A stretch of DNA of 64,000 nt from Diogma glabrata (Eukaryota; Arthropoda; Insecta; Diptera; Cylindrotomidae): contig OY856186.1 of NCBI GenBank assembly GCA_963693315.1, forward strand, positions 135,518,943 to 135,582,942, written 5' to 3'. Each line of letters begins with the position of its first letter. Positions within the stretch are counted from its first letter, which is position 1. The position numbers and the translations under genes are program-made. The notes beneath the pieces are model-generated. The model saw nothing but the letters and a program-made list of their open reading frames with translations. It ran no database searches and was not told the origin of the DNA. This document shows positions 1 through 64,000 of this stretch, piece after piece.

Positions 1-64
1 AAAAATTGCCATCATCCTATGCAAATACAGGATGCTATTTTATCCACGACTGCAAAATATTTCG
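1..64 (-). repeat. Terminal fragment related to PLE-A flank
   Basis: The first 64 bases match, in reverse complement and with small indels, the stretch at about 36137-36205 just downstream of a Penelope-like fragment. Shared landmarks are the GTCGTGGATAAAATAGCATC segment and the GGATGATGGCAATT segment. No coding content. The parent element probably extends left of the window. Confidence 0.45.
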
Positions 65-599
65 GTCTTAAGTATTACATTCATGAGCTAAAAGTGAAAT
101 TCTTACCCCCACTGTTTTGTCATTTCTTGACGTTTTAGGACCTACTACTGATTCTTAAAAGCAAAAAAAAAAATGTATGCCTGTCTGCGGGCCGGCCGTC
201 TGGCCTTCACGACCGATGAAATCTAGAAAACGGATGAAGGGATTTTAAAAATTTTGGTTTCTAAAAATAGGTACGCTCAATGGTAAGAGCCGAAAGGACG
301 AAGTGTTCGATAACTGTACCGGAAGTGTGTCAAAAAAATCGTCAAGTGTGACAAAACAAGGAAATATGCATATTTTTTGCTTAAAAACGTTCGTTTTAAG
401 TGATAATGAGTAGGAACAAGGACATGAGGAAAAACCTAGATGGTCAGGATTGGTATGTGAGATCAAAAACTAGATTATTGCATTATAAGTTTGTCCAAAA
501 ATTGTTGTCAAATGTGTCAAAAGAAGATTTTTATTTATTTTTTCACCCAATTTTTTCACCCAAAAATTAAATTAATTATTTGTTTGACATGAAACTTTA
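65..599. other. AT-rich stretch without a recognisable gene
   Basis: I see no motif-bearing reading frame here. There is an adenine run near 164-172 and a short GC-rich patch near 188-200. The only open frame (245-466, minus) has no recognisable domain. Confidence 0.5.
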
Positions 600-685
600 T
601 AAAAAGGTATTTATGTGTTGTTGTGACACATATTCTAAACTCTATAACACAACACTTTTTATTTAAAAACAAAAAAAAAAAAAAA
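600..685 (+). mobile_element. 5'-truncated LINE 3' tail
   Basis: The segment reads AAAAGGTATTTATGTGTTGTTGTG, then an ACACATATTCTAAAC block, an AACACAACAC block, and ends in poly(A). The same 3' tail ends a LINE RT fragment at 41083-41667 (minus) and recurs at 12952-13075 (minus) and 32560-32665 (plus). It is a short, 5'-truncated copy of that LINE family, typical of target-primed retrotransposition. Confidence 0.65.
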
Positions 686-1021
686 CGTGAGACTTCAGAC
701 CGATGCTTATATTTTCCATAACTTCGTTATTTGCTGTCCGATTTGAATGCTTTTGTACATTTTAAGCTATTGAACTAAATTACACGCTGAAATTTTTTAA
801 TCTTGGATCTAGGGCTGCTAAACGCGATATAAGGGTTGCAAAGCGTGAAAATATGAGAAAATATGAGATTTTTCAACTTTAAACCGCCGTCGCGCTGCCT
901 TAAACTACTTTGATCGGATTTCTCCAGAACATTTTTTTCCTTTTGTGAAAAGGAACAAATTTTTGCCCTGAGACCTAAGAAATTCTAAAAAAAAAAATGC
1001 TCCATACAGCTAAGAGCCACC

Positions 1022-1025
<4 letters not shown>

Positions 1026-1058
<33 letters not shown>

Positions 1059-1258
1059 NNNNNNNNNNNNNNNNNNNNNNNNNNNNNNNNNNNNNNNNNN
1101 NNNNNNNNNNNNNNNNNNNNNNNNNNNNNNNNNNNNNNNNNNNNNNNNNNNNNNNNNNNNNNNNNNNNNNNNNNNNNNNNNNNNNNNNNNNNNNNNNNNN
1201 NNNNNNNNNNNNNNNNNNNNNNNNNNNNNNNNNNNNNNNNNNNNNNNNNNNNNNNNNN
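1026..1258. repeat. (TA)n array running into a 200-N gap
   Basis: A TA dinucleotide run at 1026-1058 is followed by exactly 200 N (1059-1258), which is a placeholder gap. The assembly probably broke inside a longer TA array, so the true length is unknown. Confidence 0.9.
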
Positions 1259-1624
1259 TAAGAACTAAAATTCCATAAATTTTGTTATGTGTTCTTCGTC
1301 GTTTTTCTGTTGTTTTCGTAATCCAAACAATAATAATTAACTAGAAGGCAGTTTAATATTTACGGATGTGGTTGGTTTAATGTTTATGGACATATTGCAA
1401 TTTGTATGGTTAGAATAGAATCATTTGTCAACAACTAGCATAAAAAATAACTCAAATTTGCAAAAAGAGAATGAGTTGAATTTTATTTTGTAAATTTTAT
1501 TGAGAAAAAACTGGACCTTTTGTTGTTCGGGTACTCGACCAAAATATCCGGATATTAAATACCCGAAAAATCTTCCTAAATAGCCGGGTACCCGGGTACC
1601 CGGATACCAAGATTGCAAACACTA
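1259..1624. other. Intergenic; GC-rich CCCGGGTACCCGG tract
   Basis: No gene recognised. At 1541-1615 a palindromic run of GGGTACCCGGGTACCC lies in AT-rich DNA next to GATTGCAAACACTA, which could be the edge of a small TIR element, but the other end is not visible because of the gap. Confidence 0.35.
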
Positions 1625-1888
1625 ATAGGCACAAATCTGTATAACACTACGCGTATACTACAAGATAGGTATGGTAGATTTCAAGAAATAATTTTTTTCA
1701 GTGAAAACCAAATAATTTTTTTTTAAAGTGCGAAATTGTTAATTTCTGGGCTAAATTGTGATACTACAAGATAGGCACAGAACTGTCCCATCACTACACG
1801 TATACTACAAGATAGGTACGGTAGATTAAATATAAAATTTATAAAGAAAACAGATTGAGTGCGAGTACCAATCATTGTTTTAAATAAA

Positions 1889-2989
1889 ATGGAGACCAAA
1901 GAAGCTCTAAACGCATTAGCCGAACAAATTAAGGTTATTGTTGAGCAGGTGCAAAAAATGACATTATTATCAGAGGAACATGAAAGAACTCTGGCATTTT
2001 TAAAGCAGCACCCTGTTAGAAATTCTGAAGAGGTTAAAAAACCATCAGAAATTTTTCAACAAATAACGTTCGATGTGTTCAGAATACCGGATCCCATTAA
2101 ATCGATACCTGAATATGACGGTAATCGAAAACAATTAAACGCGTGGATTCAGACAGCAGAAGATACACTAAACGTGTTCGAGCCTCTCGTGTCTGAACCA
2201 CAATTTAAAATTTACTCACAAGCAGTGAGTAACAAAATAAAAGGTAAAGCGAAGGACGCACTTTGTTTAGCTGGAAACCCGCAAAGTTTCCATGAAATTA
2301 AAACAATTCTCCTTGAAACGCTCGGTGACAAACAAGAGTTGTCATTTTACAAATCACAGCTTTGGGCAACCAAGCAAAGTGAAACCATGACTGTACATTC
2401 GTATTTTAATAAATGTAATGAGAATGTACAGAATATAAAAACTCTGGCGAAACAAAATGCCATTTACAATAATTCATGGCAAGCCATAAATAATTTTATC
2501 GATGAGGATGCATTAGTAGCATTCATATCGGGGTTGAGAAAACCATACTTTGAATATGCCCAAGCGGCTAGACCAAAGAATATAGAAGAAGCTTATGCTT
2601 TTCTATGTAAATTTAATTCGAACGAAATAATTTCGGAAAATTCTAGAAAACCTATCAATCTAATTCAAAATAAAAATATTTATTCAATTCATAAACCAAA
2701 AGAATGGAATCAAAATAATTTAAATTATAACAATCAGTTTCAAAACAAGCAAAATTTAATTAAGGTTGAAGATGTTTCTATGAGATCAAGAAACACGATC
2801 AATAGAAAACACATTCCAATGGAAGTGGATACTTCAATGAGAAGTAGAAACCCATATAGTAGAAAACAAGTCAACACTCACGAAATCCAAGAAGATCATG
2901 AGGTTGAAGACTTCAATTTAGAAGACTTAAATTTAGAAGAACCTCTACCTGATTTCGAGGTTAATTCGGGAAATTTTCAACAGGTTTAG
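1889..2989 (+). pseudogene. gag: Ty3/gypsy (errantivirus-like) Gag, family 1 copy 1
   Basis: This frame encodes 366 residues of an LTR-retrotransposon capsid polyprotein, which would package element RNA in cytoplasmic particles. The ATG at 1889 is chosen because the frame upstream of it starts only with a GTG. Residues about 60-270 show a gypsy-type capsid pattern: IPEYDGN and LNAWI near the start, KIKGKAKDAL in the middle, then FISGLRKPYF and EEAYAFLCKF. The C-terminal third is basic, with repeated SMRSRN motifs, then an acidic tail (NLEDLNLEEPLP). I see no CCHC knuckle, as is common in errantiviruses. Compared with copy 2, a CAG to TAG change at 2987 ends the frame eight codons early. Protease follows in the -1 frame, so the usual gag-pol frameshift layout is kept. 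Confidence 0.8.
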
Positions 2990-3531
2990 CAGGAAGATAC
3001 GGAAGATTAAATTTTCTTCCATATTTAGTATGCAATGGCATACAACAAAACCAAACAATTAAATTATTATTAGATACTGGAGCAAATAAAAATATTATTA
3101 AGTCCAATATCCTTCACGGAACACAAATTGTAAAACAAAATATTTCAATAAAAAATATATTAGGTAATCATTTTGTAAATAAAAAAGGTAAATTTAATGT
3201 TTTAGGTAATAACATACCAGAACAAACATTTTACGAATTAGATTTTCACAAATTCTTTGACGGAATTTTAGGCTCACAATCATTAGCTAAATTAAATGCG
3301 AAAATTTACTATAGAACAAATACTGTTTTTTTAAATAACATTAAATCGGTATCAGCATACCTGAATTCCAGTTATATGAAATGGTTTCAGTCCTACAGAA
3401 TACAGATCATTTCAACAAGTTTAAATAATGTTGTAGATAGAGTTTCACCACCTTGTACAATCATTTTAAGTGTTATATCGTCGATACCAGGTACTTTATT
3501 ACGTTTTGTGGAATTCATAGTTTCGAAATGA
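2974..3531 (+). pseudogene. Retropepsin (aspartic protease) remnant, family 1 copy 1
   Basis: In the -1 frame relative to gag, the translation includes LLLDTGANKNII, the retropepsin catalytic loop with an intact DTG, followed by a flap-like region and GILGSQSLAKLN, which fits the second conserved block (xLGxD-type) of gypsy proteases. The enzyme would cleave the Gag-Pol polyprotein. The frame stays open to a stop at 3529-3531, but after about 3450 it no longer resembles Pol and runs into a GTCGGA minisatellite. RT, RNase H and integrase are absent, so this is a 5' fragment of an element. Confidence 0.7.
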
Positions 3532-3559
3532 AACAAAAATATTTTCTATTACACATAGA

Positions 3560-3660
3560 AGTCGGAGTCGGAGTCAGAGTCAGAGTCGGAGTCAGAGTCA
3601 GAGCAAAAGTCGGAGTCGGAGTCAGAGTCAGAGTCGGAGTCGGGGTCAAAGTCGGAATAG
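3560..3660 (+). repeat. GTCGGA/GTCAGA minisatellite
   Basis: Six-base units GTCGGA and GTCAGA repeat about 16 times and give a Val-Gly/Val-Arg reading frame that is unlikely to be protein. The same array is at 56030-56130. It marks the point where the family-1 pol is cut off. Confidence 0.85.
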
Positions 3661-3812
3661 GATCTTATTTTTCATAATTGTTTCAAACAACTTCCATTAC
3701 AAGAAATTTTAACTTTTTTTTTCTTAATAGTTCTATCCTTATATAAGAACTGAATCTAAAAAATTATGGTGCAAATTATGAAACTTTTTGCAATCCATAC
3801 AATTTTAGAGCG

Positions 3813-3888
3813 ATCTAGTTTCGAACCAATGAGAAAATTTTAAACTTTAAAAAAGTTTATCATTCTCATCAGGGCTAGCCGACTAGAT
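3813..3888 (-). ncRNA. Type III hammerhead ribozyme, unit 1
   Basis: Read on the minus strand, the order is AUCUAGU-C (stem III strand and cleavage C17 of a GUC site), GGCUAGCC (stem I, 3 bp with a UA loop, also self-complementary), CUGAUGA (core box 1), a stem II of about 43 nt, GAA (core box 2), then ACUAGAU, which pairs perfectly over 7 bp with the first strand. G10.1-C11.1 and A15.1-U16.1 are both satisfied. Stem II closes as GAAUGA with UCA...UUC (4-nt bulge) and has an AAACUUU/AAAGUUU tip. The predicted cut is between the complements of 3881 and 3880. A competing AUGAGAA/UUCUCAU pairing exists. Confidence 0.7.
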
Positions 3889-3917
3889 AAACTCTACCAA
3901 AAAATGTCAACGCTAAT

Positions 3918-3926
3918 GTATATAAA
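3918..3926 (-). promoter_or_regulatory. TATA box upstream of the ribozyme
   Basis: The minus strand reads TTTATATAC about 34 nt before the 5' edge of the unit-1 hammerhead at 3888. With the usual 25-30 nt TATA-to-start spacing, transcription would begin at the ribozyme edge. The motif is repeated in each full unit. This is inferred from sequence only. Confidence 0.45.
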
Positions 3927-4267
3927 CCAAAAATTAGGTTACAACTCTAGCGAAGTGTAAAAACAAAAAATTTACATAAACATACATTTAATAAATTCAG
4001 GTTTAGTCAATTAATTTCTCTGGTGATCACTGTTTTGTTATACTCTAGACATTCTAGTATTGAATAACAAACTTGTATCGGTGAGAGGAAGATGACTAGT
4101 CTTCACTTGTGTCTATTGACACATGATCAACAATTAATTCAGTAAATTATTTGTGATATAACATCACCCCGATGGAAAATCTCCCATCAAGAATAATATA
4201 AGAACTGAATCTAAAAAATTATGGTGCAAATTATGAAACTTTTTGCAATCCATACAATTTTAGAGCG

Positions 4268-4339
4268 ATCTAGTTTCGAACCAATGAGAAAATTTTAAAC
4301 TTTAAAAAAGTTTATCATTCTCATCAGGGCTGACTAGAT
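4268..4339 (-). ncRNA. Hammerhead ribozyme, unit 2, stem I deleted
   Basis: The sequence is the same as unit 1 except for a 4-bp deletion that turns the 8-nt stem I into AGCC between C17 and the CUGAUGA box. Stem III and both core boxes are intact, but no stem I can form, so self-cleavage in cis should be lost or very weak. Confidence 0.6.
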
Positions 4340-4718
4340 AAACTCTACCAAAAAATGTCAACGCTAATGTATATAAACCAAAAATTAGGTTACAACTCTA
4401 GCGAAGTGTAAAAACAAAAAATTTACATAAACATACATTTAATAAATTCAGGTTTAGTCAATTAATTTCTCTGGTGATCACTGTTTTGTTATACTCTAGA
4501 CATTCTAGTATTGAATAACAAACTTGTATCGGTGAGAGGAAGATGACTAGTCTTCACTTGTGTCTATTGACACATGATCAACAATTAATTCAGTAAATTA
4601 TTTGTGATATAACATCACCCCGATGGAAAATCTCCCATCAAGAATAATATAAGAACTGAATCTAAAAAATTATGGTGCAAATTATGAAACTTTTTGCAAT
4701 CCATACAATTTTAGAGCG

Positions 4719-4794
4719 ATCTAGTTTCGAACCAATGAGAAAATTTTAAACTTTAAAAAAGTTTATCATTCTCATCAGGGCTAGCCGACTAGAT
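4719..4794 (-). ncRNA. Hammerhead ribozyme, unit 3
   Basis: It matches unit 1 in all stems and core boxes, including the GGCUAGCC stem I. With unit 1 it could release unit-length RNA from a minus-strand transcript of the array. Confidence 0.68.
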
Positions 4795-5769
4795 AAACTC
4801 TACCAAAAAATGTCAACGCTAATGTATATAAACCAAAAATTAGGTTACAACTCTAGCGAAGTGTAAAAACAAAAAATTTACATAAACATACATTTAATAA
4901 ATTCAGGTTTAGTCAATTAATTTCTCTGGTGATCACTGTTTTGTTATACTCTAGACATTCTAGTATTGAATAACAAACTTGTATCGGTGAGAGGAAGATG
5001 ACTAGTCTTCACTTGTGTCTATTGACACATGATCAACAATTAATTCAGTAAATTATTTGTGATATAACATCACCCCGATGGAAAATCTCCCATGATGGTG
5101 ATCACTGTTTTGTTATACTCTAGACATTCTAGTATTGAATAACAAACTTGTATCGGTGAGAGGAAGATGACTAGTCTTCACTTGTGTCTATTGACACATG
5201 ATCAACAATTAATTCAGTAAATTATTTGTGATATAACATCACCCCGATGGAAAATCTCCCATCAAGAATAATATAAGAACTGAATCTATATATTATTCTT
5301 GATGGGAGATTTTCCATCGGGGTGATGTTATATCACAAATAATTTACTGAATTAATTGTTGATCATGTGTCAATAGACACAAGTGAAGACTAGTCATCTT
5401 CCTCTCACCGATACAAGTTTGTTATTCAATACTAGAATGTCTAGAGTATAACAAAACAGTGATCACCATCATGGGAGATTTTCCATCGGGGTGATGTTAT
5501 ATCACAAATAATTTACTGAATTAATTGTTGATCATGTGTCAATAGACACAAGTGAAGACTAGTCATCTTCCTCTCACCGATACAAGTTTGTTATTCAATA
5601 CTAGAATGTCTAGAGTATAACAAAACAGTGATCACCAGAGAAATTAATTGACTAAACCTGAATTTATTAAATGTATGTTTATGTAAATTTTTTGTTTTTA
5701 CACTTCGCTAGAGTTGTAACCTAATTTTTGGTTTATATACATTAGCGTTGACATTTTTTGGTAGAGTTT

Positions 5770-5845
5770 ATCTAGTCGGCTAGCCCTGATGAGAATGATA
5801 AACTTTTTTAAAGTTTAAAATTTTCTCATTGGTTCGAAACTAGAT
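5770..5845 (+). ncRNA. Hammerhead ribozyme, inverted unit
   Basis: The inverted full unit puts the same ribozyme on the plus strand. All parts are present: ATCTAGTC, GGCTAGCC, CTGATGA, the stem II region, GAAA and the closing CTAGAT. Transcripts from either side of the palindrome would therefore each meet a ribozyme in sense orientation. Confidence 0.68.
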
Positions 5846-5980
5846 CGCTCTAAAATTGTATGGATTGCAAAAAGTTTCATAATTTGCACCATAATTTTTT
5901 AGATTCAGTTCTTATATTATTCTTGATGGGAGATTTTCCATCGGGGTGATGTTATATCACAAATAATTTACTGAATTAAT

Positions 5981-6346
5981 TAGTTCTATCCTTACTTTAA
6001 AATATATCAAATTTACAAAGAGGCCTTAATTCGTGTTCTTGTTATATTTAATTTTAAAGATTTTTAGTCCGTCTACGAGTCTAACATTCGAATTTTTCAT
6101 CATTTTTCCGAACTTCAGTGGTTAAAATGTTTTGTTGATAAAAATTGTTCGAAAAAATAATGAGCAATTAGAATTTTAGTCGGACTAGAAATATTTATAA
6201 TTAAATATCTCAAGAACACGACTTAACGCCTCTTTGAAAATTTGATATATTTTACAGTAAGGATAGAACTATTAAAAAAAAGGTAAAAATTTAATTAGTT
6301 ATTTAAAAATTTTTTGCTACTGGAAGTTGTTTGAAAAAATTATGAA
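5981..6346. repeat. Right part of a foldback element split by the ribozyme array
   Basis: Together with 3676-3741 this rebuilds the uninterrupted foldback seen at 56142-56560. The TAGTTCTATCCTTAC arm at 5981 is mirrored by AGTAAGGATAGAACTA near 6254-6270, and the outer ACAACTTCCA block is mirrored by TGGAAGTTGT near 6322. The ribozyme array landed inside its left arm. Confidence 0.7.
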
Positions 6347-6925
6347 AAATTTGAATTTTGTAATATTTTGATTTTAAAATTAATTACAAAAACAATTAAT
6401 TAATTTTTTTCAAACGATTAACTAATCACCTATCAAACAAAAAAAAAGTTTGATGCAAATAGTGTAGCCGTTCTTGAGAAATTTAATTTTAAAGTTAAAT
6501 CGGATGATCGGATTGGCAGAATCAAACTATGCATTTTAAAAAAATTGTAGAATAAGTTGAATTTTTTCATATTACATGCCAAGTTTCAAGAAAATCAAAA
6601 ATGGTCAAGTTTTCACAACTCGTTCTAGAACACATTCTTCTTCTATTCAGTCTTCTATATAACTTTTAACAACTCAATCATTTTTGTAGTCTAGTACTAC
6701 TTAAAAATTTCAGTCAATCGATTATTTGTTTATAAGTGGTAAAACGATCGCTGACTTTCAGTTACTTTAAAAACTGTAGTATTGACGAGCGTAGAGTTTT
6801 GTTTAAAAACACATTCTATCTGGGAATCAGAGTATATTTATCGTCAAAAACCAACTATTTCATTCATATATTTAAATATAGAAAAATCTAAGACTTGCAA
6901 GACAGGCAAAATTAAATATAAATCT
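6347..6925. other. AT-rich spacer shared by both duplication copies
   Basis: No gene or terminal repeat recognised. The same sequence is at about 56765-57325 in copy 2 with few differences. Confidence 0.5.
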
Positions 6926-7499
6926 TCTATATCTTCTATATAAATAAAATTCGATGTCTGTCTGTCTGTCTGTCTGTTTGGGATAAGCCCCGAAACGGCT
7001 GAATTGATTTAGATGAAACTTGACATACATAAAGATAGGAATGCCAGGTATGTCATAGGCTACTTTTTTTCATAGAATTTATAGTTTTTATAATAGAATT
7101 CTCCATTACTTAATTCATAGCAACGAGTTTGCCTAAATGTTGATTACGTACAATTGGTTTTTATTTGTTCTAATTATATATATGTACATATATGAGTATA
7201 ATTCATAACAACGAGTCTGCCTAAATGTTAATTAATTATATATGTTCTAATTATATATGAGTATGTAAGTATGTTTTTATTATATAGAGACAAATTTGTA
7301 TTTTGTTGTATATGTTTTAAATCCTAACTTGCAAGATTTTCTAATACATATGTTGTTTATAAAGATTTTTTATTTAGAGAAGAATTAATGTGTGTTGTAT
7401 GTATTGTATTTAGTTTATGTACATATTTGGTTTATTTATTTCGAGAGAAATTAGTAATTCGTTGTATATGTTTTAAATCGTAATACATAAAGATTAAAT
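6926..7499 (+). mobile_element. Helitron-like 5' segment with (TGTC)n
   Basis: TCTTCTATATAAATAAAATT is followed by ATGTCTGTCTGTCTGTCTG and a conserved tract ending GATGAAACTTGACATACA. Many insect Helitrons begin with TC plus a TATATA-rich lead and a TGTC microsatellite of this kind. I could not find a convincing CTRR end with hairpin at a fixed distance and no Rep/helicase is encoded, so the class is tentative. Copy 2 has it at about 57326-57899. Confidence 0.4.
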
Positions 7500-8520
7500 T
7501 TATTGCGTAGCTACTGGGGGGATCCCGTGGGCTTTGACCCTCCACTCCCCCTCTCCCTTCGCAAGGAAACGCACTCATAATCTTTTTATCCAACTTTAAT
7601 ACAGCTACTATCCATCACAATACAATTTCTTCTAATCTATTATGCATGCACCTTTTGCTTAACTAATTTCACAAAAACACATGGATTAAACATCCATATG
7701 TTTTTGTAAAATTAGTTAAGCAGAATGTGCATGCATAAAAGATTAAAGAAGAATGTATTGTGATGGATAGTAGCTCCTATAGTATTCTATATAACATGGT
7801 AGAAGTAGTACTATATACCAGTAGTACTATATACTATAGTGGTATATAGTACTACTGTTAGTAGTACTATATACCATGGTACTATATAGTATATACTATA
7901 TACTATACTACCAAAGTACTATATACCATAGTACTATACACCATGGAGATAGGCATGCTTAACCAAGGTGTTTTTGTAAATTAGTTAAGCAGAAGGTGCA
8001 TGCATAATAGATTATTATTAAAGAAGAATGTATTGTGATAGATAGTAGCTCCTATTATAGTATTCTATATACCATAGTAGAAGTAGTACTATATACCAGT
8101 AGGACTATATACTATAGTGGTATATAGTACTACTGGTACCGTATAGTATATAGTACTACTGTTATTTATTTAGGAATAATATTAATAAGAGTAATAATAA
8201 TAATAATAAGAGTACTACTGTTAGTAGTACTATATACCATCGTACTATATAGTTTATACTATATACTATACTACCACAGTACTATATACCATAGTACTAT
8301 ATACAATGGAGATAGGCATGTTTAATCCAGGTGTTTTCGTAAATTAGTTTAGCAGAAGGTGCATGCATAATAGATTAGAAGATATTGGATCGTGATTGAT
8401 AGTAGCTGTATCAAAGTTGGAAGAAAAGATTAAGAGTGCGTTCGCGTGCGGAGGGAGAGAGTGGGGGAGGGGGGAAAGGGGGGGGGAGCGAAGCCCGCAG
8501 GAGATCCCTGTAACGCGAAG
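7500..8520. repeat. Complex inverted-repeat element with TAGTACTATATAC clusters
   Basis: The outer inverted arms are about 7563-7680 (CGCACTC, CAACTTTAATACAGCTACTATC, TATGCATGCACC) and their reverse complement at about 8325-8440. They enclose internal modules near 7700, 7970 and 8335 that share GTTAAGCAGAAGGTGCATGC, and a dense run of the near-palindrome AGTACTATATAC. No coding frame. G/C-rich tips (CCCCCTCTCCC and GGGGGAGGGGG) cap both ends. Copy 2 equivalent: 57900-58925. Confidence 0.65.
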
Positions 8521-8615
8521 AAAATCTCTTTTAATTCAATTAACTACAAATTGAACATAATTTCCACTCATCTATCTGTGTTGTTTCGTCCAATAAAATT
8601 ATTCTATTCAATTAA

Positions 8616-9168
8616 CGGTCTATTCAAGTTTGGCTCTTAACAGCAACACAAGTCCTTGGTTTTGACTGCAGTTAAAAAGATTAATTTATTATAACAAGGA
8701 AATTATTTAATTAATTAATTCATGGAAATATTTGGCTGGAAACATATACACTTCGATTTTTTGATGCCAAAAAAATACTCGTGGAAGACTTAGGAGTCTT
8801 TTCTTTTGAAGGACAACACAGATGCCGAATCAACATTGAATAACTTAAGTATTTTTTTATGTTGTATATTAGTTCATTTGATAAATTAAATTGGTTTTTT
8901 CTGATTTGTTAAGTTAGTTTGGTCAGTAAATTACATAAATGTATATTTTGAGTTTTGCAAAAGAAATGATGATTAATGTTGATTAAATAAAAAAAATTAA
9001 TTGTGCATTTTAGTTTCGTTTTCTAATTTATTAAGAAAGTGTTTTTGTGTTTTGTGCTGTTGTTTGTGATTTTTTTAAAGGAATGAAAAGAAACTGCATC
9101 GTGGAAAATTTTCTGATAAAGGCCCGTCCCACCCACAAATTAGCGCTGCGTTAAAAGGTATGTTATAT
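8616..9168 (+). mobile_element. Probable 5' LTR of gypsy family 2, copy 1
   Basis: This 553-bp stretch recurs in direct orientation at 24331-24891, beyond the integrase of the same element, and is followed immediately by a TGGCAT primer-binding site. It contains AATAAA-type sites near 8986. The true 5' edge is uncertain because the inverted-repeat element at 7500-8520 abuts it, and the canonical TG...CA ends are not clear. Confidence 0.65.
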
Positions 9169-9169
9169 T

Positions 9170-9187
9170 TGGCATCCCATTGCGGGG
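9170..9187 (+). promoter_or_regulatory. Primer-binding site, gypsy family 2
   Basis: TGGCATCCCATTGCGGGG starts two bases after the end of the repeated LTR segment. A PBS pairs with the 3' end of a host tRNA (ending CCA) to prime minus-strand DNA. I cannot name the tRNA with certainty. Confidence 0.6.
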
Positions 9188-10022
9188 GCACACCCAGAAA
9201 AAACAATATCTTTATCAGATAATTTCTGCGAAATAGTTTCACTTTTCGATTTCTTTAATTTTTGTGGTTTAATGTGTTTTAGTTTAATATTTGTTATAGT
9301 ACAATGCATGCTAGTGATTTTAAGTAATTTTTTTTGGTATTTTTCAAAACGTGATAGTGGTTAAGGTGAATAAGTTTAATGTTGGTCGTGAATATTGTGT
9401 ATTGTGGCGAGTTTTGTTTATTAATTTTAAGTTTAGTAATAGTGTAAAACGAAAAAAAGTATATATTACGAAAATTAAGTGAGATGAAAAAAAATAACTA
9501 AAGATTAGTGGTAAAGAAATTTAACACGTGGCCACGAGAATCGTGTATACTAATATTGTGTTTCTATAGTGCATAATGTATTAATTTAGTGTTAATTTAT
9601 TATATATATAGTTTACATTAGTGGATATTTTGTGTGATATATTGATAGTGTATTATACTGTGTATTATAGTGTGTATTATAGTGTATATTTATAGTGTGT
9701 AAAACATTATTATTATAGTGTGAAGTGTAAAATATTGTATTATAGTGTAAAATATTGGACAATAGTGAATAACTTAGGAAGCCGGTTAAAAAAAAAGAAT
9801 TTTCTAAAATTTCTGGAATGTGCGAGATGCAAATAAAATAAAGAAGGAAACGCATGCAGAATAAATCTAAAATATATTGTTCCTTGTTTTTGTTCATTAT
9901 TGAAGTTATTTAGTTAGTAATTTAATTATAGTAGTTGTTATTTTTATAAAATGTAAAATTAAATAAATTAATAAAGTAAATTAAAAAAATAAGCGCTTTT
10001 GTACTATTAAATAAACGTGTAT
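9188..10022 (+). other. Leader of gypsy family 2
   Basis: Untranslated AT-rich leader between PBS and gag, with a patch of short GTGTATTATAGTGT repeats at about 9640-9760. No gene. In copy 2 the same leader is split by the 701-bp TIR element. Confidence 0.55.
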
Positions 10023-10979
10023 GAGCAATTTCACGAAGATTCAACAACGCTTTGACTTGACCCCTTTTAATTTTGATTATTTTTTGTTTATAGATAGTCT
10101 TTGATAAATAAAAAATACAAGTTCTCTTAGAATTTTTTTTTTCGACCAGGGGTCTTCACAGGGTGCCCCTCAATTTTTGTTATTTTGTGATGTGAGTGCT
10201 TTTTGACGAGCGATTGTAGAAAAACTACTGAATCGATTTTCATAAATGATATGTCGTTGAATAGGTATTAGAACAAAGTTTTTAAAAATGTAAACTGTTA
10301 ATTTTTTGAAATAATTTTTAACGGTGCGATAAACCAAATTAAAAAGGGTCGAGTCAAAATGTCGCAAAATTTTGCTGAACTTGACTGAAATTGCTTTTTA
10401 AAAAGTTCATTTAATAATAAAATATTTGATATTTAACATAAAAAAAAAATCTGAATCTAAAAATCGCCATTTTTATAATTTTCCTTCAGAACAAAAAAAT
10501 CTGATTCCCGACAGTCATATGCACAACGAATTTTATCTCTAAAACAAAAAATCATGCTAGTCCTTAACTTTCACAAGTTGTTAGATATAAAATAAGCTTC
10601 AATTTAGTTTAAAAAAAAAAAAAAAAAAGGGCTGTGCCATCTTTTTTTCAATTACACCGTTTTTTTCTTATGTTACACCGTTAAAAATTATTTCAAAAAA
10701 TTAACAGTGTACATTTTTAAAAACTTTGTTCTAATACCTATTCAACGACATATCATTTATGAAAATCGATTCAGTAGTTTTTCTACAATCGCTCGTCAAA
10801 AAGCACTCACATCACAAAATAACAAAAATTGAGGGGCACCCTGTGAAGACCCCTGGTCGAAAAAAAAAATTCTAAGAGAACTTGTATTTTTTATTTATCA
10901 AAGACTATCTATAAACAAAAAATAATCAAAATTAAAAGGGGTCAAGTCAAAGCGTTGTTGAATCTTCGTGAAATTGCTC
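10023..10979. mobile_element. 957-bp foldback element with 304-bp TIRs
   Basis: Terminal inverted repeats 10023-10326 and 10676-10979 (304 bp each, few mismatches) start GAGCAATTTCACGAAG. The element is flanked by TGTAT at 10018-10022 and 10980-10984, a 5-bp target duplication. It has no transposase, so it would depend on enzymes in trans. It lies in a segment of about 1.16 kb that is missing from copy 2. Superfamily not assigned. Confidence 0.8.
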
Positions 10980-10984
10980 TGTAT

Positions 10985-11571
10985 ATAAATTTGAATTTTT
11001 TTTTATAGTTGTAATTGGTCGACTGAGTCTTCATCCAGTCTTACAGTTTCTTAGCCACGTATTAGCAACGGTGTAAAGGTCAAATAGAAACAAGGTGAAG
11101 ACGAGTTCGTATTAGCAATTGAGTTGTGTATTTTGTATTAACAAAATTTTGACCAATATTCAACAACTCGTTTCATTGCGAATTATTTTTGTTTGTTACT
11201 TGTGATTTTCGTTTAGAATGCAAATCTTAATATGTCTTAAGTTTTTGCAATTGAAGTCATTAGGACAAAACAAATACATGATAAATAAGTTTGATTTTTG
11301 TGTTTGTTTTTGTTTTACACAGCATTAAGGGGTTTAAAAGCATTAAATATTTTTTTCATATTTCAGTTAGCTTATATTTACGTTTTATCATTTAAATAAT
11401 TTAAAAATTTGGCTATAAATAAAAAAAAATTCAATTAATAATAAAACAAATTTATTTTTCTTATTCAATATTTATTTTTCTTAAGTCCTGTTGTTCTTGT
11501 CGCATATTTCTTACCAAGCATTGACTTGCGGTTGTGTACAAATTGTAAAAACAATATTTTTTTGAATAATT
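10985..11571 (+). other. Distal leader of gypsy family 2
   Basis: AT-rich untranslated region before gag. From about 11139 it aligns again with copy 2 (61100 onward). No gene seen. Confidence 0.5.
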
Positions 11572-12801
11572 ATGGCGCAGGATACAGGGTATATATATGA
11601 ACCACTTCATTTGAGCGAAGAAGAGAGGAAACATAAGCTATATGTTAGGGGTATTGAGGGTTTGGGTACAGCCCGAAGCGAAACGGCCGCATTACGAAAT
11701 GCAATTTGGAAAGAAGATGTAGAAACTGATATTGTTACTCTCGTCAACATCCAAAATCCGACGGAAGAATTAGCAAAAGGTCGTTCTATGTTAGCAATAC
11801 TTACAGACGAATTTTATCTCGCCGAAAAAAAAAATAATTTGGATATTTTAGGCATAATCTGTTCTAGAGTAGCGCTTTGGATCAATCGTGTGTCAAGACT
11901 AAGGGAACCAAATATTACAGGGCATCAGGAGGTACTAAACGGATTGAAAGAACTGCATAAACATATAGTTTCATGCAAGCAAAACGAAGTACCAGTTCAA
12001 GGTCAGAATACTCGAACTTCTATAGCAGAGTCAAATCAAAACATCAGATTATCAATTGAGAAGCAGAGGGTCAACAATGATACTGATGAGCTAACAAACC
12101 AAATGGCTAGGATGTGCTCTGGAAGAGGAAGAGGACGAGGAAGTTTATCTCCTTCTAGCCTGAATGTTTCTTTTTTAAACCCCATACACTCTTTACGTGA
12201 TTCCGTAGAACGTAGAATAGGAAGTTCAAACAATTCTGAACCCAGATCAAGTTCCGAACACGAAAAACGTCAAGTAAATGGTCCAAAACCTGATGCGATG
12301 TACAGTCGTTATGATTTTCATTCACGTCCCCAAGTTCAAAAGGGAGATTATAGCAACTCAAAACATGTTTATAGGTGGGACATACAGTTTAGTGGAGATG
12401 GCCAAGGTCTATCATTAAATGAATTTTTGACTCAAGTGGAAGTTTATGCTCGCGGCGAAGACGTTAGAGAACCTGTACTTCTTTCAAACATCCATTATCT
12501 TCTAAAAGGAAAAGCTGAACGTTAGTACTGGGGTAGTTTGGAATCCTTTAATAGTTGGGCCTCCTTTGTTGAAAGCATTAAAAGTGAGTTTCTACCGCGT
12601 CACTATGATTTTTTACTGAGAGAAGAGATACACAACCGTTTAAAAGACCGCTCTGAACCATTTGCCAATTTCATTACTGATCTCAAAGTGTTGTTTAGAA
12701 AAGCGCATCCTCCTTTGGATGAAAATTTCAAGGTATATGTAGTACAGAAAAACATGCTTCCTCAATATAGTTTCAACCTTGCCATGACCAACGCTAGAAC
12801 G
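11572..12801 (+). pseudogene. gag: Ty3/gypsy Gag, family 2, N-terminal part (copy 1)
   Basis: From the ATG at 11572 the frame gives 317 residues, a TAG at 12523-12525, then continues in frame to the hAT insertion. An N-terminal helical region is followed by an Arg-Gly patch (GRGRGRGS) and then a retrotransposon capsid domain starting near VYRWDIQFSGDG, with LNEFL and VLLSNIHYLLKGKAER before the stop and SFNSWASFV and FLPRHYDFLLREEI after it. The TAG sits where gypsy capsids usually have an aromatic residue (before YWGS) and is present in both duplication copies, so it predates the duplication. The capsid would assemble particles in the cytoplasm. The gene is cut at 12801 and resumes at 17774. 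Confidence 0.82.
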
Positions 12802-12951
12802 CAGTGGCGTAGCTAGCATGGGTGGCACCCGGGGCGGATATTGTGGTGTCACCCCAAAAATAAAACTGTCAATAATAATAAAAAGCCGATAAACGTAATT
12901 TATAATTTTTTTTAATTAATACAAATGAGCATTATTATTAATAAGCTACAT

Positions 12952-13075
12952 TTTTTTTTTAATAAAATGTGTTGTGTAGTAGGAATTACAATATGTGTCC
13001 CAATAACACATAAAAACCTTTTAAGACCAAGGTCCCACAACAACATACGTTCAAAGGTGTTGATGGACGTAAATC
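12952..13075 (-). mobile_element. LINE 3' tail inside the hAT
   Basis: On the minus strand: a GTTGTTGTGGGACC block, CTTAAAAGG, TATGTGTTATTGGGACACA, then ACACAACACATTTTATT and poly(A). It is the same 3' tail as at 600-685 and 41083-41667. The copy at 62930-63050 is its duplicate in copy 2. Confidence 0.65.
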
Positions 13076-13564
13076 TTTCTTTTTTTGTTTTTTTATATTT
13101 TTTGTTAAAGAATGGATAACTAAACAAAAAATCCTATCACTGACAAAATATGACAAAGGCCAATATTTTATGATAGAATAGAGAAAATAAAAGTAAATTA
13201 AAAAGTAAATAGCAAATTTTTACAAAAATTTGCTGAAACAAAACAAAAATGTAGTTGCCAATAATCCAGCCGGTTGCATTTTCCTTGATCCCGTGACGCA
13301 CTGTCTTTCTTGAAGATTAAAGCCCACACATAGTTATATGAAGGCTCGTCTCTTCAAGGAAGCAATAACGTCTCATCATCAAGGATTATTTCACAGCTAA
13401 GATTGAGGGTGCTACCGTTGACTGAATACAGTTAATCCGCTACCACCCCTAAGATGTCACCTTGACTAGTGATGTCTCACTGCTATTGCCAGTGGTATGT
13501 GATATCTCACGTTAACTCGTATGTCAATAGCATGGACTGGAGTACGCGGGGCTGTCACACCCGT

Positions 13565-16260
13565 AGACCAAAATAAAAAAAATTTTCAAAACAATTAAAA
13601 CTGATCCCTCCATGCGGGTCATTATTGCCCGCAAGTAATTTTCAATTAATTTTAATTTGCTGAAACTCCTCTCACACGAAGCCACTAATACGCAAATAGT
13701 CATAAATAACTTTAGTGCGACCGTAGGATTTGGAAGAAATTCCGAAAAATCCCATTCTACGACGAATTTCAAAAGTTCTAGGTACACCCAGCTAGAAAGT
13801 GTAACATTGGCCGCTTTTAAATGCCTCCTCAACCTTGGTATCTCTATGAGGAGCTTTGTTGCCGATACCTCATTATAAAAACTGGTAAATTTTGGAACAG
13901 ATAATTTCAACTCTTCACTGTTCGCCAAAAGCTAAGTGTTTTTCTGCACAACCTCGAAAAATGAAGCTAAATCTTGAACTGACTTAGGTCTAGCTCTGAG
14001 TTCAACACTGAATCGGTCAAGACATTCCAACATGTCCTTTTTAAGTTGAGCTCTCAGTGTCAGTCCTACATCAGGGGCAAACTCACCAGCCATTGGTTTT
14101 TTGCGTTTTTACGACGAATTCGGCTTTCCATTGGAATGTCATAGTCCTCCGATTTTTTCGCAGCAAGAATTATTGCCTCTTCTACAATGTGACTTTGTTA
14201 CGAATTGACTCTATTTTTGTAACTAATTGATCAATATTCAAGCTCTTGCTTTGCAATCCAATCTGAGCACAGATATTATTTCCCTTAGAATATCATTCCA
14301 AAACAAAAGATAGCAAAGAAACGTAAAATCACATGCTGCATGGATAAGGTTCTGCGCAGCGCTTCTAGTATCTACATTTTCTTGTTGATCACTTAACTTC
14401 TCAATTGCAGCCACAATCCCATCAAAATTTTTGGCCAATACTTTTACTGCAGCATAATGAGCACTCCAATGCGTTGTTAAGAGTCTTTTAACAGTTGCTT
14501 TGTTGTGTTTAACAAGCACTTCGGCTGGTCGAAGCAGAAAAACATGTAAAAATGGCTTCCACTGTTTCGAAAAACGTTACACAAGCTATATTTTGTGCAA
14601 CTGAGTGTTGGCCACATAAATTAATTGAATGATCTATACAGCCGACAAAAATTGCTTTGTAAGTTTTTGCTTTAATGATAGCTTGCACTCCTCCATGTAT
14701 ACTACACATAACAGCTGCATTATCATAACCTTGGGAACGACAATTCATAACATCTATACCTTTTCAAGATTTTTACACTGAAAAATACATGTCCTATTTC
14801 CAATCGAAATGCAGTTGTCTCAACCTCACCGTGCGGGCAGATATGGCGAATCGAACTACGAGATTGATTCAACAACTGTAAATTATAAACCGACAATCAC
14901 ATGAAATATTTATGTGAAAATAAAATATAGTTCAATTAATCTCAAATACTTAAATTTTAAAATGAAAAATTCATGATATAAGGCCAAAGAAATATGTTTT
15001 CATGGAAATAGTTATTAGCTTTATTCAAGTACTGTTATATTGGATATAACACTTTATATTTTAAATAAACCTCTTTCTGTTGTCAGGAGAATGTTACTGA
15101 GTACTAAGTAGTTGTCCCAATCACGGTGAAATTGTTTGTAAATATTTTTTCTTTGCATGAATAATAAACTGCCAACTTCGAGATGAGGTTGTCATTACTT
15201 CAAATTTTTTTTCAGTGTAAGAATTTCATCGCTTAAATCAGCGGCTTTTTTCCATGTAAAGGAAAAAATCCAAGTAATACTTCCTTGATTTCCACTTTTC
15301 TAGCATCAATTTTCACATAACGAATCACTTGTGATATTTGATCAATATGTGAATTGTCAGGTGTGCTATCAAACATAATTCCTAAATATTTAACCGATTT
15401 AATTTCGTTGACAAGCTTAAACGTGGTTTGCTAAATCATTTATGAACTCATTTTGTATATCTGGTGACAAATATGATACTTTTGGTGATTTACAATGCTC
15501 CAAATTCAAAATGTGTTCTTTTGACACTACATCATACTTTGACAATAGATTGACTAGTTCTAAAAAATGGCCTTTATTTGAAGAACTTTGTCCTTCATCA
15601 TGTCAACGAAATGCTAGGTTTTGTTTAGATAAAAACAAAGTTATATCCAATAATCTGGATAAAAAACGTTTCCACTTCTGTTTTTTATTATATATTAATT
15701 GCAAGGCTGCGTCTCCTATCGTTTTATGAAATTTTAACCTCATTTCCAAAGCTTGCCAATTTTAAAAGTTCTCCAGATGTTCATTTAAAGTTTCATGGTC
15801 GGTTACTTTGGGATTTAGTTTCCACCACTTCTGAAATCCAGTCGCAAACGACCCTTCTATATTTTGAAAATGTTCACTTCCTTTTTTTATTATTTCAATG
15901 CGAACATTATCAGAGACTACCTAGTATATTCCAATGTGATACATATCGTAAGTCCTGAAGTGATTCACCCATGCAAATACTGTCTTCGATAGTAGAAGCA
16001 TTAGCAGCATTATCACTATCATTTTCAGTATTTCGTTCTAATTCGTTTAGCTTATCATTATTAATTCTGTATTGTCACTGTTGCTTTCCGAAGATGAGCC
16101 AATGTTCTCTGAAACATTCGTTGCATCAACGTGAGAATCAGTTTCTTTTGATGAACCTTGAATGTCATCTGGTTTTGTAACATATTTATAGATGAATCCA
16201 GATATGCTCTGAACTGCATCTATTTTAGCCTGTTTGGTTTTTCTCTACTGGAATCCACTT
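13565..16260 (-). pseudogene. hAT transposase, ZMYM1/DUF4371-type, degenerate
   Basis: Read from right to left the minus strand gives, in several frames, pieces of a hAT transposase: FATGFQKWWKLNP and LSKQNLAFR followed by HDEGQ near 15600-15900, YLGIMFDSTPDNSHIDQ near 15350 (RNase H-fold start with an Asp), CRSQGYDNAAVM at about 14740 (second Asp), SAHYAAVKVLAKNF, and near 13650-13850 the C-terminal dimerisation block VALKLFMTICV with SCERSFSKLKLI and NYLRAIMTRM. The enzyme would excise and insert the element in the nucleus. Stops, frameshifts and a nested insertion at 14776-15217 prevent expression. Confidence 0.85.
14776..15217. mobile_element. 442-bp TIR element nested in the hAT transposase
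   Basis: It begins CACTGAAAAATACATG and ends TTTTTTTTCAGTG, flanked by TA on each side (TA|CACTG...CAGTG|TA). It interrupts the transposase between the DSTPDNSHIDQ block and the CRSQGYDNAA block. The first 35 bp recur exactly at 44345-44379. CACTG ends and a 2-bp TA duplication would fit a non-autonomous CACTA/EnSpm-like element, but the class is uncertain. Confidence 0.6.
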
Positions 16261-16497
16261 TTTCTTTAAGAAGTATGAACTCCTCGTTTCATATTTATTT
16301 TTTGGGATATTTGCTAAATGAAATCTAAAAAAATATTTTTAATTATAGTAGGTATCAGCAAAGCATTAATTCTAAATATATTTGTAGGATACATATATGT
16401 CTAGTTCATAATAAGTACACTGTTTTAACGACTAAATACACCGCCAAGAAAATTAATTTATTTAAATTTCCTTGTAACAACTTATATTAAATAATAT

Positions 16498-16948
16498 TTG
16501 ATAAAATGGGAATATACAAATCATATACCTAATATTATAAGGAACTGTTTAAAAAAATATAAGTATAAAATCCTAAAAAATATTTTATATAAAGAATTGA
16601 AACCAAAATTAAATATCCGATTAGAATCATGCTCAATAATTTACAAAATTAAATGTGATTTTTGTGAAAAATTTTACATAGGTAAAACCGGAAAATGTTT
16701 TAAGGACTGATTTAAGGCATACCTTCCTACGAAGAAAAATAAACAAAATTTAAAGTCTATTTTTGCAAACCATTTACATAGTTAATAACAATAGCTACAC
16801 CACTTTTAAAAGAAATTTGAAGGCATTACATTTATGTAGCCAAGGATCTCTAAAAGAATCACTTGATGAGTTTGAAATTTACAAGGGATTTAAAACCCAA
16901 CAAAATGTAATTTTAAATGATAAACTTTCATTTAATTCAAATATATAA
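16498..16948 (+). pseudogene. Penelope-like (family A) GIY-YIG endonuclease fragment
   Basis: The frame includes CSIIYKIKCDFCEKFYIGKT, a GIY-YIG signature as in the C-terminal endonuclease of EN+ PLEs, then GKCFKD with a stop where RF.EHL is expected. A second frame carries LCSQGSLKESLDEFEIYKG. The fragment at 35655-36008 is the same family. No RT is left. It is cargo inside the hAT, about 800 bp from its right end. Confidence 0.65.
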
Positions 16949-16959
16949 ATATATAAAAC

Positions 16960-17773
16960 TGAAAACAAACTGTATGAGTATGTATCTACCTATAAAAATT
17001 TGCAAAACTGCAGTAATTGCATAACTGCCATTTTATTCCACAGTAATTATTTTTGTGTCAATTGAAAAACGATCTATTCCAATTTATTCCTTGAGTTTCA
17101 AGATAAAGGAAAAACAAATTATTTTGAGATCATTTACAAACACGGTGATTTGATTGTTTATTAGTTTCTTTAAGTGTTTGCAGTTAATTTGTTTGAAATG
17201 TAAAACATATATTAGGTAGTAAAGTTAAGCTAATATTTTAGAAATCATTTTGGAATAAAGACGTTGTAACTCAAGGGTGCCATCCGATCGACAAAGGGTG
17301 CCACATTATCGATGTAAACCACTTTTCCTATACATTATTCAGCATATGTGTTTTCAGACCTTTTCGTTAAAGAATCATTCTTGCATATTAAATAATATAC
17401 CATAAAAAAGTCAATATGGTATCTATAGGAATATTTAAAGCTATTGAGTAATTGTGGTGATGGTATTAAATACTCAACATGTTGATTCGATTAATATTGT
17501 TAAAATATTATTTCACGTAATAACTCAAAAATTTTGAAAAGAAGAATAGATTCTTTTTGAACCAATAACACATTTATAGGACACATTTATAAGTTATCAC
17601 AATTTATAAATTAAAATTATATGGATAACCTGGTTAAAATGGTTTCTATAGAAGTGATTTATCGTTGAAAACATTGTGATGGTTTGTTTAAGTTTTTTAC
17701 GGTCGGGTGTCACCCCAAAACGGGTGACACCCGGGGCGGACCGCCCCCTCCCCCCCCCCTAGCTACGCCACTG
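16960..17773. other. Right subterminal region of the hAT
   Basis: No coding frame. Near the end GGGTGTCACCCC and GGGTGACACCC form an inverted pair, followed by a GC-rich cap before the TIR. Left-end sequence GGTGGCACCCGGGGCGGA is echoed at 17721-17740. Confidence 0.5.
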
Positions 17774-18177
17774 CTAGAACGTTTGATGACATTATTGGAC
17801 TTTGTAAGAGAATGGATGAAATTAAGCTTATGTCGGAACGGCGTTCATATACCACACAACTGCCTTCTACATTTATGGTAGAACCATCATATTCATTCAA
17901 TTCTATTCGACAGGATCAGCACAAACGTTTTACTCGTCAACCAGTGGTTGGTTGCATTGATCAAAGTGACTCGCGCCATACTTACAATGAAAACCTTTAT
18001 CCGAATAATAATGTTTATGGTAGGGAAATATATGTTTTAGATTACAAAGACCCTGTTAAAGAAGAAGAACGATCGATAGATAGACGTAATCACACAGAAA
18101 ACCACCAGATCCGCTATGTAAATTATCGTCTAACTAGAGAATTTGGCCACACAAATCGAGAGAGGGAAACACTGTAA
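17774..18177 (+). pseudogene. gag: Gag family 2, continuation after the hAT
   Basis: Past one copy of the target duplication the gag frame resumes (TFDDIIGLCKRMDEIKL), giving the C-terminal end of the capsid and a charged linker. A frameshift near 18145-18177 separates it from the zinc-knuckle frame. Confidence 0.75.
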
Positions 18178-18511
18178 TTGGGGTGCTGATAAAGCAGGAA
18201 GAGGACTGCAATGTTGGAACTGTGATGAACCAGGGCACTCTCATAAGTATTGCCTTAAGCAACAACTAAATTTATTTTGCTACATATGTGGGAACCAAAA
18301 TGTGACAGCTAGGTACTGTCAAAAGCATAACGACTTTCGTTCGAGAAGAGTTGGTACATTTAGTTATCCTCCACGACATCAAGAATACCAAAACAGAAAT
18401 GATCGGTCGGGAAACGGAGTTACGGAAGAGCGAAAAGAGGGTGCCATCGAACTTCCGTTAGGTGTTCAGCACCAAACGACTCCGCAAATTGGAAATCAGC
18501 CACAGTCATAA
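18176..18511 (+). pseudogene. Nucleocapsid zinc-knuckle region, family 2
   Basis: A CCHC knuckle CWNCDEPGHSHKYC (C-x2-C-x4-H-x4-C) is intact. A second, CYICGNQNVTARYC, keeps the three Cys but has Val in place of His. Such knuckles bind the element's genomic RNA. The frame ends at 18511. Confidence 0.75.
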
Positions 18512-18528
18512 GTCCGCAGTTAGAAATT

Positions 18529-19503
18529 ATGTCCGCCATTATAGACCTTCAGAAAGACAAAAGACCATATTTAAAAGTAGATGTATTGGGACACACATTA
18601 AAAGGATAAATGGATTCAGGTGCAAGCTGTACTATTCTTGGGTTAGGTGGTTTAGAACTGGTAAAAAAATTGGACTAAAAGGGCCAACCTATTTCAGCAG
18701 CGATTAAAACAGTGGACGGAAAGGTTCATCCTGCTGTTAGCATTGTCGATATACCTTACGAAGCTTTGAACATGGTTAAAGTCGTGCCTACTTATATTAT
18801 TCCTTCACTTTCGAAAACATTAATCTTAGGAATAGATTTTTGGGAACATTTTGGAATCAAAAGAAAATTTTGTGAGATTCTTTTGAACTGTAATGTCAAA
18901 CACTTACTTAATGCCATATATCACCCACAGTCTAATCCTGCAGAAAGGATTAACCGAGTTATACTTTCTAGCGTTAGAGCTTATATAACAAATGATCAAC
19001 GAAGTTGGGATGAGAATATTCCTAAGATTGCTTGCGCTATTCGGACTGCTGAACATGAGACAACAAAGTATTCGCCATATTTCGTCAATTTTGGTAAAGA
19101 AATGGAAATAGGAAATGATCACACTGTCGACAAGAGTAAAAAAAAGGATGAGGAAAGTGACAGACTACAAAATCTAAGAAAGGTAAGAGAAGAAGCTGGA
19201 AAGAATTTGCAGAATGCATTTAAGAAATATGCACACCATTACAACTTAAGGACCAGGCAAATTGAGTTTGCTTCAGGAGAGGTTGTATTGCGGAGATCAT
19301 TCAGAAAATCTAATATGGCAGAACGTTTTAACGCCAAGCTTGCGCCACAATATCCGAAGGCTCGCGTTAAGGAGAAAGTTGGTCAAGCTTCTTATTTTTT
19401 GCAGGATATGGAAGGAAAAGACATTGGCAAGTACCATGCAAATGATTTAAAAAAATATACAACTCAATCAAATTTGGTTAATGAAGGTAATAGAAATAGA
19501 TGA
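18529..19503 (+). pseudogene. Protease joined to integrase C-terminal half (RT/RNase H deleted)
   Basis: From about 18529 the frame shows a retropepsin: YLKVDVLGHTLKG, a nonsense TAA at 18607-18609, DSGASCTILG (active-site DSG), a frameshift near 18680, then IIPSLSKTLILGIDFW. Directly after GIKRKFCEI the frame passes into integrase sequence NVKHLLNAIYHPQSNPAERI, whose Glu is the last member of the DDE triad, followed by NIPKIACAIRTAEHETTKYSPY and a C-terminal DNA-binding tail. The RT, RNase H, HHCC zinc finger and the two catalytic Asp of integrase are missing. The junction near 18885 keeps the frame (18712-19503 is open), so an internal deletion, or recombination during reverse transcription, fused the two. 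It cannot be autonomous. Confidence 0.8.
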
Positions 19504-20406
19504 TTCCCCTTTTTAATGTGTTAAATGTTCTAGTAAAATAATTTTTTTGTTAAGGGTTTAATGTTAGTAGATAGTTTATTTTGGTGTTTTATAGATAATT
19601 TGTGTTCGTCTGAATGATTAATGTTCAATGCCTTAATGTTTTAGCAATAATACAAGAAAATTGTATAATGTATCTAAAAAAAAAACTTATGTTGGGTTAA
19701 GAGTTAAGATTACTTAAAATAAATGTTTTTCGTTCATAGGATTAGGATTATCGTAAAAATAATTAATGCATGCTAACTTCATTTTTTTGTATATAGTTTA
19801 ACTTGATTTAAGATTCATATTTTTGGGATATAGATATTTATATTTTTTTTTGTGTTTTGGTTTGAATACTAAAATGAAGGTCATAAGACAATTCAACCGA
19901 GGATATTCTGCTATGTCTGAACAATTTTCAGTTTTCTAAGAGTATTCTCAATAGAAGTATAATAAATTTTGGTCCAGAGTTATGCATTAATGAAAATTGT
20001 AGTTTTCTTTGGGAGCAATTTAAATTTTTCGTTTTTACGCAAGAGTTCTTGTTGTATTTTTTTGGCGTTAGGTTAAGTTGCGGTACATATTCTTGAAGGA
20101 GGCGCGTTGGTCGCAGCATTTTTCAAGAAAGGGTATTCTGCTAGGTCTGGATACACCAGTTTTCCCAGAAGTCCCTTTATAAAAAATATATATTTACCAG
20201 TTTCAATGGGTGTCGCGAGAGCGTATTTAAGTATTTTCTAAAAAAAGGTAATAGTTTTTTTGTTTGTTCCTCAAATGTTTAAATATAATGGGTTTGGTTT
20301 TGATTGTCTGTGTTAGGTTAAGTTGCGAAATCGCCTTCGAAAATGAAGAGCGTCGGTCTCAGATTTTTGTTTTTATTTTTAAGGACTGTTCTGTTAGGTC
20401 TGGAAG
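19504..20406. repeat. Post-integrase region with ~245-bp diverged tandem repeats
   Basis: No gene. From about 19870 diverged units share TATTCTGCTA-GTCTG and GTTAGGTTAAGTTGCG landmarks (the latter at 20067 and 20312, period 245). It is likely the 3' untranslated part of family 2 with a minisatellite. Confidence 0.5.
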
Positions 20407-20481
20407 AAAAAATTGTTTTTTGGTGTATAGCCTATTTAATTAACAAATATTTTAACAAAAATATTTTACATAAAAAACTTT

Positions 20482-20509
20482 GACCGGTTTCGACGCTTAT
20501 CGCATCATT
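20482..20509 (-). ncRNA. Degenerate hammerhead-like motif, PLE-B minus arm
   Basis: On the minus strand: AUGAUG, a small GAU-AAGC-GUC hairpin, GAAA, CCGGUC. This follows the type I minimal hammerhead order reported for PLEs, with a short palindromic ACCGGU stem III, but C3 is A and A9 is C, both of which should damage catalysis. Confidence 0.35.
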
Positions 20510-20631
20510 TTCAAAAAGTTGAATATGAAACACAGAATTTTAATAGAAAAAATTTTAAAACAAAGAAAAAATTGAAAAATAAAACTTTACCGAAAAACTA
20601 AACGCTACTTTGATTTTTGCTGTCATATGAT

Positions 20632-21405
20632 TTAATTTATAATTGAGTTATAAAAATTATGAATGTAGTTTGAATCTGTTTGTTTATTTAAGGAGTTAGG
20701 ACTTTTTTTAATGTGAAGCATTTCCAACATTTGTAATTTGTTAAAATTATTCTCCCTCTCTAAAATTCTAACATTGTCCATAGTTATAATATGTTTAGCT
20801 GATCTTAAATGCATAGACAAAGCGCTAACATCACTATCGTTATTTAATGAGGCATCTTTATTATGTTGATAAATCCGTTTGCTTAAAAGTTGAGTAGTAC
20901 GGCCAGTATAAGTTGCAGGACAATCACAAAAAGTTTGGTAAACAACATTACTTAAAAACTGTTTTTAAATTTTATCTTGTAAACTGGAAAAAAATTGATT
21001 TTGAAAATTTGAGCACGATAAACCAACAGTATTAATATCGTATTGTTTTAACAAGCAGCTAATTTTTTCAAATAAATTTTTGACATATGGAATCGAAACA
21101 AATTTCTTTTTTCTTTCTTCAGAATTATTTTCAAAAACTGGAACAAAAGTATTATCATGTGTTGTAGTTTCTTGAACAGCATTTTTAAAAATAGCATCTT
21201 TAATACCGCGTTTTATTAAAAACAAAGGGTAGCCATTTAAAAGAAGAATATCAGTTAACATTTTAAAATTTTTATGATGAAATTTCAAATCTGAAAGACG
21301 TATAACTTTTTCAGCTAAAAGAAACACAGTATTTTTCTTATGGTTCAAAGGAAGCCACGACGCAAAATTTAGATATCTGCCAGACCACGTTTGCTTATGA
21401 TACAA
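20632..21405 (-). pseudogene. PLE-B RT thumb/linker plus GIY-YIG endonuclease, minus copy
   Basis: From the inner end the frame begins TWSGRYLNFASWLPLNHKK, which matches the post-catalytic part of PLE reverse transcriptase, then a linker with VSIPYVKNLFEKI, a nonsense codon near 20962-20964 (CAA to TAA), then VVYQTFCDCPETYTGRTTQ, the GIY-YIG domain, and a C-terminal SLNKQTDSNYIHNFY. The fingers/palm with the catalytic Asp are missing. The intact protein would nick DNA and prime reverse transcription. Confidence 0.75.
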
Positions 21406-21448
21406 ATCAGTACTTAAAGAGCCATCACTATTATGGATAATAATAATA

Positions 21449-22030
21449 AAACGCGGTATTAAAGATGCTATTTTTAAAAATGCTGTTCAAGAAGCTACAA
21501 CACATGATAATACTTTTGTTCCAGTTTTTGAAAATAATTCTGAAGAAAGAAAAAAGAAATTTGTTTCGATTCCATATGTCAAAAATTTATTTGAAAAAAT
21601 TAGCTGCTTGTTAAAACAATACGATATTAATACTGTTGGTTTATCGTGCTCAAATTTTCAAAATCAATTTTTTTCCAGTCTACAAGATAAAATTCAAAAA
21701 CAGTTTTTAAGTAATGTTGTTTACCAAACTTTTTGTGATTGTCCTGAAACTTATACTGGCCGTACTACTCAACTTTTAAGCAAACGGATTTATCAACATA
21801 ATAAAGATGCCTCATTAAATAACGATAGTGATGTTAGCGCTTTGTCTATGCATTTAAGATCAGCTAAACATATTATAACTATGGACAATGTTAGAATTTT
21901 AGAGAGGGAGAATAATTTTAACAAATTACAAATGTTGGAAATGCTTCACATTAAAAAAAGTCCTAACTCCTTAAATAAACAAACAGATTCAAACTACATT
22001 CATAATTTTTATAACTCAATTATAAATTAA
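21449..22030 (+). pseudogene. PLE-B linker plus GIY-YIG endonuclease, plus copy
   Basis: The frame is open from the spacer junction to a stop after position 22027. It lacks the nonsense codon of its mirror copy, so the GIY-YIG domain (VVYQTFCDCPETYTGRT and QLLSKRIYQHNKD) and the C-terminal HLRSAKHIITMDNVRILERE are uninterrupted. The RT part is absent, so it is a 5'-truncated insert. Confidence 0.75.
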
Positions 22031-22153
22031 ATCATATGACAGCAAAAATCAAAGTAGCGTTTAGTTTTTCGGTAAAGTTTTATTTTTCAATTTTTTCTTT
22101 GTTTTAAAATTTTTTCTATTAAAATTCTGTGTTTCATATTCAACTTTTTGAAA

Positions 22154-22181
22154 ATGATGCGATAAGCGTCGAAACCGGTCA
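22154..22181 (+). ncRNA. Degenerate hammerhead-like motif, PLE-B plus arm
   Basis: Mirror copy of the motif at 20482-20509, with the same two core departures. Being identical in both arms, the departures predate the inverted duplication or belong to the family. Confidence 0.35.
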
Positions 22182-22265
22182 AAGTTTTTTACGTAAAATA
22201 TTTTTGTTAAAATATTTGTTAATTAAATAGGCTATACACCAAAAAACAATTTTTTTAATATAAAA

Positions 22266-22297
22266 ATAAAATATATATATATATATATATATATATA
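22266..22297. repeat. Short (TA)n
   Basis: A TA dinucleotide run directly outside the PLE pair, between it and the minisatellite. Confidence 0.85.
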
Positions 22298-22323
22298 AAC
22301 GATATGAGATATAACGAAAACGA

Positions 22324-23285
22324 CCGGCACTCTCACGGTCGCATTTGTTGAGGTAGATCAAAAAAATTTTCTGTACTTGTGTGTTCTATTAATATCTTGA
22401 ACAAGTTCGTGAATCAGCAAAATCCGACACGTGGTTAAGAAACTAGAGGCTTTTTTCTGAAAAAAATTGATTTTTTAAAACCGTTATAACGGCCGTTTGG
22501 ATACTAATATTTCAAAAAATTTAACAAATTTAGAATTTTTGAAATCTTTTTTATCAATTTGTTTTAAAAATAGACCTCTGCAGTTAGAGGTTCCTGAGTG
22601 AGCGGCTCCAACAAAAAAGTTTGCAAAAAAATTTTTTTTTGAAACAACCGGCACTCTCACGGTCGCATTTATAAGGCCAGATCAAAAAACCTTTTTTAAA
22701 AATGTGTGTTTTATTAATATCTTGGACAAGTTCGTAAATCAGCCCCATCCAACACATGGTTAAGAATCTAGAAGCTTTATACTAGAAAAAAACTCTGTTT
22801 TTTAGATCCGTTATAACGGCCATTTGGATTCTAATATTTTTAAAAACTTCATAAGTTTAGAATCTTTGAAACTTTTTTAATCAGTTTCTTTAAAAAAAAA
22901 GACCTCTGCAGTTGGAGGTTTCTGGGTGAGCGGCTCCAACAAAAAAGCTTGTAAAACAGAAAATGTGTTTAAATCAACCGGCGCTCTCACGGTTGCATTT
23001 GAGGAGCCAGATCAAAAAACCTTTCTTAAAAATGTGTGTTTTGTTAATATCTTGGACAAGTTCGTAAATCAGAAAAATCTGACACATGGTTAAGGAACTA
23101 TAGGCCTTATACTAAAAAAAAAAGTGGTTTTTTTAATCCGTTATAACGGCCGTTTGGATACTAATATTTTTAAAATCTTCATAAATTTAGAATCTGCGGA
23201 AACATTTTAATCCGTTTCTTATAAATATAAACCTCTGCAGTTAGAGGTTTTTGACTTGTTGGCTTCAACAAAAAAGTTTGCAACC
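22324..23285. repeat. Three ~325-bp tandem minisatellite units
   Basis: Units start at 22324, 22648 and 22978 with CCGGCACTCTCACGGTCGCA (CCGGCGCTCTCACGGTTGCA in the third). Each contains GTTATAACGGCC, GACCTCTGCAGTT and AGAGGTT landmarks. No coding content; divergence is visible between units. Confidence 0.85.
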
Positions 23286-24330
23286 ACCCACAACTACAAT
23301 TTCCAAAAACCTTATAACAGTCAATGTCAACCTTATAACAGTCAAAAAAAATAAAAGATTTGAATAGAAGAAATTAATTTTTTTTTCTTAGAAATAAACA
23401 ATTTTGATATTTTGCAGTAATTGCACGACCTATGATATAGAGTAGGTTTGTGTCATAAATTGTCACACACATGTTCTGTGGTAGATTTGATATTTGTTTG
23501 TTGCAAAATTGGATAGATATAATTTTGCTTGTAGGTAGCTAATTTTCTTTTTAAAATTTGTTTGATATCTGTTTGAAATTAGTTTGTTTTGTTTAAACTA
23601 ATCTGATACATCAGATTCTACTGGTACACAAAACTGTCTGATCTCGAAATCTACCTATTTCTAGCGGATATACGTGCCGCTTGGACTTTTTTTTATGTAA
23701 AATCGTAAAATTTAATTTATTTTCTATAAACAGCTGATCTCTTTTGTTAGACTTAACGACTGAATTGTTATTCTTATTAACTATATAGAATTTAGTTAGA
23801 CTTAGATTAAAACCTAGATTTAGTATCCTGATGAGTTAAACTGTACTGCAAAAGTACTTCAAAAGAAAGAAAAACTCTGTATCAAGATTATTTACAAAAA
23901 AATCGAATATTATGATGAAATACAATTCAAATATCTTTTCTTCAAAAAATAAATGGAATATTGCCTGAAGTTATGTACTGATGAGTGATGAGCTATATGT
24001 AATGCAACGAAATTTATGGGTAGATGGTGCAGATATAGGATTATTAAATGTTACCACGTAATTCAATATTAATCTTAACATAAAACTCCAGTTGATCGTA
24101 GTATATTGTTTGAACATCAATTAGCTATATCGTCGAATGTCGCATCATTTTTCGTTCACTATAACGCAAACGAAAAAAAAACGTCTTCCTTAAAATATGG
24201 CTTAAAATATGGAGACATCAAGTCGTCAAAAAATAGTCTAAAAAAAGGGCAACCAACATATTTGCAGAAATCATTTGGAGAAGAAAAAGTAGGAGAAATT
24301 AATAAAGCTGGGTCGGAGAAATTAATGAAT
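23286..24330. other. AT-rich non-coding stretch before the 3' LTR
   Basis: No recognisable gene. A purine-rich run, GGAGAAGAAAAAGTAGGAGA, at about 24277-24296 could be a polypurine tract for the LTR at 24331, but it is some 35 bp away. The open frame 24106-24387 shows no domain and enters the LTR. Confidence 0.4.
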
Positions 24331-24891
24331 CGGTCTATTCAAGTTTGGCTCTTAACACTTAACAGCAACACAAGTCCTTGGTTTTGACTGCAGTTAAAAA
24401 GATTAATTTATTATAACAAGGAAATTATTTAATTAATTAATTCATGGAAATATTTGGCTGGAAACATATACACTTCGATTTTTTGATGCCATAGAAATAC
24501 TCGTGGAAGACTTAGGAGTTTTTTCTTTTGAAGGACAACACAGATGCCGAATCAACATTGAATAACTTAAGTATTTTTTTATGTTGTATATTAGTTCATT
24601 TGATAAATTAAATTGGTTTTTTTCTGATTTGTTAAGTTAGTTTGGTCAGTAAATTAAATAAATGTATATTTTGAGTTTTGCAAAAGAAATGATGATTAAT
24701 GTTGATCAAAAAAAAAAAATTAATTGTGCATTTTAGTTTCGTTTTCTAATTTATTAAAAAAGTGTTTTTGTGTTTTGTGCTGTTGTTTGTGATTTTTTTA
24801 AAGGAATGAAAAGAAACTGCATCGTGATAAATTTTCTGATAAAGGCCCGTCCGACCCACAAATTAGCGCTGCGTTAAAAGGTACGTTATAT
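24331..24891 (+). mobile_element. Probable 3' LTR of gypsy family 2
   Basis: A direct repeat of 8616-9168 with few differences (including an 8-bp TTAACACT-type duplication near 24351). Both copies end at the same GTTATAT. Its place downstream of the integrase on the same strand is what a 3' LTR predicts. It could instead be a solo LTR. Confidence 0.6.
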
Positions 24892-26284
24892 CCCCTAGTT
24901 CATAATATAGATATAGAATAACTATAACCAGCACCATATAAATACAGCAGTTTTTATTAAACTAACAATGTTTATTAATACACACTTATATTAATAAAGT
25001 TTTACTTAATATTTAAAGTTTCAATTATTCATAAGTACATTCTCATTTTCTGTCAGAACAATACTCCACCATAACTCTATAAATAAAGAGATTTGATTTC
25101 AAGTTTGTTTAAAATTAATAATATTATTAAATAATTGCCTCTTAAGCTATTTAAACAAAATAAAGTAAACTGAATTATAATAAAAAAGAAACTGTATCTA
25201 GTCAATTAACACAATGATTTTAACTCAAGGAACAAATTTGATATAAACGTAATTCAAAATTTTGTTTTATTTATTTTATCACACCCAGTACAGATATTAA
25301 ATTTAAATTAAATTTTTTAAAAAATGTATTCTAAATATTTACGTGTTCAAATAAGTTGTTTATGTTTCATTTATAGTTAATATGTACAAATATACATTTT
25401 TATTTAACTTGATGGCAATCTTGTTATTTAAGTATGCAATATATATATAAGTTATTTATTATGTAATATCAAAAATAACCAAAAAAGGTTGTTGAGCAAC
25501 CTTTAAGCGGTTAACCAACCAACCAATTCGACGCGGCAGTCCCGAATTTGAATTCAAGTAGCTTTATCAAGTTTGATTTGTTAACTTAATCAACAACCTT
25601 AATTCGTGGGCGTTTTTATCCCGTAGTCTTACGATACGATACATTTCGATATCCATAAATCATCTTTGGTGTACCCTAATACTTAGGTTTTCTTTTATCT
25701 TTTTATATTTATATCAATGAACTTTCGAAAATCACCTCCAATTGATAATTTTGATATTTCTATTTGGTGTGCCAAACATGTCTAGCTAGCTCGTAAAAAA
25801 TGCATACTTCTACTGTCTTAACAATAAACGTATGGAACAGAAATGACTCTGGTAAAATGTGAACGAGCACTTGAAACAAGTCTCCAAATTATTTTAATTA
25901 TTCTGTGTGACGAATAATTGCAAAAATATTTCGATAGTCGGGCTATAGCTGTTTTTGTGGAGCGCAATGTGGAGCAGAACGGTGTAGAGCAGTATAGAGT
26001 AGAGTAGTTAGCGGCTGGAGGCTTGCATGCCGACGCTGTAGTTAAGTTGACTATGTATATTCATTGCTGCTCCTGCTGTAACTTTAATACAATTTAAAAA
26101 CCAGTTGAACGTTGATCTTCGTAACAAATGAAATAGCTTTCTTTTATTTTCCCGTTCCTTTTAATCAGATCATACAATAAGCCACCAATGTAAATCCATT
26201 CACTATTTTTATGCGTTTTGGTATTATTAAAACAATTACTTTGAGTTATTTTGAAATAACAAAATTTTAATTGTAATTTTTATA
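24892..26284. other. AT-rich intergenic stretch
   Basis: I see no gene, TIR or convincing LTR. At 25480-25530 GGTTGTTGAGCAACC is a small palindrome. A GC-richer patch at 25940-26130 ends TCGTAACA and could be the edge of an old LTR, without a partner copy here. Confidence 0.4.
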
Positions 26285-26601
26285 ACTCCTTATATAATAT
26301 TTGACAGAGAGCGTCTTGTTTTAGAAACTGCATAGAATATTTATATTTTACACTACCAAAAACGTTGTGGTTTTTAAACAATTCTTATTATTGTTATCCA
26401 AAGAAAATAATAATATATAGATATAAAAATATATTTAGGAAACTTTTTTTTATTAAAATAAAGAAAAACGTGTGTGATATATCTATCTAAGAAGTGTCAA
26501 CTCGTTGGCTAGGCGTTTTCAAGAATATCTATAAAAATTTATTAAAGCTAGTCGCAACCAACACTTTATTATATTTTTAAAGCTAGTTCGCCACAAACAC
26601 T
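26285..26601 (-). mobile_element. 3' LTR of the minus-strand gypsy (family 3)
   Basis: On the minus strand it runs AGTGTTTGTGGCGAACT...ATAAGGAGT. AGT...ACT-like LTR ends are typical of errantivirus-type gypsy elements. The first 140 bp of the plus-strand orientation (ACTCCTTATATAATATTTGACAG onward) are repeated at 33942-34086, the other LTR. A polypurine tract abuts it. Confidence 0.78.
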
Positions 26602-26611
26602 CCCCCCTAGT
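26602..26611 (-). promoter_or_regulatory. Polypurine tract, family 3
   Basis: On the minus strand CTAGGGGGG (plus CCCCCCTAG) ends directly at the LTR start. This is the plus-strand DNA primer site of LTR retroelements and fixes the LTR edge. Confidence 0.6.
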
Positions 26612-26638
26612 ATCATCGAAGATGAAACGATATAGAGA

Positions 26639-28213
26639 TTATTGTGCTACAGCACGAAGGAAACGAGTAGGGGTACGAGTGGTTCTGCCTGCTCGCGTAA
26701 CGGTAGATGCAGGGTGGAATATCTGTTGTTGAGGTATGGGGTCAAATCTAACCCTTTTAGTTGATACAACTGTTTTAGTGTCGCGTTTTTTCGATTCTGC
26801 GGAGGTAGAAGGAGAAGACTGGAATGTGTCCGAAGGAGTAGAAAGGACTATATCTGTTGAAGACGAAGTTTCGTCTACGCGACTGAGATCAGTTCTCAAA
26901 GTAGGTGAGTTTTGAGTTACATCATCTTCAGATTGTTCCCTAAAGCAAGGTTTTAATCTATCGATTGAAACTCGCATGTGTTGACGTTTACGGTCAATAA
27001 CGAAATTTTTATCATCGCGGCTGATGATTTTGAAGGACCTTCGTATGGCGGTTGTAGTGCTTTACGTACTAAGTCCGTACGTAAGAAGACATGCGAACAA
27101 GACTGGAGATTTTTGGAGATGAAAACTTTAGGAGAAGTGTGTCTTGACGCAATGGTAGGACGAAGGTGATCAAAATGTTGTTTCAATTGTGAAACAAAAT
27201 CAGATTGGGGAGTGGAGTTAGAATTTTGGCTAAAAAATTCTCCAAGAAGACGTATATTAGTACCGTAAACGAGCTCAGCCGATGAAGATTGGAAGTCTTC
27301 ACGGAAAGTGGTTCGTAAACCAAGTAGTATTGACGGTAAAATTCTTGTCCAGTCCGTTTTCTCGTAGGTCGCTCGATTAGTCCGTTACATTTCGGATTGT
27401 AACTTGTAGTGCGGTTACGTTCGAAACCGACAAGTTTTGACAACTCGTTGAAGAGATTGGTTTCAAATTGGGAGCCCTGATCAGTGACAATTACTGAAGG
27501 TACTCCGAAGCGAGAAATCCAATTGGAGTAGAGAGCTGATGCTACTGTTTCAGCTGCGATATCCGAGATAGGAATGGCTTCAGGCCAGCGAGTATATCTG
27601 TCAACAATTGTGACACAATAGCTTTTGTCCTCAGCAGGAAGTGGACCAATAATGTCCATATGAATCTCGGAAAATCCTTCTCAGAGATTTGAGGATAATT
27701 ACCTAATGGAGATTGAGTGTGGCGAGAAACTTTTGCCTCTTGGCAAGCCAGGTAGTTCTGTGCCATTTGTCGTACATCCTTTTTAATTGATGGCCAAATG
27801 ACTTTTTCAGCAAGTAGTTTGCCAGAACTGTGGACTCCTGGGTGAGATAAACTGTGGAGACTATCGAAAACAGATTGACGAAATTGCTTTGGAATAAAGG
27901 GGCGTGAATTACCAGTAGAGGTATCGCATAAAATAGTTTTGGCACTAGAATTGCCAAACGATACTGGAAAGGATCGGAATTGAAGTGTGGGACTAGTGTC
28001 CACTAATTCCTTTAGTTCGTTATCGTTGAACTGAGCGTCAGCAATTTCGTCGTAGTTAATGTTTTCTGGAATTGATATTTGCTCGACACGAGAAAGTGAG
28101 TCGGCGACTACATCATCGATTCCAGAAATATGGCGAATATCAGTCGTGAATTGACTGATAAAATCTAAATGGCAGAATTGGCGAGAACTAGCTTTTGCAG
28201 GGTTCTGCGACAA
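26639..28213 (-). pseudogene. Gypsy family 3 integrase
   Basis: From right to left: an HHCC-like region (HSLSHPGVHSSGKL, then YLACQEAKVSRHTQ, where the first Cys appears replaced by Tyr), the catalytic core with [11 protein letters not shown] (first Asp), [12 protein letters not shown] (second Asp) and CNGLIERP (Glu), then a C-terminal region ending in FLRAVAQ and a stop. Integrase joins element cDNA to host DNA. The core needs at least three frames (breaks near 27655, 27360 and 27185, plus one near 26975), so no functional protein is made. Confidence 0.85.
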
Positions 28214-29544
28214 GGCGTAGACGAGTGGCTTGTGATCGGTAAAGTGAGATTCTAACTCAAGGAGATACCGAAAATGTTTGATTGCAGATTAAGCTGCAAG
28301 GAGTTCACGATCATAAGCGCTTTATTTCTGTTGCGTTTCATTGAGTCGCACAGAGAAGAAACTAAGAGGTGTCCAACAATCGTCAATTTTTTGTTGAACA
28401 ACGGCGCCAAGTGCCTTGTCGGAAGCGTCGACTATTACGGCAAGTTGGTTGAGAAAGAGTTGTAGCCTCACTAAGTTGCTGCTTGCATAAGTCGAAGGCT
28501 TGAATGGCGTCTTCAGACCATTGAATGACACGTTTGTCATTCTTTTTGGAACCTTTAAGGAAATCGTTAAGAATGGCTTGATTGCCACCAGCGTGAGGAA
28601 TGAATCGGCGGTAGAAATTTATCATTCCAAGAAAACGGCGGAGTTGCATAATAGTTTCAGGTCGTTCGTAACGCGTAATAGCATCGACACGTTCAGCAGC
28701 TGGTTTGATTCCTGTTGAATCAATAAAATGTCCAAGAAAGTCAACGTTGGTTTTAGCAAAGTTGCATTTATCAACGTTGATAATGAGACCAGCGTCGGAA
28801 AGACGCTCGAAAACAGTCCTTAGATGAGGAGGTGTTCCTCAAAGGTTTCAGAAGCAATTAGGAGGTCATCTATGTAGATGAAAACAAATTTAGGTCTCGG
28901 AGAAGGGAGTGCATAAACCGCTGGAAGGATTGCGCAGCGTTTCGCAATCCGAAAGTCATTCGAACGAATTCGAAGAGTCCGAACGGAATTGAAATTGCAG
29001 TTTTAGCAATATCACGCTCATCAATAGGAATTTAATGATATGCGCGGACGAGATCGATAGTGGATAAAATTTTGCATCCATGAAGTTGTTGCGAAAAATC
29101 CTGAATGTGTGGAATAGGATATTTATCAGGAGTAGAGACATTATTCAGAGCACGGTAGTCACGGCAAGGTCTCCACTCGCCGTTTTTCTTTTTAACGAGA
29201 TGGAGAGGAGAAGCCCAAGGACAGCTAGAAGGTCGACAAAATCCTTGGGATAACATGACGTCAAATCCTGTCTTTGCGATGGCCAGTTTGTCAGGAGCAA
29301 GTCGACGATACCTACATGAAATGGGAGCACCATGTGTCTCAATAACGTGAGTTACGTTATGTTTCACTGGTTTGGCAAAATCATTTTTGGACGTTAAGTC
29401 CTTGAAATTTTTGAGAATATCGATAATTTCGATATTAACAGAATCGTTGATCAGTGTAAGAGAAGGTGCAGGAGAAGTGGAGATTTTAGCCAAAGTGAAT
29501 AAGAAGGTTAGTGGATCGACAAGACGTCGATTTTTGATGTCCAC
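28214..29544 (-). pseudogene. Gypsy family 3 reverse transcriptase and RNase H
   Basis: The RT begins near 29400 with HVIETHGAPISCRYRRL and WASPLHLVKKKNGEWRPCRDY, then LSTIDLVRAYH followed by a stop in place of Gln near 29035. Another frame carries FVFIYIDDLLIAS (YIDD catalytic motif, about 28870). QLRRFLGMINFYRRFIP is the RT-RNase H linker, and VIVDASDKALGAVVQQ with RLNETQQK is the RNase H start. The enzyme copies element RNA to DNA. At least one stop and three frameshifts break it. Confidence 0.85.
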
Positions 29545-29613
29545 TAAAAGGCCATATTTATTTAGAAAATCAGCTCCGAGAATAGGTATGGTAACATCGG
29601 CGACAACAAAGAT

Positions 29614-29975
29614 CTAACAGAACGCTCGTCTGAGACCAATGTTTAGATTAAGAGATCGTGTACCATACGTGCTAACTTTAGTTGCGTTAGCGGCGAAAAG
29701 GAAGAAGTCTGATTTCTTGGAGAGTTTTTCCTCCACAGTTGCGGGCATAACTGATACTTCGGCACTTGTATCAATTAGGAAGTTCTTACGCGAAAAACTG
29801 TCGAGGACTAGAAGACGGAGTTGAGAGTGACTGTCATCACACGCCGTCACATGTGAAGAGTCCATTCGTTTTTCTGAAGAAGAAATAGAGGCAGAGGAAT
29901 CGGAGTGCTTGGAGAACTGTTTGCACTCTGGATCGCATTTGTTTGCATTTCCCTGGAAGGTATGGTGGTAGTAGC
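29614..29975 (-). pseudogene. Gypsy family 3 gag end and protease
   Basis: Beyond the nested hAT the frame continues as YYHHTFQGNANKCDPEC, a zinc-knuckle-like gag end, then RLLVLDSFSRKNFLIDTSAEVSVMP. The retropepsin active site normally reads D-T/S-G; here it is DTS, so the catalytic Gly is changed. A second block, STYGTRSLNLNIGLRR, follows. The following frame break is near 29614. Confidence 0.75.
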
Positions 29976-30762
29976 CAGACGCGCACACAAGGGGGGGGGT
30001 AATCTTTCGGTATTGTTTTTTAAATTTAGACATTATTTAGTGTTGACCATAAGAAATTATAGATTAACATCTCTGAATATCGTAAGATACGATGCTAACC
30101 AGGGATCTAAGGTTACTCACTATTGATCAGTTCTCTTTGAGGATTTTACGAGATTTTATGAGGAACGCTATTTTTAAAGTTTTGTGGATTACAATTATCA
30201 AGGAAGACCAACGTCAGTAAGGCATTCCAGATATGCTAAATTCTGTTAAAAAAATATCTTTGAAAAGCATCATCTTGTCACTCGAACCTTAAAAAGATGG
30301 GCTGCTATTGATACTCTGTTCAGGTAAAATTGATTTGATCTAGGCAGACACTCGCGTTTATCCATAGTCTATTTGTGTACCTTCAAATCAGCAACATACA
30401 ACGAATCAAGCTCATTAGTAAGATAAGAATTGCTCAGCAGCAATGAAAGTCTCACCAAGGTTTTCAACCGACTGTTCCAGATATGTGTGACAAAGAAGGT
30501 AAATTTCCCGTCGCTCTTCCTTTACAAAAATCGCATTGTCTTTCATTAAGTAACGACTTAAGAAGCTCATAATATTAAATTAATGAACATTTGTTGAATT
30601 CATGTTAGCAACTTTTTTGAAATTGGCTGTATCTGGCCATTTTTTAAAGAGCATTTATTTTAAATTTTATTGCTTCTTCACATTTACCCGAATCCTAAAG
30701 ATCAGCCTTCAGAACCATATATCGGAATAAACCTGCGCGTGGGTATGCGCAGGTTTAGTGTA

Positions 30763-30981
30763 TTATTTCTGAAAAATTAGAAGCAGAAATGTTTGAATTA
30801 AACATATATCTCTAAGCCCCTGCCAATCTGCAACCCAAATAAGACTAGGATTAGATTGAAACTGTTTGGGAACTTGTAAATTTAGATGAGTGGAAATCAA
30901 AATATGGTCTGAACCACCTAAAGGTTCTGATACTTTAAATTGTACAAACGAAAGATCATTTATCAAAAACAAATAAAGCAA
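30763..30981 (-). pseudogene. LINE endonuclease C-terminal fragment
   Basis: FKVSEPLGGSDHILISTHLN resembles the last conserved block (SDH) of APE-type endonucleases in non-LTR retrotransposons. It is on the opposite strand to the RT fragment at 31313, so the two are not one colinear element as they stand. Confidence 0.5.
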
Positions 30982-31312
30982 TTTACGAATTTAACCATGA
31001 CTGTCAGGAGCTCTGGTAGGTTGTTTGGCCGTTATATCCGAGTGAAAATAAATAAAAAAATAAAATAATAATATAGTAATAATATAGTATAAATTTTGTT
31101 TGACTAAAATGTTTTAGTATCAATAAATTCGGTTCCTTCTTGATAATGAAACCCCAACAAAAATATTTGTTTTCCAGCCAAATTGGCCCTTAGAAACAAA
31201 CAAATATTATTTAATATTTGGTTCCATAACAAAAATCCCTTAACGATTTAAGTCCTAATATCTATACCAATATTATATTAAACCAGATACTCGAAAACGA
31301 AAAAAACAGAAA

Positions 31313-31735
31313 TTGACAGAGCGAAAGCGCGAAAGCGCGAGAAAAATCACATTGTTTGCGGAACGCTTTGCTGTGATCTCGACTGTTTTAGAAACTCCTA
31401 AAGAAAAACCAAAAATCCAGTCTTTAGGCGTTAGTATGAAAGATTTTTATTTCAAACCCAAAATTGTCAAACAAATCTTAACGGGGTTAACTACCAGCAA
31501 AGTCTCCGGTCTGAACATCATTCCTCCTATTCTAACAACATTTTCAAAGGAACTTGCACCTTCTCTTACTAAAATTTTCTACAAACCCTATAGATCTGAT
31601 ATTTCTCTTTCGTGCTAGAAGTTAGTCAATTCATTCCCAAAACGAAACAAAATGTGATATTTCAAATTAAAGACCGCAATACAATTGCTCCCAGTTCTAT
31701 CTAAAATATATGAGCATTATATTAATACACACCAG
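31313..31735 (+). pseudogene. LINE reverse transcriptase N-terminal fragment
   Basis: VKQILTGLTTSKVSGLNIIP and ILTTFSKELAPSLTKIF match the RT-0/1 region of Jockey/CR1-like LINEs (pattern K-x-G-x-D-x-I-P). The frame then breaks at 31617 and traces of LPVLSKIYE follow. The catalytic palm is absent. Confidence 0.6.
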
Positions 31736-32559
31736 TAATGCCAGATCGGGTGATTTTTTTCCGTTTATGGGATATTTCATTTAAAACAGGAAAGCGGACA
31801 AAAACTTGGCAAGCGGGCTTTTTCACAATTAATTGTAGAAGCTTTTTAATATAAATAACATCTATTTCGGAGTTAATTTTAAACTTATTCAAAATGATCG
31901 CAACAACTATTTTTTTACTATCCTTCCAGAAAGATGTTGATTACTCAATAATTTTGTTTAAATGAATCTGCCATTCATCGCCTTTATAGTATACAGTAAA
32001 ATCGATGAAATTTCAGCATTCTGATGTTGATGTTCTGATATTTCTTACGAAAATAAAAACAAAAATTTTGAAAATCCCACAAGCAATAACATATTTCTGA
32101 GTTTCAGGAATATTTTCACACTACGAGACGAAAAATAAAATCACCTACAATAAGGAACTTCAAGATCCTTTCTATGCATCGATGCATTTTGAACATATTA
32201 AAAAATATTTTTATAGTGGTGGATTTTGAAGTTTTTTCCATATAAACAATTGGATTTATATATATGTATATTTTTTTTAATTGTAAGCTTGATGGGAAGT
32301 TTTTCCTTAAAGAAACGGTAAAATCGGTAAGTTTAGATACGGCAACGGGAAATTTATTTTTTAGAGTCTAGCATCACTGATGCACACATATAAACATTTT
32401 TGGAAGACAAATCTGACAGCCAATACGTTTTTTGAAACAAAAGATCAACAACCGATCGAAACACACCGATTTACATCGTACAATTGAAATGCTTAGTCCG
32501 AATCAACAGTCCCGGGGATGTACAATCCACACAGGTTTAAAAATCGTTCATCAACACCT

Positions 32560-32665
32560 CAACAGGCATGTTGTTGTGGGACCTACGTCTTAAAAGGTAT
32601 ATATGTGTGTTGTTGTAATTCCTACACAGCGCTTTTTATTAAAAACAAAATTTGTTGGACCCCCC
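32560..32665 (+). mobile_element. LINE 3' tail
   Basis: ATGTTGTTGTGGGACCTACG, CTTAAAAGGTATATATGTGTGTTG, CACAGCGCTTTTTATTAAAA: a copy of the tail family at 600-685 and 41083, close to the right end of the hAT-type element. Confidence 0.6.
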
Positions 32666-32693
32666 CCTAAAACTTTTTCTGTGTGCGCCCCTG

Positions 32694-33803
32694 GTAGTAG
32701 CAGATACCATCATACATTTGAACTCGTGACCTGGACCGTGGTGGCGATGAAGAGCTATTCAAATTTCGGTTGTGAATATCGTTTCGATCCTTAGATCTGC
32801 TCCGATAATTATGAGAAGATTGGGAGAAATTTTGCCTTTGAATGGCCCTGTGAAGTTGCACGTTTTGTTCTTCCAATTTTTTGAATTTTTCCTCAAGTGA
32901 CATGATTTCACTTGAGGAAGAAGAAGAAGAAGGAAGAGAAGAAGCGGCAGGGTTAGATACCGCATGGAGCTGAGATCCCCTTAGGGACGTGAGAACGTTG
33001 TCTGCTATCTCGGCAGTTTCTTGCAAACTTTTTTTAAGAACCGAGATAGTAGCGCGAACTGTGGGTGGAAGTTTTTCCTCCCAAAGTGTTTCGGGATTCA
33101 GCAGTCATATCCCGTAAGAGCTGTGAGGGATTTAGATCCCCAAGGTCCATACCGCGTAGTACTTTGTGAATGCGATCTGAAGTGCTGCTGGATAGGCGGG
33201 CTAAGAGAGCCTCTTTAAGCCTATCACAAGAAAAATCTTGGTCGGGTTTCACCAAGATATCACCGACTAGTTTCGCCAGTGTGATGGTGATCATACTAAA
33301 TAGATGACCATACTTAGTGTGTTGGGACTTGATGTTTCCCAACAACAACTGACATTCTAAGGTGACGAACCATAGGTCTGGTGTTTCAGACCAGAAAGCA
33401 GGAATTTTTATTGCTACATGGGCAATTTGTGGCATTGCTGCCGAAGAAGATGTAGCTGGAGATGGTAAGCTGAAGCTGGAGGTGGTGGAGGGTTTAAAGT
33501 AGGACCTCCAAGATTCATTCGTGCCAAAGCGGCGTCGATCCGCTTGGCAACCAGTGCCTCTAACTGGTCTTCAGTATTAGTGAATGTGTTGGGTCCGGAA
33601 GAAGCAGAAGTTTCCTCAGGTTCTGGTGGACCTGCTGAAACTGCTGGGAACACGAATGAGTGGCGGAAAAACCTAGTCATGATGACAACTAGGGAGAAAG
33701 ACGTTGCAGCGAACATAACTGTAACGGAGTGTTGTGGTGCGATTATAGCTGAAATTACGACTAGAAAAACCACAAAACAAAAAAGTTTCCTAAACATGTA
33801 CAT
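32694..33803 (-). pseudogene. gag: Gypsy family 3 Gag
   Basis: Three overlapping frames make up a gag of the arthropod DUF7041 type. A Pro-rich segment (NPPPPPASAYH) precedes IKIPAFWSETPDLWFVTLE and KYGHLFSMITIT, then LLARLSSSTSDRIHKVLRGM and LNPSQLLRDM, a coiled-coil-prone stretch LEEKFKKLEEQNVQL and a Ser/Arg-rich tail ending YDGICYY at the hAT junction. Frame changes near 33420 and 33030 break it. The N-terminus around 33700-33803 looks hydrophobic and may be out of frame. Confidence 0.78.
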
Positions 33804-33941
33804 TGTTTTTATAACGTTATTTAAAATTGTTATTTACTATTAACGTTATTATTAACGTTTATTAATTATTAACGTTTTTTAATTATTAGCGTATTAATTA
33901 TTAACGTTATATTAACGTAATATTAACTATTAACGTTATTT

Positions 33942-34086
33942 ACTCCTTATATAATATTTGACAGAGAGCGTCTTGTTTTAGAAACTGCATAGAATATTTA
34001 TATTTTACACTACCAAAAACGTTGTGGTTTTTAAACAATTCTTATTATTGTTATCCAAAGAAAATAATAATATATAGATATAAAAT
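33942..34086 (-). mobile_element. 5' LTR of gypsy family 3, inner part
   Basis: Repeats 26285-26429 almost base for base from ACTCCTTATATAATATTTG. The rest of this LTR is displaced: AAAAATATATTTAGGAAACTT reappears at 34656-34675 after a nested insertion, and the outer portion is lost at a SINE. Directly inside (33843-33941) are short AACGTTATTAATTATTAACG repeats where the PBS should be. Confidence 0.7.
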
Positions 34087-34655
34087 AGTATATTAAGAAA
34101 CTAGTTTCATAATCGACGATTTTATCGCACGCAATCTGTTTAGAAAACGACCCGCGCAGCGGGGAGTTTTCTAAAGGATAAGTGCGATAAAACGTCTTAT
34201 GAAACGAGTTTTTTATACTATTTTTTCTATTTTGCATTTGTTGTCTTGAAATTTTAAAAAATATTTTTTATGTTTTAATGTTTTAAAGAAAATTTCTAAA
34301 AATTTCAATTCAAAATAGTAAGCTCTGCGTTTCATCATATTTCTATATATTTTTTTGTTGCAAAACTTGCTTTCATAAAATGTGTATTTTATTAAAATAT
34401 AGTCAATTTGATATTTTGTTATAATTACTAATTATTTTAATTAATTAAAATATTAAACACTAATTTAGATTATTTTTTAATAATAAGATTAATTATAAGA
34501 ATAATTTTATTTATATAATTATTCGTTTTAACTTTCACTGACGTTTGTATGACCAATGTGACCAACCTTGAAAAACAAAACTTTGCGTATCTTAATGAAG
34601 GCCATTTCGATACGCATTTGGGTATCGAAATGACTTTATTTTAAACGCAAAATAG
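34087..34655. mobile_element. Nested foldback insertions in the family 3 LTR
   Basis: Two inverted-repeat units. First, 34087-34225: TAGTTTCATAATCGACG/TTTTATCGCAC against GTGCGATAAAACGTC/TTATGAAACGAG, around a GC-rich centre. Second, 34221-34660: TTTTTCTATTTTGCATTT against AAACGCAAAATAGAAAAA. Neither encodes protein. They separate two pieces that are contiguous in the other LTR (near 26429). Confidence 0.6.
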
Positions 34656-34675
34656 AAAAATATATTTAGGAAACT

Positions 34676-34890
34676 TATTTTGGATTTTTGAGATCAATTA
34701 AACTCAAGTAAGTAAAGAAGTAATTGGAATATTTTCAATTCAAAGGTATGGTTTGAAGTTTCTCAGAAAAAAACTACAATTCACATTTTACGTGTTTCGG
34801 ATCGGATTCGAACCTACCCTCGTCAGTGCCCGGCTCGAATCCTTGGGCAGACACGCTATCGATTACGCCGTCGAGGCGATGACAATTTCA
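34676..34890 (-). mobile_element. tRNA-derived SINE, copy 1
   Basis: On the minus strand GGCGTAATCGATAGCG resembles RNA polymerase III box A and GGTTCGAATCC matches box B, about 45 bp apart, as in a tRNA head. The cloverleaf is imperfect (acceptor strands do not pair), which fits a SINE and not a functional tRNA. From memory the head is closest to an arginine tRNA. An AT-rich body follows to 34676. The body recurs at 35219-35374. Confidence 0.55.
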
Positions 34891-35218
34891 AAGTTGAAAC
34901 TTCTTCATCACTTAATTATTTTTGACTTAAGTTGAATTTTTCCACTGTCTAATGCATTTTTCCACTGTCTAGTCTAATACTACTCCATATTATGGAAATG
35001 CTTTTACATTATATGGGATTTTTTGCATTAAATTTCTAGACAATACTTTGTGTGAATTCATAGAATGGGGAACATTTCTATTCTAATTAACATCCTAAGT
35101 CACGATTGTATAGTCATTATTGATTGTTTCCAATCAATGTGAAATCAATGGCTGACACTTGGTCAATTTGTAGTTCTATATGTATTAACATTTGACTACA
35201 TTAAGGGAATTTTAAATA
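34891..35218. other. AT-rich spacer between SINE copies
   Basis: No gene seen. A short direct repeat CATTTTTCCACTGTCTA occurs at about 34939 and 34956. Confidence 0.45.
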
Positions 35219-35374
35219 TATTTTGGATTTTTGAGATCAATTAAACTCAAGTAAGTAAAGAAGTAATTGGAATATTTTCAATTCAAAGGTATGGTTTGTT
35301 GTTTCTCAGAAAAAAACTACAATTCACATTTTACGTGTTTCGGATCGGATTCGAACCTACCCTCGTCAGTGCCA
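35219..35374 (-). mobile_element. Truncated SINE, copy 2
   Basis: Repeats the body and box B of copy 1 (TATTTTGGATTTTTGAGATC onward) but is cut at GTCAGTGCC, before box A. The cut point is the loop of the palindrome at 35301-35430. Confidence 0.6.
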
Positions 35375-35430
35375 GTTCGAATCCGATCCGAAACACGTAA
35401 AATGTGAATTGTAGTTTTTTTCTGAGAAAC
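35301..35430. repeat. Perfect 56-bp-arm palindrome of SINE sequence
   Basis: Arms 35301-35356 and 35375-35430 are exact reverse complements (GTTTCTCAG ... GGATTCGAAC) with an 18-nt loop. The right arm is an inverted copy of the SINE box B and flank, so the structure arose by fold-back copying or an inverted insertion. Confidence 0.9.
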
Positions 35431-35654
35431 AGGGCGTCATGCTTCGATACATATATAAATAATCCACATTTATTAGTCAGGTTGCAGTATATTTTTTATA
35501 ATTCTCTCTTTGAATTTGGACTCTATACAAAAGCATGCTTTACAAATTCACGATAATTGTAATATATCACCAAAGCTTGATTATTCTAATTGTATAATAA
35601 TTTATTTAAAATAAATTTAATAAGTTTTGCTCTAACAACTTTTTTTTAAATTAT

Positions 35655-36008
35655 AAAGCGGCAGATGTTTCAAAGATAGATTCAAAGAACATCTTCCAAT
35701 GAAGAAAAACAAACAGAAAGTCTACTTTTGCAAACCATTTAGTCGATAACAATCATAATTATACCAATTTTGAGCAAAATTTGATGGCTTTGCATTTATG
35801 TAATCAAGGTGTTTTAATGGACTCTCTTGAAGAATTTGAAATTTACAAAGGATTCAAAACACAACCAAATTTAATTTTAAATGACAAACTTTCTTTTCAT
35901 TCAAATATTTTATCCACGACTACTAAAGAATATATGCTTTCCATGCGTATGTCTTCCATTGTAATTGTATTCATTCCACAACTAGTGAATTTGATTAAAA
36001 TTCTTTAA
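35655..36008 (+). pseudogene. Penelope-like (family A) GIY-YIG C-terminal fragment
   Basis: DRFKEHLPMKKNKQ matches the middle of a PLE GIY-YIG domain, and after a stop the next frame has LCNQGVLMDSLEEFEIYKGF and LILNDKLSFHSN, closely matching 16763-16948. The RT and the GIY-YIG start are missing. Confidence 0.65.
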
Positions 36009-36196
36009 CAGCTCTATAGTTTATTAAATATTCCCCTAACAAATTAAACAACAAACTTGTTTTGTTTTTCGCTATCTTTGATGTATTTATTTCAATATGG
36101 CTATACAAATTTTTGCATGAAAACTGGAAATTAAACGAAATATTTTACAGTCGTGGATAAAATAGCATCTTGAATTGGCTTAGGCCTTAGGATGAT

Positions 36197-36272
36197 GGCA
36201 ATTCTTCACTCGGATGATTCCCTCCACTCGCTACGCTCGTTTCGGGAAGCTTCATCCTCGTGAAGAATTGCC
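36197..36272. repeat. Strong hairpin downstream of PLE-A
   Basis: GGCAATTCTTCAC pairs with GTGAAGAATTGCC (13 bp), then GGATGA with TCATCC and TTCCC with GGGAA, around a loop containing CACTCGCTACGCTCG. The same GGCAATT edge is at the start of the window. I tested it against the hammerhead consensus and it does not fit. Confidence 0.6.
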
Positions 36273-37107
36273 TTCATTCTGAACTCATACAAGAATCTAC
36301 TATTATACAATTCTGTTTTGGAATAATTCAATTAAAATTTCTGTAAAAAACATATTTCATCCATAAAATTAAAATAGTAAGTTTCTAAAATTTGTTTATA
36401 AAAATAATTTTTTAATTCACCTATATCTTAAAGTGTTCCATTAATACTGTGATTTGCGGCCTTAAAGTGTAACTTTTTAACCATATATTTTGTTGCCATA
36501 GTCCAAAAAAGGAAAAAACATTTGTATTTGTTTAAATTCTATAAAAACTCGAAATTTTTATCAAAGCAATTTAATTCAAAATTTCATTATCCAATTAAAA
36601 TATTTGTTATTGTTTGTTGTCATAGTTATACAATTATTTTGAAAAAAATAACAAATATTTAGTCAAAGGTTGCTTTTTCAACATATTTTTATTTCAAAAT
36701 TTATGAAAATTTATAATTTTGATTTAGAATAAACATTTTTTTTAAATATTTAGCTTGCGGCGAATAAAAAATAGTATATGACGCACGGACGTAAGCTATT
36801 TTGGACTTAACGCCTCGATTTGCAAACTCCACATTCGTCCAAAATCTTTAGCTTTACGTCATTGCATCTTAACGTACTATTATTCAAGTTATTTCAATTA
36901 AAAATTTTCTGTAGTAGGGCTATTATTTTGAAAACGTACATCGAAAAAAAAACAACTATTTTTTAAAAATCTGAAATTTTGATATTTTGTTGGTATTGAC
37001 GAAAGGAAAAAAAAGGGGTTTCTGCTTTTATTTTTTGAGTACTCTGAATCGGAGTTATGCGCGGTTGAATTTTTGAGGCTTTTTCACGTAGTTTTGGTAA
37101 TGGTGTC
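36273..37107. other. AT-rich intergenic stretch
   Basis: No gene or terminal repeat recognised. Confidence 0.45.
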
Positions 37108-40100
37108 AATGTTTTGTGAATAGGTGCCACAAATTTCCTCCGACTTACGTATATTTTTGCAAGTAAAAAGGAAAATAATTGAATAATTGAAATAAGTAAG
37201 TTTAAAATTAATAACTTTTCTCTTTTCCGCTAGGCGGCACGTAAAACCTTGGTTTACTTCAAAGCTCATAGCTCAAAAAACCACCTTTTTTTTTGTTTTT
37301 CACAAATTTTAAAGTAAACATATGCAGTTGTGAAATCAAGAAATAAAAAGTGAGCCATTCAATTTGGATTTTTTCTTACGATTTTTAAAGTTTAGTATAT
37401 GAAAAATTCACATGTGTTTTTTTATTAAGTTAATAATCCTGTACTAAATATGGATCTAATAAATTAAACATTTCATATTTTAACACCTGCTATAAATTTG
37501 AACCATTTTCTGTGTATTTCTGATTGAGAAACAGGTTTTTATTTAGAATAAGAATTGGAGATCCCAATGATCGAAGATTTTGTTATAATTTCAACATCAC
37601 CAACACTAACATTAGAAAAAAACATTAAAAAAATATTTTTCCTATAAACATTATAATTTAAACAATATTATAAATAAATACATTAAAAAATTAATTTATA
37701 TATTTTTTTTTGCCTTTAAATTGAAATATTTATGATCATCAGAAAAAGAAAACATTTTGGCAATTATTTTATCGGGTGTAGTGTTATCCGGTAAAAAACA
37801 GTGGAATCCTTGAGTTCCACTTATGGTTTTAATGTCCGAAAACCGCATCGAAAGAAATTGTTCCTGTAGTTCGATATCTTCTGAAGACACATATGAAAAC
37901 TTCATAACGTGGTTGGTTTTTTATCGACCAAATTTCCGCCCATTCAAACAATTCCCTTGCTGTTGATATTTTTTCTCCTCTAAGCGAAGCTCTCCGGGCT
38001 TCTCTTTTAAGTGTTCCTCCAATCCCATCGGATGGACCCTTTCCGTGGGCAGTTGCAAAGAAATGCCATTCTGCAGGTATTTTAAAATCATCAATATGTT
38101 TGCAGAGATTTATGAAATTCTTCTTACTTTTATATTGAGCTGCTGAACCATCAGTAAAATATAAAATTTTTTTGATGCTTGGATATATTTCTTGCTGTTT
38201 TTCAATGAATTCAATACACCTTTCCTGGTATTTATGAACTGCAACTGTGTTATGCATTAAATGATCAGATATAATGACAAAAGATAAGACCTCTAGTTTA
38301 TCATTACATGATTTGTAGTAAACTACGATTGAGTGGATTGTGGGTTGAACTTTATTGAAATGTGCAGCTTGTATCTCATTCAGCGTTATCATTGAGTAGC
38401 TTTCTGATAAATCCATAATAAATACGTATTCGCCGTGACGTAAGTCTTGCTTCGTATCCTTAAGAAACTTTAATTGCTGCCTTGCGATGAAATCATGAAT
38501 TTTTAATTTGTTTACTTATTTGCTTCCACGATATTTTTACAATCATTGCATATATTTGTTGCACAATCCACTGTATCATTAGAACAACTCAGTTTTTTAA
38601 GCAGATCTTTTTTATTTTTTACTAAATTTAAGAGCGGCTTACACATCAAACGTACATTTTCATGTATCATGCTTATACAGACATTGTGTGTTCCGGTAGG
38701 TCCGGCTAAAATACATTCCTGCGGTCGCAACGTAGTGAACTTTGAGAAGCTGATTTTGACATCTGGGTTTTCTTCCAAGAACATTTCGTAGATGTCGGTT
38801 AGGGTCCATAACACCAACCGCTTTGATTTCCTAATTGTTGTTGATCCTTCTGTAATAGTAACAACATCTTTAAGGCCAGGCATTGTTCTACTAATTTCCT
38901 CTGATAAGAAGTATGTTTGAATTTGTTTTACTATCTTTTGTGACAAACTGTGCACTTGTTTGCTTTGAGGCCAACTGTAAGGATCTACTGTTTCCAACAG
39001 ATCCATGGCGAATTCTACCAGTCGTCTTGATGCATTAAATTCATCCTGGATACGTTGATTTGACCAAAATTTGCGTGGTAGAGTTGTCAACAAAAACACT
39101 TGTTTTGATTTAGAGCTGGCATCTTTAAATTCTTTTTTAAGGTTCATAAGCCATGATGTATATTCACATTCCTCCTTTGGTGATAACACTTTAACTGAAT
39201 CTACTTGAAATATTCTTTGACTTATTGCCGATGTGACACTTGCAATTTTTTTATAACTTCCTGTTGTAATATGTTTTTGTTTGATAGGAGATTCGGCTAA
39301 CCTTCCAAGAACATTGTTAATATCTTCTAAAGTATCATTAAGTAGTTCAGGAACTGGTGGAGATATAGTATCAACCGAAACTGGTGATGGATCTAAAGAT
39401 TCTGGAGGTATTTGAATATTTTCGTTCGTTGGAACAATTTCAACATCCTGATTTATAGAAATAACTTCACTATCGATAGTTTCCGAACATGAAAGCTGCT
39501 GTAGAAAATATTAGTTGCATATGAATTTTTATTCATTTTAATAAAATAATTAAATTTACCTTATTTTTATAGATATAAGTGCGACATGTTTCACATATAA
39601 ACTGGTCATCAAGCAAAGTAAAATTTAGGGTTGCAGCTTTTTGAATAACAGCTGGTGTGACCAGTTTCACATTTTTTGATGTCCGCTTATGATTTTTGAG
39701 ACCGTACAAGTTACAGCACAATTTGAAAGGCATTTCTACTATTATCTTTTCTAAACGTTATGTCTTCTAAATATTTTTGAATATAACTGATATAAGGCAA
39801 TCACATCAATATATATACCTTTTAAATAGTTTTGACATAGGTAGAATCAGGTAAAATTAGGTAGGTACAATTTAATATATTTTGATTGGATTCAAGCATT
39901 ATTTGTTCCAAAAAACGTTTGTGGGCGTCATTAGAAATTTTAAATGTTAAAGTTATGAGTCTCTAACGAGATTTTAATTAGTAAAAAGGGGCTGAATAGA
40001 CATTTTACAGACCCATTTAATAATTTAAATTTCTTTATATGACCACTTAACTTAAATTTTTTTAATAAGTTTTTAACCATGTAACCGCACAGAAAATGGT

Positions 40101-40498
40101 TCAAATTTATTGTAGGTGTTAAAATATGAAATGTTTAATTTATTAGATCCACATTTAGTTCAGGATTATTAACTTAATAAAAAAACACATGTGAATTTTT
40201 CATACACCAAACTTTAAAAATCGTAAGATAAAAAATCCATATTGAATGGCTCACTTTTTATTTCTTAATTTCATAGCTGCATATGTTTACTTTGAAATTT
40301 ATGAAAAACAAAAAAGGAAAGGTGGTTTTTTGAGCTATGAGCTTTGAAGTAAACCAAGGTTTTACGCGCCGCCTAGCGGAAAAGAGAAAAGTTATTAATT
40401 TTAAACTTACTTATTTCAATTATTCAATTATTTTCCTTTTTACTTGCAAAAATATACGTAAGTCGGAGGAAATTTGTGGCACCTATTCACAAAACATT
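37108..40498 (-). mobile_element. 3.4-kb DNA transposon with ~410-bp TIRs
   Basis: TIRs 37108-37514 and 40088-40498 start AATGTTTTGTGAATAGGTGCC and are about 93-95% alike by eye. The interior encodes a transposase on the minus strand. I cannot see a clear target duplication: the left flank is GGTGTCA and the right flank TTCTGTCA. TIR length and the protein suggest a superfamily such as Sola, but I cannot prove it. Confidence 0.82.
37696..39733 (-). pseudogene. DDE-type transposase of the long-TIR element, spliced and frameshifted
   Basis: Exon 1 (39733-39561) starts MPFKLCCNLYGLKNHKR and has a C-x2-C motif (FICETC). An intron with GTAAAT donor and TTTTCTACAG acceptor (about 39499-39560) joins it to exon 2 (39498-38512). 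Exon 2 has a helical region (LSPKEECEYTSWLMNLKKEF), then RPQECILAGPTGTHNVC and a Cys cluster CATNICNDC. After a frameshift near 38512 comes a probable catalytic core: YVFIMDLSESYSMI (Asp), YFTDGSAAQYKSKKNF (Asp) and HFFATAHGKGPSDGIGGT. A second frameshift near 37905 leads to a C-terminal tail ending before 37696. The motif set is shared by many animal DNA transposons; the exact superfamily is not certain. It is no longer functional. Confidence 0.7.
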
Positions 40499-41085
40499 TC
40501 TGTCAATCAGTGTCGGAACGTAGGGGGGAGAACGGTCTGGAATTTGCACATTTTTTAGAATAACTCAAAAACTATGTACCGCAAAATTCTAAAAAAAATT
40601 GCTGTGTTTTGGAAATTTAGTGCTCTTTCAAATGATACTCCACTCACTTGGGTCAAAAAAAGTTTTTTTTACCCTCTTTACACCCATCCCCTAAACACAC
40701 AGAAATATAATTATTTGTGAGTTCGCTATAATTTTCGTTCAAAATATAGCAAACTTCCTGTCTCTATGAATTTTTTCAATTTTTTCTGTCAATCAGTGTC
40801 GAAACGTAGGGGGGTGGGGGGGAAACGGTCTGGAATTTGCACATTTTTTTGAATAACTCAAAAACTGTGTACCGCAAAATTCTAAAAAAAATTGTAAAGT
40901 TTCTGAAATCGGTGCTCTTTCAAATGACACCCCACTCGCTTGGGTCGAAAATGTTTTTTTTTACCCTTCCCCACCCCAATCCCTTAAAAGAACAAAAATA
41001 TAATTATTTGAGAGTTCGCTATATTTTTCATTCAGAGTTTATCAAACTTCCTGTCTCTGTGAATTTTTTCAAATTTTTCTGTTAA

Positions 41086-41116
<31 letters not shown>

Positions 41117-42190
41117 AAATGTGTTGTGTGATAGGGTTTAGAATATGTGTCACAACAACACATAAATACCTTTTAAGACCTAGGTCTAGACCTGGGTCCC
41201 ACAACAACTGGCGTTCTGAGGTGTAGATTAACGCTTTTTTTAAACATCTGTGGGTTGAAGCCACCTGAGACTAAGTGTTCCGGCAAACCATTCCATTTGT
41301 ACGCAGTTCGGACAAAGAAGTCTCTCTGCGATCTGCCAGTATGACAGCGCGGGATCTTTACCGTTTCACTGGTTGCGGCAGCCGACTGCCGAGTGGAACG
41401 GGGGTAAGAATAAGTTTGAGGCATGATGCCGCTGATTTCATCTGAGCACTGCTGATGACGATATTTGTAAAAAACAACGAGGTCAGCAACAGTGCGACAA
41501 TGTTGTAGGGAATCAAGTTGTGATGTCAAAGTTCGATCACCTACAATTCGTATAGCTCGCTTTTGAACAGAGTCCAAGAGGGCCAAGATGGAAACAGAGG
41601 CAGCACCCCAAACTTGACAGCAGTACTCCATACAGGGACGAATATAGGACTTATAAACATGGAGCAATTGGTATGGAGTGAAAAATTAGGCTCGAAATGC
41701 AAGGGGAAGGGGACCAACTTTTTGTGTCACTTTATTGATAATAATTCAAAATCTATGCATTACAAAATTCTAAAAAAAATGGCAATATTTCTAAATTTAA
41801 GTGCTCTTTCAAATGACTCCCTACATGACCTGGTTTTAAATGATGTTTTTACCCCTTAACATTCCCACCCCTTTAATAAATATAGTTATGAGTATCTGCC
41901 ACTTTTCTATATTTTTCATTAAAAACCTACTCAATTTTCTATCATTCCAAATATATTTCAAGATTTTCGATGAAGTAGGGTCGGAGTTAATCGGTTCAAT
42001 AAAACATCCCGAAAACGTTATTTTTCAAAATTATACAAAAAATGGTGAGGTGTAAAATTCCAAAATATATTTTTAAATAATGCTGAAATGAAGCCCTTTC
42101 ATATGGTACCCTACCGGTGTCGATAAAAAAATGTATGTTTTCAAAGGCGTACCCTTTAAAACAAACGAACACAACTTCATTTATTTTTTA
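40499..42190. repeat. Diverged ~288-bp tandem satellite, about four units
   Basis: Units begin TCTGTCAATCAGTGTCGGAACG at 40499 and again at 40787 (period 288), with TGGAATTTGCACATTTTTT, TGTACCGCAAAATTCTAAA and GAGTTCGCTATA landmarks. A third unit starts near 41078, is split by the LINE, and resumes near 41687; a fourth, more diverged unit runs from about 41975. No coding content. Confidence 0.78.
41083..41667 (-). mobile_element. 5'-truncated LINE with RT C-terminal end
   Basis: The minus-strand frame (41667-41173) encodes YKSYIRPCMEYCCQVWGAA, LLDSVQKRAIRIVGD, RHQQCSDEI and FFVRTAYKWNGLP, the conserved C-terminal region that follows the RT in Jockey/CR1-like LINEs. It is followed by a short 3' UTR ending CACACAACACATTTTATT and a poly(A) of about 25 (41088-41113). 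This is the most complete copy in the window of the LINE whose tails occur at 600, 12952, 32560 and 62930. It lies in the third satellite unit. Confidence 0.8.
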
Positions 42191-42576
42191 ACTCACCATC
42201 TTGTGGGGATAGGTTAGTTTTATAAGCACCTCAAATTTTAAGTTCATCGGATTAATGGTTCACGAGATAATCGAAATAATGTGAAAAACACGTTGTACTC
42301 TCACCAATAGTGTTCCGTATAAAAAACGGAACCCTAAAAACGAAGCGAAACGAAATTTATTCAATGATAAGAATAATAAACAATTAGAATCAAAAAATTG
42401 AGAGTGAAAATGTAGTTTAACATTTTCTAAAATGACTGGTTCCGTTTACCTTTTTATGAGATAATATAACTTTCGTAATAATAAGTTAGAGAATTTTATT
42501 TTATTTCTATCTAAAATTATGTGCAAAATAAATTGTTTTGTGAAGGCAATGAAAAATGTAGTGAAGGTAATGAAAA
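42191..42576. other. AT-rich stretch with GTTCCGTAT/ACGGAACCC inverted pair
   Basis: GTTCCGTATAAAAAACGGAAC at 42310-42330 is a short hairpin, followed by CCTAAAAA, a pattern often seen at the ends of insect repeats. No gene. Confidence 0.4.
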
Positions 42577-43135
42577 AAGACCAAGGTCCCACAACAACAT
42601 ACGTTCAAAGGTGTTGATGGACGTAAATCTTCCTTTTTTTTTGTTTTTTTATATTTTTTGTTAAAGAATGGATAACTAAACAAAAAATCCTATCACTGAC
42701 AAAATATATGACATAGGCCAATATTTTATGATAGAATAAAGAAAATAAAAGTAAACTAAACAGTAAATAGCAAATTTTTACAAAAATTTGCTGAAACAAA
42801 ACAAAAATGTAAGTTGCCAATAATCCAGCTGGTTGCATATTCCTTGATCCTGTGACGCACTGTCTTTCTTAATGATTAAAGCCTACACATTATTATATGA
42901 AGGCTCGTTTCTTCAAGGAAGCAATAGCGTCTCATCATGAAGGATTATTTCACAGCTAAGATTGAGGGTGCTACCGTTGACTGAATACAGTTCATCCGCC
43001 ACCACCCCTAAGATGTCACCTTGGCTAATGATATCTCACTGCTATCGCCAGTGGTATGTGATATCTCACGTTAGCTCGTATGTCAATAGCAGGGACTGGA
43101 GTACGCGGGATTGTCACACCCGTAGATCAAGTAAC
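42577..43135 (-). mobile_element. Fragment of the hAT / LINE-tail composite
   Basis: Matches 13020-13576 of the hAT at roughly 90% or more, including the nested LINE tail start (AGACCAAGGTCCCACAACAA) and the block ending GTCACACCCGTAGA. It lacks both hAT ends. It is a diverged relative, not part of the recent duplication. Confidence 0.75.
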
Positions 43136-44340
43136 ATGAGAAAGATTTTATCAGCTTTTGGAGTACATTAGATAAAGGGTTGGGGGGTCCACCATACAAC
43201 AGGTGGGTTTTTCCACTATGTTTATGTTTGTTGGTAGCAAACAACATTCGTTCGTGAATGAATTTTGATGACACTTTGGAAAAAGATGCAAATATGTATG
43301 GCAAGGAACTGATTGATTTTTAAGCGATAGTGAACATAGTGGTGGAAGGTCCCCCGAGCACCTGTTTTTTTGAAAGCTCAATAACATCTGTACCTGATAA
43401 TCGAATTGGATGAAACTTGGTACATGACCATTTAGTACGGTTCACAACTTCCGGTTGGCATCCCAACTTCCGGTTTTTCACTTCCGGTAAAAAATTTTTT
43501 TACTTTTTTGAAGTTTTTTCAATGTCCTTATACACACTACACTACACTACAGCCTACAAAAATGAAGTGATTATGATGAAACTTATGGAAAAGGTTCCAA
43601 TTTGTGTAAGAAGATAGTTATCATCTTTTGGGACACATTCATCAAAGTGGCGGGGGGTCTACCATACAACTGCTGACTTTTCACACTTTGTTTTAAAAGT
43701 TTGTTGGGAGCATACAGACTTCATTCATTAATTTATTTTAATGACACCTTGAAAAGAGATTGAGATATAAATAACAAGGAACTGATTAGTTTTTGGACAA
43801 TAGTAGAATTAGTGGTGGGGGTCCTCCCGAACACCTGTTTACTGTGTCACCATTTTTTCAATGTTTGTTGGGAGCATACAACATTCGTTCGTGATGAATT
43901 CTGATGACACGTTGGAAAAAGATGCAAATATGTATGGCAAGGAACTGATTAGTTTTTGAGCGATAGTGAACAAAGTGGTGGAGGGTGTCCCATACACCTG
44001 TTTTTTTTAAAGCTCAATAACATCTATACCTGATAATCGAATTAAATGAAACTTGATACATAAGTATATAGTATGGTTTTCAACAGTTCTGCATCCCACC
44101 TCTGGTATTCTACTTCCGGTAAAAATTTTTTTTTTTAATTTTTTGAAGTTTTTTCCGTGTGTTTATGCACAATCCAGCCTACAATAATGAAGTGATTATG
44201 ACGAAACCTATGGAAAAGGTTTCAATTAGCGTGAGAAGATAATTATCATCTTTTGGAACATATTGATTAAAAGGGGGGGGGGGGGTCTACCATACAACTG
44301 CTGACTTTTCACACTTTGTTTTTAAAGTTTGTTGGGAGCA
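43136..44340. repeat. Complex tandem repeats with CCATACAAC units
   Basis: Landmarks recur in order: CCATACAACAGGTGG / CCATACAACTGCTGAC (about 43191, 43659, 44290), GTTGGGAGCATACA, GATGCAAATATGTATGGCAAGG (43282, 43920), CACTTCCGGTAAAAA (43481, 44110). Units vary from about 460 to 640 bp with internal deletions. No coding potential seen. Confidence 0.75.
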
Positions 44341-44344
44341 TACA

Positions 44345-44379
44345 CACTGAAAAATACATGTCCTATTTCCAATCGAAAT
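44345..44379 (+). repeat. 35-bp orphan end of the CACTG element
   Basis: CACTGAAAAATACATGTCCT and the next 15 bases are identical to the left end of the 442-bp element at 14776. No right end is nearby. It directly abuts the CACACAGAAAAATAATGG start of the next element. Confidence 0.6.
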
Positions 44380-44964
44380 ACACACACAGAAAAATAATGG
44401 TAGTAAAATTTACAAAACAGTGTAATAAATTTAAAAAACAACTGTTGAAGTAAAATTCATTACAAAATTTAATAATTATTACAGGTGGTAGTACTTATGT
44501 AGTAGAAATCAGTAAATATTTTTAAACGATTACATCTATAGTTAAATTCTACTACAAATTTAATCAAGTTTGATTATCATACTGTAATTGATTTTTGCTT
44601 AATTTTTATTATGTAGTCAAATAAACCACGCTTGTTGTGGAATTGCATTACAACCATATTTGATTACACTTACAATAAATGTTACTACGTTGTTTGGTAT
44701 TTTAGATACCAAATGTAATTAATTTTACTACAAAAACGATAAACTCATTATGTCTGTAGTACATTGCAGTTATTTTAAAACATCAAAAATAAGTTAAGGT
44801 AAATCAATCATTCGATAATATTTTTGAGCCTATCTATTAGCTTAGCTCTAATTCTAAATCATTATATCGTGATAAGTGCATTTTGAAATTTTATAAAAGT
44901 TGTTTTTTCTGATATTCTTGTCAAGGTAAGTAGTTTGTAATAAATTTTAGAAAAATAGAGTTCT

Positions 44965-47356
<2,392 letters not shown>

Positions 47357-47434
47357 TTGCTCTAATAAACGAACTAAGTTTCGTTTAACATATTACAAAG
47401 GTACTTTTATCTATTTGTATTAAAAAATTTAAAA

Positions 47435-50368
47435 ATGTTTAATTGTTGTGCTTGTGACTTAAATTTTAATACTTTAAATCAGAGATGGAAACCAAAGTTT
47501 TTTTTCAGTTGTTTCGGTTTTGGTTTAATAACAAATTTTTATTATGGTTTTTGTTTTGGTTTTGGTTTCTTGATATTTCCAAACTTGGTTTTGGTTTGGT
47601 TTTGGTTCGGTTTTGGTTCAAATTCAGAATTTAGATTCATATTTTTATTCTTAATTAATTTTCGGTATTCAAATAAAAACAGCTGTATTCCCCTAATAAG
47701 TCACATTAAAGAGACTGTTTTTGTGAATTTCATTAAATTCGAAAATAAAAGAATAATTTCACGCTTTATTCCGCTTAATAAACTAAAAACCTAAGAATTG
47801 TCAACACAAAAATACTTGTAATTTAAATTTGAATACAAACATGTAGTAGCCTTGAAAAAATAATGTAGTAGTTTCAAAAAGAAATTAATAGATTTTTCCA
47901 ATTTATGTAGGTAGATACTAGACCAAATTTTCTACTATAAAACCGAACTGTGAACCAAACAGAAAAACATTGGTTTATGGTTCGGTTCAACTATTATTTA
48001 AAAAACTGATTTGGTTTTGGTTTGGTTTTGGTTCGGTAAAATTTCGTTGGTTCAGTGGTTTTGGTTTGGTTCAAACGAACCGGTTTCCGTCTCTGCTTTA
48101 AATAATTACTACATACATTTAAAAATTTTCCATAAACATGAATCTGAATACCATTGCCTACAAAATAGTTGTCCACAGACATTTTCTGACTTGTATGTGT
48201 TAAAGCGTCATCTAATACGAGTACATTCTGAAAATGAACAACATTCAAGCTCAAAAAGTAGATCCAACGTCGTTGTTTCCAGTTTAGAGTGTGACAAAAT
48301 TACATATAACCCAGAACAGGACAACGCGTCGTGTTCTTCAAAATCTTCTCAAAATTTAATAAGAGCCGAATCAGGTCAAATAAATTTTGATCATCCAGTG
48401 GATCTGTCAGACCACGCTTTAAAATTTGATTAAAAGTTGATTCGAACACTGCAGTGAATAGGATGAAAACCTTCTGTGAAAAAGCGTTTTCAGAAATTGA
48501 TACCGAATATAAACTAATTAAAGTTTTCGAACATAAAGATTTATTTAAAGCACCAATTAACATTACTATTTCTTCGGAAGTTCAAAACACTGTTAAACAG
48601 GGTGTTCCAGTCTTACAATACAAAGAAATCAAAGGAACAATTCTATATATTCCTTTTTTAATCAAAAAATTTTTCGAAACTGAAAATCTACTGGAAGAAA
48701 GTATTGTGGAAATGGAGAACCTAATGTCATATTCGAATGGCATCAAAAATTTTGTATGTGCCTCTGGAGAGAAACGCATTCAAAATTTTTTATAGAAAAT
48801 AAAATTGCTATACCATATTTTCTTTACAATGATGACTTCGACCCAGATAATGTCTTAGGTTCACACTCAGGCGTAAATTCAATATCTGCTTTTTATATGA
48901 ATTTCCCAGCTTTAGTGCAATATAAGCGTTCTGTTTTAAGTAACATTTTACCAGTTATGCTAATAAAATCTACATATTATAAAAAATATGAACGCGATGA
49001 CCTTTGTTCTAAATTGTTGGAAATATTGACAGATTTGGAGATTAACGGATTGCTAATTGAAACAGGCAATGTCAAAAAACAAGTTTATTTTGTTTTAGGA
49101 CTTGTGACCGGTGATAATCTTGTTTTAAATAAAATTCTTGGCTTCCGATCATCTTTTTCATCGCTTCACTTTTGCAGAATTTGCAAGGCTCCTAAAACGG
49201 AAACACAACACCTTTGCTTTGAAGTGGAACCTAACATGCGAACTGTTGATAACTATGCAAACGATTTATCACTTGACAACCCTAGATTAACAGGAATTTC
49301 TGAATTGTGTATTTTTAATTCTTTGCCTTCATTTCATGCTGTAGTAAATATCTCAGTCGATATAATGCGTGACCTTTTCGAAGGTGTTTTAAAAAATGAC
49401 ATGTGTCTTATTATTTTATACTTCGTTAAAAAAAGATTTTTTCCTTGGAGGATTTGAATGATAGAAAGCAACTATTTGATTATGGCATTTTAGATTCTAA
49501 AAATATTTCACTTCCAATAAAAATAGAAAGTCTGCAAAACAGAAACATAAATATGCAAGCAAGTGAAATGAGTTGCTTCGTCCACTTTTTTTCTTTGATG
49601 GTCTGGGATCTTGTACCAAAGCAAGATACAGTTTGGGTGTTTTTTAAGAATTTACAAAAACTGGTTGATGTATGCATGTATTCAACATTCAACAACGATG
49701 ACTTAATTGAGCTCGAAAATCGAGTAGCGCATCACAATAGGGATTACATACAAATTTTTAACGAACCGCTGAAGCCAAAAGCGCACTTTTTAACACATTA
49801 TGCAACAGTTGTTAAAAGAGCTGGACCTTTAAAGATGATGTGGAGTATGCGAAACGAAGGCAAACATAAGGAATTGAAGCAATATGGTCAGTCTATTACC
49901 TCAAGAAAAAATCTTTGCTACTCTATTGGAGTAAAAATGTCTTTTAAACTAGCACATTTGTTCTATTGTAACGATGGTGATAATATTATTCAAATTAACA
50001 AAAGTAATGAAGTGTGTGTCTCCCAAAAATCATATTTTAAAGAGCTAAACGATTTTGGACTTAGTGGTATTCAGATTTTCTCAAATGATGTAGTTTTTTT
50101 GGGGACTTCCTATAAATCAGGGTTCTTTTTGTACAAGCAAAATGATAATGTTATACATAAGATAATTGAAATGATAATATGTAATAAGTATCTTATAATA
50201 CTATCCACAAAAATATTTTTTTCTTACGATACAAATTTGAATGCATTTATTTTACAAACTAGTACAGAAAACATCAGTTTAAATAATGTATCTGAATTTG
50301 AATATTATCCAACTTTGTCTCATAAATTATCTGATGGCAGATTAGCACTTCGATTTAAGATAATTTAA
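47435..50368 (+). pseudogene. C2H2 zinc-finger, transposase-like protein
   Basis: The N-terminus has two C2H2 fingers: one beginning CCACDLNFNTLN, split by a hAT MITE and in frame if that insertion is ignored, and CLQNSCPQTFSDLYVLKRH. The body, in four frames, contains GVPVLQYKEIKGTILYIP, PYFLYNDDFDPDNVLGSHSG, VLGLVTGDNLVLNKILGF, a Cys pair FCRICKAPK, SVDIMRDLFEGVL (probable catalytic Asp), SCFVHFFSLMVWDLVP, LKPKAHFLTHYATV and SMRNEGKHKELK. The D..H/..GP..M..E.KH layout recalls Transposase_21 of CACTA elements. Frameshifts near 48430, 48765 and 49445. The last block (49445-50368) is a clean 307-residue frame. Confidence 0.65.
47480..48095. mobile_element. 616-bp hAT MITE in the zinc-finger codons
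   Basis: Begins CAGAGATGGAAACCAAAG and ends CGGTTTCCGTCTCTG, flanked by CTTTAAAT at 47472-47479 and 48096-48103 (8-bp duplication). The interior has many GGTTTTGGTTTGGTT motifs toward both ends, and no transposase. Ignoring it and one duplication copy makes the first C2H2 finger contiguous, which confirms the boundaries. Confidence 0.9.
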
Positions 50369-50400
50369 TTTGCAACATGTATTATTTGTACGAGTAAACC

Positions 50401-50814
50401 GTAAATGCACTTTTATCATTCAAGAATAGTTCGAAAAGCAGACCATTTTTTTCCTATTGAAATAGCAATACCTAAAATTGATATAACAATACCTCATAGT
50501 ATATTCTTCAACGATGCCGAAAACAACATATTTTGAAGCGAGAGGACAGTTTATCAGCAGAGGCGACAGCCGAGGGTGGTAATGGTCACGAGATTCAAAA
50601 TATGATTTTCGGCGAGTAGAAGACTGTGCTTTCTCTACTACTTTTTTTTAAAATTATTATTCATTACTGAACACTTTCATTTATAATTACATACAATTCA
50701 AACTTTAAAACATACAAACATCCAATTAAAATCTTTAAATTTATATTTATATTTCTGCTATTAAAATATAGATGACTCAATATGAATAAATTATCTAATT
50801 TCTATGTCATAAAT
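50401..50814. other. AT-rich stretch after the transposase gene
   Basis: No gene. It may contain the unrecognised right end of the two-gene transposon. Confidence 0.4.
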
Positions 50815-51013
50815 AAAACCGTCTTTAGTTACAAACCTGATTGTCTTTTCGTACAATGACTTTGTACATATACATATAAATAATAAGAATAAAAATTCTT
50901 TACACTACAAAATTCTACATTTTTATTCACAATTCACAATAACACATCTTTAAAGGTTTATTGTGTTTTTGCATTTCGCGTCTAGTAGGCTTATAACTAA
51001 AGACGGTTTTGTA
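50815..51013. mobile_element. ~200-bp short TIR element
   Basis: AAAACCGTCTTTAGTTACAA at 50815 is mirrored by TTATAACTAAAGACGGTTTT at about 50990-51009. No coding. Target duplication not clear. Confidence 0.5.
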
Positions 51014-51866
51014 ATAAACAAAATCAAATTTAAAAATTTTATTATTATTTCTAAAATAAAAACAACAGTTTTGATTTAGTTTTTGTATGGGGATGACGTT
51101 ACGTAAATTCCTGATATATTTTTATAATATTATCCTGAAAGATATAACGTAAATTATTTTATGTAAATAAATATGTTTTTTTCGTTGTTCTTAAATAAAT
51201 AGGTGAAATAATATTTTTTTAAATATCTTAACACCAACTGTTTGTAACCATACTATTGAAAAATAATACATGAATATTATTAAGTAAACTATTACTATTT
51301 TTACATTTTTAATGTAAATTGTAAGTAAAATGTTAATGTTAATGTAAATTAAATTGTCATTCAAAAATAAATTAAAGTCATCTTCCCAAGAGAGATAAAT
51401 TAACATTAAAAAAATTTTTTCATCTAATAATTGACTCTTTTAACGGGTGTTCTGGGATGGTTTATTCTAGTTAAGAAATTAGAAAATAGATGGCTTTTAA
51501 AAAATTACGAAAGCAAGTTGTATAGGTTTTTTATCACTGGTGACGAAAAAGAAATTTTCAATGCAATGAACAAACATCGAAAGTAAATTTTTTAAGTTGG
51601 GTAGTAGAAAAAGTTATTATTATTACTATTATTTCGAAAAACTACTTGGATAAAATAATTTTCTAAAAAAATATTTTACTGTTTGGTGTAAATATATATA
51701 TTTTTATTTATGCAAATAACACAGAACCTTACTCGTACAAAAAATCTTGTATGCAATTCGGGCATAAAGTGTCTTTTTTGCTTTCGAGCGATTGTTGGTC
51801 CGTCTAACGCCTCGAGCAACAATTTCACTCTCAAGCGGAAGACATACTTTACGCCCTGAATACATA
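51014..51866. other. AT-rich stretch before the gap
   Basis: No gene recognised. From 51775 to 51866 the composition becomes more balanced (CGAGCGATTGTTGGTCCGTC), possibly the edge of another repeat that runs into the gap. Confidence 0.4.
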
Positions 51867-53544
<1,678 letters not shown>

Positions 53545-53564
53545 TTACATTCCCATAAAATCCA

Positions 53565-53797
53565 ACAAGTGATGACAACTCACATTCCAATCATGCACAC
53601 GCAAGGTGTCAAATGAACTTATGTCTGGAAACACATAAAATGCATAGTTGCACTTTCGATGAACATTAAATGTAATAATTTAGATTTTAGTAGTTAGTTA
53701 TATTTTTATACCCATTATGTTTAGATCTAAGATTGATGTAAAATAAAATTAAATAAAATTAATTTTTTTTTGTTTCAATTTTCCCTAAACATATAAT
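53565..53797 (+). mobile_element. Probable 5' LTR of gypsy family 1
   Basis: AGTGATGACAACTCACATTC to CTAAACATATAATT, about 233 bp, ending at a primer-binding site. AGT...ATT ends are usual for errantivirus-like gypsy LTRs. No second LTR is visible in the window, so the left edge is inferred from the end motif only. Confidence 0.5.
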
Positions 53798-53813
53798 TGG
53801 CGCAGCCGTCCGG
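53798..53813 (+). promoter_or_regulatory. Primer-binding site, gypsy family 1
   Basis: TGGCGCAGCCGTCCGG directly after the LTR. TGGCGCAG is the usual start of insect gypsy PBSs that pair with a host tRNA 3' end. Copy 1 lacks this region because the duplication begins further downstream. Confidence 0.7.
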
Positions 53814-54354
53814 TGATGTTTTAGACTCGTTTAGTGTAACAGTGTTTTTCAGTAGTGAATAAAAACTAGTGATTAGTGAATCCGCGGATCGAATTTATTT
53901 TTATATTTTTGTGAAACGTTTCCAGCTAAAGGGCAACCGTTGGAAGACTTGTGATTCCACCATTTCACAATACGAGGCTATCATCAGAACCTACAGGACG
54001 CACGACTGGATGAAATTAACAGGTAACATTTTTTATAATTTGTTTTGGAGTGAAAAATTATTTTGGTTATACTAACGTGTGAAACTACAAGATAGGCACA
54101 AATCTGTATAACACTACGCGTATACTACAAGATAGGTACGGTAGATTTCAAGAAATAATTTTTTCAGTGAAAACCAAATAATTTTTTTTTAAAGTGCGAA
54201 ATTGTTAATTTCTGGGCTAAATTGTGATACTACAAGATAGGCACAGAACTGTCCCATCACTACACGTATACTACAAGATAGGTACGGTAGATTAAATATA
54301 AAATTTATAAAGAAAACAGATTGAGTGCGAGTACCAATCATTGTTTTAAATAAA

Positions 54355-55475
54355 ATGGAGACCAAAGAAGCTCTAAACGCATTAGCCGAACAAATTAAGG
54401 TTATTGTTGAGCAGGTGCAAAAAATGACATTATTATCAGAGGAACATGAAAGAACTCTGGCATTTTTAAAGCAGCACCCTGTTAGAAATTCTGAAGAGGT
54501 TAAAAAACCATCAGAAATTTTTCAACAAATAACGTTCGATGTGTTCAGAATACCGGATCCCATTAAATCGATACCTGAATATGACGGTAATCGAAAACAA
54601 TTAAACGCGTGGATTCAGACAGCAGAAGATACACTAAACGTGTTCGAGCCTCTCGTGTCTGAACCACAATTTAAAATTTACTCACAAGCAGTGAGTAACA
54701 AAATAAAAGGTAAAGCGAAGGACGCACTTTGTTTAGCTGGAAACCCGCAAAGTTTCCATGAAATTAAAACAATTCTCCTTGAGACGCTCGGTGACAAACA
54801 AGAATTGTCATTTTACAAATCATAGCTTTGGGCAACCAAGCAAAGTGAAACCATGACTGTACATTCGTATTTTAATAAATGTAATGAGAATGTACAGAAT
54901 ATAAAACTCTGGCGAAACAAAATGCCATTTACAATAATTCATGGCAAGCCATAAATAATTTTATCGATGAGGATGCATTAGTAGCATTCATATCGGGGTT
55001 GAGAAAACCATACTTTGGATATGCCCAAGCGGCTAGACCAAAGAATATAGAAGAAGCTTATGCTTTTCTATGTAAATTTAATTCGAACGAAATAATTTCG
55101 GAAAATTCTAGAAAACCTATCAATCTAATTCAAAATAAAAATATTTATTCAATTCATAAACCAAAAGAATGGAATCAAAATAATTTAAATTATAACAATC
55201 AGTTTCAAAACAAGCAAAATTTAATTAAGGTTGAAGATGTTTCTATGAGATCAAGAAACACGATCAATAGAAAACACATTCCAATGGAAGTGGATACTTC
55301 AATGAGAAGTAGAAACCCATATAGTAGAAAACAAGTCAACACTCACGAAATCCAAGAAGATCATGAGGTTGAAGACTTCAATTTAGAAGACTTAAATTTA
55401 GAAGAACCTCTACCTGATTTCGAGGTTAATTCGGGAAATTTTCAACAGGTTCAGCAGGAAGATACGGAAGATTAA
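54355..55475 (+). pseudogene. gag: Ty3/gypsy Gag, family 1 copy 2
   Basis: Same gag as 1889-2989. Here a CAG to TAG change at 54823-54825 and a one-base deletion near 54905 (AAAAA to AAAA) break the frame, so copy 2 splits into 54355-54825 and 54999-55475. Conversely, the CAG near the 3' end that is TAG in copy 1 is intact, and the frame runs to EDTED and a stop. The two copies therefore decayed independently after duplication. Confidence 0.8.
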
Positions 55476-55950
55476 ATTTTCTTCCATATTTAGTATGCAA
55501 TGGCATACAACAAAACCAAACAATTAAATTATTATTAGATACTGGAGCAAATAAAAATATTATTAAGTCCAATATCCTTCACGGAACACAAATTGTAAAA
55601 CAAAATATTTTAATAAAAAATATATTAGGTAATCATTTTGTAAATAAAAAAGGTAAATTTAATTTTTTAGGTAATAACATACCAGAACAAACATTTTACG
55701 AATTAGATTTTCACAAATTCTTTGACGGAATTTTAGGCTCACAATCATTAGCTAAATTAAATGCGAAAATTTACTATAGAACAAATACTGTTTTTTTAAA
55801 TAACATTAAATCGGTATCAGCATACCTGAATTCCAGTTATATGAAATGGTTTCAGTCCTACAGAATACAGATCATTTCAACAAGTTTAAATAATGTTGTA
55901 GATAGAGTTTCACCACCTTGTACAATCATTTTAAGTGTTATATCGTCGAT
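55440..55950 (+). pseudogene. Retropepsin remnant, family 1 copy 2
   Basis: Protease in the -1 frame with LLLDTGANKNII, as in copy 1. A four-base insertion (CGAT near 55947) shifts the frame before the minisatellite. Confidence 0.68.
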
Positions 55951-56029
55951 CGATACCAGGTACTTTATTACGTTTTGTGGAATTCATAGTTTCGAAATGA
56001 AACAAAAATATTTTCTATTACACATAGAA

Positions 56030-56130
56030 GTCAGAGTCGGAGTCAGAGTCAGAGTCGGAGTCAGAGTCAGAGCAAAAGTCGGAGTCGGAGTCAGAGTCAG
56101 AGTCGGAGTCGGGGTCAAAGTCGGAATAGG
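56030..56130 (+). repeat. GTCGGA/GTCAGA minisatellite, copy 2
   Basis: Same array as 3560-3660, with one GTCAGA/GTCGGA change at its start. Confidence 0.85.
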
Positions 56131-56141
56131 ATCTTATTTTT

Positions 56142-56560
56142 TATAATTGTTTCAAACAACTTCCATTACAAGAAATTTTAACTTTTTTTTTTTTAATAGT
56201 TCTATCCTTACTTTAAAATATATCAAATTTACAAAGAGGCCTTAATTCGTGTTCTTGTTATATTTAATTTTAAAGATTTTTAGTCCGTCTACGAGTCTAA
56301 CATTCGAATTTTTCATCATTTTTCCGAACTTCAGTGGTTAAAATGTTTTGTTGATAAAAATTGTTCGAAAAAATAATGAACAATTAGAATTTTAGTCTGA
56401 CTAGAAATATTTATAATTAAATATCTCAAGAACACGACTTAACGCCTCTTTGAAAATTTGATATATTTTACAGTAAGGATAGAACTATTAAAAAAAAGGT
56501 AAAAATTTAATTAGTTATTTAAAAAATTTTTGCTACTGGAAGTTGTTTGAGAAAATTATG
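56142..56560. repeat. Uninterrupted foldback (empty site of the ribozyme array)
   Basis: Arms of about 140-150 bp: TATAATTGTTTCAAACAACT onward and its inverse ending AAACAACTTCCA-like at 56560, with the TAATAGTTCTATCCTTACT block in each arm. A further partial arm (ACACGAATTAACGCCTCTTTG near 56622) follows, inside the stretch of about 190 bp that copy 1 lacks. Confidence 0.7.
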
Positions 56561-57325
56561 AAAAATTTGAATTTTGTAGTCGGACTAAAATCTTTAAAAT
56601 TAAATGAAATATTGAGAAAGAACACGAATTAACGCCTCTTTGTTAATTTGAAATATTTTAGAGTAAGGATAGAAATATTTTAGAGTAAGGATAATGTTTA
56701 AAAAAAATAAATAAAATTCCAATTGATCTTCGACCCTAGCGTCATCTTTAAAAGGTTTTTTTAATATTTTGATTTTAAAATTAATTACAAAAACAATTAA
56801 TTAATTTTTTTCAAACGGTTAACTAATCACCTATCAAACAAAAAAAAAGTTTGATGCAAATAGTGTAGCCGTTCTTGAGAAATTTAATTTTAAAGTTAAA
56901 TCGGATGATCGAATTGGCAGAATCAAACTATGCATTTTAAAAAAATTGTAGAATAAGTTGAATTTTTTCATATTACATGCCAAGTTTCAAGAAAATCAAA
57001 AATGGTCAAGCTTTCACAACTCGTTCTAGAACACATTTTTCTTCTATTCAGTCTTCTATATAACTTTTAACAACTCAATCATTTTTGTAGTCTAGTACTA
57101 CTTAAAAATTTCAGTCAATCGATTATTTGTTTATAAGTGGTAAAACGATCGCTGACTTTCAGTTACTTTAAAAACTGTAGTATTGACGAGCGTAGAGTTT
57201 TGTTTAAAAACACATTCTATCTGGGAATCAGAGTATATTTATCGTCAAAAACCAACTATTTCATTCATATATTTAAATATAGAAAAATCTAAGACTTGCA
57301 AGACAGGCAAAATTAAATATAAATC

Positions 57326-57899
57326 TTCTATATCTTCTATATAAATAAAATTCGATGTCTGTCTGTCTGTCTGTCTGTTTGGGATAAGCTCCGAAACGGC
57401 TGAATTGATTTAGATGAAACTTGACATACATAAAGATAGGAATGCCAGGAATGTCATAGGCTACTTTTTTTCATAGAATTTATAGTTTTTATAATAGAAT
57501 TCTCCATTACTTAATTCATAGCAACGAGTTTGCCTAAATGTTGATTACGTACAATTGGTTTTTATTTGTTCTAATTATATATATGTACATATATGAGTAT
57601 AATTCATAACAACGAGTCTGCCTAAATGTTGATTAATTATATATGTTCTAATTATATATGAGTATGTAAGTATGTTTTTATTATATAGAGACAAATTTGT
57701 ATTTTGTTGTATATGTTTTAAATCCTAACTTGCAAGACTTTCTAATACATATGTTGTTTATAAAGATTTTTTATTTAGAGAAGAATTAATGTGTGTTGTA
57801 TGTATTGTATTTAGTTTATGTACATATTTGGTTTATTTATTTCGAGAGAAATTAGTAATTCGTTGTATATGTTTTAAATCGTAATACATAAAGATTAAA
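57326..57899 (+). mobile_element. Helitron-like 5' segment, copy 2
   Basis: Duplicate of 6926-7499 with a few substitutions (for example AAGCTCCG for AAGCCCCG). Confidence 0.4.
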
Positions 57900-58925
57900 T
57901 TTATTGCGTAGCTACTGGGGGGATCCCGTGGGCTTTGACTCTCCCCTCCCCCTCTCCCTTCGCAAGGAAACGCACTCATAATCTTTTTATCCAACTTTAA
58001 TACAGCTACTATCCATCACAATACAATTTCTTCTAATCTATTATGCATGCACCTTTTGCTTAACTTATTTCACAAAAACACATGGATTAAACATCCATAT
58101 GTTTTTGTAAAATTAGTTAAGCAGAAGGTGCATGCATAAAAGATTAAAGAAGAATGTATTGTGATGGATAGTAGCTCCTATAGTATTCTATATAACATGG
58201 TAGAAGTAGTACTATATACCAGTAGTACTATATACTATAGTGGTATATAGTACTACTGTTAGTAGTACTATATACCATGGTACTATATAGTATATACTAT
58301 ATACTATACTACCAAAGTACTATATACCATAGTACTATACACCATGGAGATAGGCATGCTTAACCCAGGTGTTTTTGTAAATTAGTTAAGCAGAAGGTGC
58401 ATGCATAATAGATTATTATTAAAGAAGAATGTATTGTGATAGATAGTAGCTCCTATTATAGTATTCTATATACCATAGTAGAAGTAGTACTATATACCAG
58501 TAGTACTATATACTATAGTGGTATATAGTACTACTGGTACCATATAGTATATAGTACTACTGTTATTTATTTAGTAATAATATTAATAAGAGTAATAATA
58601 ATAATAATAAGAGTACTACTGTTAGTAGTACTATATACCATCGTACTATATAGTTTATACTATATACTATACTACCACAGTACTATATACCATAGTACTA
58701 TATACAATGGAGATAGGCATGTTTAATCCAGGTGTTTTTGTAAATTAGTTAAGCAGAAGGTGCATGCATAATAGATTAGAAGATATTGGATCGTGATTGA
58801 TAGTAGCTGTATCAAAGTTGGAAGAAAAGATTAAGAGTGCGTTCGCGTGCGGAGGGAGAAGTGGGGGAGGGGGGGAAGGGGGGAAGGGGGGGAGCGAAGC
58901 CCGCAGGAGATCCCTGTAACGCGAA
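57900..58925. repeat. Complex inverted-repeat element, copy 2
   Basis: Duplicate of 7500-8520, with the G-rich tip near 58860-58895 longer than in copy 1. Confidence 0.65.
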
Positions 58926-59021
58926 GAAAATCTCTTTTAATTCAATTAACTACAAATTGAACATAATTTCCACTCATCTATCTGTGTTGTTTCGTCCAAT
59001 AAAATTATTCTATTCAATTAA

Positions 59022-59575
59022 CGGTCTATTCAAGTTTGGCTCTTAACAGCAACACAAGTCCTTGGTTTTGACTGCAGTTAAAAAGATTAATTTATTATAA
59101 CAAGGAAATTATTTAATTAATTAATTCATGGAAATATTTGGCTGGAAACATATACACTTCGATTTTTTGATGCCAAAGAAATACTCGTGGAAGACTTAGG
59201 AGTCTTTTCTTTTGAAGGACAACACAGATGCCGAATCAACATTGAATAACTTAAGTATTTTTTTATGTTGTATATTAGTTCATTTGATAAATTAAATTGG
59301 TTTTTTTCTGATTTGTTAAGTTAGTTTGGTCAGTAAATTACATTAATGTATATTTTGAGTTTTGCAAAAGAAATGATGATTAATGTTGATTAAATAAAAA
59401 AAATTAATTGTGCATTTTAGTTTCGTTTTCTAATTTATTAAGAAAGTGTTTTTGTGTTTTGTGCTGTTGTTTGTGATTTTTTTAAAGGAATGAAAAGAAA
59501 CTGCATCGTGGAAAATTTTCTGATAAAGGCCCGTCCCACCCACAAATTAGCGCTGCGTTAAAAGGTATGTTATAT
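59022..59575 (+). mobile_element. Probable 5' LTR of gypsy family 2, copy 2
   Basis: Duplicate of 8616-9168. The PBS follows at 59577 as TGGTATCCC, one base different from copy 1 (TGGCATCCC). Confidence 0.6.
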
Positions 59576-59632
59576 TTGGTATCCCATTGCGGGGGCACAC
59601 CCAGAAAAAACAATATCTTTATCAGATAATTT

Positions 59633-60333
59633 CGTCGCTTTAATAATGAAACAACGTATTCGCAAAAGTGTAGTTTCGAGATAATTGGGTTTAAAGATTT
59701 TTCGTTTTTCTGATTTTCGTAAACTCGGCAGCACTATTGAATGAATAAAGATATTGGAAAAAAAAATTCTACCAATTAATCTTGACTAATTTCCCCGCAA
59801 CATATAAAAATTTCACATTGGCATCTGCTGGCTTTTCTACCTAAAAAGAGGTGAAAAGTCAATCAGGCACCTTATACGTTATTTCATATTTCATATACGT
59901 TATTTCATTTTGCATGGAAGTACGATTAAGCCCAAAATAAATTATTATTGAACTAACGCATGATATTCTTACAATTTTTTATTTATATGAACCGGTATAT
60001 CATGTAGTCATGAATGATGCTTATACAATATTTTAGATTTACCATTTTGTGTGGCGATCGTAATGTATGTAAGATATACGACAATGATTTTACCCAAGTT
60101 ATTATTCTGTAGGAATTGAAATATCGTACATGCATTTACGCTGTTTCAATATTTAACCAAATTCAAATTGGCATGTACGTTAATTAACAAAATATTAATT
60201 TTCACCCCCAGTTATAAAATAATTGGAAAATGTTAAAACGCCACTCTATAGAGATCCATATGGGGAATGCAGCGCACCCATTATATAATAACAACGTATA
60301 TATGGCATACGTTATTTCATTATTAAGGCGACG
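59633..60333. mobile_element. 701-bp TIR element with a proven empty site
   Basis: TIRs CGTCGCTTTAATAATGAAAC and, inverted, CGTCGCCTTAATAATGAAAT match over about 29 bp with few mismatches. ATTT at 59629-59632 and 60334-60337 is a 4-bp target duplication. Copy 1 has the single ATTT at 9222-9225. The interior is non-coding. Superfamily not assigned. Confidence 0.88.
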
Positions 60334-60337
60334 ATTT

Positions 60338-61548
60338 CTGCGAAATAGTTCCACTTTTCGATTTCTTTAATTTTTGTGGTTTAATGTGTTTTAGTTTAAT
60401 ATTTGTTATAGTTACAATGCATGCTAGTGATTTTAAGTAATTTTTTTGGTATTTTTCAAAACGTGTTAGTGGTTAAGGTGCATAAGGTTAATGTTGGGCG
60501 TTAATATTGTGTATTGTGGCGAGTTTTGTTTATTAATTTTAAGTTTAGTAGTAGTGTAAAACGAAAAAAAGTATATATTACGAAAATTAAGTGAGATGAA
60601 AAAAACTAACTAAAGATTAGTGGTAAAGAAATTTAACACGTGACCACGAGAATCGTGTATACTAATATTGTGTTTCTATAGTGCATATATATATTTATAT
60701 GTGTTAATTTAGTGTTAATTTATAATATATATAGTTTCATTAGTGGATATTTTGTGTGATATATTGATAGTGTATTATACTGTGTATTATAGTGTGTATT
60801 ATAGTGTATATTTATAATGTGTAAAACATTATTATTATAGTGTAAAGTGTAAAATATTGTATTATAGTGTAAAATATTGTACAATAGTGAATAACTTAGG
60901 AAGCCGGTTAAAAAAAAAAGAATTTTTTAAAATTTCTGGAATGTGCGAGATGCAAATAAAATAAAGAAGGAAACGCATGCAGAATAAATCTAAAATATAT
61001 TGTTCCTTGTTTTTGTTCATTATTGAAGTTATTTAGTTAGTAATTTAATTATAATAGTTATTATTTTTATAAAATAAAAAATTAAATAAATTAATAAATT
61101 AACAAAATTTTGACCAATATTCAACAACTCGTTTCATTGCGAATTATTTTTGTTTGTTACTTGTGATTTTCGTTTAGAATGCAAATCTTAATATGTCTTA
61201 AGTTTTTGCAATTGAAGTCATTAGGACAAAACAAATACTGAGAGGTAACGCTGGATGATAAATAAGTTTGATTTTTGTGTTTGTTTTTGTTTTACACAGC
61301 ATTAAGGGGTTTAAAAGCATTAAACATTTTTTTCATATTTCAGTTAGCTTATATTTTCATTTTATCCTTTAAATAATTTAAAAATTTGGTTATAAATAAA
61401 AAAAAATTCAATTAATAATAAAACAAGTTTATTTTTCTTATTCAATATTTATTTTTCTTAAGTCCTGTTGTTCTTGTCGCATATTTCTTACCAAGCATTG
61501 ACTTGCGGTTGTGTACAAATTGTAAAAACAATATTTTTTTGAATAATT
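60338..61548 (+). other. Leader of gypsy family 2, copy 2
   Basis: Resumes the leader of copy 1 after the TIR element. It lacks the stretch of about 1.16 kb found at 9977-11138, and has a small unique insert CTGAGAGGTAACGCTGG near 61238. No gene. Confidence 0.55.
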
Positions 61549-62778
61549 ATGGCGCAGGGTACAGGGTATATATATGAACCACTTCATTTGAGCGAAGAAG
61601 AGAGGAAACATAAGCTATATGTTAGGGGTATTGAGGGTTTGGGTACAGCCCGAAGCGAAACGGCCGCATTACGAAATGCAATTGGGAAAGAAGATGAAGA
61701 AACTGATATTTTTACTCTCGTCAACATCCAAAATCCGACGGAAGAATTAGCAAAAGGTCGTTCTATGTTAGCAATACTTCCAGACGAATTTTATCTCGCC
61801 GAAAAAAAAAATGATTTGGATATTTTAGGCATAATCTGTTCTAGAGTAGCGCTTTGGATCAATCGTGTGTCCAGACTAAGGGAACCAAATATTGCAGGGC
61901 ATCAGGAGGTACTAAACGGATTGAAAGAACTGCATAAACATATAGTTTCATGCAAGCAAAACGAAGTACCAGTTCAAGGTCAGAATACTCGAACTTCTAT
62001 AGCAGAGTCAAATCAAAACATCAGATTATCAATTGAGAAGCAGAGGGTCAACAATGATACTGATGAGCTAACAAACCAAATGGCTAGGATGTGCGCTGGA
62101 AGAGGAAGAGGACGAGGAAGTTTATCTCCTTCTAGCCTGAATGTTTCTTTTTTAAACCCCATACACTCTTTACGTGATTCCGTAGAACGTAGAATAGGAA
62201 GTTCAAACAATTCTGAACCCAGATCAAGTTCCGAACACGAAAAACGTCAAGTAAATGGTCCAAAGCCTGATGCGATGTACAGTCGTTATGATTTTCATTC
62301 ACGTCCCCAAGTTCAAAAGGGAGATTATAGCAACTCAAAACATGTTTATAGGTGGGACATACAGTTTAGTGGAGATGGCCAAGGTCTATCATTAAATGAA
62401 TTTTTGACTCAAGTGGAAGTTTATGCTCGCGGCGAAGACGTTAGAGAACCTGTACTTCTTTCAAACATCCATTATCTTCTAAAAGGAAAAGCTGAACGTT
62501 AGTACTGGGGTAGTTTGGAATCCTTTAATAGTTGGGCCTCCTTTGTTGAAAGCATTAAAACTGAGTTTCTACCGCGTCACTATGATTTTTTACTGAGAGA
62601 AGAGATACACAACCGTTTAAAAGACCGCTCTGAACCATTTGCCAATTTCATTACTGATCTCAAAGTGTTGTTTAGAAAAGCGCATCCTCCTTTGGATGAA
62701 AATTTCAAGGTATATGTAGTACAGAAAAACATGCTTCCTCAATATAGTTTCAACCTTGCCATGACCAACGCTAGAACG
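61549..62778 (+). pseudogene. gag: Ty3/gypsy Gag, family 2 copy 2, N-terminal part
   Basis: Duplicate of 11572-12801 with a few missense differences (for example WKEDVETDIV versus GKEDEETDIF). The same in-frame TAG after KGKAER is present. The hAT follows at 62779 after the shared CTAGAACG. Confidence 0.82.
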
Positions 62779-63881
62779 CAGTGGCGTAGCTAGCATGGGT
62801 GGCACCCGGGGCGGATATTGTGGTGTCACCCCAAAAATAAAACTGTCAATAATAATAAAAAGCCGATAAACGTAATTTATAATTTTTTTTTATTAATACA
62901 AATGAGCATTATTATTAATAAGCTACATTTTTTTTTTTAATAAAATGTGTTGTGTAGTAGGAATTACAATATGTGTCCCAATAACACATAAACACCTTTT
63001 AAGACCAAGGTCCCATAACAACATACGTTCAAAGGTGTTGATGGACGTAAATCTTTCTTTTTTTGTTTTTTTATATTTTTTGTTAAAGAATGGATAACTA
63101 AACAAAAAATCCTATCACTGACAAAATATGACCAAGGCCAATATTTTATGATAGAATAGAGAAAATAAAAGTAAATTAAAAAGTAAATAGCAAATTTTTA
63201 CAAAAATTTGCTGAAACAAAACAAAAATGTAGTTGCCAATAATCCAGCCGGTTGCATTCTCCTTGATCCCGTGACGCACTGTCTTTCTTGAAGATTAAAT
63301 CCCACACATAGTTAAATGAAGGCTCGTCTCTTCAAGGAAGCAATAACGTCTCATCATCAAGGATTATTTCACAGCTAAGGTTGAGGGTGCTACCGTTGAC
63401 TGAATACAGTTAATCCGCTACCACCCCTAAGATGTCACCTTGACTAGTGATGTCTCACTGCTATTGCCAGTGGTATGTGATATCTCACGTTAACTCGTAT
63501 GTCAATAGCATGGACTGGAGTACGCGGGGCTGTCACACCCGTAGACCAAAATAAAAAAAATTTTCAAAACAATTAAAACTGATCCCTCCATGCGGGTCAT
63601 TATTGCCCGCAAGTAATTTTCAATTAATTTTAATTTGCTGAAACTCCTCTCACACGAAGCCACTAATACGCAAATAGTCATAAATAACTTTAGTGCGACC
63701 GTAGGATTTGGAAGAAATTCCGAAAAATCCCATTCTACGACGAATTTCAAAAGTTCTAGGTACACCCAGCTAGAAAGTGTAACATTGGCCGCTTTTAAAT
63801 GCCTCCTCAACCTTGGTATCTCTATGAGGAGCTCTGTTGCCGATACCTCATTATAAAAACTGGTAAATTTTGGTACAGATA
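62779..63881 (-). mobile_element. hAT transposon, copy 2, left part
   Basis: Begins CAGTGGCGTAGCTAG after CTAGAACG, as at 12802. It includes the LINE tail (about 62930-63050) and the minus-strand dimerisation region of the transposase (VALKLFMTICV, SCERSFSKLKLI; about 63630-63850). It is cut by the insertion at 63882. Confidence 0.88.
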
Positions 63882-64000
63882 TGTTGTGGCCAAGAAGATA
63901 GCAGTTAACATAATCAAAATACGAGGAAAATAAAACACACAGTTTTTTTTCTTTTATTAACACTTTTTTCAAATAAATATTATATTGGTTCACTTAAGTT
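63882..64000 (+). mobile_element. Probable LTR insertion into the hAT, cut by the window end
   Basis: At ACAGATA the match to copy 1 stops and TGTTGTGGCCAAGAAGATAG begins. A TG start at a clean junction suggests an LTR, but only 119 bp are visible and there is no second copy here. Confidence 0.4.

Follow-up and report, generated by a model that had tools for sequence, protein, structure and literature searches.

In the accessible part of PMC7229834, Penelope-like elements (PLEs) are called a strong candidate for moving the retrozymes of animals, with the mover itself stated as open, and the accessible text of PMC7761336 says that retrozyme repeats show no motif that reveals their helper. PLE inserts are described as having inverted pseudo-LTRs, an optional tail, and a target duplication (PMC3846280, available section). 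In work with a purified PLE, both strands of the target were cut and extended, and synthesis began at two internal RNA sites, one on each side of the tail; the start sites did not differ between the strands, and in vitro the PLE hammerhead showed no activity in the absence of protein (PMC11167929). The insert described here, from the dipteran Diogma glabrata, belongs to a family that is very probably a non-autonomous, retrozyme-like element inserted by PLE-type machinery, as judged from the sequences of its copies.

The analyzed stretch of DNA, referred to as the window, is 64,000 nucleotides long. The insert occupies positions 3742-5980 (corrected bounds), and it is organized as follows, together with its target and the tail that lies between the two presumed start sites, A and B:

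3728-3741, no strand: left copy of the 14-bp target duplication, TAGTTCTATCCTTA
3742-4196, plus strand: unit 1, 455 bp; its start is an end of type A (unit position 1)
4132-4196, minus strand: tail of unit 1, 65 nt (unit positions 391-455), bordered by start sites A and B, with hairpin folds
4197-4647, plus strand: unit 2, 451 bp; 4 nt are missing where the hammerhead-like motif is predicted to be cut
4648-5093, plus strand: unit 3, unit positions 1-446, followed by a jump back to about 280
5096-5271, plus strand: partial unit, positions 280-455, the source of a 169-bp repeat
5272-5288, plus strand: final 17 nt of the forward arm, including the 13-nt palindrome spacer (5276-5288)
5289-5980, minus strand: inverted arm, which terminates at an end of type B (unit position about 391)
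5981-5994, no strand: right copy of the 14-bp target duplication
56197-56210, no strand: empty target in the paralogous segment

The tandem forward units of 455, 451, and 446 bp come first, and are followed by the partial unit, which produces the 169-bp repeat within the insert, and by the inverted arm. Unit 2 is 451 bp long because it lacks 4 nt. The arms of the palindrome (4583-5275 and 5289-5981) are 693 nt long each, 100% complementary, and separated by the 13-nt spacer. Both arms of the window copy carry an identical 169-bp rearrangement, and its center is nearly symmetrical, unlike those of most other copies. The unit, read as a 455-bp circle, has a GC content of 30% and a longest open frame of 38 codons, and encodes neither a reverse transcriptase nor a GIY-YIG endonuclease; the family thus has the tandem, non-coding, low-GC repeats of a retrozyme. 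Weak matches of the unit to microRNA families of Rfam at the center of the palindrome were set aside, as any perfect hairpin would give them.

The target sequence TAGTTCTATCCTTA flanks the insert on both sides, and is present as a single copy in the paralogue. The paralogous flanks are 99.1% and 98.7% identical to those in the window, and most units at the loci that were read are identical to the window unit or one to two changes away from it. The empty paralogous site, the approximately 1% divergence of the flanks, and the similarity of the units therefore indicate that a multimer was inserted in the window recently, after the segmental duplication. An earlier note on this DNA had reported the ~455-bp units, the 14-bp duplication at both ends, the single copy of the site in the paralogue, and the lack of protein coding, all of which were confirmed, and its view of a recent multimer insertion newer than the segmental duplication is supported by the empty site and the flank divergence. 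The segmental duplication spans 1617-13903 and 54082-63881, with pieces that are 95-99% identical. The target is located in a hairpin-like host repeat (3667-3741 with 5976-6350), the halves of which are about 86% complementary.

The earlier note had also proposed a genome-wide search for other loci with tandem units and target duplications, and many were found. The search with the unit gave at least 208 matches, with 40 of 384 candidates scored. A pattern of the motif core and its flanks occurs at 3,761 + 3,636 = 7,397 places in the 1.33-Gb genome, against 8 + 5 = 13 for a backwards control, and a second pattern, with the outer helix III strands fixed and the core free, occurs at 7,540 places against 81 in the control. 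Among the listed matches to the second pattern that came with letters, 3 of 34 lie outside the family; the 31 members retain CTGATGA in 25 cases, GAAACTAGAT in 26, and GGCTAGCC in 25. At four loci (L101-L104), a partial unit with a damaged motif is located inside another dispersed repeat, and these stretches are 96-99.6% alike including their flanks.

The ends of the element were compared in 37 array copies at 36 places, namely 35 fetched stretches (L031-L065) and the window. One stretch holds two copies, L049 and L050 have common flanks and look like one duplicated insertion, and the fetched loci are the best-scoring matches, which biases the sample toward young copies. Both ends are visible in 31 of the 37 copies, and in all 31 the forward units precede the inverted ones. 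One end, A, is always located at unit position 1 (within 7 nt), whereas the other, B, falls within about 380-400, and mostly within 388-395. The left end is A in 17 copies and B in 14, and none of the 31 has two like ends. For L031 and the second copy of L033 the B end was taken from a BLAST match, because the exact-anchor script had missed it. As a result of the A/B rule, an extra tail of about 65 nt is present at one end only. Sites A and B flank this 65-nt stretch, the predicted fold of which contains hairpins closed by AUUCAGU/ACUGAAU. The remaining six copies have one recognized end: L034, L042, L056, L060, and L065 are truncated or irregular, and the fetched stretch of L059 ends within the copy. 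In pattern-search loci with both strands, minus precedes plus in 22 of 22 among the places listed from the start of one contig.

Target duplications, in the longest reading for each copy, measure 9-15 bp in 31 of 31 copies and 12 bp in 14, some readings taking in a few bases that are common to the insert. Individual scripts missed or shortened duplications, one of them failing to find any in three copies and giving 6-7 bp in four others; with a stricter script, a duplication of at least 9 bp was detected in 26 of 31 copies, against 3 of 928 mismatched pairs of flanks. The duplications have an AT content of 82% (in the set from one script), and the flanks 72%. Diverged units of 451-453 nt, about 82% identical to the window unit, occur in L091, L092, and L100. 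Within the diverged set of ten further stretches, both ends are visible in four copies, all four with A and B, and the flanks of L091 and L092, read by eye, contain duplications of 12 to 14 bp.

The centers of the arrays vary. In 24 of 31 copies the arms end more than 20 nt apart in unit position, and near-symmetrical centers (within 20 nt) occur in seven, against two to three expected from random positions. The arms meet with a 0-10 nt overlap or 1-49 nt of filler, with the one exception of a 26-nt imperfect overlap. The mean arm length in the 31 copies is 2.2 units for the A arm and 2.5 units for the B arm, and the longest arm has 6.65 units. A snap-back of one cDNA would fit the nearly symmetrical center of the window copy, but not the two fixed ends of all two-ended copies, and was retained as a possible detail only.

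These features bear on three other origins of the arrays. LINE insertions can show target duplications of 9-15 bp and inverted arms, and twin priming is expected to fix one end only. Insertion by a LINE-type enzyme, through target priming and twin priming, would thus account for the duplications and the arms, but is very unlikely given that each of the 31 copies has two fixed ends that differ from one another. It is more improbable still that the element is a foldback-like DNA transposon, with inverted repeats that hold tandem subrepeats: such an element would have the long inverted arms, the internal tandem repeats, and the target duplications, but its terminal inverted repeats should match. 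This is already contradicted by the difference between the A and B ends in all 31 copies; moreover, the number of units varies freely between the arms and the length of the duplication is variable. An assembly artifact, or ordinary satellite DNA, is scarcely credible. Chimeric reads can give rise to sequences such as a perfect palindrome with 693-nt arms, but the arrays are found at many loci with differing flanks, duplications, and centers, and the paralogous site is empty.

The same end signature is found in the PLEs of this genome. GIY-YIG PLEs are abundant, with at least 151 matches when 150 of 9,037 candidates were scored. Copies repeated in tandem every 2,934 bp, with open frames of up to 880 codons (G000:C1468:10099-16557), appear to be a sign of recently active PLEs. 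The outer ends were read in ten head-to-head PLE pairs. In nine of them the two ends differ, one falling within reference positions 319-340 and the other within 360-370, which leaves a tail at one end only; the tenth pair is unreadable at one end, and the degraded L081/L082 and L089/L090 were judged by eye. The tail offset is 26 nt in five of the nine pairs and 20-51 nt in the others, compared to 65 nt in the element described here. The earlier suggestion that the element may use a PLE reverse transcriptase thus gains support, at the level of sequence, from an end signature common to 31 of 31 arrays and 9 of 10 PLE pairs. The PLE copies that were read are located mostly in TA repeats, unlike the arrays, and their target duplications could therefore not be judged; the single pair outside TA repeats showed no target duplication.

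The window itself contains a PLE copy, which serves as a comparator outside the element:

20407-22255, no strand: two head-to-head GIY-YIG PLE fragments, with arms of 812 nt that are 99% complementary

This copy is irregular, with one end cut short and the right end in a TA repeat, and no target duplication was found at it. A protein search with the PLE fragment of the window gave no match; one with a window frame gave two, one of them from a dragonfly. The unit has no clear similarity to the PLE 3' regions of the window copy and of five fetched copies from several lineages, and the helper may perhaps be a PLE of a lineage beyond those read. The purified PLE starts within a stem-loop, which resembles the structured start region of the unit, with no sequence similarity between the two. 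A 330-bp tandem repeat, with about three copies that are 82% alike, adjoins the PLE fragment (22317-23283), and a scan found no hammerhead core in it. An inverted pair of 304 nt, 99.7% identical, is located at 10023-10326 and 10676-10979.

From the tandem head-to-head arms, the two fixed and always different ends, the target duplications, the variable centers, and the same end rule in local PLEs, we infer the following scheme, including its enzyme, the sequence of its steps, the circular form of the template, and the cutting of RNA by the motif. RNA in the motif-bearing sense would be present as a multimer or circle of 455-nt units, and a PLE-type protein would make staggered cuts in AT-rich DNA, with about 11-15 nt between the cuts in the two strands. 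Both target 3' ends would prime reverse transcription, one from site A (unit position 1) and the other from site B (about 391), the structured 65-nt tail lying between these sites. Each cDNA would be extended through up to several units, round the circle or along the multimer, and the two cDNA ends would be joined head to head, often with a short overlap or filler. It is the length of the arms that calls for a circle or multimer as the template.

The choice between these templates is close, and a linear multimeric transcript of an existing array, instead of a circle, has a probability only a little below even. The 169-bp rearrangement is present in both window arms, as if one irregular multimer had been copied twice. 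Had two cDNAs been made independently from a monomer circle, this sharing would be left unexplained, which counts against the mechanism as drawn for such a circle. The window copy thus suggests a multimeric template, or a later exchange between the arms. In L041 a unit with the same substitution is present in both arms, and the lengths of the A and B arms are correlated among the 31 copies (r 0.45). Variants are, however, mostly private to single units, and the templates were therefore close to one master sequence, as fits a uniform circle, although a uniform master array would also do. The same applies to the subfamilies: among the places listed from the start of one contig, each of 25 multi-unit loci contains one subfamily, with no mixing. 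That analysis used 68 of 100 rows, most neighborless rows having been dropped, and a single insertion, later duplicated, appears to account for 2 of the 25 loci.

The hammerhead-like motif of the unit is present four times in the window insert:

3813-3888, minus strand: motif of unit 1 (helix III strands, palindrome GGCTAGCC, CTGATGA, GAAAC)
4268-4339, minus strand: motif of unit 2, with helix I shortened to AGCC
4719-4794, minus strand: motif of unit 3
5770-5845, plus strand: motif of the inverted arm

Read in the sense in which the 3' ends point outward, the motif is AUCUAGUC^GGCUAGCC-CUGAUGA-helix II-GAAACUAGAU. It has a core and a GUC site that we take to be canonical hammerhead features, seven pairs in helix III, and four pairs in helix II, which become seven to eight if one G is left bulged. 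Full pairing of helix I, an 8-nt palindrome, requires two copies, so that a two-copy (double) hammerhead form is nested in tandem RNA. Only the open-helix-III motif was found, and no type I hammerhead. An animal retrozyme that combines an open helix III with a palindromic helix I of 8 nt would be out of the ordinary. The 82%-identical units show no change in the core, the palindrome, or either strand of helix III, a conservation that is partly imposed by the search pattern. IMG/VR contains no exact match to the motif.

It is rather likely that the motif truly cuts RNA, and a hammerhead identity is plausible, though unproven. The alternative, a doubtful one that nevertheless has to be weighed, is that the motif is inert or coincidental, with PLE machinery moving a multimeric non-coding RNA in which the conserved region is a long hairpin. 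The Rfam hammerhead models match neither the window (at gathering scores), nor the unit (E up to 10), nor the diverged unit. In the lowest-energy folds the core is taken up by pairing to a strand downstream of it: the partner of CUGAUGA is CUCAUUGG in the window unit and UUAUCGG in the diverged unit. These folds are favored by 14 to 27 kcal/mol over the dimer hammerhead. In addition, no trace of eroded cleavage ends was found genome-wide at the predicted cut. Against an inert motif stand the canonical core with its GUC site and 7-bp helix III, equaled in 65 of 762,917 dinucleotide shuffles when both strands were scanned; scoring was confined to the open-helix-III form, and the chance over all forms is therefore higher. 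As in PLEs, the motif is also located upstream of the start sites; its distance to A is 139 nt in the unit, and the corresponding distance in the PLE is about 95 nt (by eye). Rfam misses the motif of the PLE 3' region too, and the PLE hammerhead was inactive in vitro without protein (PMC11167929). The canonical core and its rarity in shuffles speak for the hammerhead claimed in the earlier note, and the lack of an Rfam match and the core buried in the predicted folds speak against it. The note had named two findings that together would count against its reading, no covariance-model hit and no other tandem loci; the hit is indeed absent, but other tandem loci exist.

The 4-nt loss in unit 2, which sits exactly at the predicted cut, was considered as a trace of cleaved RNA and rejected, as it is seen in 1 of 66 copies with a shortened helix I. 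More than half of these 66 copies read GACC. Four GACC copies that were fetched are 96-99.6% alike including their flanks, contain a single partial unit, and lack the G that begins GAAA; judged from these sequences, they look like a fragment carried by another repeat.

A joint reading of these observations is tentative, and we regard it as somewhat less probable than a linear template. Animal retrozymes would be satellites of PLEs, and one PLE dimer with a single 455-nt RNA circle would make one cDNA per target strand from two structure-marked sites, giving a head-to-head rolling-circle palindrome. The palindromic helix I would have the effect that only multimers cut themselves, while monomer circles stay closed. 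The copies also suggest, as a possible rule, that PLEs themselves use a separate start site on each target strand. This goes beyond the in vitro study, which saw no strand difference (PMC11167929), and the joint reading is weakened for that reason.

The element resembles several described systems in part. Metazoan non-LTR retrozymes, as characterized in the accessible part of PMC7229834, have a type I hammerhead, whereas in the unit here helix III is open and helix I palindromic. Their units are reported there as 150-450 bp, and those of 451-455 bp here are just above this range; the target duplications of 9-15 bp agree with the more than 4 bp given for metazoan non-LTR retrozymes. The arrays here are head-to-head with two fixed ends, and the word 'inverted' is absent from the available text of PMC7229834 on metazoan retrozymes. 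We found no report of two-ended head-to-head retrozyme insertions in the accessible portion of the open-licence literature. Plant LTR retrozymes (PMC7229834, same part) have the same open-helix-III topology and non-autonomous tandem units. They are characterized by LTRs, a primer binding site, and a 4-bp duplication, but here no LTR arrangement was seen, the sequence is AT-rich, the arms are head-to-head, and the duplications are 9-15 bp instead of 4 bp. The type III hammerheads of termite and dipteran genomes and of HDV-like RNAs, in the available text of PMC7936874, also represent an open helix III in animal sequences, but they have a long helix I and II, in contrast to the 8-nt palindrome that forms helix I here. 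The GIY-YIG PLEs, as far as described in the accessible parts of PMC3846280 and PMC11167929, have head-to-head inserts, a tail at one end, two internal start sites, and AT-rich targets like those of the element, and a hammerhead-like motif upstream of the start sites. The element differs from them in its lack of protein coding, its unrelated sequence, and its many short tandem units per arm. The insertion signature ties one retrozyme-like family to PLE-type insertion.
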